Shown here piece by piece: positions 1-40,688 of a stretch of DNA of 40,688 bases. Each line of letters starts with the position of its first letter. The stretch's first letter is position 1. The stretch is from a virus: the IMG/VR virus record IMGVR_UViG_3300028392_001314, positions 1 to 40,688 of that record; one strand, given 5' to 3'. Made by a program: the position numbers and the translations under genes. The notes beneath the pieces were generated by a model. That model worked only from the letters and a program-made list of their open reading frames with translations, made no database searches and was not told where the DNA came from.

Positions 1-949
1 GTTCTTTCTTTTTCGGTGGAACTGGAGCAACAGGAGCATGCGTTTTTACACCGCTGGCTTTACCATTTGGGAATGCTCTTTCAACATCAGAAGAATACAT
101 ACCTTCTTCAAGTTCGGCTTCTTCTTTCATGCCCTTTTTTGCAGCATAGAAAGCAGCGAGTGCCATTTGACGACGCTTCTCTGAAGATTTACCAGCAAAC
201 TGTGGATTCTTAGAATGTACGAAGTCATCAATATAAGCAGCAGCACCCATAGATGGTTTCAATACTTCATCAACCTGTTTTGGTAAATGTGGAGTTACTT
301 TGAATTTGTGTAGTTTACCATCACCGAGTTCTTTATTTGCTTGAATGTGGACTTGTTTACCATCATTCTTCATAACTCTACCATGCATCTTGTCGCCAGT
401 CTTAGATGCATAAAAGTCAACTTCTCTATTAGCTGGCTGGTGAATGTCATGTTTAGCGTGGTCTGGGTGCATCAATCCATGTGATGCATATTCGCGACCA
501 TTGATAAATGCTTCATCAACTTGAGTTTCTTCAGCCATACCAAAGTGTTGTTTCTTCAACTTATCTTTTTCTGGATTGTACTCATTATAAGTTGCGTTCA
601 AATGTTTGTTCAAAGAAGAACGAGCAAGATCACGAGCACGGCTCATTGGTCCATGTTTTGCGCCAGACTTATCAGTAATAACACCTTTAGTAGTCTTATA
701 TGGTTTGTCAAATGGTGGCTCATCAGCAGTTTCGCTAACTACTTTTTTCTTTTTATTGCGAAGAATCTTAAAGTCTTGATCATCTAATTCACCATTGTGG
801 TTCTTGTCAAGATTCTTTTGTCCACCTTTTAATTCTTCTTTAACAGTGTTGCATGAACACTTGCTCATTTTCTCGCCACAACCTTTACATGTTTCTTCTT
901 TTTTATTTTCTGAAAGAAGACGCTTATATGTTTGATCCAAATTTTCCAT
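1..949 (-). CDS. Hypothetical protein with EF-hand-like loop (3' end outside window)
   Basis: The reading frame opens with ATG at 949, preceded by a good AGGGG ribosome site, and stays open to the window edge (316 codons, no stop seen). Visible features are a short cysteine cluster (C21, C24, C31, C33) and a 12-residue loop from D48 to D59 (DKNHNGELDDQD) that fits an EF-hand calcium loop, with D in place of the usual E at position 12. The rest is lysine-rich, charged and probably partly disordered. An EEGMYSSD motif near residue 280 recurs as KEDMYSSD in the 766-residue protein at 1417-3717. The N-terminus (MENLDQTYKRLLSE) ends in L-S-E, a possible prohead-protease site. It follows the Dps gene after 3 bases and belongs to the same late operon. 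The function is unknown; a structural or packaged protein is an inference. Confidence 0.8.
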   Translation of the reverse strand, partial: MENLDQTYKRLLSENKKEETCKGCGEKMSKCSCNTVKEELKGGQKNLDKNHNGELDDQDFKILRNKKKKVVSETADEPPFDKPYKTTKGVITDKSGAKHGPMSRARDLARSSLNKHLNATYNEYNPEKDKLKKQHFGMAEETQVDEAFINGREYASHGLMHPDHAKHDIHQPANREVDFYASKTGDKMHGRVMKNDGKQVHIQANKELGDGKLHKFKVTPHLPKQVDEVLKPSMGAAAYIDDFVHSKNPQFAGKSSEKRRQMALAAFYAAKKGMKEEAELEEGMYSSDVERAFPNGKASGVKTHAPVAPVPPKKKE

Positions 950-952
950 CTA

Positions 953-1408
953 TTATTCCCCTGCCTTGTTTAATGTAGATCTAAGCATCCAAGCATGTTT
1001 CTTGTGAGCCATCATACGATCTTGAATATAATTTTGTAAACCGAATTCTTGCTGATTACCTGCTTCGTCATATGCTCTCATTAGAGAAGCCAATACTAAT
1101 TGATTAGTTGCGAACAAGTCATTCAACATACCAGTGTTATCTGTTCCAACAGTGATAACTTCATCAGGAACTGTTCTTGCTTTATCCAACTCTAATAGTG
1201 AGTGAATCGCACGACCTTGAATTTGACGAATCTGTTCAGCAGTGCTATCTAGACTGGCATATACTTCTGTGTAAATATTTTCAAAGAAGTCATGGAGCAT
1301 TGGGAATAACTTACCCTCTACATTCCAGTGGTAGCCATGTGACTTGATGTACATTTCGTGGCTATCAGCCAGTACAGTCTGCATTAATCTAATTAAAGTA
1401 GTTTCCAT
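953..1408 (-). CDS. Dps-family mini-ferritin
   Basis: The 151-residue protein has the Dps ferroxidase signature. In family proteins the iron site sits between two subunits of a dodecamer, where iron is oxidised with peroxide and DNA is protected from hydroxyl radicals. Visible ligands are H27 (in HWN), H39 (in LHD), E43, D54 and E58, with the same spacing as the E. coli set H51, H63, D67, D78 and E82; E43 replaces the usual Asp. The length is typical for the family, with no long basic tail for DNA binding. The start at 1408 has no Shine-Dalgarno sequence and lies exactly 5 nt after a CATAAATA late-type box, so the mRNA may be leaderless. It sits in a late cluster of probable capsid-internal proteins, so protection of packaged or incoming DNA is a plausible inferred role. 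Confidence 0.9.
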   Translation of the reverse strand: METTLIRLMQTVLADSHEMYIKSHGYHWNVEGKLFPMLHDFFENIYTEVYASLDSTAEQIRQIQGRAIHSLLELDKARTVPDEVITVGTDNTGMLNDLFATNQLVLASLMRAYDEAGNQQEFGLQNYIQDRMMAHKKHAWMLRSTLNKAGE

Positions 1409-1413
1409 AGGTA

Positions 1414-1421
1414 TATTTATG
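1414..1421 (-). promoter_or_regulatory. Late-type promoter box CATAAATA
   Basis: CATAAATA differs from the T4 late consensus TATAAATA only at the first base. It is followed by 5 nt (TACCT) and then the ATG of the Dps gene. With T4 spacing the +1 would be the A of that ATG. The TAA inside the box is the stop codon of the upstream gene (1417-1419). Confidence 0.5.
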
Positions 1422-3717
1422 TCTGATTATTAGTGTTAGAGAAGGCATCAAATGGAGCTGTATTAGAAATACTCAAAGTCTTATTGTCTTTAATATCTTT
1501 GTACTTCTTTTTAGTCTTTCCATCAGGATTCAATACCCATGCTTCATTTCTTTGCTTTTCCATTTTATCCAAGTGCTTTTGATACGCTGTCGCAGTATCA
1601 AGTTTAGTTGGATCATCAGCCTGAGCAGGTTTACCATTCATTTTGCTGGCAGCAAAGTTAATTCTTTTTGGATGAAACTTACGATCCTTGAATACCCAGT
1701 TACCATCCTTGTCCTGAACCTGAACCTTTTTGGTTTTAGTATCAGAACTATACATATCTTCTTTAAACTGACCATGTTTCTTCAGGTCGTTGTCGAACTG
1801 TTTTCTAGTTGCTTTATTAATACCAGCAAAACGCTTATCGCCTTTTTTATAGTTACCAGATTCGTCAGCTGCTTTAGCGTCTTTACCAGCAGCTGACTTA
1901 TACTTTCCCAAGAGATCAGTTGACAATTCGTCAATCATTTCGATTTCTTCATTGGTTTTGCGATTACCCATAACACGATCTAAAGCACGATCAACACCTG
2001 CCTTACGATTCTTACCCATATCCTTTTCGATACGATTATACATATCTGGCTTCACGCCAACTTTATCTAGATGTTTCTTAGTAGCTGCGCCATAATAATT
2101 GCCTGCTAATTTTGAAGAGATCTCATCAATGTGTTCAACTTCTTCGTGAATTTTGTAACCTTGTTTCTCTAAGTGTTTGCGAGCATGGTGTTCCATATCT
2201 GACTTAGAGTTAGTAGTCATGCCAGTTGTAACAGTGCGCTTATGTTTCTCGCCACCTTCTTTAGAAACTGTATATTCGTAAGTATGTTTTACTGGATCTG
2301 GTCCATTGTGATACTCATCATCTTCACGCTCACGCTTTCTGAAACCAGTGCGATTGTCATGAACACTTTCTGTTACATCAGTATCATAAGAACCAATATG
2401 TCCAGGAATTTGTTTCTTTAATTTACCATCGCCACCCTTAAGAACAGACATTGGTTTACCTGAAGATGGCTCGGCAATATCAACTGCCTTCTCTTTAGAT
2501 CCAGATTTCTTCATAAAATCTTTGTAACGCATGGCAATCTTTTTAGAATCCATTACTTCAGATTCTTCTTTTACATTTACCTTTGTGATTGCATTTTCTA
2601 AATCAGCGTTATGTTTTGCCATAACATCATCGGTAGTAATTGCTTTATGGTCATCCCAATAGTTATGAGATTGGTATTCACCAATACGACCTAGTGCTTG
2701 CTTTGCTTTGTTCTCTTCAGATTTTCTATCTTTACCATCTACCATTGACATGTAAGAATCAGTGTGCTTAATTGCATTTAAAACAGCGACACCATCTTCA
2801 ATGCCACCCTGTTCCCACTTAGAGATAGTTCCTTTAAAAGCATGGAATACTTTAGGATCTTTGTGGAAGTTTGTAGTTGTGTAATTCTTAAAGGAGATTT
2901 CGTTTGGATTTGCGTCAAGATTTTCTTCAATCTTTTTTCTTGATTGGGATACTTTATCGATCCACTTCTTCATCAAGTTGCCTGACTCATTTACTACAGT
3001 AATGTAGTTTGCGCCACGATCCATAATTTCATAGACGCCATCTTCATCTTTAACTCTATCGCCGACATTGAAGATTTTACCAGCGACATATTGTTCGCGA
3101 ATCTTTGTGCGCTCAAAGATAACATTCTCGCGAATAGGATCAAGTCCCATTCCCTTACGGAGATCATTCATTAAACGACGGGAGTCTAATTCTGTTAGAG
3201 TGTGCGGAACACCCTTTTTAAACTGTGTAAAATTACCAGTCTTGGCAGACTCACACATTTTAACATTTGATACAACGGAAACTGTATTGCTGTCTGGATC
3301 AACATCACCAGCGGAGATAACCTTAATGGTATCAAACTGATACATTGTTCCATTATGTTCTTTTAACTGCTGTTCGTATTCGCCAACTTTATCGGCAAAG
3401 GTAACAACAGTAAGATGCTTATACTTCTTACTTAATTCAGATGCCATCTCCACAATGGAAGTAATTCCTTCAGACGACTTGAAGTTTCCCTCAGCGAACA
3501 TACGCTGTAGGAAGTAAACTTTTCTATCTGCTGGGAGTGGGTTTAGTTTCTTGTCTTCGTTTGCAGAAGCGTAGATAACATGGTCGCCGTTGTTGGCGAT
3601 AGATTGGACTGCTTTAACCAAATGTTCGTGCCCAGCTGTAGGTGGCTGGAACTGCCCGAAAGCTGCAACGACTTTATTGGAAGGTAATTCTCTGATTAAT
3701 TGCTTAAAGTTTTTCAT
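1417..3717 (-). CDS. Adenylyl/cytidylyltransferase-like domain fused to long repeat-bearing tail
   Basis: The 766-residue protein begins with a nucleotidyltransferase domain (about residues 12-190): strand VVAAFGQF, then PPTAGH (T-x-G-H active-site motif, residues 25-30), and a distal block ending in LRKGMGL that aligns with the neighbouring protein at 3763-4416. In this family the motif binds the phosphates of ATP or CTP for transfer to a small-molecule phosphate. The ISxxxxR-type motif is degraded here (VSNVKMC). The remaining roughly 550 residues are charged and contain two tandem copies of a unit starting IDE[IL]S..L.G.Y (about residues 525-585 and 588-648). The first ten residues, MKNFKQLIRE, match a T4-type capsid-targeting peptide with an I-x-E site. 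The start has GGAAAAAG upstream. Substrate unknown; a packaged protein is an inference. Confidence 0.78.
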   Translation of the reverse strand: MKNFKQLIRELPSNKVVAAFGQFQPPTAGHEHLVKAVQSIANNGDHVIYASANEDKKLNPLPADRKVYFLQRMFAEGNFKSSEGITSIVEMASELSKKYKHLTVVTFADKVGEYEQQLKEHNGTMYQFDTIKVISAGDVDPDSNTVSVVSNVKMCESAKTGNFTQFKKGVPHTLTELDSRRLMNDLRKGMGLDPIRENVIFERTKIREQYVAGKIFNVGDRVKDEDGVYEIMDRGANYITVVNESGNLMKKWIDKVSQSRKKIEENLDANPNEISFKNYTTTNFHKDPKVFHAFKGTISKWEQGGIEDGVAVLNAIKHTDSYMSMVDGKDRKSEENKAKQALGRIGEYQSHNYWDDHKAITTDDVMAKHNADLENAITKVNVKEESEVMDSKKIAMRYKDFMKKSGSKEKAVDIAEPSSGKPMSVLKGGDGKLKKQIPGHIGSYDTDVTESVHDNRTGFRKREREDDEYHNGPDPVKHTYEYTVSKEGGEKHKRTVTTGMTTNSKSDMEHHARKHLEKQGYKIHEEVEHIDEISSKLAGNYYGAATKKHLDKVGVKPDMYNRIEKDMGKNRKAGVDRALDRVMGNRKTNEEIEMIDELSTDLLGKYKSAAGKDAKAADESGNYKKGDKRFAGINKATRKQFDNDLKKHGQFKEDMYSSDTKTKKVQVQDKDGNWVFKDRKFHPKRINFAASKMNGKPAQADDPTKLDTATAYQKHLDKMEKQRNEAWVLNPDGKTKKKYKDIKDNKTLSISNTAPFDAFSNTNNQT

Positions 3718-3762
3718 CTTTTTCCATCTATAAAATAATATTACTAGTATTATTTAGGTCTT

Positions 3763-4416
3763 TTAATCTTTATGCCCCATACCTTTACGAACATCGTGAT
3801 ACATAGCGTCTTTATGTTTTGCGCTCATACCTGTTGGAGCACCAGCATGGAACGCTGTCTTATTACCTGAAGCAGCATGTTCGCGCATTTTACTGGCAGA
3901 GATACCAGTCGTTCCTTCAGCATCTGGATCACGCTCGCCAGAAGAGTGAACAGTGATAGACTTGAAATTATAGTGACCATGGGCAGATGGCACATTGTTA
4001 TATTTGTGTAAGAGTTTATGCATCTCTTCATGACGATCAGAACCAGCAACTACATGAAGATGTTGCGCCCCAGTAGAATGTGCTCGAGCAGCATGGTGAA
4101 GGATAGTAGGGTGTTCTTTACTAGCAGCAGTTACATTAGTTCCAGGAAAAGCATTCTTGGCATGCTTAACTTTCTGTGCAGCAGTCAATGGATTCTTCTT
4201 AGCATCTTGACTGTGAGAAACAATAACAACATGGTCAGCGTTATGTTTCTTGGCAACTTCATGCACTTTATTAACTACTGCTTGGTGACCATGAGTAATT
4301 GGATTCATGCGACCGAATGCCATTACCTTATGGGATTTAAGAGAAACAGATCCATCTGTTTTTTCTTTTCCACCTAGTTCTTCTAGGATAGCAACAAAAC
4401 TTTTAAACGATAACAT
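3763..4416 (-). CDS. Adenylyltransferase-like protein (NMNAT/PPAT fold)
   Basis: A 217-residue protein with both nucleotidyltransferase signatures: GRMNPITHGH at residues 35-44 (T-x-G-H type, as in phosphopantetheine adenylyltransferase) and ISASKMR at 172-178 (the ISSTxxR motif of NMN adenylyltransferases). This predicts transfer of AMP from ATP onto a mononucleotide or a similar phosphate, and NAD synthesis is one candidate. It is paralogous to the first 190 residues of the next gene; both end their domain with [LV]RKGMG[LH]. I start it at ATG 4416, which overlaps the previous stop as TAATG and gives the N-terminus MLSFKSFVAILEE, like its neighbours; a GTG at 4428 is less likely. The L-E-E at 11-13 could be a prohead protease site. 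The protein is very histidine-rich. Confidence 0.82.
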   Translation of the reverse strand: MLSFKSFVAILEELGGKEKTDGSVSLKSHKVMAFGRMNPITHGHQAVVNKVHEVAKKHNADHVVIVSHSQDAKKNPLTAAQKVKHAKNAFPGTNVTAASKEHPTILHHAARAHSTGAQHLHVVAGSDRHEEMHKLLHKYNNVPSAHGHYNFKSITVHSSGERDPDAEGTTGISASKMREHAASGNKTAFHAGAPTGMSAKHKDAMYHDVRKGMGHKD

Positions 4417-5054
4417 TAGCAATTCCACTTTCTCAATGCGAGTGCCTTACGAGTTGGCTCACCATTAGGTTTCTTCATTGGACCTTCTACGCCAGACATA
4501 CGAGCACAGAAAGATTTACGGCGATTAGCAGCTTTGCTTCCTGGCTTCAATTTAGAAGGAGGAGTTGTCACTGGTGCTTTAAGATGTCCACCAAATTTAT
4601 TATTGTAGTAGTCGCGACCCTTTTGGGTTAGACCACCTGTTGGATTCTTATAACCCTTAGCATCTTCTTCGATTTCGACTTCTTCATTCTTAGGTTTCTT
4701 ACCAGCTTTTTTCATAGCGATAGCAGTGGCTGCTTGTTTTGCCCAGTTCGCTGCAGTTTCTAACAACTCTTCATCAGAAACTTCATCAAGACTTTCCCAT
4801 ACTGTTTCTGAATCTAACTCATTAGTTTCAGCCAAGTGTTCAACGAATTGTTCAATTATATCGAATTGGGATTCTACTTCTTCTTTCTTAGAAGTTGCCT
4901 CAGATGCTTTGAAGTCAGCAGCAGATGGAGCACCCTTGCTTCCTGGCTTGCGCATACGCTCACCAGAACCATTTTTGATTCGTTCTTGTTTAGCATGGAT
5001 GTTATCCCACAACCCACGCTTACCTTCTTCAAGATATTCTTTAAATGATACCAT
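4416..5054 (-). CDS. Phage protein with DUF6321-like C-terminus, predicted capsid-internal
   Basis: 212 residues. The last 48 carry a pattern I recall from an uncharacterised phage family (DUF6321-like): KPGSKAANRRKSFCARMSG, then a GPMKK block and the terminal ALRKWNC. The family assignment is from memory and is not checked. The middle is acidic and then lysine-rich, without an enzyme motif. The N-terminus MVSFKEYLEE aligns position by position with the T4 internal-protein targeting peptide, ending in L-E-E. The start at 5054 has an AGAGGAATAAT ribosome site that contains the stop of the preceding gene. It sits between a 59-residue gene and the adenylyltransferase-like gene, which it overlaps by one base. 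Confidence 0.75.
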   Translation of the reverse strand: MVSFKEYLEEGKRGLWDNIHAKQERIKNGSGERMRKPGSKGAPSAADFKASEATSKKEEVESQFDIIEQFVEHLAETNELDSETVWESLDEVSDEELLETAANWAKQAATAIAMKKAGKKPKNEEVEIEEDAKGYKNPTGGLTQKGRDYYNNKFGGHLKAPVTTPPSKLKPGSKAANRRKSFCARMSGVEGPMKKPNGEPTRKALALRKWNC

Positions 5055-5055
5055 A

Positions 5056-5235
5056 TTATTCCTCTATAATTGTCAATCGGTTTGGATTTGATTCTTCTTT
5101 CCACAACTGAACATCTTTTTCTACGAGTTGAGTTTTCTCAAGAGCCTTTTCCGCAACAACTTCTTTTGTTTGTTCAGGATTTTGTTCTGCGTATTTTTCT
5201 AATTCTTTAAGTGCTGCTGCAATTAGGTTTGACAT
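5056..5235 (-). CDS. Small acidic hypothetical protein (59 aa)
   Basis: I choose ATG 5235 because AGGAAG lies just upstream and because longer starts would run far into the previous gene. The 59 residues are alanine-, glutamate- and lysine-rich (start MSNLIAAALKELEKYAEQ) and should form a long amphipathic helix. There is no signal peptide and no known motif. It lies one base after the ligase-like gene and one base before the DUF6321-like gene, so it is surely co-expressed with them. A scaffold-like or packaged role is only a guess. Confidence 0.65.
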   Translation of the reverse strand: MSNLIAAALKELEKYAEQNPEQTKEVVAEKALEKTQLVEKDVQLWKEESNPNRLTIIEE

Positions 5236-5236
5236 A

Positions 5237-6454
5237 TTATTCTTCCTTTGGTTTTCTTGACTTGAGTAAGTTTGCTTTGGCAAACTCAGAACGATTAACT
5301 AACTTAGATGGTTCAGTTTTACCATTATGTTCATGATTAATAACGAAACCCTCTGGCTTAGATTCTTTGCCTTCGATATGATGTTCGTATTTGTCATGAC
5401 CAGACTCAAGATGTTTAACCAGAGTATTCTTGGCTTGAGCCAAGTGGTGATGCATGTTTAATAAGTTATCATAATGTCCCTTGTTCTTTTCAACATGGGC
5501 AACTTGAGAAGCACCTTCGGCTTTGTGTTTTGCTTGACCAGCTTCTGATTTCAACTTAGATGCTTTCTTTTCATGAACATCATTAAGGTGTTGTTGAAAA
5601 CCCTTAGCAGTTGGAATCTCATCATGACGAACTGTCTTGTTGATGTATGTTCCAAGATGACCAGTATCACCACTATGCGTTTTATGAACTGCGTTATACA
5701 TTTTAGAACCATGAGTATCATGAATTGCTTTAGCAGCATTCATATGCTTATGGAATTCGTCTTGTGATTTTTGTGGATAACTAATCTTGCTAGTATCATG
5801 ACTAGCATCATGGTGGTGAACATCAGGATGTTGACCAAAGTCTTTGTGATTTACATCGTGGTGAGCAGACATAGAAGCAATGTCTTTACCATGATATTGA
5901 GTATGAACAGCGATACCTACTTTAGACTTTGCGATTTTCTTTGCTTCATCGCCATGAGCAGTGTAAGTAATTGTATTTGGAGTAAAGGAAGATTTTCCTG
6001 TTTTCTTGTCATGAGTAACAGAACCTTTATCGCCACCAGAGTGCATCAAGTCACCTTGATAAACACCTTTCTTTGGTGTAACTTTTGGTAGGTGCTCAAG
6101 AGCAGCTTTAAGGTGATGAACAAGACCAGGAGCATGACCATGATTCTTTTCGATGTCTGCTGGAGTGTGATTAATCTTTGGGTCTTTATTGAACGCAGAC
6201 TTTGTAGCTACAAAGAACTTTCCGTTCTTAGGATGGTGTCCAAAAACAACAGCTGGAGAACCATCATATTTTGTAGTGAGGTTACTGTTATTAGAACCAG
6301 ACTTCATATGCTCATGAGCATGAGTCAATGCGCCATGGGCATGTTCGAAACCCTCATGACCATGGAACAGTGGACGATCCTCTGGATGAGTAATATGTTT
6401 AAGTTTAGAGCCTTCTTCGGCTTCTTCCTTCAGGAATGTCTGGAACGATTTCAT
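5237..6454 (-). CDS. Ligase-like covalent nucleotidyltransferase, predicted capsid-internal
   Basis: The 405-residue protein carries what look like the core motifs of the ATP-dependent ligase/capping superfamily: motif I KYDG at 62-65 (K62 would take the AMP), motif IV EGFVI at 368-372 and motif V with K384 in SKLVNR. The family seals or caps nucleic acid through an enzyme-AMP intermediate. About 150 residues between motifs I and IV are extremely rich in His and Lys. I recall an uncharacterised phage family with the same KxDGSPAVVFG block (possibly DUF6267, not checked). The start is ATG 6454 with AGAGGG upstream; the longer frame to 6499 would begin inside the promoter. The N-terminus MKSFQTFLKE is almost a conservative copy of the T4 capsid-targeting peptide. 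It is the first gene after a strong dual promoter. Confidence 0.75.
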   Translation of the reverse strand: MKSFQTFLKEEAEEGSKLKHITHPEDRPLFHGHEGFEHAHGALTHAHEHMKSGSNNSNLTTKYDGSPAVVFGHHPKNGKFFVATKSAFNKDPKINHTPADIEKNHGHAPGLVHHLKAALEHLPKVTPKKGVYQGDLMHSGGDKGSVTHDKKTGKSSFTPNTITYTAHGDEAKKIAKSKVGIAVHTQYHGKDIASMSAHHDVNHKDFGQHPDVHHHDASHDTSKISYPQKSQDEFHKHMNAAKAIHDTHGSKMYNAVHKTHSGDTGHLGTYINKTVRHDEIPTAKGFQQHLNDVHEKKASKLKSEAGQAKHKAEGASQVAHVEKNKGHYDNLLNMHHHLAQAKNTLVKHLESGHDKYEHHIEGKESKPEGFVINHEHNGKTEPSKLVNRSEFAKANLLKSRKPKEE

Positions 6455-6474
6455 TGGATACCCTCTTATTCTTA

Positions 6475-6482
6475 TATTTATA
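6475..6482 (-). promoter_or_regulatory. Late promoter box TATAAATA
   Basis: A perfect T4 late consensus on the minus strand that shares its first base with the -10 box of the sigma70-type promoter just upstream. It leaves a leader of about 15 nt with an AGAGGG ribosome site before ATG 6454. Late transcription by gp55 fits a cluster of predicted capsid proteins. Confidence 0.7.
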
Positions 6483-6510
6483 TTATACCTGATTTGCAAA
6501 TATATGTCAA
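6482..6510 (-). promoter_or_regulatory. Consensus sigma70 promoter (TTGACA-17-TATAAT)
   Basis: The -35 TTGACA (6510-6505) and -10 TATAAT (6487-6482) are perfect, with a 17-bp spacer ending in CAGG. It faces the ligase-like gene at 6454. The same ATCAGG/TTCAGG-TATAAT junction recurs upstream of dexA and of the 51-residue gene. Confidence 0.85.
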
Positions 6511-6513
6511 GTA

Positions 6514-6538
6514 ATAACCCTACGACTGGTAGGGTTAT
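6514..6538 (-). terminator. Hairpin, AACCCTAC family
   Basis: A perfect 10-bp stem (6514-6523 with 6529-6538) with a 5-nt loop; it includes the stop codon of the gene ending at 6535. There is no strong U-run after it, so it may be a weak terminator or an mRNA 3'-end stabiliser. Similar hairpins lie at 27354 and 29638. Confidence 0.6.
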
Positions 6539-7848
6539 CCATTCTCTAAAATAACATACATACTAGCGTCTGCAACCAGTTTTTTAGAAGAATAATAACA
6601 GTAAGTCATTAATTCTTTAAATTCTTTTGGCGTTTTTGGAGCGACCATTAAAGCATACATATATGAAATTAGATTAGCGAATCTATCTTTGGTCAATTTA
6701 TTACCACTGTTAAATGCCTTTTCTGCTGCCTTAAAATCTGTCAAAGTATTCGAGAATCTTCCATATCTCTCGATAATCTTTTTAAGTTCTTTTTTGGCTG
6801 TATCATAATCAGTCTTGGCGACTTCTTTACTTCCACGAACAGTATAAGAATACTTAGCCACCATATGAGCAGGAAAAGTTGAAGCATCAATAGCACCAAG
6901 TTGATAACCAGCACCGACAAATCTACCCTCCATTGAAACATTCAATGTGGTTGCCGATGCCTTAAATCCTGCTCGGATAGCAAAACCTGATTTTGTTTGT
7001 AGAATGAAATTATTAAATGTGTCGGACAAGTCTACCTTCTCAAAAGAAACATCATATTCCAATGGTTGGGATAGCATAGTATTTACATCAATAACAGAGA
7101 ACTTTGCTTTCTCAGTTGTAACTTGTTTCAGAGAAACTGGATACACCATTCCCTTTTTATATGCTGCAGCGATTGCGTCATTCAGTTCGCCAATTGTTGT
7201 AGCATCATAAAACTTCTTCATATCAAAAGTTTTCTTTATAATCCAGACATCGGCTGGATTCCAGTTATCATTTGCCTTCTTAGATAACTTGCGACCTACC
7301 TCATACAACTTCGCAGTTATATTTTCTGCCTGTCTTTCGTAGGAGAACCCAGTTCCCTTTACCTTTGGCTTTAATACCTTTGCTTGTTTCAAGGCAGACT
7401 CATAGTAGGTATGGTCGTATAATTTCTTATCAGAAACACTAAGTTTTCCAATAAGAACATCTTCTTTTGGATATACACCCTTTTCAATAACAGACTCAAA
7501 CATCCACATACTGATCTTTTCTTTAATCTCAGTTAGCTGTCTTGTGTCTGCCTTTGCGTTTGCAGTGAAGTGATTAAAAAGATTGTTAATTGCTGAAGCA
7601 GAACCACTGAATAAAACAGTCTTGTTCTTGTCATCTTTCAGGAACAGTTTATCTGTGCCTGTTGTTGTGACGATAATTTGTTTATCAGGTTTGGTTTTAC
7701 TTTTGGTAATGGAGAAAACTGATTCGCTAAGTTTGTAACCAGCTTTAGTTAGTTGACCAACAAGAGCAGCAGCTTTAATTTGAGTGCTGTCTCTAAGAAC
7801 AACTTTGTGTCCTTCTCCGTAGGTGGTACTTCCAACAATAGATGCCAT
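6535..7848 (-). CDS. Hypothetical protein (437 aa)
   Basis: I do not recognise this protein. It is soluble, lysine-rich and mixed alpha/beta, with no signal peptide or membrane segment. A block NDNWNPADVWIIKK in the middle and the C-terminal half (GFAIRAGFKASATTLNVSMEGRF and onward is beta-rich) may help remote homology searches. I start it at ATG 7848. A TTG at 7875 would extend it by 9 residues but lies upstream of the likely transcription start. Shine-Dalgarno pairing is poor, and the promoter at 7858-7886 leaves only a few bases before the ATG, so it may be translated from a nearly leaderless mRNA. It is separated from the metallopeptidase gene upstream only by that promoter. Confidence 0.75.
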   Translation of the reverse strand: MASIVGSTTYGEGHKVVLRDSTQIKAAALVGQLTKAGYKLSESVFSITKSKTKPDKQIIVTTTGTDKLFLKDDKNKTVLFSGSASAINNLFNHFTANAKADTRQLTEIKEKISMWMFESVIEKGVYPKEDVLIGKLSVSDKKLYDHTYYESALKQAKVLKPKVKGTGFSYERQAENITAKLYEVGRKLSKKANDNWNPADVWIIKKTFDMKKFYDATTIGELNDAIAAAYKKGMVYPVSLKQVTTEKAKFSVIDVNTMLSQPLEYDVSFEKVDLSDTFNNFILQTKSGFAIRAGFKASATTLNVSMEGRFVGAGYQLGAIDASTFPAHMVAKYSYTVRGSKEVAKTDYDTAKKELKKIIERYGRFSNTLTDFKAAEKAFNSGNKLTKDRFANLISYMYALMVAPKTPKEFKELMTYCYYSSKKLVADASMYVILENG

Positions 7849-7857
7849 AGTTACTAA

Positions 7858-7886
7858 ATTATGCCTTAATAGCAATATTTAGTCAA
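7858..7886 (-). promoter_or_regulatory. Probable sigma70 promoter (TTGACT-17-CATAAT)
   Basis: -35 TTGACT (7886-7881), -10 CATAAT (7863-7858), 17-bp spacer ending in G. The TGA in the -35 is the stop codon of the metallopeptidase gene (7883-7885). Only 9 nt separate the -10 from ATG 7848. Confidence 0.5.
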
Positions 7887-8575
7887 GCATGCCAGCGATT
7901 ATATTTTCTTTCCCAGACTAGGATCTTACGGAGAAGGAGAGGGATAACCTCATTGTGGCGATCTGTGCGGAATATTCTTTGAATACCTGACAGATTCTTT
8001 GATACCTTATAGGTCTTGGCATGGCGTATTAACTCAGCCACTGAGATTGTTGGACGCTTGTTCTTAAAGTCAAGATATACGCAGTGAGCATATGCCTCAA
8101 TTTCATCACGACCAGCATGATAATCTCTGGTATTATCTATGCGTTCAATTCCAGTTTTGGCATAGTAAACCTTGCTGGCGCAGTACTCTTCATCCTTGCC
8201 GTAGTACTGTTTACAGTGGATAAGTTCATGCATTGCTACTTGAATAACTCTGTACTTGAACCTTGCCCATGTGGCATCAGTGAACTTGTAGTGGTTATAA
8301 TCTGTTTCTGGACTTGTCCAAATATCTAAATCAGAGCAACCCTTATCAGTCCAGTAACCACCACCAACAGCGATGTTCTTTGTTGGCTTTTCTTCATAGT
8401 GCCATACAATGCGAAAACGCCATTTCTTGAAGTAGTTCCTCAAGCCAGTGGCGTCATTTTTGTACTTGTCAAGATCGTTCCAGATTTTGGCTGGAACAAA
8501 CTTTGCCCTGAATGGGCGATCATCAAAGTTCAGCATGTCAACAAAGTCGAAGTCTAAACTCTGAATGTATCTCAT
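7883..8575 (-). CDS. Predicted zinc metallopeptidase (HELIH)
   Basis: The 230-residue protein has MHELIHCKQY near residue 117, a classic HExxH zinc site, and a later DEIEAYAH segment that could give the third ligand. No signal peptide or membrane helix is seen, so it should act in the host cytoplasm or be carried in the particle. The fold resembles small SprT- or zincin-like proteins by motif only. It follows the glycosyltransferase gene after 6 bases and ends inside the -35 box of the next promoter. The substrate is unknown. Processing of a phage or host protein is the simplest idea. Confidence 0.75.
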   Translation of the reverse strand: MRYIQSLDFDFVDMLNFDDRPFRAKFVPAKIWNDLDKYKNDATGLRNYFKKWRFRIVWHYEEKPTKNIAVGGGYWTDKGCSDLDIWTSPETDYNHYKFTDATWARFKYRVIQVAMHELIHCKQYYGKDEEYCASKVYYAKTGIERIDNTRDYHAGRDEIEAYAHCVYLDFKNKRPTISVAELIRHAKTYKVSKNLSGIQRIFRTDRHNEVIPLLLRKILVWERKYNRWHA

Positions 8576-8581
8576 TTTACA

Positions 8582-9931
8582 TCACCCGAATAGTGACTCC
8601 AAGTCAACTTCCTGTTTGCTCTCAAAGTGTTCATCGAACATCTCCTGTGCTTTCTGGTGAATCGAAGGATCGTGGTTAGATTTAACGAGTACCTCATTTA
8701 GATATCCAGTTGGTTTCTGGTCAGCCAAGTCTATATAGTGCTGGGCGATAACCTTGCGATCAAACTGTTTAATGAGTTCATAATTATTTAGTTGAATTTG
8801 ACGGTAGTCAGCTTCGGACATGTTACAAAAGTTAGCGATCGCTTGCCCATACTCTTTTGGAGTGGACGACTTTTTAACCATGCAGTAGTTTATTCCTGCT
8901 TTGAGGACAACCCCCATGCCTTCTTCGTTGTTGGATACCCCAAAATTAATAGCAATTGGAACAGTGCCAATACGCATAGCATCAATAACAACTCGGTTGA
9001 AGTGTTCCCCGAAAGTATTAGACCAACTTGGATCAACCAAAAACTTACTACTGGCAAGTATCTCATCACGCTTTGCTCCTGAAATAAAACCAAGATACTC
9101 AAAGTTGCCTGAGTTCTCGGCATTCTCCCAGATACGCTTACCCTCACGATCGGGTGTCACATCTGGATCATAATCTTTAGTCGCGAAATATTCTTCTTTA
9201 CACTTATCCTTGGACATCATGTATGCTGCTTCAATACCATAACCACCTACTAGGGTTTTTACTGATGGCATGTAGGGAACTGCACGAATCAAATCATCAA
9301 CACGCTTCCAACGCTTGAATGTTTGGATAGACAACAGTTTGTTCTCACGACCAGCAAAAGGTGGGGTTGCTGGTACACCATCAATATCCTGAGGATTTAA
9401 AATTAATGCCCTTGGAACATTCAGGAAATCCGCAGACTCATAAGCAGCAGGGTGTACGCAAGCAACTCCAGCAAAGTGTTTCTCAAAGAGAACAATCCAT
9501 GGGTATAGTTTCTTCAAGTTAGCATCATGAATAATAGGAATCTGTTTTGCCGTAATCTTTTCAATCATCGGCAACCAGTTCAAGTCTTGCTCTGTGTCTT
9601 TGTTTTTGAAGCCAAAGATTGACTCCCAAATAACAATGTCGTGTGTGTTAGCATCGCGAATAAACTGCTCAATTGATTCTTTAACTTTGTAAGAATAGTA
9701 TGGAGCAATCCAACCATCACCTTGGTGTACTGGATAACCTGAACCAACACCAATCTCATAACCCTCTTTAAGAGTTGTTGGAATCTCAACAGACTTTACT
9801 TGCTTGTTTGGTTTAAGATAAGCAAAGGTTACTTCGTGACCAAGTTCTTTCAACCCAGCAAGAAGATGCTCAGCATGATTAATAATACCCCCAAAGTTAT
9901 TAAAGGTATGCATGACCATCATAATTTTCAT
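8582..9931 (-). CDS. GT4-like glycosyltransferase with clamp-docking-like tail
   Basis: The 449-residue protein has a GT-B layout: an N-terminal Rossmann domain opening with a glycine-rich loop (NNFGGIINHAEHLLAGL), a linker with LLSIQTFKRWKRVDDLI, and a C-terminal donor domain with FGEHFNRVVIDAMRIGTVPIA, the counterpart of the E-x7-E motif of family 4. It should move a sugar from a nucleotide-sugar to an acceptor. It overlaps the TET/JBP-like dioxygenase gene by 4 bases (ATGA), which points to hydroxymethyl bases in DNA as the acceptor (inference). Its last residues, DLESLFG, resemble the ends of DNA polymerase and the dioxygenase, a probable sliding-clamp peptide. Alternatives are glycosylation of host surface or phage proteins. 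Confidence 0.85.
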   Translation of the reverse strand: MKIMMVMHTFNNFGGIINHAEHLLAGLKELGHEVTFAYLKPNKQVKSVEIPTTLKEGYEIGVGSGYPVHQGDGWIAPYYSYKVKESIEQFIRDANTHDIVIWESIFGFKNKDTEQDLNWLPMIEKITAKQIPIIHDANLKKLYPWIVLFEKHFAGVACVHPAAYESADFLNVPRALILNPQDIDGVPATPPFAGRENKLLSIQTFKRWKRVDDLIRAVPYMPSVKTLVGGYGIEAAYMMSKDKCKEEYFATKDYDPDVTPDREGKRIWENAENSGNFEYLGFISGAKRDEILASSKFLVDPSWSNTFGEHFNRVVIDAMRIGTVPIAINFGVSNNEEGMGVVLKAGINYCMVKKSSTPKEYGQAIANFCNMSEADYRQIQLNNYELIKQFDRKVIAQHYIDLADQKPTGYLNEVLVKSNHDPSIHQKAQEMFDEHFESKQEVDLESLFG

Positions 9932-11250
9932 CCGAAGAACTCCTCTAGTGTACCAGCATTAGCCAGTGGGTGATATTTAATTAGAGTATCATGACCAAGT
10001 TTTTCTTCACAATAGTCATACCATTCTTTAGATTCCCACATACCTTCAGAAACTCCATTCCAAAGTTTCTTCCACAGTTTGTGTTCTTGATTAAGTCTAC
10101 GGGATTCAACAAACTCATAACGACAGTTCTCATACTGCCATGAACCCAACTCAAGCATCTTCTCACGGAAGTAAACAACCAAAGAGATACGCTCAGAACC
10201 TTCGGCACATTCAATCGGAGTGTTACCATGCATTACTTCATGATTATTAATCAATAACAAATCACCTGGACGGACATTAACAGCAACACGATACTCAGGT
10301 GCAATCAAATATCCACCAGTGTAGTTACAATCATTTGACAGAGTCAATAAGTTTGAAAGACCAGTGTTCAAATCACCTGCGTCATAGTGAGCAGCAGTTC
10401 TGAATGTTTTATTTACCGTAACAGTGGTAAAGGGAGTTTCAGGAACAAGGAATGCTGGATCAACTTTACTTGCTGCTTCCATCTGAGCATTATAACGCTG
10501 AGGTAATAATTGTTTAAAACCTGTTGCCAAATGTTGTAGAAATGGATAGGACATTTTAAACTTGTCAAAACTATTGGCAGTATAAGAAGTGGCACGACCA
10601 TAGGGAATGCGAGGATAACGATCGAACCAACCAGCGATACCCGAATTAACAGCAGTACCATAGGTAGTTAAACTCATCATCTTCATAATTTCTTCACAAG
10701 ATGCTGCACGCTCAGCACGACTCAAAGGTTTGATAGAATCTAACCATGCCTCAAAGTCAAACTTACCATCACGATAGCGAGAGATAACCCAGACATTATT
10801 TTTGCCTGCACCGCCAGCCATTTTCTTGTCAACATCACGAGGATACTTGGCACGAATAGCATCGATAACATCAACTTCATCAAGAGATGCATTACGATTT
10901 GCCAACAAGGCAGAAGTCATTTCATCTTGATAGTTGGTTACCCATTCGCGACCTTCATCAGTGGCAACTATACCTTCTTTGATGCCCGATGCGAGACCCC
11001 TGTTTTCCGTCCGAGTGGCTGCTTCCCGTAAGCCGATATAAGCCATTTGCTGTTCTTCTTGCGTGAAGAAGTTCTTACGGAATTTGAAGACGATACGGTC
11101 TTCACCATAGGTTTCTTCTTCTCCTGGCGGAAGTGGCATATAAACATCACAATCTTCCTCAACCAATATATCATAGTGTCTTTCATCTACGAATTTCCCC
11201 AATAAATCTTTGCAGTCATACTTTTGATCTGCTACAATTTTTCTAACCAT
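9928..11250 (-). CDS. TET/JBP-like 2-oxoglutarate Fe(II) dioxygenase with clamp-docking-like tail
   Basis: The 440-residue protein has a double-stranded beta-helix core in the C-terminal half: H288-x-D290 in RTAAHYDAGD, GG at 312-313, GD at 329-330, H341 in HGN and R354 in ERISLV. These are the iron ligands and the 2-oxoglutarate arginine. The arrangement, with VN-x-FRTAAH before the HxD, looks like the TET/JBP family that oxidises the methyl group of thymine or 5-methylcytosine in DNA (recognised from memory). The adjacent, overlapping glycosyltransferase supports DNA modification. The C-terminus GTLEEFFG matches that of DNA polymerase (SSLEEFFG). The start at 11250 has a strong AGGAG, which includes the end of gp41. 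Alternative: another small-molecule or protein hydroxylase. Confidence 0.82.
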   Translation of the reverse strand: MVRKIVADQKYDCKDLLGKFVDERHYDILVEEDCDVYMPLPPGEEETYGEDRIVFKFRKNFFTQEEQQMAYIGLREAATRTENRGLASGIKEGIVATDEGREWVTNYQDEMTSALLANRNASLDEVDVIDAIRAKYPRDVDKKMAGGAGKNNVWVISRYRDGKFDFEAWLDSIKPLSRAERAASCEEIMKMMSLTTYGTAVNSGIAGWFDRYPRIPYGRATSYTANSFDKFKMSYPFLQHLATGFKQLLPQRYNAQMEAASKVDPAFLVPETPFTTVTVNKTFRTAAHYDAGDLNTGLSNLLTLSNDCNYTGGYLIAPEYRVAVNVRPGDLLLINNHEVMHGNTPIECAEGSERISLVVYFREKMLELGSWQYENCRYEFVESRRLNQEHKLWKKLWNGVSEGMWESKEWYDYCEEKLGHDTLIKYHPLANAGTLEEFFG

Positions 11251-11259
11251 AACTTTCTC

Positions 11260-12651
11260 CTAAAACTTAAATCCTTCGAACTCTTCTGCTTTTACACGCT
11301 TTCCGAATTCAGACTTGTCAAATACTGGACCATGATCTTCTTGTCCAGAGTCAGATAGATTTTCCTGTGCGCTACTTTCTAAATTATATAACTTCATCTT
11401 GGATCTGTCAACCCCAATCACAAACTTCTTAAAGTATGACGGATCCCCATAACGATTCTTCAACTGCTTCACAAGAATCTGATTCAAGTTTTGTAGTTCT
11501 TCAGAGGATATTAGAGCAAACATAAAATCCACTGTAGCTGGCAAACCAAATGATTCAGAAGTGTCTGTTAATTCTACATCAGTATTAGCAAAACCTGAGC
11601 GAGTCGTTTGGGTAGCTGATAGGATAGGAACAGCATATTCTACTGCCAATCCTCTCAACTCTTCTGCGATGCTCTTAATATATGTATAAGAATTTACATT
11701 CGCCCCTTGCTTCATTCTTGAAGAAGAACAGATGTTTAGATAGTCGATGATGACCATATCTGGTGTAAACTTCTTCTTTTGTTTCAACTCTTCAAGCAAT
11801 GCTTTAAAGTGTCCAGAGTGAGCACCTGCCGTTGGATATTCTTTAACAATCAACTTACCCTGTGTCTTGGTGGAAACTTTACTGAAACGCTTTTGATAAA
11901 GATCTCTGTCGATAATCTTCAACTCATCCATACCAATGTTCATTAAGTTGGCATCGATACGCTCAGCGATTCTTTCCTCAGCCATCTCCATGGTAATGTA
12001 TAAAACATTCTTACCTTGCATCAATGTGCTAGCAGCCACATGACACATGAACAAAGACTTGCCGACCCCAGTACCAGCCAGTACCACATTAAGGGTCTTC
12101 TTTGATAATCCACCTTTAGTGATTTTATTGAACAGGTCAAGATCGAAAGCAATCTTCTCTTCCACCCTATGATAAAAATCATACCTCTCATCAAAATCCT
12201 CGATGTAGTCATGACCAACATGGTTATCAAAAGACACGGCAAGAGCATCACTGAGTATAGAAGGAATTGAATCTTTGGAGTGGACTTTATCGCCACCATC
12301 AATGATTTTAATTGAGTGTAAAATCGCATTGTAAACTGCCTTATCTCTACAGAATTTTTCTGTTTCACCAAGCAACCAATCTACATTAGTTTCTTTACTT
12401 GTGAGTTCATTAATATAAACTTCAAACTCAGGGACTTCCTTGTCGTTTAAATCTTTTCTGTTGCCAACCTCAATCGCCAAGATTTCTGGAGATGCTGGCT
12501 TGTTATATTCTACAAAAAACTTAATAAGTTCTTGAGCAATTACTGATTCTTTTCTATCAGTAAAATACTCAGTCTTAAGATGAGGAACTACCTTGCGGCA
12601 ATATTCTTCATTGTGGATCAAGTTCGATAGGATCGACTTCTCTATTCTCAT
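11260..12651 (-). CDS. 41: Replicative DNA helicase gp41 (DnaB-like)
   Basis: 463 residues. The hexameric helicase unwinds DNA ahead of the polymerase and works with primase. Walker A GTGVGKS is at 193-199, followed by the RecA-like core with LYITMEMAEERIAERID and the Walker B stretch PDMVIIDYLNI. An N-terminal helical domain of about 170 residues precedes it, as in T4 gp41. I use ATG 12651; a GTG two codons upstream is possible. The gene overlaps the end of the preceding 110-residue gene by 44 bases and is followed directly by the dioxygenase gene. Confidence 0.93.
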   Translation of the reverse strand: MRIEKSILSNLIHNEEYCRKVVPHLKTEYFTDRKESVIAQELIKFFVEYNKPASPEILAIEVGNRKDLNDKEVPEFEVYINELTSKETNVDWLLGETEKFCRDKAVYNAILHSIKIIDGGDKVHSKDSIPSILSDALAVSFDNHVGHDYIEDFDERYDFYHRVEEKIAFDLDLFNKITKGGLSKKTLNVVLAGTGVGKSLFMCHVAASTLMQGKNVLYITMEMAEERIAERIDANLMNIGMDELKIIDRDLYQKRFSKVSTKTQGKLIVKEYPTAGAHSGHFKALLEELKQKKKFTPDMVIIDYLNICSSSRMKQGANVNSYTYIKSIAEELRGLAVEYAVPILSATQTTRSGFANTDVELTDTSESFGLPATVDFMFALISSEELQNLNQILVKQLKNRYGDPSYFKKFVIGVDRSKMKLYNLESSAQENLSDSGQEDHGPVFDKSEFGKRVKAEEFEGFKF

Positions 12652-12940
12652 CAACACCGCCTGTATATACTATATCGTTTTTTATTAAGCCATACTCTAA
12701 AAGTTCCATGAGAAAATCGCCTAGTTCTTTCTCAAAGGCAACTTTATCTAGTGACTCTGGTTCTTCTTCATAAATCTTGTAATCAAATTCAATCTTCAAT
12801 CTGTCGTTGGCTGTATCTTCAACAAAACCAACTCGACCATAAGAGAATATTATACCTGAAAATTCTCCCTCTGTCAACATTAACGCAATAACTCCATTGC
12901 GTTCTAATGTTTTATATGGTCTTACCATATCAGTCTTCAT
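12608..12940 (-). CDS. Conserved-looking hypothetical protein between uvsX and 41
   Basis: The protein has 110 residues if started at ATG 12940 (MKTDMVRPYK), which overlaps uvsX by 11 bases, or 106 if started at ATG 12928. It has a beta-rich N-terminal part (IIFSYGRVGFVED) and an acidic helical C-terminal part. No enzyme motif is visible. I recall a protein of similar size between these two genes in other T4-like phages, so it may be a replication or recombination accessory factor, but this is from memory only. Confidence 0.75.
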   Translation of the reverse strand: MKTDMVRPYKTLERNGVIALMLTEGEFSGIIFSYGRVGFVEDTANDRLKIEFDYKIYEEEPESLDKVAFEKELGDFLMELLEYGLIKNDIVYTGGVDENREVDPIELDPQ

Positions 12941-14000
12941 TGTCAATCTCTGCAAGTTCTTTTTCAATCTCCTCATCTTTGAGGATTTCTGTTGAACCAA
13001 CTTGATATTTGTCTTTAACAAATTGAATGAAAGTCTTTTGCATTAGAACAGGCATCCAGAATTCTTTATTGTCTGTATCTTTGATACGATATTTCTTATC
13101 TTCTATTTCACCAGATTCCTTGTCCACTTTTGAGTACCAACCATTAGATGGTTTAATAACATGTCCTGACTCCAATGCCATGTCCAACAAACCAGACCAA
13201 CGACTAATACCACCATCGTGATACACAGTAACAGGGATTTTAGATTTTTCTCGAACATAGCGAGATTTCTCCACATTAATGACAAAGTTGTAACCGACTA
13301 CCTCAGTTCCTTCTTTCTCTTGTTGACGACCGATAATGAAAATATTATCAGCCGAATAGTATGAACCAGTACCACCACCAACGATTGCTTTAGGAAACAT
13401 ACCAATTTCCATGTAGGTATGATTAACAACAACCAAAGGAATATCTTTAAGATTCAAGTGAGGTGTAATCATACGGAACAAACTCTTCATTTGTTTCGCA
13501 CGAGTCATGTCGCCGACAGACTTACCTTCTAACGCATCATCTACTTCTTTCTTAGAAGCAAGGTTACCAATTGAATCAATAACAACGATAAGATGATCGC
13601 CACGCTCAACACCTTGCAACTGTTGCATAATGTCAAACTTTAATTGTTCAACATCGGTTAGTGGTGTGTGAATAACACGATCGGTGTCGATACCGAAACT
13701 ATCAAAATAGGACTGAGGAGTACCAAACTCAGAATCATAAAACAGTAGAACAGCGTCTTCATATTTGTCCAAATAAGATTTTGCCATCAACAAACTGAAG
13801 GCAGTTTTAAAATGTTTCGATGGACCAGCCCACATTGTAACTCCTGGGACTAGACCACCATCTAGACGACCAGACAATGCGATATTGATTGCTGGAACAG
13901 AGGTAGGAATCATATCCTTCTTGGTGAAGAATTTTGATTGGGAAAGAATTGCGGAATCTTTGATTGTCGAATTCTTTTTAATTTTGTCTAATAAACTCAT
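12930..14000 (-). CDS. uvsX: UvsX RecA-like recombinase
   Basis: 356 residues. It forms filaments on single-stranded DNA for strand exchange and recombination-dependent replication, loaded by UvsY. The Walker A variant GPSKHFKTA at 59-67 is the T4 UvsX type, Walker B is in HLIVVIDSIGNL, and the length is close to T4 UvsX. The acidic tail EKELAEIDNED fits RecA-family ends. The start at 14000 has a GGAGA ribosome site and its own sigma70-type promoter. Confidence 0.95.
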   Translation of the reverse strand: MSLLDKIKKNSTIKDSAILSQSKFFTKKDMIPTSVPAINIALSGRLDGGLVPGVTMWAGPSKHFKTAFSLLMAKSYLDKYEDAVLLFYDSEFGTPQSYFDSFGIDTDRVIHTPLTDVEQLKFDIMQQLQGVERGDHLIVVIDSIGNLASKKEVDDALEGKSVGDMTRAKQMKSLFRMITPHLNLKDIPLVVVNHTYMEIGMFPKAIVGGGTGSYYSADNIFIIGRQQEKEGTEVVGYNFVINVEKSRYVREKSKIPVTVYHDGGISRWSGLLDMALESGHVIKPSNGWYSKVDKESGEIEDKKYRIKDTDNKEFWMPVLMQKTFIQFVKDKYQVGSTEILKDEEIEKELAEIDNED

Positions 14001-14023
14001 ATGTTCTCCAAGTAACTAATATT

Positions 14024-14052
14024 ATTATACTATGTATATGCTTGCAAGTCAA
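14024..14052 (-). promoter_or_regulatory. uvsX promoter (TTGACT-17-TATAAT)
   Basis: -35 TTGACT (14052-14047) and -10 TATAAT (14029-14024), with a 17-bp spacer ending in G. The -35 contains the TGA stop of the beta-hydroxylase-like gene (14049-14051). Confidence 0.8.
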
Positions 14053-14597
14053 GGATTATTCTTGCTATGTGGAACATCGAATACAAAGGTAATTCTTGTA
14101 CAATCTCCAATGTTTTCTGTTCCGTGCATTAATTTATTGTTGAACCACAGCAGAGTTCCAGGTTCAACATCATAATGTTCATCGCCAACGAAATATCTAT
14201 ACTTTCCTTGAATGGATAAGTGATAGCGATCTCTTGTTTGGTAGTAAGTACCTTCGTCAATATGACGACCAACCATACCACCAACTGGCAATGATAAGAA
14301 ACCACAACGACTAAAAGTCTTGAAGTGTCTTTTCATAAAACTAACAATCTCTGTATGGTGTTCAATTGCTGGTGTTGGTATACAGATTTCACTGTCTCCA
14401 ACAAAGTCTTCAGCTTTTTCTACACCACCAATAACGAGTTGAAGATTACCAACAGGAATGTCGTCATATCCTCTGTCGAGCAACGATAGTGCTCCTTCAA
14501 CATTTCGCTGAGCCATCCAATCTTTAGGATACTGTTTCAGCTGTCTTACTATTTTGCTGACATTAATGCCAGTTTTAATTACTCTAATGTTATCCAA
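14049..14597 (-). CDS. Aspartyl/asparaginyl beta-hydroxylase-like dioxygenase (TTG start)
   Basis: The 182-residue protein has a compact 2-oxoglutarate Fe(II) core: H112-x-D114 in GRHIDEGTYY, H158 in LMHGTEN and R168 in TRITFVFDV. The spacing and the RYHLSIQG strand after HxD resemble the aspartyl/asparaginyl beta-hydroxylase family. The start is a TTG at 14597, decided by a perfect GGAGG six bases upstream; no ATG fits. That ribosome site lies within the codons of the C-terminal peptide of DNA polymerase, so translation is probably coupled. The target could be a protein side chain or a base or sugar in DNA. The first idea follows from the family, the second from the modification genes nearby. 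Confidence 0.8.
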   Translation of the reverse strand: MDNIRVIKTGINVSKIVRQLKQYPKDWMAQRNVEGALSLLDRGYDDIPVGNLQLVIGGVEKAEDFVGDSEICIPTPAIEHHTEIVSFMKRHFKTFSRCGFLSLPVGGMVGRHIDEGTYYQTRDRYHLSIQGKYRYFVGDEHYDVEPGTLLWFNNKLMHGTENIGDCTRITFVFDVPHSKNNP

Positions 14598-17085
14598 AGA
14601 ATTCCTCCAATGAAGAATGAGGTTCTACATTCCATCCCAAAGGTTCAATGACAATCTGCAATGCATCAAGGAAAACCTTTTGAAATTGTTTTTCGTAGTC
14701 CACATAACTATGTAGGTTTAATTCCTTGGGTAGTTCTTGGCTGAAAGAAATAATATCTTCTTGAATCGAGTTTGGTGTTTTCAAATACACAAACTTAATC
14801 TTGTCACCATCACGAATAGGTTGATATTGTTTCTCAAGTCCCTTGAGTTTTGTGTGGTGATTAAACAACAACGCACCACGAACTGCGATAGGAGTTGACT
14901 TACCGTAGATTGTAGAACTTCTAGAATACTCACGAAGACCATTTACCGATCTTGGGAACGCAATCTCTTCAACCGATAGTTTATTAAACTCATTTCTAAA
15001 AGTTTCAATGTAAGAATGAACTTTATTCTGATCGCCTTCAAGAATAACCTTGATCGAATCTTTAAGTTTATTACGAATAACTTGAGGAGTAGAGGACTTG
15101 ACCATCTCAAGACCCATAACTTTGATCTTAGGTTCCGCATATTGTACACCCTCCGAGTTGTGAACATTCATAATATAACGCTTCTTGGCAGTCCAGATTG
15201 CTTTGTCTGCCAACACCTCACGCTTCATCTGCATCTTTTGAGCATAAGCATTAACATAAGTTGCCAACTCTTGATAACCACTATCGATAAATGGCTGGAA
15301 AACATCTTCACAGATTTTATCCATATACTTAATCTTTTGTTCATCAGTCTTGCCGACACAAACAGATTCAATTAGATTCTCAAGAGTAAGATAGATTGAG
15401 TCAGTGTCAATCGCAATAACATAATCTTTATTTTTAGTCTTCAGTGTTTTGTTCATGAAGGCATTTAGTTTATTTGCCATCCAACGAATCGACAACTGAC
15501 CAGACAAAGTAATACCCTCTGCCATTCGCAAGTCAAAGTAGCGGAAATACTGATTACCCATGGCACCATAAGCAGAGTTCAACGCAATCTTCATTGCCAT
15601 CTGCAGGTTATTGAGTCGAGAGATATCTTTCAACAGGTTCTTTTTAGACTTATCGTTTTGATATTCTTGTTCAGCTTTCAGCATCTGCTTCTTAAACTTA
15701 GAACGATTAGCATACATAGTTGCCATCAACTCAGGCATGAAGCCAAGTTTATCTTTGGTGTAGCAAACACCATTGGCAGTCATACAAACATTGCGTTGTT
15801 TAATTTCTGTAGTATCAAACTTTTGGTCAAGAAGATAATCAACAGTTACAGTTTCACGACCCTCAAGCATTGTCTCAGGTGAGATGTTATACTGCATAAT
15901 CAAGTGAGGATATAGACTGTTCAAGTCGAAGGAAGCAACCCACTTATGAAGTCCAACAAGAGGATCCTTAACATAAGCACCCTCAAACTTTTCGCCTTTG
16001 CGATTACCACTGTTCTGTGGAATCACAACACCCTTATCACGAAGATGATTATAGATGATAGCATCCCACATACGAACCTGTGAGAATACATCTTCATAGT
16101 TAATCTTGGCATTATATGCCATGGTCAACTGCAGTTCGATTAACTTCATCTTGTCTTCAAGTTTGTCAACAAGTCGCACATCATGAATGTTATAAGCAAC
16201 GAACTTCTTCCAGTTCTGAGTATAGAAGTCTTTGAAAGTGCCATACTCACTGTGGTCTAACTTCTGGTCACCAAGTTCAACAAAGGCAATATGATCAAGA
16301 CGATAAGATTCTTGAGCGGAATAGGTATACTTCTTATAGAGATCGATGTAATCTAACATAGCAACACCTTGAATGTCGTATGTTAATTCCTCGCTACCTT
16401 TCATGGCAACCTTGCGCTCACGAATCATATCCCAAGGTGAGATCTTCTTAGCGAAAGATTCACCAAGAACATATTCAATCCTGCGAATAAGATAGGGAAT
16501 GTCGAAGAAGTTAATGTTCCAACCAGTAACAACATCGGGACAATTCTCTTGCCAATAGACAAGGAATTCCTTGAGCATCTGTGCTTCGTTTTCGAAACAA
16601 CGATAGTCGATGTCGCCAGAGTTACCGATAGGTCTACGACCAAAGGTAACGATGTCTTTTGTTTTATTATCTTGGAGTGTGATGAGAAGGATCTCTTCAT
16701 TTGCTGAAGGGATATCAGGGAATCCATTCTCAGTGGCAGTTTCAATGTCGATCGTTAGAATCTTCACCAAATCTGTATCTGGAATAATCTCACCCTTATA
16801 TGTGTCGCTGATGAATTGAGCAACCCAGTTATTGTTACCATTAATCTCAAACCCTTGAACATCTTTGTATCGTTCAATGTATTCTTTAGTTTCGTGAACA
16901 TTACCACACTGAAGTGGTGCCACGAATTTACCATCTAGAGTTTTATAATCTGTCGGTGTCTTTGAGGGAACAAAGATTGTTGGGTTGAAATCTACACGAT
17001 GTCTAAAAGGATTTCCGCTTGTATCGTAGCCACGGACAAGCATCTTACTACCATATTGAACAACGCTTGTATAAAATTCTTTCAT
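14590..17085 (-). CDS. 43: DNA polymerase gp43 (family B)
   Basis: 831 residues, a little shorter than T4 gp43. The exonuclease motifs are TIDIETATENG (D113, E115), GWNINFFDIPYL and YNIHDVRL; the polymerase motifs are DLNSLYPHLI, KIALNSAYGAMGNQ and IAIDTDSIY. It replicates the phage genome with proofreading, tethered by gp45. The C-terminus SSLEEFFG is a likely clamp-docking peptide. The ATG at 17085 follows the dexA stop directly, with GGGAAAT upstream. The order dexA-43-uvsX-41 keeps replication genes together. Confidence 0.96.
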   Translation of the reverse strand: MKEFYTSVVQYGSKMLVRGYDTSGNPFRHRVDFNPTIFVPSKTPTDYKTLDGKFVAPLQCGNVHETKEYIERYKDVQGFEINGNNNWVAQFISDTYKGEIIPDTDLVKILTIDIETATENGFPDIPSANEEILLITLQDNKTKDIVTFGRRPIGNSGDIDYRCFENEAQMLKEFLVYWQENCPDVVTGWNINFFDIPYLIRRIEYVLGESFAKKISPWDMIRERKVAMKGSEELTYDIQGVAMLDYIDLYKKYTYSAQESYRLDHIAFVELGDQKLDHSEYGTFKDFYTQNWKKFVAYNIHDVRLVDKLEDKMKLIELQLTMAYNAKINYEDVFSQVRMWDAIIYNHLRDKGVVIPQNSGNRKGEKFEGAYVKDPLVGLHKWVASFDLNSLYPHLIMQYNISPETMLEGRETVTVDYLLDQKFDTTEIKQRNVCMTANGVCYTKDKLGFMPELMATMYANRSKFKKQMLKAEQEYQNDKSKKNLLKDISRLNNLQMAMKIALNSAYGAMGNQYFRYFDLRMAEGITLSGQLSIRWMANKLNAFMNKTLKTKNKDYVIAIDTDSIYLTLENLIESVCVGKTDEQKIKYMDKICEDVFQPFIDSGYQELATYVNAYAQKMQMKREVLADKAIWTAKKRYIMNVHNSEGVQYAEPKIKVMGLEMVKSSTPQVIRNKLKDSIKVILEGDQNKVHSYIETFRNEFNKLSVEEIAFPRSVNGLREYSRSSTIYGKSTPIAVRGALLFNHHTKLKGLEKQYQPIRDGDKIKFVYLKTPNSIQEDIISFSQELPKELNLHSYVDYEKQFQKVFLDALQIVIEPLGWNVEPHSSLEEFFG
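14604..14608 (-). promoter_or_regulatory. Ribosome binding site GGAGG for a TTG start
   Basis: GGAGG on the minus strand, 6 nt before TTG 14597. It lies in the final codons of gene 43 and fixes the start of the beta-hydroxylase-like gene. Confidence 0.75.
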
Positions 17086-17649
17086 TTATTTCCCATAAAT
17101 TAACATCATAATATCCAACGCACAATCGTGAGTTGGGTGGTGCTTAATAACATTGTGTCGTTGAAAGGTAGGATGAACAATATCAGCATAGCCACCCTTG
17201 CCTGTTTCGCAAAGCAAGTCAACTGCTGTTCGAACATCACGCCAAACAAAGTAAGGTGCGATTAGATCTTGTTTGTTCCACTTACACAAACTATCAATAC
17301 ACATTTGATCAAGAGAACCTCGCGACCAAAAGGTTTGGTCTTTCTCTGGATACTTCGCGATATATTCTTTTATTTTATTGATTCCATCGATAGAAGTCAA
17401 ATCGTCTTTCTTGGGAGTTAGGGAAACACCTCGAACATACTCATGTTGATTTCCCCACCAATCAACAGTACTCTTATCAATAGAACGCTTCATTGCGATT
17501 TGTTCTTTGGCATCAAATTTTACAAAAAGAGCATTAGATAAAAGGTCTTCATAGTTGTAGTATCCATCAAGTTTGAAGTGAATGATGGAAGCTGAAAGAA
17601 CAACAGCTGTTGACTCGGCATCAAGAGTCTCAATATCAAACATAAACAT
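17086..17649 (-). CDS. dexA: Exonuclease A (DexA, DEDDh type)
   Basis: 187 residues with FDIETLD at the N-terminus, KSTVDWWGNQ in the middle, RDVRTAVDLL, and the C-terminal HDCALDIMML. These are the DEDD exonuclease positions and align with T4 DexA in order and wording; the T4 protein is somewhat longer. It degrades single-stranded DNA from the 3' end and is not essential in T4. It is the first gene after a consensus promoter, with GGAG upstream of ATG 17649. Confidence 0.88.
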   Translation of the reverse strand: MFMFDIETLDAESTAVVLSASIIHFKLDGYYNYEDLLSNALFVKFDAKEQIAMKRSIDKSTVDWWGNQHEYVRGVSLTPKKDDLTSIDGINKIKEYIAKYPEKDQTFWSRGSLDQMCIDSLCKWNKQDLIAPYFVWRDVRTAVDLLCETGKGGYADIVHPTFQRHNVIKHHPTHDCALDIMMLIYGK

Positions 17650-17685
17650 AATAAATCTCCAATGGAAAATAGCGTCTCAAGTATT

Positions 17686-17714
17686 ATTATACCTGAAACG
17701 CCATTAAATGTCAA
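17686..17714 (-). promoter_or_regulatory. dexA-43 promoter (TTGACA-17-TATAAT)
   Basis: Perfect -35 (17714-17709) and -10 (17691-17686) boxes with a 17-bp spacer ending in TTTCAGG. It should drive dexA, gene 43 and the oxygenase gene. Confidence 0.85.
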
Positions 17715-17717
17715 GGA

Positions 17718-18029
17718 TTATTTTGCTACTTGCAAGCCTGCAAGGGCTGAGGCTGGAGCAACTTGAATACCAGAACCAAAGATTCTGTTATATTCGTTTA
17801 CCATATTTTGATCTGGGATACACTCAGATGCAATGGCATGTTTGTGAATCTTAACATTACCATCAGCAAAAGGCATATACGGTGCTAGAGCAACACCCAT
17901 ACCAGTTTCTGTTCGTTGAAGAACGATTTGAGATGGATTCTTTAGTTCGATTGGATCCATCATTTCTGAGTTGAAAATCTCACCCATAATGTCTTCACCA
18001 TTAATCATTTTGTATACTTTCACTGTCAT
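17718..18029 (-). CDS. Sm-like hypothetical protein (103 aa)
   Basis: The N-terminal 75 residues have the rhythm of a small beta-barrel: VYKMINGEDIMG, then P-x-x-I, a strand, PYMPFA, and KIHKHAI. This recalls the Sm/Hfq layout and also matches, block by block, the protein at 35889-36359, so the two look like paralogues. RNA or protein binding is an inference from fold resemblance. It overlaps the previous small gene by 4 bases (ATGA). GGAAG precedes the start. No terminator is seen before the dexA promoter. Confidence 0.75.
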   Translation of the reverse strand: MTVKVYKMINGEDIMGEIFNSEMMDPIELKNPSQIVLQRTETGMGVALAPYMPFADGNVKIHKHAIASECIPDQNMVNEYNRIFGSGIQVAPASALAGLQVAK

Positions 18030-18238
18030 ATTTCTTCCTGTTCTACCATAAAATCAATAAACGAAGCAGCCAAATCAGCGTTATCAAACTGCCTCACTAT
18101 ACTACTAAATGTATAAACATGGTACCCAATAACTAATATAGACTTGTCTTTAAAAATTGAAATCTTAAGCACCCAATCTTTTCTTCGGATAGGTACATAT
18201 GTTACCATGTTTGGAAATACACTTGCTTTTTTCTTCAT
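18026..18238 (-). CDS. Small hypothetical protein (70 aa)
   Basis: I start at ATG 18238 (MKKKASVFPNMV). The open frame reaches back to 18334, but that part crosses a hairpin and a promoter. The 70 residues contain several beta strands (WVLKISIFKDKSILVIGYHVYTF begins the core) and an acidic end. No known motif. It has no Shine-Dalgarno site and lies exactly 5 nt after a CATAAATA box, so the mRNA may be leaderless. It is coupled by overlap to the Sm-like gene. Confidence 0.65.
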   Translation of the reverse strand: MKKKASVFPNMVTYVPIRRKDWVLKISIFKDKSILVIGYHVYTFSSIVRQFDNADLAASFIDFMVEQEEI

Positions 18239-18243
18239 AACTT

Positions 18244-18251
18244 TATTTATG
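18244..18251 (-). promoter_or_regulatory. Late-type promoter box CATAAATA
   Basis: One mismatch to TATAAATA, 5 nt (AAGTT) before ATG 18238, the same geometry as at 1414 and 38887. It directly follows a strong hairpin. Confidence 0.5.
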
Positions 18252-18260
18252 CTATGAAGA

Positions 18261-18281
18261 AGTGGGGAATAAATCCCCACT
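18261..18281 (-). terminator. Hairpin after the small-gene trio
   Basis: A perfect 8-bp stem AGTGGGGA/TCCCCACT with a 5-nt loop. The U-run is better on the plus-strand side, so it could act in either direction. It separates the small genes from the next late-type box. Confidence 0.6.
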
Positions 18282-18285
18282 GTTT

Positions 18286-18366
18286 TTACTTCTTCTCTGG
18301 TACTGGTGGAATTTTTCCGTTTACCCAATCCCAATCATCATCAGTCATAGGGATCCAGTTAAGCAT
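18286..18366 (-). CDS. Tiny ORF, 26 aa
   Basis: MLNWIPMTDDDWDWVNGKIP begins this acidic, tryptophan-rich peptide. The ATG overlaps the stop of the 48-residue gene as TAATG, and a GGGG stretch lies upstream. There is no homologue I can name. The chain of overlaps is the main support. Confidence 0.45.
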   Translation of the reverse strand: MLNWIPMTDDDWDWVNGKIPPVPEKK

Positions 18367-18512
18367 TATAATCCCCTATACTGAGAGTGATTAAATACCC
18401 TAGTCCAGTGATCTACATCGCCAGCTGTTACTGGATTCTTAGAAAGAATAAATTCTTCCAACTGAGATCTCTGTTTAAACAAGTTTGAAATTATAGATAG
18501 AAAGGTTTTCAT
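18366..18512 (-). CDS. Small ORF, 48 aa
   Basis: The protein starts MKTFLSIISNLFKQRSQLEE and continues with ILSKNPVTAGDVDHWTR. The pattern SKNP-x4-[DE]V-x-x-W resembles small conserved phage proteins I have seen, without known function. Its ATG overlaps the stop of the 33-residue gene (ATGA), and its stop overlaps the start of the 26-residue gene. Confidence 0.6.
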   Translation of the reverse strand: MKTFLSIISNLFKQRSQLEEFILSKNPVTAGDVDHWTRVFNHSQYRGL

Positions 18513-18610
18513 CTTTGAAAATACCTCTTCTTTAATTCCTCTGCTTGTCTAGCACGAGTTTCTTGGACAACTTCAAGAAATGCCATAAAAAATCTTTTAA
18601 TGGCTTTCAT
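18509..18610 (-). CDS. Small ORF, 33 aa
   Basis: A basic amphipathic peptide starting MKAIKRFFMAFLEVVQETRA. The ATG lies 3 bases after the hsp20 stop, with GGGGAATAATCA upstream, so it is probably translated by coupling. It could bind membrane or nucleic acid. No family is assigned. Confidence 0.5.
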   Translation of the reverse strand: MKAIKRFFMAFLEVVQETRARQAEELKKRYFQR

Positions 18611-18613
18611 TGA

Positions 18614-19108
18614 TTATTCCCCTTCTCTCAAGAACTCTTTTTTACCAGCAGTTTTTACAGGAACTTTCTTTGGTTTGGATTCTTCTGGAACTAAACGCTC
18701 CAAAGCAATCTTAAGCATACCATTGAATAGTTCTGCGTTCTTTACTTCGATGTGATCATCGATAGCAAACGCACGAGTGAAGGCACGAGTAGCGATACCT
18801 TTGAAGAGGAAAGTGTCTTCTGGAATATCATCAGTGCTAGTGTCAACATTTCCCTTAACGATTAATTTACCACCATCAATGGTAATGTCAATCTCTGTCT
18901 CACCAAAACCAGCAACAGCCATTTCGATTGTGTATGAGTTTTCATCATTCTTGCGAATGTTGTATGGTGGATAGTTGGGAATGTTTTTAGTTAGATCAGC
19001 ATGTAACGATTGTAATTGTTTTGCTGATTCATCAAAGCCGACAAAGAATTTGTCGAAGTCCTTAAATCCTGGACCAAATAATGCAAATTGCGGTAATGAA
19101 TTACCCAT
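18614..19108 (-). CDS. Hsp20/alpha-crystallin small heat shock protein
   Basis: The 164-residue protein has a short N-terminal arm, an alpha-crystallin domain (YNIRKNDENSYTIEMAVAGF to about residue 140), the GMLKIALER strand and a short basic tail. Small heat shock proteins hold unfolding proteins without ATP. I start at ATG 19108, with AGGAG 7 nt upstream; the open frame extends to 19159 but lacks a ribosome site there. The gene has a 148-base leader from a perfect late promoter, containing hairpins. One of these could hide the ribosome site and act as a thermometer. Confidence 0.93.
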   Translation of the reverse strand: MGNSLPQFALFGPGFKDFDKFFVGFDESAKQLQSLHADLTKNIPNYPPYNIRKNDENSYTIEMAVAGFGETEIDITIDGGKLIVKGNVDTSTDDIPEDTFLFKGIATRAFTRAFAIDDHIEVKNAELFNGMLKIALERLVPEESKPKKVPVKTAGKKEFLREGE

Positions 19109-19116
19109 AGTAGTTC

Positions 19117-19138
19117 TCCTATTAAGCGAGTTATAAAA
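19117..19138 (-). promoter_or_regulatory. Candidate fourU RNA thermometer at the hsp20 ribosome site
   Basis: In the transcript, UUUUAU pairs with AUAGGA, so four uridines face the AGGA of the Shine-Dalgarno sequence (U-A, U-G, U-G, U-A) and close a 10-nt loop. This is the fourU arrangement known from Salmonella agsA, also a small heat shock gene. Six weak pairs should melt at a modest temperature. Confidence 0.45.
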
Positions 19139-19215
19139 TACTCTACCCCAAATGGGCATAGAGGGTTCTGGTTACTGGATCCAGAGGTATCGTAATGTCA
19201 CACCAGCTTTAAAAC

Positions 19216-19246
19216 ACTTCGTATCTTAGCGGTCCTAAGGTGAAGT
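19216..19246 (-). promoter_or_regulatory. Leader hairpin of hsp20
   Basis: Nested inverted repeats: an outer ACTTC/GAAGT pair and an inner CTTAG/CTAAG pair around a 5-nt loop. It would form near the 5' end of the late hsp20 mRNA. The loop-side sequence CGGTCCTAAGGT equals the core of the I-CeuI site of 23S rRNA genes. The rest of the leader (19139-19215) holds short weak inverted repeats and no ORF that I accept. Confidence 0.4.
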
Positions 19247-19253
19247 CATAATG

Positions 19254-19261
19254 TATTTATA
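19254..19261 (-). promoter_or_regulatory. Late promoter box TATAAATA (hsp20)
   Basis: A perfect T4 late consensus. The TAA within it is the stop codon of the carbamoyltransferase gene (19257-19259). It would give a leader of about 140 nt before hsp20. Confidence 0.65.
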
Positions 19262-20912
19262 TATTTTTTACCGTAATTAATTTATTTTTTTCTGGTAGAT
19301 ATAGATATTCTATCTTACTTTTCCTCATTGTGTCAAGAGCATCTTGCACAGTTTCTACCATTGGTTCGCCTGCAAGATTGAATGATGTGTTAAATAACAT
19401 AGGAACTGCAGTTCTAGTATAGAACTCTTTAATTAAATTATAATAATGCTGGTTATCAGTTTCTTTTACTGTCTGTATTCTACAAGTATTATCAAAATGA
19501 ATAACTGAAGGAACTTTTTCTTTTACACCATCTTTAGCAGTTACAGCATACATCATGAATGGAGATTCAGTAAGACCAAGAGTATCAAAATAGTTTGAAA
19601 ATTCTTCAACAAGAATAGAAGCTGCGAAAGGTCTGAACCATTCTCTGTGTTTAACAGAATTAACAATGTCTTTACCATTGGAAACTCTTGGATCAAATAA
19701 TAAACTTCTATTTCCCAATGCTCTTGGACCAATTTCAGATTGTCCTTGGAACAATGCTACAATATTTCCAGATTCTAATAGATTACATATTTTAGAATAA
19801 TCTGTTTCTTCTTCAGTTTCTCCAAGTAGTAATGAATAATCATAAGAAGGAGATTCTCCAAGATAACATGTTTTTAATGGTCGCTTAGTTAAGTCGTCAG
19901 TAACTGAATGCCAATAATATTTACAAGCACCAATAGAGTTTCCTGTGTCTTCACAGTTTGGTTCAATATAAATTTCAACATCGTTGGGTATATGTTTTCT
20001 TATTTTTGAATTTAAACAAACATTTAATCCAACACCACCACTAATAACAAGTTTTTTCAAAGAAGTTTGTTTTAACATTCTCTGAATAAGGTTTAATCCC
20101 ATAACCTCAATAGAAGACTGTAAAGAAAATGCTAAATTTGCAGGATTAAGGTTTGGATATAAATCCGTGTTTAGACGAAACCGATTAACAAACAAATTAG
20201 AATTAGAATATATTTTATCTGTCTGAAGTATAAGTTCAGGAATGGAAGGATCTTTCTCACCATAAGCAGACAGCCCCATTGTTTTACCACAGTCTTCTAA
20301 ATCAAATCCTAGATGCTGTGTAACTGCCTGATACATACAACCAATGTCTAAGTCATACCTAAATTGCGTTTCATAGTTTATTGGAGTATTAAGAATGTGA
20401 TTATCAATATGGTGTTCAGAAGAATAATCTGCTTGTATATTATTCATATGAATATTTTTAAACACTGGATTAAACTCTGCTGGATACTTGGCATGAAAAA
20501 CAGTTGTTGTTTCGCTACCTTTGTTGCCAGATATTGTTTCAAATTCAGAACCTTGGCCATCCCATACTACACACAACGCTTCGTCGAATCCAGAATTATA
20601 AAAAGCATTTGAAGCATGAAATAAATGATGCGACTGTTGGTATTCTTTCCAACCTGTATTTAAATCAACAAGGTTATCTTCAAGAAGCATCCTGTAGAAT
20701 AATTCATTCTCTTGTTTCTTATAAGAATATCCAGAGAAAATAACAACATCAATTTTTGATGTGTACTGTTTAATTTTTTGTATGGATTTAAATGGAAAAG
20801 AAAATTTCTTTTTTCTAGAGATTCGTTCTTCCTGTAAAAACAATACAATCTCTCCGTCTTTTAAAAGACAGATTGAACCATTGGATTGTTTTTGAATTCC
20901 TAAAATCCACAT
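19257..20912 (-). CDS. Carbamoyltransferase (NodU/TobZ family)
   Basis: 551 residues. The N-terminal YrdC/Kae1-like part opens with WILGIQKQSNGSICLLKDGE and has the histidine cluster SHHLFHASNAF, GGVGLN and the metal-site stretch PNCEDTGNSIGA. The C-terminal part has IGPRALGNRSLLFDPR near residue 395 and HREWFRPFAASI. The family makes carbamoyl-adenylate from carbamoyl phosphate and ATP and transfers the carbamoyl group to a hydroxyl, usually of a sugar. With a TET/JBP-like oxygenase and a glycosyltransferase in the window, a modified base or its sugar is a reasonable target (inference). It has no Shine-Dalgarno sequence, follows a terminator and looks AT-richer than its neighbours, which suggests a recent arrival. 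Confidence 0.9.
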   Translation of the reverse strand: MWILGIQKQSNGSICLLKDGEIVLFLQEERISRKKKFSFPFKSIQKIKQYTSKIDVVIFSGYSYKKQENELFYRMLLEDNLVDLNTGWKEYQQSHHLFHASNAFYNSGFDEALCVVWDGQGSEFETISGNKGSETTTVFHAKYPAEFNPVFKNIHMNNIQADYSSEHHIDNHILNTPINYETQFRYDLDIGCMYQAVTQHLGFDLEDCGKTMGLSAYGEKDPSIPELILQTDKIYSNSNLFVNRFRLNTDLYPNLNPANLAFSLQSSIEVMGLNLIQRMLKQTSLKKLVISGGVGLNVCLNSKIRKHIPNDVEIYIEPNCEDTGNSIGACKYYWHSVTDDLTKRPLKTCYLGESPSYDYSLLLGETEEETDYSKICNLLESGNIVALFQGQSEIGPRALGNRSLLFDPRVSNGKDIVNSVKHREWFRPFAASILVEEFSNYFDTLGLTESPFMMYAVTAKDGVKEKVPSVIHFDNTCRIQTVKETDNQHYYNLIKEFYTRTAVPMLFNTSFNLAGEPMVETVQDALDTMRKSKIEYLYLPEKNKLITVKNI

Positions 20913-20929
20913 AATATAAAAATCAAAAT

Positions 20930-20948
20930 GGTGGGAATTACTCCCACC
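20930..20948 (-). terminator. Intrinsic terminator
   Basis: A 7-bp stem GGTGGGA/TCCCACC with a 5-nt loop, followed on the minus strand by ATTTTGATTTTTAT. It ends the clamp-loader/regA operon just before the carbamoyltransferase gene. Confidence 0.75.
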
Positions 20949-20959
20949 AGATTTTAGAT

Positions 20960-21136
20960 TTAAGCAGCTGGTAATTCAGCTGTTTTAGCAGCTTCGGCTT
21001 TCACAATCTCATCGACTTGTGGATCGCCTTGCGATTTAATTTTTCCTACGAGAGCAACGACTTCTTCAAATGGATGCTTACCTAATGTGCGAAGAACCAT
21101 GTTTACTTCATCGATTGTCAATTCAAGTTTGATCAT
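20960..21136 (-). CDS. Small hypothetical protein (58 aa)
   Basis: I choose ATG 21136 (MIKLELTIDEVNMVLRTLGK) because GGAG lies 8 bases upstream; an ATG at 21148 would add four residues. It consists of helical segments with an Ala-rich end. The pattern of the first 30 residues (VELT-x-x-EVN-x-[IV]L-x-x-L) is frequent in small phage proteins of unknown role. It follows regA and precedes a terminator. Confidence 0.7.
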   Translation of the reverse strand: MIKLELTIDEVNMVLRTLGKHPFEEVVALVGKIKSQGDPQVDEIVKAEAAKTAELPAA

Positions 21137-21154
21137 TTCTAACTCCATGTAAAA

Positions 21155-21580
21155 TTATTTAGTGGTAATCTTCTTACCGATATTATATTTAGGAACTAAT
21201 TCCCATTCAGCTTTCTCTTTGTATGCCACAACTTTAATTTGTGACAAAGAGACTTTTGGTTCTGCTTTTGTGTTATCCACAATCTTCAGCAATCCCCAAT
21301 CTTGCAATAATCCTGCCACTGTATTTCTACGCTCAACATCATTGGAAGTTATATTGGATTCTTTGCCATCCAATGCAAACAGTTCTTTGAAGTGAACGAT
21401 AAAATACCTACCCTGTTTATGTAGGATATGGCAAGATTGATATAATTTTTGTTCTTTTCTAGAAGCGATCCCGATTCGGGTAAGGGTTTCACGAATTTTC
21501 AAAAAGTTATCAGGTTCAGGTAACAGGACTTCCAGCATAGAATCTGGTGTCCAGTCATAGTATATCATTTCAACAGACAT
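21155..21580 (-). CDS. regA: RegA translational repressor
   Basis: The 141-residue protein aligns throughout with T4 RegA: FLKIRETLTRIGIA, LYQSCHILHKQGRYFIVHFKE, VAGLLQDWGLL and EWELVPKYNIGK. RegA binds ribosome-site regions of early mRNAs, including clamp genes and its own, and blocks ribosome binding. The N-terminus is about 19 residues longer than in T4. The start overlaps the gp62 stop as TAATG. The position after 45, 44 and 62 is as in T4. Confidence 0.95.
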   Translation of the reverse strand: MSVEMIYYDWTPDSMLEVLLPEPDNFLKIRETLTRIGIASRKEQKLYQSCHILHKQGRYFIVHFKELFALDGKESNITSNDVERRNTVAGLLQDWGLLKIVDNTKAEPKVSLSQIKVVAYKEKAEWELVPKYNIGKKITTK

Positions 21581-21960
21581 TATTTTCCACCTTTGTATAG
21601 TTTTTCTTCTATCATTGTCAACTGGTCAGGACTCACTATGTCCATAACCTCTTTTGCTCTCTCAGTAGAATATTTATAGTATTCCATGATTAGAAGAAGT
21701 TTCCTATCATCAGCGTCTTTTTTATGCCATTTCGAAAATCGTTTCTTCTTGCTAATTGTATTTAGCAAGAAATCGTTCTGCCACTTCTTTGGGATACCTC
21801 CATGTTGGTTCATCTCATTTGCCATCATAACTGTGTCAGCAAAATAAGATAACCCACGATTAACCATAAAAGGAGCATAGTCCTTTTCGTTTAAAGGATC
21901 TTCCCGTATCAGATCCTTCTTGGTTAAGTTTATTGCATTTAGAAAATCAAAGGGACTCAT
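21580..21960 (-). CDS. 62: Clamp loader small subunit gp62
   Basis: 126 residues, shorter than the 187 of T4. Matching blocks include KDYAPFMVNRGLSYFADTV, ANEMN and the basic KKKRFSKWHKK (T4: RGKRYGKWAK). With four gp44 subunits it opens and loads the gp45 clamp. It lacks the extra C-terminal part of T4 gp62. Its start overlaps the stop of the preceding membrane-protein gene (TAATG). Confidence 0.88.
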   Translation of the reverse strand: MSPFDFLNAINLTKKDLIREDPLNEKDYAPFMVNRGLSYFADTVMMANEMNQHGGIPKKWQNDFLLNTISKKKRFSKWHKKDADDRKLLLIMEYYKYSTERAKEVMDIVSPDQLTMIEEKLYKGGK

Positions 21961-22280
21961 TAGTCTGCTCCCAACAAAAGTATATCTGTTGGTTCGGCAG
22001 CAAATCGTTTACCTGGAAACTTATCTTGTAGTTGTTTCTCAATTTCGTATCTATCTTTACCTTGAGCCATAAACACATGCGTTGTATTATCATACACATA
22101 CAGCATATCATTATGTTTCTCAATCTTAATTTTTATGTGAGTTTCATTAATATGTTCTTGGAATTCATGGATAGCATGACGAAGACTTCTACTAACCATT
22201 CGTTCATGTGCGTGCCATCCATACAGTGCTCCAATAAACCATACTAAGAAAAGCGATATCATTGTTAAAATAATTTCCAT
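21960..22280 (-). CDS. Small membrane-anchored hypothetical protein (106 aa)
   Basis: The first 22 residues (MEIILTMISLFLVWFIGALYGW) form one transmembrane helix. The rest is soluble and charged, with a final mixed alpha/beta segment. Its placement between genes 44 and 62 is unusual because those two subunits form one complex. It overlaps gp62 by one base. The role is unknown; anchoring of replication at the membrane is only a guess. Confidence 0.75.
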   Translation of the reverse strand: MEIILTMISLFLVWFIGALYGWHAHERMVSRSLRHAIHEFQEHINETHIKIKIEKHNDMLYVYDNTTHVFMAQGKDRYEIEKQLQDKFPGKRFAAEPTDILLLGAD

Positions 22281-22287
22281 AACAGAC

Positions 22288-23223
22288 TCACTTAAACTTA
22301 CATTGCATCATGATCTCAACCATGGCAGCAGTTGTGTTCAACTCATGGTCAGCTACGAATGCTGCTTTGTATTGATAGTCTGCAAGAATCAAAACGAGAT
22401 GGTGGATGGTAGAAGTTTCAAGGAATTCTACAGCATTGTCATAAAGTTCTTTGAACAACTGTGTAGTTTCAATGTCAGAATTCTTAGCGACCCATTTACG
22501 CACTTCAGGGAATTTCTTTTCCTTCAGGAATCCAACCAACTCGCGGAATGATTCTTGAGATAAGTTTACAAGAATACCAGAGTCAATCTTACCTGCAACA
22601 GAGTAGCGTTGAAGTTCGTTTAGAATCCTACGATAGTCGGGAAAGTGTTTAGTAACTACTTCTGCAACTACCTTTGGATCAAACTCAATCTGCTCATCTT
22701 TTAGGATACCTGCTGCACGCTTGAAGAAGTTGGCTGCGATTTGTTGTTTATCTTTACCATCGATCTTAAACTCTACAACTGAACACCGACTATGCAGTGG
22801 TTCAATAATACGATTCTTAAAGTTACATGTAAAGATAAATCGGCAGTTGTTAGAGAACTCTTCAATGAACCCACGAAGCGCAGGTTGAGTAGAGTTGGCA
22901 TTTAGATAGTCCGCTTCGTCAAGGATAACTACCTTTTTAGAATCTGTAAGAGATACAGTTGAAGCAAAGGACTTGATCTTAGTGCGAAGAACATCGATAC
23001 CAGATTCTTCTGAACCATTAATCAATAGGAACTCGGCACCAATCTCATTACATAGTGCCTTGGCAACTGTGGTCTTACCAACACCTGCCGTACCGCAAAA
23101 TAGAAAGTTTGGTAACTGTCCAGATGAGATAAACTCTTTGAAGGTTTTCTTCAAAGAGTCAGGTAGGATACAGTCGTCAATGGTCTGTGGTCGATACTTT
23201 TCAACCCAAAGAAATTCACTCAT
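22288..23223 (-). CDS. 44: Clamp loader ATPase subunit gp44
   Basis: 311 residues of AAA+ type. Walker A GTAGVGKTT is at 44-52, Walker B LDEAD at 101-105, and the SRC motif has arginine finger R146. It matches T4 gp44 and replication factor C small subunits. It uses ATP to load gp45 at primer ends. It follows a 104-residue gene and precedes the membrane protein. Confidence 0.95.
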   Translation of the reverse strand: MSEFLWVEKYRPQTIDDCILPDSLKKTFKEFISSGQLPNFLFCGTAGVGKTTVAKALCNEIGAEFLLINGSEESGIDVLRTKIKSFASTVSLTDSKKVVILDEADYLNANSTQPALRGFIEEFSNNCRFIFTCNFKNRIIEPLHSRCSVVEFKIDGKDKQQIAANFFKRAAGILKDEQIEFDPKVVAEVVTKHFPDYRRILNELQRYSVAGKIDSGILVNLSQESFRELVGFLKEKKFPEVRKWVAKNSDIETTQLFKELYDNAVEFLETSTIHHLVLILADYQYKAAFVADHELNTTAAMVEIMMQCKFK

Positions 23224-23239
23224 AATATAAAAACTCCAA

Positions 23240-23554
23240 TCAAATTAAAAACGAAACTAACGATGCTGTAGATTTTTCTTTCTTAGGTCTAGGAACTGAT
23301 ACCTTATCCAAGTTAGTTTTACCTTTTACCAAATCCCATGCTGCTATACACATATTTCTAACATCATTAGGATGCTTGGCTTTTGCTTCACTCTCTGTAT
23401 AAAAATCAGCAATCCATTCCCAGTCTTTGTGGTAATCACACCAAACCATTTTCTTAATCTTCTTGCCTGTTTCAAGATCAATTGTGTATAGTTCTTCTGG
23501 TGGTAACACTTTACGATTTACTCTTGGGTTTGGTATTTTCTTTCGCTTATCCAT
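23240..23554 (-). CDS. Hypothetical protein (104 aa)
   Basis: I start at ATG 23554 (MDKRKKIPNPRVNRK) with GAGA upstream; the open frame to 23611 runs into a terminator hairpin. It has basic ends and a centre with MVWCDYHKDWEW that could bind metal. I recall short proteins of this type in other T4-like phages but no function. It lies between gp45 and gp44. Confidence 0.7.
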   Translation of the reverse strand: MDKRKKIPNPRVNRKVLPPEELYTIDLETGKKIKKMVWCDYHKDWEWIADFYTESEAKAKHPNDVRNMCIAAWDLVKGKTNLDKVSVPRPKKEKSTASLVSFLI

Positions 23555-23591
23555 AATATATTTCTCATAATCAATGTTGACTAAAAGGGGT

Positions 23592-23617
23592 AAGAGGGCG
23601 ATCAGATTCACCCTCTT
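23592..23617 (-). terminator. Hairpin after gene 45
   Basis: A 7-bp stem AAGAGGG/CCCTCTT with a 12-nt loop, followed by ACCCCTTTT. It would reduce read-through from the abundant clamp mRNA into gene 44. Confidence 0.65.
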
Positions 23618-23637
23618 GTTCAGGTACTACATAATAA

Positions 23638-24294
23638 TTATTCGAAGGTAGAGTCGGCTTCGACTGCGACATAGTAGACGAGGTCGTTTGTTCCTGCGAA
23701 TCTGCTGATTCGTTTGCTTGAGATTGAGACATTATATTCTCCTGCTACCATCTTTAAGTTCTCAACTTTAAGATTAACATTAAACACCTTATCAGTTGGA
23801 CCAAGATCTACATCATAGGAGTTCGCTGAAGCGTTTTTCTTCTGGCAAACTTTACCGATAATCTTAGAACCATCACCAGAAATAACCATGTCAGGTGCGG
23901 AAAGAACACCGCTAGTGCGACGAATCAAATCCAATGTTGCCGAGGTAACACGGAAGTTAATTTCTGCATCTGGAAATACGATTTCTTTCTGTGGAACAGT
24001 AAGGTTTGCTGCTTCTGCTGCATAGTATTTAATACTATTATTGTTTTCACGAATGTCTACATACTTGTCGCTGAATGTCAAGTCTGGATCTTGAAACAAT
24101 GATAAAGCACCAAGGAATTCATTTAGATCATAGATACCAAAGTCGCTTGGGATTGTTTCGGCAATCGGAGACGATGCCATAATATTTTTTGGACCAGAAA
24201 TGGTACCAATTTTTCTTCCTGCTTTTAACAGAAGGTTACTATTGATTGTTGAAAAGTTTTTCAACAGTTCGACAGTTTGTTTACTTAATTTCAT
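23638..24294 (-). CDS. 45: Sliding clamp gp45
   Basis: 218 residues, close to the 228 of T4 gp45. It starts MKLSKQTVELLKNFSTINSN and has FGIYDLNEFLGALSLF and FPDAEINFRVTSATL, typical of T4-type clamps. A trimeric ring tethers polymerase and, in T4, activates late transcription with gp55 and gp33. The docking pocket would accept the L-[DE]-x-[FL]-F tails seen here on gp43, the dioxygenase and the glycosyltransferase. The start has AAGGAAAT and its own promoter. Confidence 0.95.
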   Translation of the reverse strand: MKLSKQTVELLKNFSTINSNLLLKAGRKIGTISGPKNIMASSPIAETIPSDFGIYDLNEFLGALSLFQDPDLTFSDKYVDIRENNNSIKYYAAEAANLTVPQKEIVFPDAEINFRVTSATLDLIRRTSGVLSAPDMVISGDGSKIIGKVCQKKNASANSYDVDLGPTDKVFNVNLKVENLKMVAGEYNVSISSKRISRFAGTNDLVYYVAVEADSTFE

Positions 24295-24334
24295 TTAATT
24301 TCCTTTTCAATTAACATAATAATATGTATATAAT

Positions 24335-24363
24335 ATGATACTCTGAAACGAGTAGTTTGTCAA
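24335..24363 (-). promoter_or_regulatory. gene 45 promoter (TTGACA-17-TATCAT)
   Basis: -35 TTGACA (24363-24358), -10 TATCAT (24340-24335), 17-bp spacer ending in TTTCAGAG. The leader is about 35 nt and AT-rich. Confidence 0.75.
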
Positions 24364-24365
24364 AT

Positions 24366-24719
24366 TTATTTCAACAAATATTGCGCAAGAACCATACAAC
24401 TAATCCAAGCCCAAATTACATTGAACCCAACCAGAGTTGGTAGCAACTTCTTATTACTTGCCCAGATAAGCGCAAGTGATGTACCAAGAGTGAAGAAGTA
24501 TAACCACCACAACTGGATACCAAAGATAAGTCCAGGAATAATGATAACTGCTTTTGCTGCCCAACTGGCAAACTCTACTGTGTTATAGTTAGTCCAATAT
24601 TCTTTCGTAAACCACATGGCGAAACAATCACGAATCTTACCCCAGCTAGAGTGAGTGAATACGATAACTACAAAGAGTGCCCATACTACTGTTGCTGCTA
24701 AGATCTGTTCTATTGTCAT
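24366..24719 (-). CDS. Multi-pass membrane protein (117 aa)
   Basis: About four hydrophobic segments, at residues 4-24, 50-68, 70-86 and 93-113, and few charged residues. No signal peptide other than the first helix. It overlaps the preceding dNTP-hydrolase gene by 4 bases (ATGA). No transporter or holin signature stands out. It may act in the host inner membrane; the function is unknown. Confidence 0.75.
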   Translation of the reverse strand: MTIEQILAATVVWALFVVIVFTHSSWGKIRDCFAMWFTKEYWTNYNTVEFASWAAKAVIIIPGLIFGIQLWWLYFFTLGTSLALIWASNKKLLPTLVGFNVIWAWISCMVLAQYLLK

Positions 24720-25114
24720 TTCTTTTCCTCGACAGAATAGTATACATCATGCTCATAAAGAAACATCAAGCAACACATTGCATGCGCCAAATGATTCTTT
24801 CCAGTTTCGGGATCGTTCTGTTCTCCCTCTTTCCATGCCCAAAGATGTCTTTGCATTGCGTCAAAGTACCTGCGCTTTGAGTCAGGAACATACTTCCAAT
24901 TATCTGGCTCATATTTCTCTGCACCAAATGTTAGAATTTCTACAGTCGCTTTGAGTGCGAGAGGCGGAACAAGTCCATATTGTAATTTACCGCCATCAAA
25001 TTTACGACCACCAGTCGTAGCATTCTGCGAGTTCTTTACCAAATCTTTTGAGGATACACTTTCGTATCCTGGGTTATAGGGTGCTTCTTCTTTTAATGTT
25101 TTCTTGGTCGCCAT
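24716..25114 (-). CDS. dATP/dGTP diphosphohydrolase-like protein
   Basis: 132 residues from ATG 25114 (MATKKTLKEE), which has GGAGA upstream. The open frame to 25171 covers a terminator hairpin and is rejected as a start. The core KFDGGKLQYGLVPPLALKATVEILTFGAEKY, with NHLAHAMCCLMFL later, fits the phage family I know as dATP/dGTP diphosphohydrolase N-terminal domain (DUF5664). These helical, metal-dependent enzymes trim dNTPs to dNMP. Here it might shape nucleotide pools during replication or base modification. Confidence 0.75.
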   Translation of the reverse strand: MATKKTLKEEAPYNPGYESVSSKDLVKNSQNATTGGRKFDGGKLQYGLVPPLALKATVEILTFGAEKYEPDNWKYVPDSKRRYFDAMQRHLWAWKEGEQNDPETGKNHLAHAMCCLMFLYEHDVYYSVEEKK

Positions 25115-25135
25115 ATTTTCTCCAATGAAATGACA

Positions 25136-25161
25136 AATGGGCACTCCGAAGAATGCCCATT
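25136..25161 (-). terminator. UUCG-loop terminator
   Basis: A perfect 8-bp stem AATGGGCA/TGCCCATT extended by three more pairs around a C-UUCG-G tetraloop, followed by TTGTCATTT. It ends the HTH gene transcript before the dNTP-hydrolase gene. Confidence 0.8.
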
Positions 25162-25174
25162 CATAACTCACTAA

Positions 25175-25435
25175 TTAAGCACGAGTAAATGCTTGTGCGC
25201 CAGCAATCGCTTGAGCCAAAGCAATGATACGGCGACTTGGGGTGCCGATACGATACTTGGTTGCGACTGTGCCATTGCTCAATGTTGTTGGGTTGCTGTA
25301 TACGCAGTAACCTTGCTCACGCAAAACTTGAACATGGCGAGCTGGGTTAGCAATACCAAATGAAGCAGTGATTTGCTTCGCAGTAAATGCTTTACCTGCT
25401 TGCAGGTGCTTTAAAAGCTGTTCTTTCTTAGACAT
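25175..25435 (-). CDS. Small HTH/winged-helix protein (86 aa)
   Basis: The sequence reads as three helices and a wing: KEQLLKHLQAGKAFTAKQIT, FGIANPARHVQVLREQGY and CVYSNPTT...ATKYRIG. This matches the phage HTH_39-type domain as I recall it. It probably binds DNA and could be a regulator of phage or host genes. GGAGATATT precedes the start. A strong terminator follows, so it can be expressed at a different level from the genes downstream. Confidence 0.8.
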   Translation of the reverse strand: MSKKEQLLKHLQAGKAFTAKQITASFGIANPARHVQVLREQGYCVYSNPTTLSNGTVATKYRIGTPSRRIIALAQAIAGAQAFTRA

Positions 25436-25509
25436 AATATCTCCATAATAAAGCCATCAATAAAAAGAGGGGAATGGTGATGGCAATAAAACCAAACCCC
25501 CAACGAAAC

Positions 25510-25902
25510 TTATACTGGGATGCCGTTGGCTCTCAACTCAGCCATGAATTCGTCATCAGATTGTAATTCTACTCCTTCTTCAGGACTTTCGTCAATTATT
25601 TTTTGGAGTTTACTTGCATCTTTATCTGTCTTTGTAACTTTGACAGTTGAGAATGTTGCAAGTTCTGATTCACTTGGCCAAGGCATTTGGTACTGACCAC
25701 GACCTACTCGGTTGTTACTTTGCAACCAGTTAGGATAGCCCAGTTTCTCACCAGAGGTGTTACGCTCATCCTTCATCTTGTAATACGATGCGTGGATTTG
25801 TTTGGCACCAAGGGTACGCTCTGAGTAATAAGCAGGGAAGTTCTCGAGTGTGCGAACGATAAACTGCTTTTGTGACTTAGTAAGATCTTTAAATTTTAAC
25901 AT
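25510..25902 (-). CDS. Hypothetical protein sharing a domain with the CobS-like ATPase
   Basis: 130 residues. Residues 56-76 (YPNWL...N-x-[VL]GRG-x-Y) match residues 44-62 of the CobS-like protein encoded just upstream (YPNWLMENKLGRGLYAIP). The segment before it is helical and resembles a winged-helix N-terminal part. So this is a free-standing version of the ATPase adaptor domain, followed by an acidic tail. It may compete for or extend the same partner. The role is unknown. Confidence 0.75.
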   Translation of the reverse strand: MLKFKDLTKSQKQFIVRTLENFPAYYSERTLGAKQIHASYYKMKDERNTSGEKLGYPNWLQSNNRVGRGQYQMPWPSESELATFSTVKVTKTDKDASKLQKIIDESPEEGVELQSDDEFMAELRANGIPV

Positions 25903-25919
25903 AATATTTTCCTTCTCAA

Positions 25920-27077
25920 TTAAATTTGAACTTCATCTGTTTTCACTTCTTCAACAACAGGGGCTGGTTCTTCAACAACCAGTTCACCAGCACTTACCTT
26001 ATCGAACAAGTCAACAAAGGCAAGGCGAGTTGCGTCATCGAAGCGATTAGTACACAACTCAATTGCTTTCTTCTGATTCTTAAAGATCGAGAATGCTCGA
26101 ACGATATGAACCAGACGACGAGTAGTGATAGTTTCGTCAACACCACCAGCGTCAAAGGTACGACGAATTGCTTCAGCCCACTTAACAAGGTTGCTGGCAA
26201 ATTCTTCGTCAAGAACACCAAAGGACTTCATAAGATTTTGAACAATCTTAATCTCAACTTTGGCATCAGGATATTCCTGATTGAAAGTAACTGCGAATCG
26301 CTCAAGGAACGCTTCGTTCAGAACATTGGTACCGATGTAACGACCATCATCGCTACCCTTACCCTTTGTGTTTGCCGTAGCGAACAAGTTAAATCCTGTA
26401 GCTGGGTAAACCATTTCGTTCTTAAGTTTGAAGTAGAAAGGTTTGCCCTCTAAGATTGGCTGGAGACATAACAAAGTATTGGCACCACCAGCATCAATCT
26501 CATCGAGCAACAGGGGGATGCCTAGTCGCATCGCAATCATAACTGGACCCTCAACGATTTCGACATTACCATCGACAAGGGTTTTAGAACCAATCAGCTG
26601 ATCTTCGTCAGTCATCTTGTTCAGATTGACACGGATCAGTGGTCGCTGTAACTTTGCGCAAATCTGCTCAATAGAAGTAGACTTGCCATTCCCAGTTGGA
26701 CCAGAGATATAAGTTGGATAGAATTGTTTAGAAGCAATGATGCGCTCTAAATCTTTATAGTTACCGAAGGGAACATAGTTGCCATCAATTTTAGGCACAA
26801 GGGATTCTAAGTTCGTATAATCCACAATCACACTTTCAGGTTGTTGAGGTGCGAGTGCAGTATTACCTACGATCGGAGCAGTAATGCTTCCGCCAGGAAT
26901 CGCATATAACCCACGACCGAGTTTATTTTCCATCAACCAATTCGGATACTTGGAAGATTTCAGTTTTTCCATAACAGTTTGAATCTGTTTACGGGAAACC
27001 TGTGATGTCGTTTTAACATCGGGGAACATCTCAAAGAGTTTTGACTCAAACTCATTCACATAACTATTAGCCATCAT
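25920..27077 (-). CDS. CobS/MoxR-like AAA+ ATPase
   Basis: 385 residues. An N-terminal adaptor domain (to about residue 65) is followed by an AAA+ core with GPTGNGKS at 126-133, LLLDEID and FLERFAVTF with an arginine finger. It is close to the phage proteins annotated CobS, the ATPase of cobaltochelatase. The MoxR/CobS class works with a VWA-domain partner, and one is encoded upstream (27402-29546). Without a CobN-like subunit in the window, a role in cobalamin synthesis is not shown. An ATP-driven chaperone or protein-remodelling role is as likely. It has its own consensus promoter. Confidence 0.88.
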   Translation of the reverse strand: MMANSYVNEFESKLFEMFPDVKTTSQVSRKQIQTVMEKLKSSKYPNWLMENKLGRGLYAIPGGSITAPIVGNTALAPQQPESVIVDYTNLESLVPKIDGNYVPFGNYKDLERIIASKQFYPTYISGPTGNGKSTSIEQICAKLQRPLIRVNLNKMTDEDQLIGSKTLVDGNVEIVEGPVMIAMRLGIPLLLDEIDAGGANTLLCLQPILEGKPFYFKLKNEMVYPATGFNLFATANTKGKGSDDGRYIGTNVLNEAFLERFAVTFNQEYPDAKVEIKIVQNLMKSFGVLDEEFASNLVKWAEAIRRTFDAGGVDETITTRRLVHIVRAFSIFKNQKKAIELCTNRFDDATRLAFVDLFDKVSAGELVVEEPAPVVEEVKTDEVQI

Positions 27078-27102
27078 TCACTCACTTTCATAATATAGAA
27101 CA

Positions 27103-27131
27103 ATTATACACTATTTCGCAATTAATGTCAA
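27103..27131 (-). promoter_or_regulatory. CobS-like gene promoter (TTGACA-17-TATAAT)
   Basis: Perfect boxes (-35 27131-27126, -10 27108-27103) with a 17-bp spacer ending in G. The -35 contains the TGA stop of the 51-residue gene. Confidence 0.85.
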
Positions 27132-27283
27132 GCACCAAATGCAAGATCGTGTTCAAATGCTGTAAGAACAGCTTCAACTTCTTCTCGGTTGATTAATCGA
27201 CTTCCCAACATAACGCACTCTGCTTCGATGCCGTAGCTGAAGCATAGGTTATACAACTCATTGTCTGTAAAAGAATCCCACAT
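27128..27283 (-). CDS. Small ORF, 51 aa
   Basis: MWDSFTDNELYNLCFSYGIE starts this helical acidic protein. It has AAAGG upstream, its own promoter with a sensible leader, and a stop inside the next promoter. It sits between the VWA peptidase gene and the CobS-like gene, so a linking or regulatory role is possible. No family is recognised. Confidence 0.65.
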   Translation of the reverse strand: MWDSFTDNELYNLCFSYGIEAECVMLGSRLINREEVEAVLTAFEHDLAFGA

Positions 27284-27312
27284 AATCGTTACCTTTCTAA
27301 GTCTATAATAAT

Positions 27313-27341
27313 ATTATACCTGAATTCCGAATTAATAGCAA
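27313..27341 (-). promoter_or_regulatory. Promoter of the 51-residue gene (TTGCTA-17-TATAAT)
   Basis: -35 TTGCTA (27341-27336) and -10 TATAAT (27318-27313), 17-bp spacer ending in ATTCAGG. Confidence 0.75.
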
Positions 27342-27353
27342 GTATTTTCGGAA

Positions 27354-27376
27354 TAACCCTACAGAGCGTAGGGTTA
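27354..27376 (-). terminator. Hairpin, AACCCTAC family
   Basis: A 9-bp stem TAACCCTAC/GTAGGGTTA with a 5-nt loop, 26 bases after the VWA gene stop. It shares its stem sequence with the hairpin at 6514. Confidence 0.6.
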
Positions 27377-27401
27377 ATAAAAAAGGTTTAAAATCAATGA
27401 C

Positions 27402-29546
27402 TTAGGCAATCAATCCTACAAACCGACTCAGAACGACTCGGCTGGACTTCTTTACACCGAGGTATTTACTAAACTGCTTTGCAATAGACTTTGCATTGGC
27501 TGTAGAGTCAATCTCTAACTCACCCTCCTCAATCTTTTGTTTAGACGCTGGAAGCAAGTACATTTCGTCCCTGCCTGTGTTTTGGACCACACAGTAATCG
27601 TTCTGACGGATATCCTTGCGGATCTGTTCAGTCATCAAATATTCGCTGGTTGTATTCTCCTTTGGAAGATTATCCCGAATGAAGCAACCAATATCGCGAC
27701 GACTGTTGCTGACAACATGGAAACCAACAGTCTTAATATTGTAACGATCTTTAATGATTCGCAAGAAAGTACGACTCTGTTCTGAACCATTATCGCTCAA
27801 AGGATATTCCTTCTTGGTAATTGGATCACGAACATAGTTCTTAACCTTGCACTGTTTACTGTTACTGTTGTAACCATACTGACGAATGTTACGATTCGCA
27901 CCAGAGACAGAGTGACCTGCGCCATCAGTCAAAGTAATGAAAGACATCTTTTCAACAGCATGTTGTTTATTGAACTTGCCGATGTAGTCAATCATAAACA
28001 ATAATGCTTCATTCAGCGGAGTTGAGTTCAAACCATAGTCACGAGAATATGTCCATGGCTCAAGAGTCAAATACTCAATCATCGCATTAAATTCGCTGTT
28101 GGTCATTTTGTGATTGAACAACTCCAACAAGTTCCAGTTACTATCTGAAAACCCAGACATATTTAGATCAAGTTTGTTGATATGTGCTGCACGAACATCG
28201 TAGGGAATATGTTCATCACGATAACCAGTTGTAAACGCAAAGACCTGATATGGAATTTGAATTCGTTGGCAGAACATAGCAAGATTAATAACCTGTTTGA
28301 TTGTATCAGTCATATTATTTTGCATAGAACCTGACCAGTCTAACAAGAAAAGCATACCATGATTCTTGTCTTCAGGAAGAACATCTAATTTTCTAAAGAT
28401 ATCGTCAGTCAAAGTATGAGCATACAATTTACGCATATCCAAGTCGCCTGACTTAGCAGTGGTAATACGCTTATACTCAGTTGCTGACTTGCGCATCTCA
28501 AACTCTTTTACAAGATAATTCACAACACGCATGGAGTCAGTCTTAAACTTAGCCAAAGAATCTCTTCGTTGACCATAGTAGTTGTCAACCCACGCTTGGC
28601 TGTAGTTTTGAACACGATATGTTTTTGCTTCAGCCAAATCTCTTTTCAAGTCAGATAAAACAGTTTTTGTTGCGATAACAGGATCGTGCCACATTTCCAA
28701 CTTAGGTATAAAGTTCTGAACGATAGTATCAGTATCAGCCAACTCATCTAGACGCTGTTTGAATGCAGCCTGTGTAGTTGATTCTAATTCTTTTTCTTCG
28801 TCGACTTTCTTTTCTTCATCGGTTTGTGAAGTAGAAGAACGCTTATTAGTTTCTGGTTGCTCTTCGTCTTCAACTTCTTCCTCAGGGGAGTAATTGTCAA
28901 AGTCATCAGGATCATCCATAAAATTGTCGATCTCATCCATTTCTTCAGGTGGATCTTCACCGAGCAACTCTTGTAATTTCTTGAGTTCTTCTCGTTTGGC
29001 ATCGCGAGCATCCTTAGAGAACGCATAGATTTCTTGAGCCAATTTATATACATCATCCATAGTGTCGCAACGATCAACTCGGCGAACATAGAACATTTCA
29101 GGTGTTGTAAATTTTACACCACAGTTGATACCACACTTGTAGTATAGATTGATACGGTCAATCAGTAGCAAGTTAGAAAGATCTTTACCTTGGATACCAA
29201 AGAAGTCTTTCTCGTTGAGTTCTTTATAACCAGTGATGAATGCCTTACGCAGACCTGGATATTTGTTTTTAATTTTCTTTTCAATACGAACATCCTCAAC
29301 TACATTCATGTAACCTTGGATTGAGCGGAAGTCTGTTTCTTCCATATGTTCAGTTGTGGTGTATAGAGCATGACCAACTTCGTGACCGATGAGCATTTCC
29401 TCAACATCGTTAGTCATATCTTTCCACATTGGGAGTGTAAGAGTTCTAGTGATACTCTCAAATGATGCTGTTCCTACATTGGCACGAATAACATTCAAGT
29501 TTTCATTAGCCAAAAGGCGAGCAAGCAGGTCTTTAGAATTCATCAT
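27402..29546 (-). CDS. HExxH metallopeptidase-like protein with CobT-type VWA domain
   Basis: 714 residues in three parts. The N-terminal domain has GHEVGHALYTT (H55, E56, H59), a zinc-peptidase motif, followed by NVVEDVRIEKK with a possible third ligand. The middle, about 190-270, is acidic and low-complexity (DEIDNFMDDPDDFDNYSPEE). The C-terminal VWA domain has a MIDAS motif DWSGS near residue 402 and TLTDGAG. The VWA plus acidic linker resembles CobT, the partner of CobS. This suggests that it and the CobS-like ATPase form a remodelling machine, here with a peptidase domain attached (inference). GAGG precedes the start. Confidence 0.85.
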   Translation of the reverse strand: MMNSKDLLARLLANENLNVIRANVGTASFESITRTLTLPMWKDMTNDVEEMLIGHEVGHALYTTTEHMEETDFRSIQGYMNVVEDVRIEKKIKNKYPGLRKAFITGYKELNEKDFFGIQGKDLSNLLLIDRINLYYKCGINCGVKFTTPEMFYVRRVDRCDTMDDVYKLAQEIYAFSKDARDAKREELKKLQELLGEDPPEEMDEIDNFMDDPDDFDNYSPEEEVEDEEQPETNKRSSTSQTDEEKKVDEEKELESTTQAAFKQRLDELADTDTIVQNFIPKLEMWHDPVIATKTVLSDLKRDLAEAKTYRVQNYSQAWVDNYYGQRRDSLAKFKTDSMRVVNYLVKEFEMRKSATEYKRITTAKSGDLDMRKLYAHTLTDDIFRKLDVLPEDKNHGMLFLLDWSGSMQNNMTDTIKQVINLAMFCQRIQIPYQVFAFTTGYRDEHIPYDVRAAHINKLDLNMSGFSDSNWNLLELFNHKMTNSEFNAMIEYLTLEPWTYSRDYGLNSTPLNEALLFMIDYIGKFNKQHAVEKMSFITLTDGAGHSVSGANRNIRQYGYNSNSKQCKVKNYVRDPITKKEYPLSDNGSEQSRTFLRIIKDRYNIKTVGFHVVSNSRRDIGCFIRDNLPKENTTSEYLMTEQIRKDIRQNDYCVVQNTGRDEMYLLPASKQKIEEGELEIDSTANAKSIAKQFSKYLGVKKSSRVVLSRFVGLIA

Positions 29547-29571
29547 AAATTATTCCTCAAGTTATAGAATA

Positions 29572-29600
29572 ATTATACGCTTTTTTCTATTTAATAGCAA
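29572..29600 (-). promoter_or_regulatory. VWA-peptidase promoter (TTGCTA-17-TATAAT)
   Basis: -35 TTGCTA (29600-29595) and -10 TATAAT (29577-29572), 17-bp spacer ending in GCG. The leader is about 20 nt with GAGG. Confidence 0.75.
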
Positions 29601-29637
29601 GCATTTTTTGCGATCTAGGCTGGACGGGACTTCCAGG

Positions 29638-29662
29638 ATACCCATACAGGATGTAGGGTTAT
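29638..29662 (-). terminator. Imperfect hairpin, AACCCTAC family
   Basis: An inverted repeat with TACA/TGTA and CCC/GGG segments and small bulges. It overlaps the stop codon of the gene ending at 29659. Related in sequence to the hairpins at 6514 and 27354. Confidence 0.5.
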
Positions 29663-30336
29663 TTGTACCAGTTCTGAAAGAGCATTTCAGGGACAGTCCA
29701 ACAAAGTTGACCCTCCCATCTGACATTGGCTTTGAACTCAGAGTCTTTTAGGTTGTTCAAATTTATGATTGCATAACGACCAGTAAACAAACCTATAAGA
29801 AATGCGTAGGTTGTCCCATCGTTTGCCAATGCATGTTTGACTTTATGGTATTTAATTGTGGAAACACCATCGCCAGTGCCACACTGAACATCAATTCTAG
29901 TACCAGTAGATCTATCAATTAGATCAGCATCACCAGTTCGTTTGAATGTTTCAATGTTAGTTAGATCGTCACCACCATTACGATCTAATTCCGTTAGACC
30001 AAGTTTCTTAATCATAAATGGTAGGAACACACGCTCAGCGAGGTATCCTTGCATCCACTTATAGTAAACTTCTTCACAGGCACGACCATTATTGTTTAGT
30101 CGTTCAATAATATGGTTATCTTTCATAACTGTATATGAACGAATTATCATCTGGTCAATATTTCCACCAAAGGGAATTTCTAACTGCTGATTGATGTTAT
30201 TGAAGATAGTTGAAAGTCGACTGTTGTATTTCTCTAACAGTTGGTAGTTAGGAACAACGATATCCTTACCTTTCAACCATTCTTTGTATTTACCTTGATT
30301 GGTAAATCCCATTTGTTTTCTAAACTCTTTGCTCAT
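29659..30336 (-). CDS. Hypothetical protein, possible PD-(D/E)XK-like nuclease
   Basis: 225 residues. The segment GDADLID followed by GTRIDVQCGTGDG could be a D...(D/E)xQ/K core of the restriction-endonuclease-like fold, with beta strands around it and a helix before (ACEEVYYKWMQGYLAERVF). The match is loose because the last catalytic Lys is not where expected. It overlaps gp46 by 4 bases (ATGA), so it is expressed with the gp46/47 nuclease complex and may act in DNA processing. The alternative is a structural DNA-binding protein. Confidence 0.7.
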   Translation of the reverse strand: MSKEFRKQMGFTNQGKYKEWLKGKDIVVPNYQLLEKYNSRLSTIFNNINQQLEIPFGGNIDQMIIRSYTVMKDNHIIERLNNNGRACEEVYYKWMQGYLAERVFLPFMIKKLGLTELDRNGGDDLTNIETFKRTGDADLIDRSTGTRIDVQCGTGDGVSTIKYHKVKHALANDGTTYAFLIGLFTGRYAIINLNNLKDSEFKANVRWEGQLCWTVPEMLFQNWYK

Positions 30337-32045
30337 ACAATAACTGAGAAGTCGTTACGCTTTTCAAATTTAATCACAGAACGGAATTTATCAAACAGCT
30401 GGTCGCCTTTGTGAGAGATAACAAACACATTGGCATTCTCACCCAGCGTATTCATCAGGTTCAAGAAGTAGTCAGTACCATTGACATCTAACGATGAGTC
30501 GAAGATTTCATCAAGCATTAGTAAGTTTGTATTGACAGAGTTCTTCAGCTTGGCAATTTGACGCCAAGTAAACAGGATAGCCAAGTCAATACGCATCTTC
30601 TCACCCTCAGAGAAAGAAGCATAGGTAAACTCGTCACGAAAACGAGATTTAATTGTTTCGTTAAATGCTTCATCTAACTCGAAGTGAATGTAAGAATCCA
30701 TCTGGTTTAGATATTGATTAATCAACTTGTTCATCACAGGCAGATACTCACGAATAATCGCAGTCTTAATACCAGTATCGCGAAGCAAAGCTCCAGCGAT
30801 TTCCTGAAGTTCTTTATCAGAATCTAACTCTTTCTTACGATTGATATTAGACATAGCATCTTGAGCCAAGTCTTTTAACTTGATCTTTTCCTCATCGATA
30901 TTTGCCGTATCAGTTTTTGCGCTTTCAGCTTCAGCCTGTAGCGTTTTAACTTGTTTGTTGAGGAGGGTGATTGCTGAGTTTCTTGTAGATAACTCAATAT
31001 TCTTTTCGGTAATTTGTGATTGTACTTGAGCAATGTTAGATAATTTCTCATTAAGGTTGGAGAGGATTGTTTCGAGTTCGCCAACTTTTCCATTCTGTTC
31101 CAACAACTTTGAATTAAGTTCCTCGACAATTTTCGATTTGTGTTCCTCTGGGATACCTTGATCACATGAAGGGCAAACATCGTGCTCGTTAAAAAATTGT
31201 GACTGGTGTTCGCAGGTTTCGATTTTCTGTAGCAGCTTGGACTTGATTGACTTTGCTTTGTCAATGTCTTCAGATATAGTTTCCTTGTCATTGATGCTTC
31301 CTTTAAGAGTATCGATCTCCGAAAGGATAAGTTCGATCTCGCCCTCGATAGATAAAATTTCAGCAGAGTTTTCAGATATTTTTGATAGGATACTTTCGAT
31401 GGCACTCGACTTCGCTTCCGAGATGGTTTTAATGATCGCTTGTTGAGATTCAACTTTCTGCTTTGCCAAACTAAGTGCTGTTTCGACTCTGTTAATTTCA
31501 TCTTTGGTTGCATTTGATCTTTCCTTTAACAACGAATTCATAGTTGAAAAGATTTTGATATCAAGGATGTCTTCAATAACTTCCCTACGCTGATTCGATG
31601 GTAGTTGCATAAAAGGAACAAACGATGCTGAACCAAGGATAACTACCTGAGTGAATGTTTTATAATTTAGACGAAGGATTTGTTGTTCAAGAATCTTTTG
31701 ATAATCTCTTGACGCAGCATCTTGGTTCATCAACACACCATCCATGTAGATTTCAAAGATGTTTGGTTTGATACCACGAATAATCTTGTACTCTTTCTGA
31801 CCAATCGAGAACTCAATCTCAACCAAAGAATTTTTGCCGTTGATTGAATTAATCATCTGGTTCTTATTAATGTTACGGAATGGCTTTCCGAACAATCCAA
31901 AACACAGCGCATCTAGACAAGTAGATTTACCCTCACCATTTTTACCAATGACAAGGGTAGTCGTAGACTTGTTAAGAATTAATTTGTTTGGCTGATTACC
32001 AGTTGATAAGAAGTTTTTCCAAGACAGCGTCTTAAATACAATCAT
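30333..32045 (-). CDS. 46: Recombination nuclease subunit gp46 (Rad50-like)
   Basis: 570 residues. Walker A GKNGEGKST is at 34-42, long coiled coils flank a CPSC zinc hook near residue 290, and the C-terminal half has the ABC signature FSEGEKMRIDL and Walker B LLMLDEIFD. With gp47 it processes DNA ends for recombination and degrades host DNA. It overlaps the 105-residue gene by 4 bases. Confidence 0.95.
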   Translation of the reverse strand: MIVFKTLSWKNFLSTGNQPNKLILNKSTTTLVIGKNGEGKSTCLDALCFGLFGKPFRNINKNQMINSINGKNSLVEIEFSIGQKEYKIIRGIKPNIFEIYMDGVLMNQDAASRDYQKILEQQILRLNYKTFTQVVILGSASFVPFMQLPSNQRREVIEDILDIKIFSTMNSLLKERSNATKDEINRVETALSLAKQKVESQQAIIKTISEAKSSAIESILSKISENSAEILSIEGEIELILSEIDTLKGSINDKETISEDIDKAKSIKSKLLQKIETCEHQSQFFNEHDVCPSCDQGIPEEHKSKIVEELNSKLLEQNGKVGELETILSNLNEKLSNIAQVQSQITEKNIELSTRNSAITLLNKQVKTLQAEAESAKTDTANIDEEKIKLKDLAQDAMSNINRKKELDSDKELQEIAGALLRDTGIKTAIIREYLPVMNKLINQYLNQMDSYIHFELDEAFNETIKSRFRDEFTYASFSEGEKMRIDLAILFTWRQIAKLKNSVNTNLLMLDEIFDSSLDVNGTDYFLNLMNTLGENANVFVISHKGDQLFDKFRSVIKFEKRNDFSVIV

Positions 32046-32359
32046 TCACTCTTCCATTTCATACCCATAGACTTATAAATGAATCTCATTATAAAATTGG
32101 GTTTCTTTTTAGAAATAACAGTAATAGGCATAGCATCTACATTAATAGTAAAGGATGGAGATCCAAGATTAGTTGACATAGTAGTCCAAGTACCACCATT
32201 ACCAACCATTAATCCCATACCAGAAGTAATTGATACAGAATTTCTTGCCTGTTCAGCTCGCTTATCTAGAATATACTTTTCAGTTAATGTATAATCTAGA
32301 TCAAGCGGAACCTGTTCCGTAAGCGGAAAGAAATAACTAATCTCAAGTTGTTGCATCAC
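32042..32359 (-). CDS. Hypothetical protein between 47 and 46 (105 aa)
   Basis: Beta-rich with a glycine patch (SGMGLMVGNGGTW) and a basic end (FIYKSMGMKWKSE). No nuclease motif. It overlaps gp47 and gp46 by ATGA on both sides, so all three are translationally coupled. A small partner of the gp46/47 complex is plausible but not shown. Confidence 0.75.
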   Translation of the reverse strand: MMQQLEISYFFPLTEQVPLDLDYTLTEKYILDKRAEQARNSVSITSGMGLMVGNGGTWTTMSTNLGSPSFTINVDAMPITVISKKKPNFIMRFIYKSMGMKWKSE

Positions 32360-33411
32360 TCTACCTCGATGTTGACTGCTTCCGTATAAAGAGACTTCAT
32401 AAATGTTTTCAATTTATCTTTGTCGTAATCAGTTTCAATTGACTCAACATAGTTGGTCAATACATCTAAAGTATCTTCAAGGTTTATGGTAGAATCTATC
32501 TCACCTTCGTTGTATGATGATAGATCCTCAATGATTTTTACTTCATATGGATCACTATCATAAACCTTCGTAATGAATTTGTCAAATTTATATAAGTCAT
32601 TCTTGTTAACAACTACAACTTTTACATATTTGTTTTTTAAGTGTCCGTATGTTTGGAGGGAAGGATCGGCGAGGGCATCGTCGTACTCGACTCTTTCGAA
32701 CATCGTATAAGGATTTCCGATGAACTCGAGTTCTCTTGTTTGTAAATCGAACAGGTGAAATCCTCGGGGATCGTTAAAGTCTTGCCATGTAAGTTCGTAT
32801 GGATTTCCCAAATAATAAATGTGACCATCATTACTACGATGGTGGTAATGGCCACTGAAAACCATATCAAACTTTTTAAACAAATCCTTAGAAAGACCTT
32901 CATGACTTTCCATTCCTCTATACATTGCGAATCCAGCAATTTCGAAATGCCCCATGCATATCTCAGCCTTGCTAGAGTTGATAACTTCTAAACTCTCATC
33001 ATAATTATCAGCACAAATCCAAGGAGTAAAACAAATTGGAGTGTCATGAACGACTATGTCTGATGCCTTACTTATTAAGGCAATATTTGTATACTCAGCC
33101 AGCAATAACTCTGGCGAATTAACTTCATTAGTATTCTTAAAATAGGTGTCATGATTACCTGCAATCATGTAAAGTTTAATGTTTCGTTTTTCAAGTTCGT
33201 CAAAGAACATTTTCTTTGCTCGATCAAGCGAATAAAAGTTTACATATTTGCGTCTATCAAAAGTATCACCAAGAATAAGAACGCTGTCAACACCAGCTGA
33301 ATCGAGAGTAGGAAAGAAAGTATTGTCATAAAATTGTTGGTAGAAGTCTAAGAAGGCAACACTATCATTTCTAGCACCGAAGTGCTGGTCTGTAATAATT
33401 GCTACCTTCAT
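32356..33411 (-). CDS. 47: Recombination nuclease subunit gp47 (Mre11-like)
   Basis: 351 residues with the metallophosphoesterase motifs in order: D8-x-H10 in TDQHFG, LGDTFDRR (D49), AGNHD (N86, H87) and GHYHHR. The length is like T4 gp47 (339). It is the nuclease partner of gp46. The start overlaps the stop of the 43-residue gene as TAATG. Confidence 0.95.
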   Translation of the reverse strand: MKVAIITDQHFGARNDSVAFLDFYQQFYDNTFFPTLDSAGVDSVLILGDTFDRRKYVNFYSLDRAKKMFFDELEKRNIKLYMIAGNHDTYFKNTNEVNSPELLLAEYTNIALISKASDIVVHDTPICFTPWICADNYDESLEVINSSKAEICMGHFEIAGFAMYRGMESHEGLSKDLFKKFDMVFSGHYHHRSNDGHIYYLGNPYELTWQDFNDPRGFHLFDLQTRELEFIGNPYTMFERVEYDDALADPSLQTYGHLKNKYVKVVVVNKNDLYKFDKFITKVYDSDPYEVKIIEDLSSYNEGEIDSTINLEDTLDVLTNYVESIETDYDKDKLKTFMKSLYTEAVNIEVE

Positions 33412-33542
33412 TAATCAACCTTTACGATTTCAATAGTATCTTCTCTTCGAACTCTTTTGTTCGAAAACTCAACTGCTTCAGTCAATGTTTTAAAAAACTT
33501 AAAAACAACATGACTTCCCATATAGTATCTTACTTTATACAT
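33411..33542 (-). CDS. Small ORF, 43 aa
   Basis: A basic beta-alpha-beta peptide that begins MYKVRYYMGSHVVFKFFKT. Both ends overlap neighbours as TAATG: the ATPase stop upstream and the gp47 start downstream. That double coupling is strong support for a real gene. No function is known. Confidence 0.7.
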   Translation of the reverse strand: MYKVRYYMGSHVVFKFFKTLTEAVEFSNKRVRREDTIEIVKVD

Positions 33543-34720
33543 TAAATGAACCCTACCTTTCGTTCAGTTGGTTTATTAGTTTGTGTATTAAAAATTTCAG
33601 CAATAGAAAACTCAACAACTTTACCTGCGCCAATTTCGGGAACAGTACCACCCAATTTCTTTGCCAGTTTTTTAGCATCAAATAAAGACAGTGGTTTGAA
33701 TTCGATAATATCAAAACAGCGTCCAGGTCTTGTTAAAGCAGAATCGATATCACGGATAGATGGTAGATTGGTTGAGAAAATCATTTTCTTACCTTTGGTT
33801 GTTACAAGACCATCACCCACATTAAGGAAACGATGCATCATTGTATTACCATCGCTTCTTGGTTTAAGAAACGCATCACTGTCTTCAAGCACCATAACAT
33901 TATCATCAGATTCAATAAAGCGAGCAAAGAATCCATCTTTGTCAAGAATGTTTCCATCATAAGAAACAATCGCAGAGGAATTTGTATGAGCCAAAAGACC
34001 ACGGATAAAAGTAGTCTTACCAGTTCCAGGTGGACCAATCAACAAAAGAATATTTGCAGAAGATTCCATATAACGATCGTAGTATGACTCAAGCGATTCA
34101 TCTTTTAGAAAAGGATACATCTCATCACAAGGTAAGCGATCACGATTGAGTGGAACATTAACAGACTGACCATCACCACCATAAACCCACTCAATGTGAG
34201 AGGTTACAATCGAGAAACTTTCTTCGACACATCCAATAATATTTTCGCAGAACTCTTCATCGCCAAACACACGAATGCTAGTTGTGTTACTATTAACATC
34301 AAACTTAATTATGTTGTTTGTTGAATGTTCAATGATAAATCCTGCAGATGAAGAAGATTGCACAAACAAATATGCATCAGAACTAAATTCATCTTCTGCC
34401 CAATCTTGCCACTTCTCACGATTACATAACACAGATGTCTCGCGAAACAGTGTAGAAAAATTGGCATCGGCACGACGCTTCATTAGTTCTGCTGAGATCA
34501 AATCATCAATATCAGAAACGCCAAGGAAAATTTTATTATCTTCTTTCATAACTTCTTTCAAATTAAACATGTTGTCCCAAGCATCCCATGTATGTTTTCT
34601 TAGGAATTTTTTATTCTTTTTTCTTTTCTTACCTGGAATTGGCCAGCGACGATTCGACACAACAGTACTTTGCTTCAATTGTTTTAACCAATCATGAACT
34701 TCTTTGTGAGATACAGACAT
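33542..34720 (-). CDS. AAA ATPase (Bcs1-like core)
   Basis: 392 residues from ATG 34720; a TTG at 34729 is less likely because it sits inside the previous gene end. The N-terminal 220 residues are unique. The AAA core has GPPGTGKTT at 229-237, a Walker B-like MVLEDSDAF, sensor-like FSTNLPS and an arginine-rich TRPGR. It is likely a hexameric remodelling ATPase. Its place before 47 and 46 suggests a DNA or protein-complex task in recombination or late control (inference). Confidence 0.82.
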   Translation of the reverse strand: MSVSHKEVHDWLKQLKQSTVVSNRRWPIPGKKRKKNKKFLRKHTWDAWDNMFNLKEVMKEDNKIFLGVSDIDDLISAELMKRRADANFSTLFRETSVLCNREKWQDWAEDEFSSDAYLFVQSSSSAGFIIEHSTNNIIKFDVNSNTTSIRVFGDEEFCENIIGCVEESFSIVTSHIEWVYGGDGQSVNVPLNRDRLPCDEMYPFLKDESLESYYDRYMESSANILLLIGPPGTGKTTFIRGLLAHTNSSAIVSYDGNILDKDGFFARFIESDDNVMVLEDSDAFLKPRSDGNTMMHRFLNVGDGLVTTKGKKMIFSTNLPSIRDIDSALTRPGRCFDIIEFKPLSLFDAKKLAKKLGGTVPEIGAGKVVEFSIAEIFNTQTNKPTERKVGFI

Positions 34721-34722
34721 TT

Positions 34723-35178
34723 TTACCAATCAAGATAAACAAGTTTTTCTTCTGGGTAGTATGGGAATGTAATTTCTTGAACAGATTTGTGTTCGCCATT
34801 ACTCATGTACAATTTTTTACCATCCTTAGAAATAAATGCGATGGCACGATCATCATAATATTTGTCAACATTTTCTTCATGATGCACAAAAAAATATCTT
34901 GGGTGGCGTAGTTGTTTATATGGTTTACCAGCATCGCTCAACTCAACCTCAATCATTTCCTCTTTTTGTAGAGGGGATAATGGTTTAAGTTCAATTAAAC
35001 GATTAACCATATTTACAAAACTATCAAAAATGAATTTATCGCCTTTACCAACCATATGCATTTGTTTACAAAATTCTAAAACACTTTTACCAATATCGGT
35101 ATCTTTTAGATTGATGAGTTCTAACTCATGCTCGCAGTGTTTTAAAAATTTCTCTAAAGATCCATCTTGTTCGTACAT
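34723..35178 (-). CDS. Hypothetical protein (151 aa)
   Basis: Helical N-terminal half and mixed C-terminal half (RHPRYFFVHHEENVDKYYDD). No motif. GGAG precedes the start, and the stop lies 2 bases before the ATPase start. It is transcribed with gp55 from the 35782 promoter. Confidence 0.75.
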   Translation of the reverse strand: MYEQDGSLEKFLKHCEHELELINLKDTDIGKSVLEFCKQMHMVGKGDKFIFDSFVNMVNRLIELKPLSPLQKEEMIEVELSDAGKPYKQLRHPRYFFVHHEENVDKYYDDRAIAFISKDGKKLYMSNGEHKSVQEITFPYYPEEKLVYLDW

Positions 35179-35186
35179 ATTAACTC

Positions 35187-35747
35187 CTAATTTTCTGTAA
35201 AGTCATCTAAAGTTGCTTCTTTCTTTTTACGCTTTTTTTCTTTTTTGCGTTCAATAAAATCATCGAAGGTATTATTTTGTTGCATAAACTCAGCATACGC
35301 ATTATGAAACTCGCCACCCTCGTCTTGATCTTGTAATTCAAACACATCGAAAGGCATTTCCTGTAACATCTTACCTTTAATATATGTTTGTTTCTTCTCC
35401 TCGGCAATTCTTCTTAAGAATGCATAGTAGATAATTTGGGTAAAGTATGCAAAGGGATTGCTAGATTTTTCGGGATCAAAGTTATCAATATATTGTAGAC
35501 AGTTTTGTATACCATCCAGAATCATATCTTCACGATAACTGTAATTTATAAAGTTTGCTTTATAAGAAAGGTGCGTTCCAATTTTCATTAAACAGTCGCC
35601 GATGTATGGTGTAACCATTGGCCATCCTGCATCTTTCTTTGTCAGACCTGCTTCTTTAGCAGCAAGTACCTTTACACGATACTCTTTCATTGCTACCAAA
35701 AAGTCAGCGTTACTGACATAGTGCGTGCCTTTGGCTTTTGTTGCCAT
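35187..35747 (-). CDS. 55: Late sigma factor gp55
   Basis: 186 residues, the length of T4 gp55. Matching blocks are YVSNADFLVAM, YREDMILDGIQNCLQYIDNFD and NPFAYFTQIIYYAFLRRI, the sigma region 2-like core that reads TATAAATA boxes. The basic stretch KKEKKRKKKEA and the end TLDDFTEN resemble the clamp-binding end of T4 gp55 (SLDFLYE). Late transcription thus depends on gp45 on DNA. Late boxes in this window fit. Confidence 0.93.
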   Translation of the reverse strand: MATKAKGTHYVSNADFLVAMKEYRVKVLAAKEAGLTKKDAGWPMVTPYIGDCLMKIGTHLSYKANFINYSYREDMILDGIQNCLQYIDNFDPEKSSNPFAYFTQIIYYAFLRRIAEEKKQTYIKGKMLQEMPFDVFELQDQDEGGEFHNAYAEFMQQNNTFDDFIERKKEKKRKKKEATLDDFTEN

Positions 35748-35781
35748 ACTAATAAATCTCCATAATTAATCAACTCAAATA

Positions 35782-35810
35782 AGTATACTATAAAATTGTT
35801 ACAATAGCAA
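35782..35810 (-). promoter_or_regulatory. gene 55 promoter (TTGCTA-17-TATACT)
   Basis: -35 TTGCTA (35810-35805) and -10 TATACT (35787-35782), 17-bp spacer ending in TAG. It faces gene 55. Confidence 0.7.
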
Positions 35811-35841
35811 ATATTTAATACAAGAAAATAAATTTGCTATT
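35803..35841. repeat. 10-bp inverted repeat between divergent promoters
   Basis: Perfect arms AATAGCAAAT (35803-35812) and ATTTGCTATT (35832-35841), 19 bases apart, each containing a TTGCTA -35 box. They face opposite ways. Confidence 0.8.
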
Positions 35842-35862
35842 TGCTTGACGAAAGCGTATACT
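35834..35862 (+). promoter_or_regulatory. Plus-strand promoter (TTGCTA-17-TATACT)
   Basis: The only promoter seen facing right. -35 TTGCTA (35834-35839), -10 TATACT (35857-35862), 17-bp spacer ending in GCG. It would make RNA antisense to the Sm-like gene and uvsW; no good plus-strand gene follows. Confidence 0.55.
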
Positions 35863-35888
35863 CTCGATGTAGGGTTTGAAAAAGTTAA

Positions 35889-36359
35889 TCAATGTATTGT
35901 TTCATTACCTTCAACGAAGGTTTTCTTGCCTTCTTCTACTTCCTCTTCGATTTCCCCTGCGATAGCCCTCAGCTGTTCAATCGCACTTCCAATATCCTCG
36001 ATCGCTTCCATAGCAGCACGATCTTCTTCGTCTTCCCAAATAAGTTCTTTCGCTTGGTGTGTCAGATTCACACCCTCATGATTACGCACAAGTCCAACAT
36101 AGTGGACGATGGCACGCTCGTGCAGTTTTGAATCAAGAACTATATGACTCTTGTTTAAATGTACAACAGGAGATTCAAGGAATAATGAGTATGGACCAGC
36201 AGTAACTTGTTCAGAAACACGATCGTGGCTTGAAGAAACAAGATGAGTTTTAATCAGCATTGGAAACTTAATAGTAACTGTAGTTTCGTTTTCTGATTCT
36301 TTAAATGCCATTAATTGTTCGCCAGTAACCAACTTCAAGTAAACGAATTCTTCGTTCAT
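35889..36359 (-). CDS. Sm-like hypothetical protein with acidic tail (156 aa)
   Basis: The first 95 residues match the layout of the 103-residue protein at 17718: VYLKLVTGEQLMA, P-x-x-I, AGPYSLF, HLNKSHI and VHYVGL. A helical acidic tail follows (EEVEEGKKTFVEGNE). RNA or protein binding by a small beta-barrel is inferred. It overlaps uvsW by 4 bases (ATGA). The plus-strand promoter at 35834 would produce antisense RNA over it. Confidence 0.75.
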   Translation of the reverse strand: MNEEFVYLKLVTGEQLMAFKESENETTVTIKFPMLIKTHLVSSSHDRVSEQVTAGPYSLFLESPVVHLNKSHIVLDSKLHERAIVHYVGLVRNHEGVNLTHQAKELIWEDEEDRAAMEAIEDIGSAIEQLRAIAGEIEEEVEEGKKTFVEGNETIH

Positions 36360-37837
36360 AGTTTTACCTCGACAATCTTGTAGTTAAATTTTTCTTCGGA
36401 ATAAGTCTTGAGTCGTTCAGCAAAGTGATTTAATGTATGATTTTTCCAAGACTTCCAACTTAAATCATCTGATAAGTCGTATAGATTACACTCAGTTTTA
36501 CCATTCTTTAATCTTAATCCACGACCAATACTTTGGAGGTTACGAATCTTAGATTTACTTGGCGATGCGAAAATTACATTTTCTAATGATGGGATATTAA
36601 TTCCAGTACTAAAAGTGCCAAAAGAAGCAACGATAATCGCATCAGGTTCGCTTTCGGTAATCTTTCGTATTGCTTCTCTATCTTCTGTTTCAGTTGCACC
36701 AGAAACGAAGAATATTTTTCTTTTGTCATGCGCTTTGTCTTTGATCATGTCAAACAAAATCTTACCATGTTTATTTACAAACTGGAAAAGGACTAGGGTA
36801 TTGCCTTCAGATTTCAACGCAAGGTTACAAATAAAATTATTACGCTTCTCATGTGATACAATAAAATCCATCTCATCAGCGTATTGATTATTCTTTCTAC
36901 CCTGACGAGTTATATCATCATACTTCAGTAGTATACATGTAATATTTAGTTTGGCGAGGGTTCCCGAATCCATCAATTCTTTCGTAGTTGTTACCCTATG
37001 AGTTGGACCAAAAATTCCCTCAAGAACTAACTTATGAACTTTCTTATTATCAAGAGTTCCTGTAGTTCCGATACGATATTTAACATGAGTAAGTTTACCC
37101 ATTACGCTTGTAAGCGAGGTTGCTTTAAATTGATGTGCTTCATCACCAAAGATAACATCAAACTGATTAAACCATGCTTTTGGTTGTTTGTAAACAGACT
37201 GCCATGTTGTAATTAGCACATCGCCAGATATATCTTTTGTGAAACCACTGTAGAGTTTTTGAACATGTCGACTTGTTTTCCAACCATTGGCAGAGGAGTA
37301 GTCTTCAAAGTCAGCATATAGTTGCTCAACCAGAGATGTAGTTGGAACAATGATAATACACTTACGACCATTCTCTAGATGCCAGCGCATCGTTGTGTAA
37401 ATGATAAACGATTTACCAGATGCGGTAGGTGATAGTAGTAGTGTTCTTTTTGTGTCGAGAGCATGTTTAACAGCTTCGATTTGATAATCGCGAATCTCAA
37501 TTGGTTTACCATGCCCATGAGGATTTAACCATTGAGCAAATTCTGAAACTTGTTCAGATGTAATACCTTCAGTATTTCTTAAGTCGACTGGAAGTTTTAT
37601 TCCGTAGTCATTGCGAGTACAAAAATCAATGACATAATTTATAAGACCAACATAAAGAGTCTTACGAATAATATCATACATTCGCACTTTGCCATCCCAG
37701 AGTCGTGCTCGATACTGCGGAGTAAATCTAGCACCTGGATATTCAAAGGTAAAGAAGTCTGATAGTTCTTGTTCTATGGACGGATCGTCAGCAAAGATAC
37801 GAAGATGAACTTCATCAATTTTTTCAACTGTAATCAT
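36356..37837 (-). CDS. uvsW: UvsW helicase
   Basis: 493 residues (T4: 503). Superfamily 2 motifs: IRDYQIEAV (115-123), Walker A SPTASGKS (136-143), GDEAH (230-234) and IGRGLRLK near the end. UvsW unwinds R-loops and branched DNA and helps turn off origin initiation late in infection. It overlaps UvsY by ATGA. Confidence 0.95.
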   Translation of the reverse strand: MITVEKIDEVHLRIFADDPSIEQELSDFFTFEYPGARFTPQYRARLWDGKVRMYDIIRKTLYVGLINYVIDFCTRNDYGIKLPVDLRNTEGITSEQVSEFAQWLNPHGHGKPIEIRDYQIEAVKHALDTKRTLLLSPTASGKSFIIYTTMRWHLENGRKCIIIVPTTSLVEQLYADFEDYSSANGWKTSRHVQKLYSGFTKDISGDVLITTWQSVYKQPKAWFNQFDVIFGDEAHQFKATSLTSVMGKLTHVKYRIGTTGTLDNKKVHKLVLEGIFGPTHRVTTTKELMDSGTLAKLNITCILLKYDDITRQGRKNNQYADEMDFIVSHEKRNNFICNLALKSEGNTLVLFQFVNKHGKILFDMIKDKAHDKRKIFFVSGATETEDREAIRKITESEPDAIIVASFGTFSTGINIPSLENVIFASPSKSKIRNLQSIGRGLRLKNGKTECNLYDLSDDLSWKSWKNHTLNHFAERLKTYSEEKFNYKIVEVKL

Positions 37838-38271
37838 GAGCCACTAATAAACTTTTTCCATTCAATAGAATTGCGTATCTGCCAATCCCTTGCTTTAATT
37901 TGATTCATAACTGAGTCAAGGAAATCTACAATACATTGAATGTAGTTTGCTTTAATCTCTAGTTTATTTAGATCGTTATCGCCACCGAGAAATTCATCCA
38001 TCTCGTTCTTCAGTGGTTTAACACCTTGCCACTGTTCCCAACCATTTAATTGAAGTTCTTCCTTTGTCATCTCACCACGATAGTAACGAAATTTTGATTG
38101 ACGGAGTGTGTTGTAATCTGCCTTCATCTTAGCAAGTTGTAACTTGTGTCGGATAAGGTGATTAAGATATTTGGAGTGGAGTTTTGCTGTGTTGACAGAT
38201 TCTTGATCAAGATGATTGTCATCAATGATACAGTCGTCAGCCCATGCGTTTTGTATTTCTTCAAGTGTCAT
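37834..38271 (-). CDS. uvsY: UvsY recombination mediator
   Basis: 145 residues (T4: 137). The pattern LEEIQNAW...AKLHSKYLNHL and the C-terminal DFLDSVMNQIKARDWQIRN match T4 UvsY. It loads UvsX onto gp32-coated single strands. The start at 38271 has TTGAGGATTT upstream and its own promoter. Genes uvsY and uvsW are adjacent, as in T4. Confidence 0.92.
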   Translation of the reverse strand: MTLEEIQNAWADDCIIDDNHLDQESVNTAKLHSKYLNHLIRHKLQLAKMKADYNTLRQSKFRYYRGEMTKEELQLNGWEQWQGVKPLKNEMDEFLGGDNDLNKLEIKANYIQCIVDFLDSVMNQIKARDWQIRNSIEWKKFISGS

Positions 38272-38286
38272 AATAAATCCTCAAGG

Positions 38287-38315
38287 TGTATACTATTAGT
38301 ATACTATAAAGTCAA
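38287..38315 (-). promoter_or_regulatory. uvsY promoter (TTGACT-17-TATACA)
   Basis: -35 TTGACT (38315-38310) and a weak -10 TATACA (38292-38287), 17-bp spacer ending in TAG. A GTATACTA near-palindrome lies in the spacer. Confidence 0.6.
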
Positions 38316-38326
38316 ATTAAACGCAA

Positions 38327-38881
38327 CTAATTCTTTGTAATAACACCAGTTGTATTTGCAAAAGTGTAATAAGAGAAGCGGAATGTTGCACTACCAGTTA
38401 GGTAATTAACACTGTCATTTGTCGATTGGAACTGCAAGGTTTCCAATGAGATTGGGAATAAATCATTAAAGGTAATTGTTTTTACAGGATTGTTTGTGTT
38501 GTTCAATATTTGCATAGTACCAATCGAGTAATTTGTTGCAAGTTCGCTAAGAACATTAGACTGGTTTGCAGCTACATAATTTACATACTGTTGATAACTT
38601 TGCGGAAATCCTAATGCCACAATCCAGTTGTAGATAGAAATATAATTATCCATCTGTTCATCAACAAGAAACTGCACATTCAAAGTATCATATGTTAAGT
38701 GGTCGCCTGGAACTGGCATATTAGCAAATGGGTTTGCTAATATTGGATCACCAAAAGTAATTCCTGGAATGTGAACCTGTTGACAGAAATACTCAATGTC
38801 TGGCAACTTAGCAATGTTGAACTTGAATCCATTAGGAGATAATGGATTTACATTTGGAGGAACTGTTAGATTTATGCTCAT
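38327..38881 (-). CDS. 19: Tail tube protein gp19
   Basis: 184 residues (T4: 163). The beginning, NGFKFNIAKLPDIEYFCQQVHIPG, and the middle, VDEQMDNYISIYNWI, are typical of T4-type tube proteins. It stacks in hexameric rings to form the inner tail tube. The ATG at 38881 has no ribosome site and follows a TATAAATA box by exactly 5 nt, so the late mRNA may start at the ATG. Confidence 0.93.
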   Translation of the reverse strand: MSINLTVPPNVNPLSPNGFKFNIAKLPDIEYFCQQVHIPGITFGDPILANPFANMPVPGDHLTYDTLNVQFLVDEQMDNYISIYNWIVALGFPQSYQQYVNYVAANQSNVLSELATNYSIGTMQILNNTNNPVKTITFNDLFPISLETLQFQSTNDSVNYLTGSATFRFSYYTFANTTGVITKN

Positions 38882-38886
38882 ACATA

Positions 38887-38894
38887 TATTTATA
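38887..38894 (-). promoter_or_regulatory. Late promoter box TATAAATA (gene 19)
   Basis: A perfect late consensus, followed by 5 nt (TATGT) and the ATG of gp19. With T4 spacing the +1 is the A of the ATG. Confidence 0.7.
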
Positions 38895-38900
38895 TGAAAA

Positions 38901-38928
38901 AAAGGGAGATCTTTTCAGACCTCCCTTT
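38901..38928 (-). terminator. Terminator after gene 23
   Basis: A 12-bp stem AAAGGGAG-GTCT with GAAA tetraloop (one G-U pair), followed by a T-run. It ends the capsid gene transcript before the gp19 late promoter. Confidence 0.85.
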
Positions 38929-38966
38929 CAAATGCTACTCTTTTTAATTCGGTAGCTCTAACTAGA

Positions 38967-40241
38967 TTACATCAAGTTAGTAACAGCTACACGACGGTAG
39001 TAGTAGTTCTCGTTAGCAGTCAAGCCACCAGAACCATCCAATGAAACGAATGGGTTAGCAACCATACCATAACGAGTCTTGAAACCAATCTTAGGTTGGA
39101 AAGTGTTAGGATCTACAGCACGAACCAATTGTAATGGAACATATGGGCAATAGAACAAACCAGCGTCAAAAGCAGAAGTACCTTTGTAGCCAACAGTGAA
39201 GAACTGAGTAGCTGATTGGTTAGCAGAGAATGGATCAACATAAACTTTGTAACGACCATTCAATACACCAGCAAAAGTAGTAGATGCTTCGTCAACATTC
39301 AAGTTAGTAGACAATGCAGGAGCGTAATCTAATACACCAGCCATTGCCAAAGCAGAAGCTACATCTGAAGAACAGATGATAAAGTTACCTTTACCACGAC
39401 GAGTTTGTTGAGCAATAGCATTGGCATCGCGTTCAATTTGGAACAAGAGACCTTTGAATTTTTCAACAGACCAACGACCATTAGAGTCAGTATCTAAGTC
39501 GAAAGTACCAGCAGTAGTAGTACCAACTTGAGCACCTGGCTTAGCAGTTTTGTAGATAGTACGGAGAACTTCGCGATTGATTTCAGCAAGAATCTCAGTA
39601 GAGAGAATGTTGCTCAATTCGCCTTCAGCGTCAAGACCATGAACAGACTTCAAGTCTTGTGCCAATTCAACAGTGTATTCAGCTTTCAACGCACGAGTCT
39701 TAGCAGTTACGCTAGTCTTCTCGATTGAGAATGCCATTTGATTGAAAGTAGTGCTATCGCCCAAACCTTCAGCATCAGAAGTAGTCAAACCAGTACCAGT
39801 TTGATAAGTACCAGAAACTGGGTTTTGACCAGTGTTAGTACCAGTACCACCGAAAGAAGTATCAGCTGCATTGAACAATGCCTCAGTACCACCTTGAGTA
39901 GAATAACGGCTCTTCATTGCGAAGATCAAACCAGTAGGTTGTGTCATTGGTTGTACACCGCAAACATCATAAGCGATCATTTGTGGAGCAGCACGGCGAA
40001 CCAAGCTGATCAATACTGGATCAAACTTAGCGATACCACCAGTGTCGCCATAAGAACCAACAGCGTTAGCTGCAGTAGTTTCAAACAACGCTTCTTGTTG
40101 TTTACCCATTTCGCGTTCTTGGTTTTCCAAAAGAACAGCAGTAACTTCCTTACGGTAGTTGTCCTTGATTGATGGCAATGCATCATGCTCAAGAATCGGT
40201 GCCCATTTTTTCAATAGAGCTTGACGATCTAAATTAGACAT
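38967..40241 (-). CDS. 23: Major capsid protein gp23
   Basis: 424 residues. The N-terminal MSNLDRQALLKKWAPILEHD is the propeptide. Cleavage is likely after E54 in ALFE/TTAANA, an L-x-E site of the T4 prohead protease. The HK97-fold body has VISLVRRAAPQMIAYDVCGVQ-like sequence and the end RYGMVANPFVSLDG. It forms the capsid hexamers. AAGGAAAT precedes the start. A strong terminator follows. Confidence 0.96.
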   Translation of the reverse strand: MSNLDRQALLKKWAPILEHDALPSIKDNYRKEVTAVLLENQEREMGKQQEALFETTAANAVGSYGDTGGIAKFDPVLISLVRRAAPQMIAYDVCGVQPMTQPTGLIFAMKSRYSTQGGTEALFNAADTSFGGTGTNTGQNPVSGTYQTGTGLTTSDAEGLGDSTTFNQMAFSIEKTSVTAKTRALKAEYTVELAQDLKSVHGLDAEGELSNILSTEILAEINREVLRTIYKTAKPGAQVGTTTAGTFDLDTDSNGRWSVEKFKGLLFQIERDANAIAQQTRRGKGNFIICSSDVASALAMAGVLDYAPALSTNLNVDEASTTFAGVLNGRYKVYVDPFSANQSATQFFTVGYKGTSAFDAGLFYCPYVPLQLVRAVDPNTFQPKIGFKTRYGMVANPFVSLDGSGGLTANENYYYRRVAVTNLM

Positions 40242-40258
40242 GTTTATTTCCTTTTAAT

Positions 40259-40688
40259 TTATTTAAGTTTGTTGAGTTCGCTAAGATACTTCTTAACAGA
40301 AGGATCTACAGGTGCTTGCTCAGTTAGAGTTTCAATAGGGGTATCGCTAACTACTGATTTAACTTCAGTAATTACTTTTTTACCACCAAAATAATTCTCA
40401 CGGATTGTCTGTAATTTTGTAGAGAAAGTGTCAGCATCATCGTAAGATAATTCTTCTGCCAAGGCAGTGAACTTCTCAACTTCAGTATCGGTTAAACCCT
40501 TTACTGATTCAGCAATAGCATTGATACGCTTTTGTTCGTTGACGATCTTATTCAATTCAACATTCTTTTCTACTTGATCATTTAGAGTTGCTTCAATAGC
40601 ATTTAATTGCTCTTGTAAGTCGCCCAATACATCGAACTTTTCCTCAGGAACATCGATATAGTGTTCAGCAAACAATGACTTCATGCCA
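40259..40688 (-). CDS. 22: Prohead core scaffold gp22 (5' end outside window)
   Basis: The C-terminal 143 codons or so of an acidic coiled-coil protein with YIDVPEEKFDVLGDL, GLTDTEVEKFTALAEEL and TIRENYFGG, as in T4-type gp22. The frame is open at the edge, so the true start is upstream. It forms the assembly core and is cut to pieces by the prohead protease. The place before gp23 fits. Confidence 0.88.
   Translation of the reverse strand, partial: GMKSLFAEHYIDVPEEKFDVLGDLQEQLNAIEATLNDQVEKNVELNKIVNEQKRINAIAESVKGLTDTEVEKFTALAEELSYDDADTFSTKLQTIRENYFGGKKVITEVKSVVSDTPIETLTEQAPVDPSVKKYLSELNKLK

Follow-up and report, generated by a model that had tools for sequence, protein, structure and literature searches.

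Nearly all marine T4-like cyanophages carry a gene annotated "cobS", and the reason is a puzzle; it is listed among their core genes, and ecologists take it as a sign of phage-driven vitamin B12 metabolism. What does its product do together with that of the peptidase gene with which it is paired? We approached this question with a divergent version of the locus in IMG/VR record IMGVR_UViG_3300028392_001314, of which the whole stretch analysed (positions 1 to 40,688; 40,688 nucleotides) is called the window here, and in which all features discussed lie on the minus strand. In the order of transcription, the gene for a peptidase-VWA protein of 714 aa (27402–29546) is followed by a 51-aa ORF (27128–27283), whose match to EAD7 is below threshold (20.7 bits against a cut-off of 32), and then by the gene for a CobS/MoxR-type AAA+ ATPase of 385 aa (25920–27077). 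The larger protein matches PHROG 459 ("peptidase", also called CobT-like) with E=5.1e-180 over residues 4–714 and the ATPase matches PHROG 249 ("porphyrin biosynthesis") with E=4.6e-104 over residues 28–365, thus the pair is not a product of chance. T4-like cyanophages and pelagiphages carry these two families as their peptidase-cobS pair, which was thus already known. Record counts by cyanophage group are equal for the two genes, and cobS lies downstream of the peptidase gene in 39 of 41 long viral loci. The pair of T4-like cyanophages such as Synechococcus phage syn9 shows the same families, the same gene order and the same place between gp46 and gp45; the window protein comes from an uncultured, divergent relative with about 29–36% identity to the cyanophage peptidase, and no functional difference was seen. 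The nearest named match by megablast was only gp44 of P-HM1.

Two readings of this gene pair or its like are in print. Liu 2021 (PMC8651126) discusses the same gene pair as a CobST that hijacks host CobN. Iyer 2021 (PMC7824862) described, in T4-like jumbo phages, a MoxR ATPase alongside a VWA protein whose N terminus is fused to a metallopeptidase, and read such pairs as chaperone-peptidases of virion assembly. The pair of these group 2.2 jumbo phages, likened to ours by description only, has the same domain architecture; since that architecture was described there, a MoxR/VWA-peptidase reading is not new. What is new here is the replication/recombination neighbourhood of the pair in most of the unrelated elements examined, together with the sigma70-like promoters of both window genes.

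An earlier note, made from the DNA letters alone, had placed HEVGH, an acidic linker and a VWA domain in one protein, called its partner a CobS-like ATPase, and taken the two for a MoxR/VWA pair with a built-in metallopeptidase; these assignments were borne out, the last of them as a zincin-like fold in the model and its structural matches. The ATPase matches AAA_5 (8e-16), CbbQ_C (above cut-off) and the CobS family TIGR01650 (99.2 bits, E=2.5e-28, with the curated cut-off of 558.55 not reached), and its G126–K132, D192–E193, N236, R260 and R320–321 are invariant, leaving the Walker A and B, sensor and arginine residues intact. Residues 276–714 of the partner (27405–28721) comprise a helical neck, a finger and a VWA/MIDAS domain, for which the best structural match is the NorD VWA domain (9qh6_G; Z 15.9, 243 residues aligned, rmsd 4.1), with the MIDAS domain of Midasin at Z 15.2. 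The MIDAS motif is DWSGS (residues 403–407; 28326–28340), of which D403, S405 and S407 are, like T509 and D541, invariant among 42 relatives, and a finger motif, GxLDxxKL, precedes it by about 35–40 residues in nearly all families. NorQ/NorD likewise join an AAA+ hexamer to a VWA partner with finger and MIDAS; the NorD target is the membrane protein cNOR, and the part of its description available mentions no peptidase domain, whereas the phage protein is predicted to have one.

This N-terminal domain (residues 1–195; 28962–29546) was modelled by AlphaFold with pLDDT 92.2 and pTM 0.86, and it appears to be minigluzincin-like. The zinc-binding motif HEVGH (residues 55–59, with E56; 29370–29384) sits in a helix spanning residues 46–62, and NVVEDVRIE (residues 81–89; 29280–29306) supplies a candidate third zinc ligand, E84, in the predicted glutamate helix 73–95; both are gluzincin features by sequence and model, and N81, E84, D85 and R87 are invariant in 42 sequences. 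The best six Foldseek matches are minigluzincins (jannalysin, abylysin and selecase; probability 0.98–1.00), with a weak best E of 0.016, and the chains re-aligned at Z >= 5 are, among the matches listed, all zinc-peptidase-type folds, including ArdC, IrrE/PprI and jannalysin, at a modest Z of at most 6.8. At the sequence level, neither the N-domain profile nor the full protein drew a meaningful match from the PDB, and the profile matched no known peptidase. Minigluzincins, ArdC, IrrE-PprI and Wss1 have the active-site helix and glutamate helix in common with the phage domain, but they lack its fusion to the VWA partner of an AAA+ ATPase. An acidic linker of low model confidence (residues 196–262, 42% D+E; 28761–28961) follows the domain. 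HExxH and the downstream Glu are kept in all 91 viral relatives with an intact N terminus, which rules out a pseudogene or a chance motif, and since 37 of these 91 fall outside the peptide pattern used in the search, the conservation is not a search artefact. HExxH is gone in Pseudomonas phage nickie and in an Acinetobacter phage-plasmid, two related mobile lineages in which the gene pair still stands beside replication genes; thus the peptidase activity, itself a prediction, is probably not the whole function of the machine, and we think that the machine chiefly remodels, with proteolysis as an addition.

The surroundings of the pair suggest where such a machine might act. Upstream in the window lies a gp46/gp47 region (SbcCD-like recombination nuclease; 30333–33411), identified by translations, family HMMs and synteny, and downstream lies a region of the gp45 clamp and gp44/gp62 clamp loader (21580–24294), identified by translations and synteny. 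Across viral loci, gp46 is upstream in 46 of 64 and the clamp or clamp loader downstream in 36 of 41. Replication or recombination genes adjoin the pair in most of the unrelated elements examined, a hand-picked set; these include Kyanoviridae, several other phages, phage-plasmids, and IncC and IncT plasmids. Early phage genes cluster in any case, and exceptions were found: one phage clade has the peptidase gene moved away from gp46 and cobS, and Gordonia phage Hollow and Roseobacter phage CRP-810 carry the pair without clear replication neighbours. The MoxR-DUF3150-VWA genes of IncC, IncT and related plasmids resemble the window in having a MoxR ATPase and a VWA protein with HExxH..NxxED; they differ in an additional DUF3150 gene and in their neighbours, SSB, Bet/RecT and a lambda-type exonuclease. 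As to expression, a perfect sigma70-type promoter, TTGACA-17-TATAAT (27103–27131), stands 26 nt ahead of the ATPase start, and a promoter-like site, TTGCTA-17-TATAAT (29572–29600), 26 nt ahead of the peptidase start, both calls being consensus matches only; weaker promoter-like sites are in total no more frequent than in shuffles. No T4-type late TATAAATA was found ahead of either gene. The published main texts, to which the search was confined, gave no transcript timing for cobS or the peptidase gene.

How do these observations bear on the metabolic reading, in which phage CobST would substitute for ChlI/ChlD and use host CobN for cobalt insertion, raising cobalamin (Liu 2021)? Cyanobacteria possess CobN without CobS/T of their own (PMC9227772), and CobS/CobT share the AAA+/VWA pairing, the acidic linker and a related finger and VWA domain with the phage pair; besides the distant TIGR01650 match of the ATPase, the finger and VWA domain of its partner are distantly homologous to those of CobT (hhalign P 85%, E 6.6e-6). 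Against this, the window peptidase-VWA protein has no match to Pfam CobT (PF06213) or CobT_C at E<=1, neither family is among those matching A1 members, and PF06213 is absent in five complete relatives; the name CobT was dropped for the window protein because it fails Pfam CobT. The phage N-domain profile is not significantly similar to that of cellular CobT (P 0.4%, E 0.15), a protein defined by its work with CobN, whose degenerate N-domain lacks HExxH in 80 of 80 cases, unlike the viral relatives. The earlier note had argued against cobalt chelation and suggested looking for a CobN-like gene, and none (PF02514) is present in the window, which is a fragment, or in five complete phage genomes, a result that agrees with its view, although a host could supply CobN. 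The same pair occurs in Pelagibacter phages, and CobN is absent from a small alphaproteobacterial genome (G045) that holds the best match to the pelagiphage S21 protein, which for Pelagibacter is only suggestive. Related pairs are also found on plasmids of E. coli, for which de novo B12 synthesis is engineered and not native according to the part of the source available (PMC6249242), and even among cells, two Bartonella genomes and a Parvibaculum MAG have CobT but no CobN. We therefore favour the MoxR/VWA-peptidase reading over chelation; on this reading the machine is not a cobalt chelatase, and a metabolic role through host CobN seems improbable.

Virion assembly or maturation, in which the machine would fold and clip structural proteins late, was proposed for the same architecture in jumbo phages by Iyer 2021 (PMC7824862), who cite a MoxR-VWA system that an archaeal virus requires to assemble its tail, and T4-like phages do process head proteins. 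The window context points instead to replication/recombination, as the pair sits in the replication module, away from head and tail genes, behind sigma70-type rather than T4-type late signals, and its homologues reside on conjugative IncC/IncT plasmids, which build no virion; we consider this role unlikely. Alternatively, a NorQD-like machine might open a target for metal entry, possibly the phage ribonucleotide reductase or Fe(II) oxygenases, with HExxH carrying the metal and cutting no peptide bond. NorD, the closest structural relative of the VWA domain, serves iron insertion (PMC13036017), 2OG-Fe(II) oxygenase genes often adjoin the pair, and EDTA affects the fitness of Caulobacter cobT mutants (PMC12004947). 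Yet a site that only carries metal would have no use for the catalytic Glu, which is invariant, and the plasmid relatives share no metalloenzyme neighbour, having SSB, Bet/RecT and exonuclease genes in its place, so that metalloenzyme maturation is about as improbable as the metabolic role. Counter-defence or host takeover by a protease targeted at a host immune or regulatory protein would suit the early-type promoters and the resemblance of the N-domain to zincins of the ArdC and IrrE type, but the pair is syntenic across phages of cyanobacteria, SAR11 and Ochrobactrum, unlike the usually patchy counter-defence genes, and PADLOC gave no convincing family for the two proteins; we regard this as very improbable. 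For a ternary MoxR-VWA conflict system (VMAP and others), the one hint of a third component or effector domain is the sub-threshold EAD7 match of the 51-aa ORF.

The reading that we prefer, with roughly even confidence, is that the two genes encode a MoxR/VWA remodelling machine that includes a fused zinc peptidase, is expressed early and acts on replication/recombination complexes or on DNA-bound host proteins. Its parts, as sequence and fold show, are the CobS/MoxR-type AAA+ ATPase and a partner made of a gluzincin-like N-domain, a flexible acidic linker, and a VWA domain with pore finger and MIDAS. By analogy with the NorQD mechanism, the ATPase hexamer would grip the finger of the VWA protein, ATP turnover would turn the VWA domain relative to the N-domain, a MIDAS-held substrate would be pulled open, and the tethered zinc site might then cut or clip it. 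The earlier note had suggested cleavage or maturation of some host or phage complex, and the gene neighbourhood narrows this putative target towards replication or recombination complexes; from this and the sigma70-type promoters, we infer early expression, with proteins of the phage complexes or host proteins on DNA as putative substrates.

The pair has long been filed under vitamin B12 genes, and a replication-linked machine makes the cyanophage "cobS" puzzle directly testable. If the pair is indeed a remodelling peptidase tied to DNA replication/recombination, the B12 inference fails for some of the ocean's most common viruses, and the kindred machine of IncC-type plasmids and enterobacterial phage-plasmids gains a testable function. 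More tentatively, and with doubt prevailing, phage and plasmid "CobST" pairs may all belong to one widespread AAA+/VWA/gluzincin system associated with DNA, which would both remodel and clip the proteins bound there during replication or recombination, as the counterpart on mobile elements of DNA-protein-crosslink proteases. Alphaproteobacterial CobST, found in some bacteria without CobN, may then be its descendant or a sister line, its peptidase domain dead. What links the phage and cellular CobT N-domains is an intermediate protein, SSU5_49, with matches to both Pfam CobT (2e-37) and PHROG 459.

The adaptor-like N-terminal domain of the ATPase (residues about 1–75; 26853–27077) recurs in a second copy in a 130-aa protein encoded downstream (25510–25902; BLASTP E=1e-7), which has relatives in 18 viral loci and is a candidate third component. 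In the N-domain of the peptidase-VWA protein, the stretch that aligns best with cellular CobT sets EDxRIE against EQARVE.

Both genes lie on the minus strand of this 40,688-base T4-like phage, an uncultured virus record, at exactly the coordinates that the earlier note proposed: the peptidase-VWA protein (714 aa) at 27402-29546 and the AAA+ protein (385 aa) at 25920-27077. Their assignment to PHROG 459 (“peptidase”) and PHROG 249 (“porphyrin biosynthesis”), respectively, is clear. The pair and its MoxR/peptidase-VWA reading are already known (Iyer et al. 2021, PMC7824862), and MoxR/VWA neighbours in plasmids were noted earlier (PMC2642839). As far as the searched literature goes, the combined evidence is new: the phage family strictly keeps HExxH, which cellular CobT lacks; the N-domain has a predicted minigluzincin-like fold; and the pair sits in replication/recombination modules of unrelated mobile elements.

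The HEVGH motif on which the metallopeptidase proposal rested is borne out, since HExxH is found in 91/91 relatives having an intact N terminus, and H55, E56, H59, N81, E84, D85 and R87 are invariant across 42 diverse sequences. Modelled alone (pLDDT 92.2), the N-domain is predicted to comprise three short strands, the HEVGH helix (residues 46-62) and the E84 helix (73-95), with a helical extension behind them. The top six Foldseek matches, with probabilities of 0.98-1.00 and modest E-values (best 0.016), are all minigluzincins (jannalysin, abylysin and selecase), and ArdC and IrrE/PprI rank slightly lower. Upon realignment, 17 chains gave Z of at least 5, and those listed (ZMPSTE24, ArdC, IrrE/PprI, BlaR1, BepA, jannalysin, abylysin and selecase) are all of the zinc-peptidase type. 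ArdC is an antirestriction protein of plasmids, and both IrrE/PprI and Wss1 are proteases linked to DNA; the likeness is no more than suggestive.

A different view was taken by Liu et al. 2021 (PMC8651126), who suggested that the name “peptidase” is mistaken and that viral CobST borrows the CobN of its host. The phage pair may contribute to host CobN in cyanobacteria, which do have this subunit (PMC9227772), and a search for CobN, as the earlier note had proposed, found none encoded in five complete phage relatives. The phage ATPase scores 99 bits against the 558 required by the CobS equivalog model. Homology to CobT extends over the finger and VWA domain, but Pfam CobT does not match the phage protein and the N-domains differ. 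Where HExxH would stand, cellular CobT has degenerate sequence of the form ALRxACHDxxxH...FDAVEQARVE, and the motif occurs in 0/80 cellular proteins, in contrast to its strict presence in the phage family. This conservation and the modelled fold lead us to argue that the “peptidase” label is probably nearer the truth than the view of Liu et al. 2021. Moreover, CobT without CobN was found in two Bartonella genomes and one Parvibaculum MAG (L175, L183 and L185), thus a chelatase role is not universal even for cellular CobT.

The acidic linker was likewise recovered, at residues 196-262 (42% acidic, mostly low-confidence in the model). Residues 276-714 resemble the VWA part of NorD: more residues align with NorD from NorQD complexes and with the MIDAS domain of Midasin than with ordinary VWA domains, and the MIDAS residues D403, S405, S407, T509 and D541 are invariant (42 diverse sequences). 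About 35-40 residues ahead of the MIDAS, almost every related family has a GxLDxxKL-like motif, which fits the pore finger of the NorQD account (PMC13036017). If the pair works like NorQD, the finger would sit in the pore of the ATPase hexamer, which would turn the VWA domain relative to the N-domain. The linker would be stretched and a MIDAS-bound substrate prised open, and its exposed segment would be cut by the fused zincin. Since the pair can persist after loss of HExxH, remodelling is in our view its core function. Most VWA proteins of distant pairs keep the motif, but Pseudomonas nickie and an Acinetobacter element have lost it with the pair still beside DnaE. In a midpoint-rooted tree with several long branches, this loss is nested among HExxH carriers and all sampled cellular CobT form one fully supported clade.

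Neighbourhood and promoter type lead us to infer replication/recombination proteins as the target. The minus-strand order is gp47, a small ORF, gp46, a 225-aa protein, the peptidase-VWA gene, a 51-aa ORF and the AAA+ gene, followed by 130-aa, winged-helix, 151-aa and 117-aa proteins and then the gp45 clamp and gp44 clamp loader (gp names assigned by translation, synteny and family HMMs). The window also encodes a DNA polymerase, a UvsX-like recombinase, a DnaB-like helicase and one further DNA helicase. By tblastn, the peptidase-VWA protein occurs in 463 phage records and the AAA+ protein in 835, with identical cyanophage-group counts for both (365 Synechococcus, 61 “Cyanophage” and 24 Prochlorococcus records each). 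Within the fetched stretches, the order gp47-gp46-(x)-peptidase-(x)-cobS-(x)-gp45-gp44-gp62-regA is kept, with small insertions, in Synechococcus, Prochlorococcus, Pelagibacter and Ochrobactrum phages. Among IMG/VR loci, gp46 lies upstream of the peptidase in 46/64 with enough sequence, and cobS and the clamp/clamp loader lie downstream in 39/41 and 36/41, respectively. In one clade the peptidase is parted from gp46 and from cobS, which is ~20 kb off, and lies near a ribonucleotide-reductase-like and an RNase-H-like gene, as read from translations.

Distant pairs were examined in a non-random sample (IncT, IncC and other plasmids; SSU5, Rhizobium, Pseudomonas, Acinetobacter, Vibrio ICP2, Gordonia, Roseobacter and Bacteroides elements), and their neighbours are given as observed in that sample. 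IncT, IncC and Citrobacter pairs adjoin SSB, Bet or RecT and a lambda-type exonuclease; SSU5 and Rhizobium pairs adjoin ligase, DNA polymerase, SSB and exonuclease; and the nickie and Acinetobacter pairs adjoin ligase as well as DnaE. Primase, helicase and polymerase neighbour the ICP2 pair, primase and DnaB helicase lie near that of Gordonia ChisanaKitsune on the opposite strand, a DNA polymerase lies a few genes from the Bacteroides pair, and a toprim protein neighbours the Shewanella pair. Two of the distant pairs examined have no clear replication neighbour.

Five perfect sigma70 consensus sites (TTGACA-17-TATAAT; 6482-17714, minus strand, and 27131) all lie on the coding strand, with none on the other strand or in 60 shuffles, and one is 26 nt ahead of the ATPase gene. 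Sites of the form TTGCTA-17-TATAAT precede the peptidase gene by 26 nt and the 51-aa ORF by 30 nt. The T4-type late octamer TATAAATA occurs at 38894, 21678, 19261 and 6482, including just ahead of the ORF at 38327-38881, and is absent before either gene of the pair. Together, the sigma70 sites and the lack of a late octamer before the pair point, on consensus grounds, to early, host-sigma-dependent expression.

Several neighbours also merit mention, all on the minus strand. The 130-aa protein (25510-25902) carries a second copy of the ATPase N-terminal domain, repeating its motif YPNWLxxNxxGRGxYxxP; it is kept in 18 other viral loci and may be an adaptor common to the machine. The 51-aa ORF (27128-27283), with its own promoter-like site, has a sub-threshold match to Effector-associated domain 7. 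Family searches gave no match for the 225-aa protein (29659-30336), whose place in relatives is taken by other genes, among them one for peptide deformylase. A Nol-like carbamoyltransferase (19257-20912; PHROG 1601, E=2.5e-148) lies inside the replication region. Elsewhere, Listeria phage P100 (L100) has a CobS-like ATPase (PHROG 249, 4e-75), but the two flanking genes that were translated lack HExxH, and the one that was scanned gave no VWA match. Plasmids of the IncT, IncC and related types (L095, L097 and L104) carry a DUF3150 gene beside the VWA gene, next to SSB/Bet-RecT/Exo, and MoxR, DUF3150 and VWA form a three-gene set that deserves separate study.
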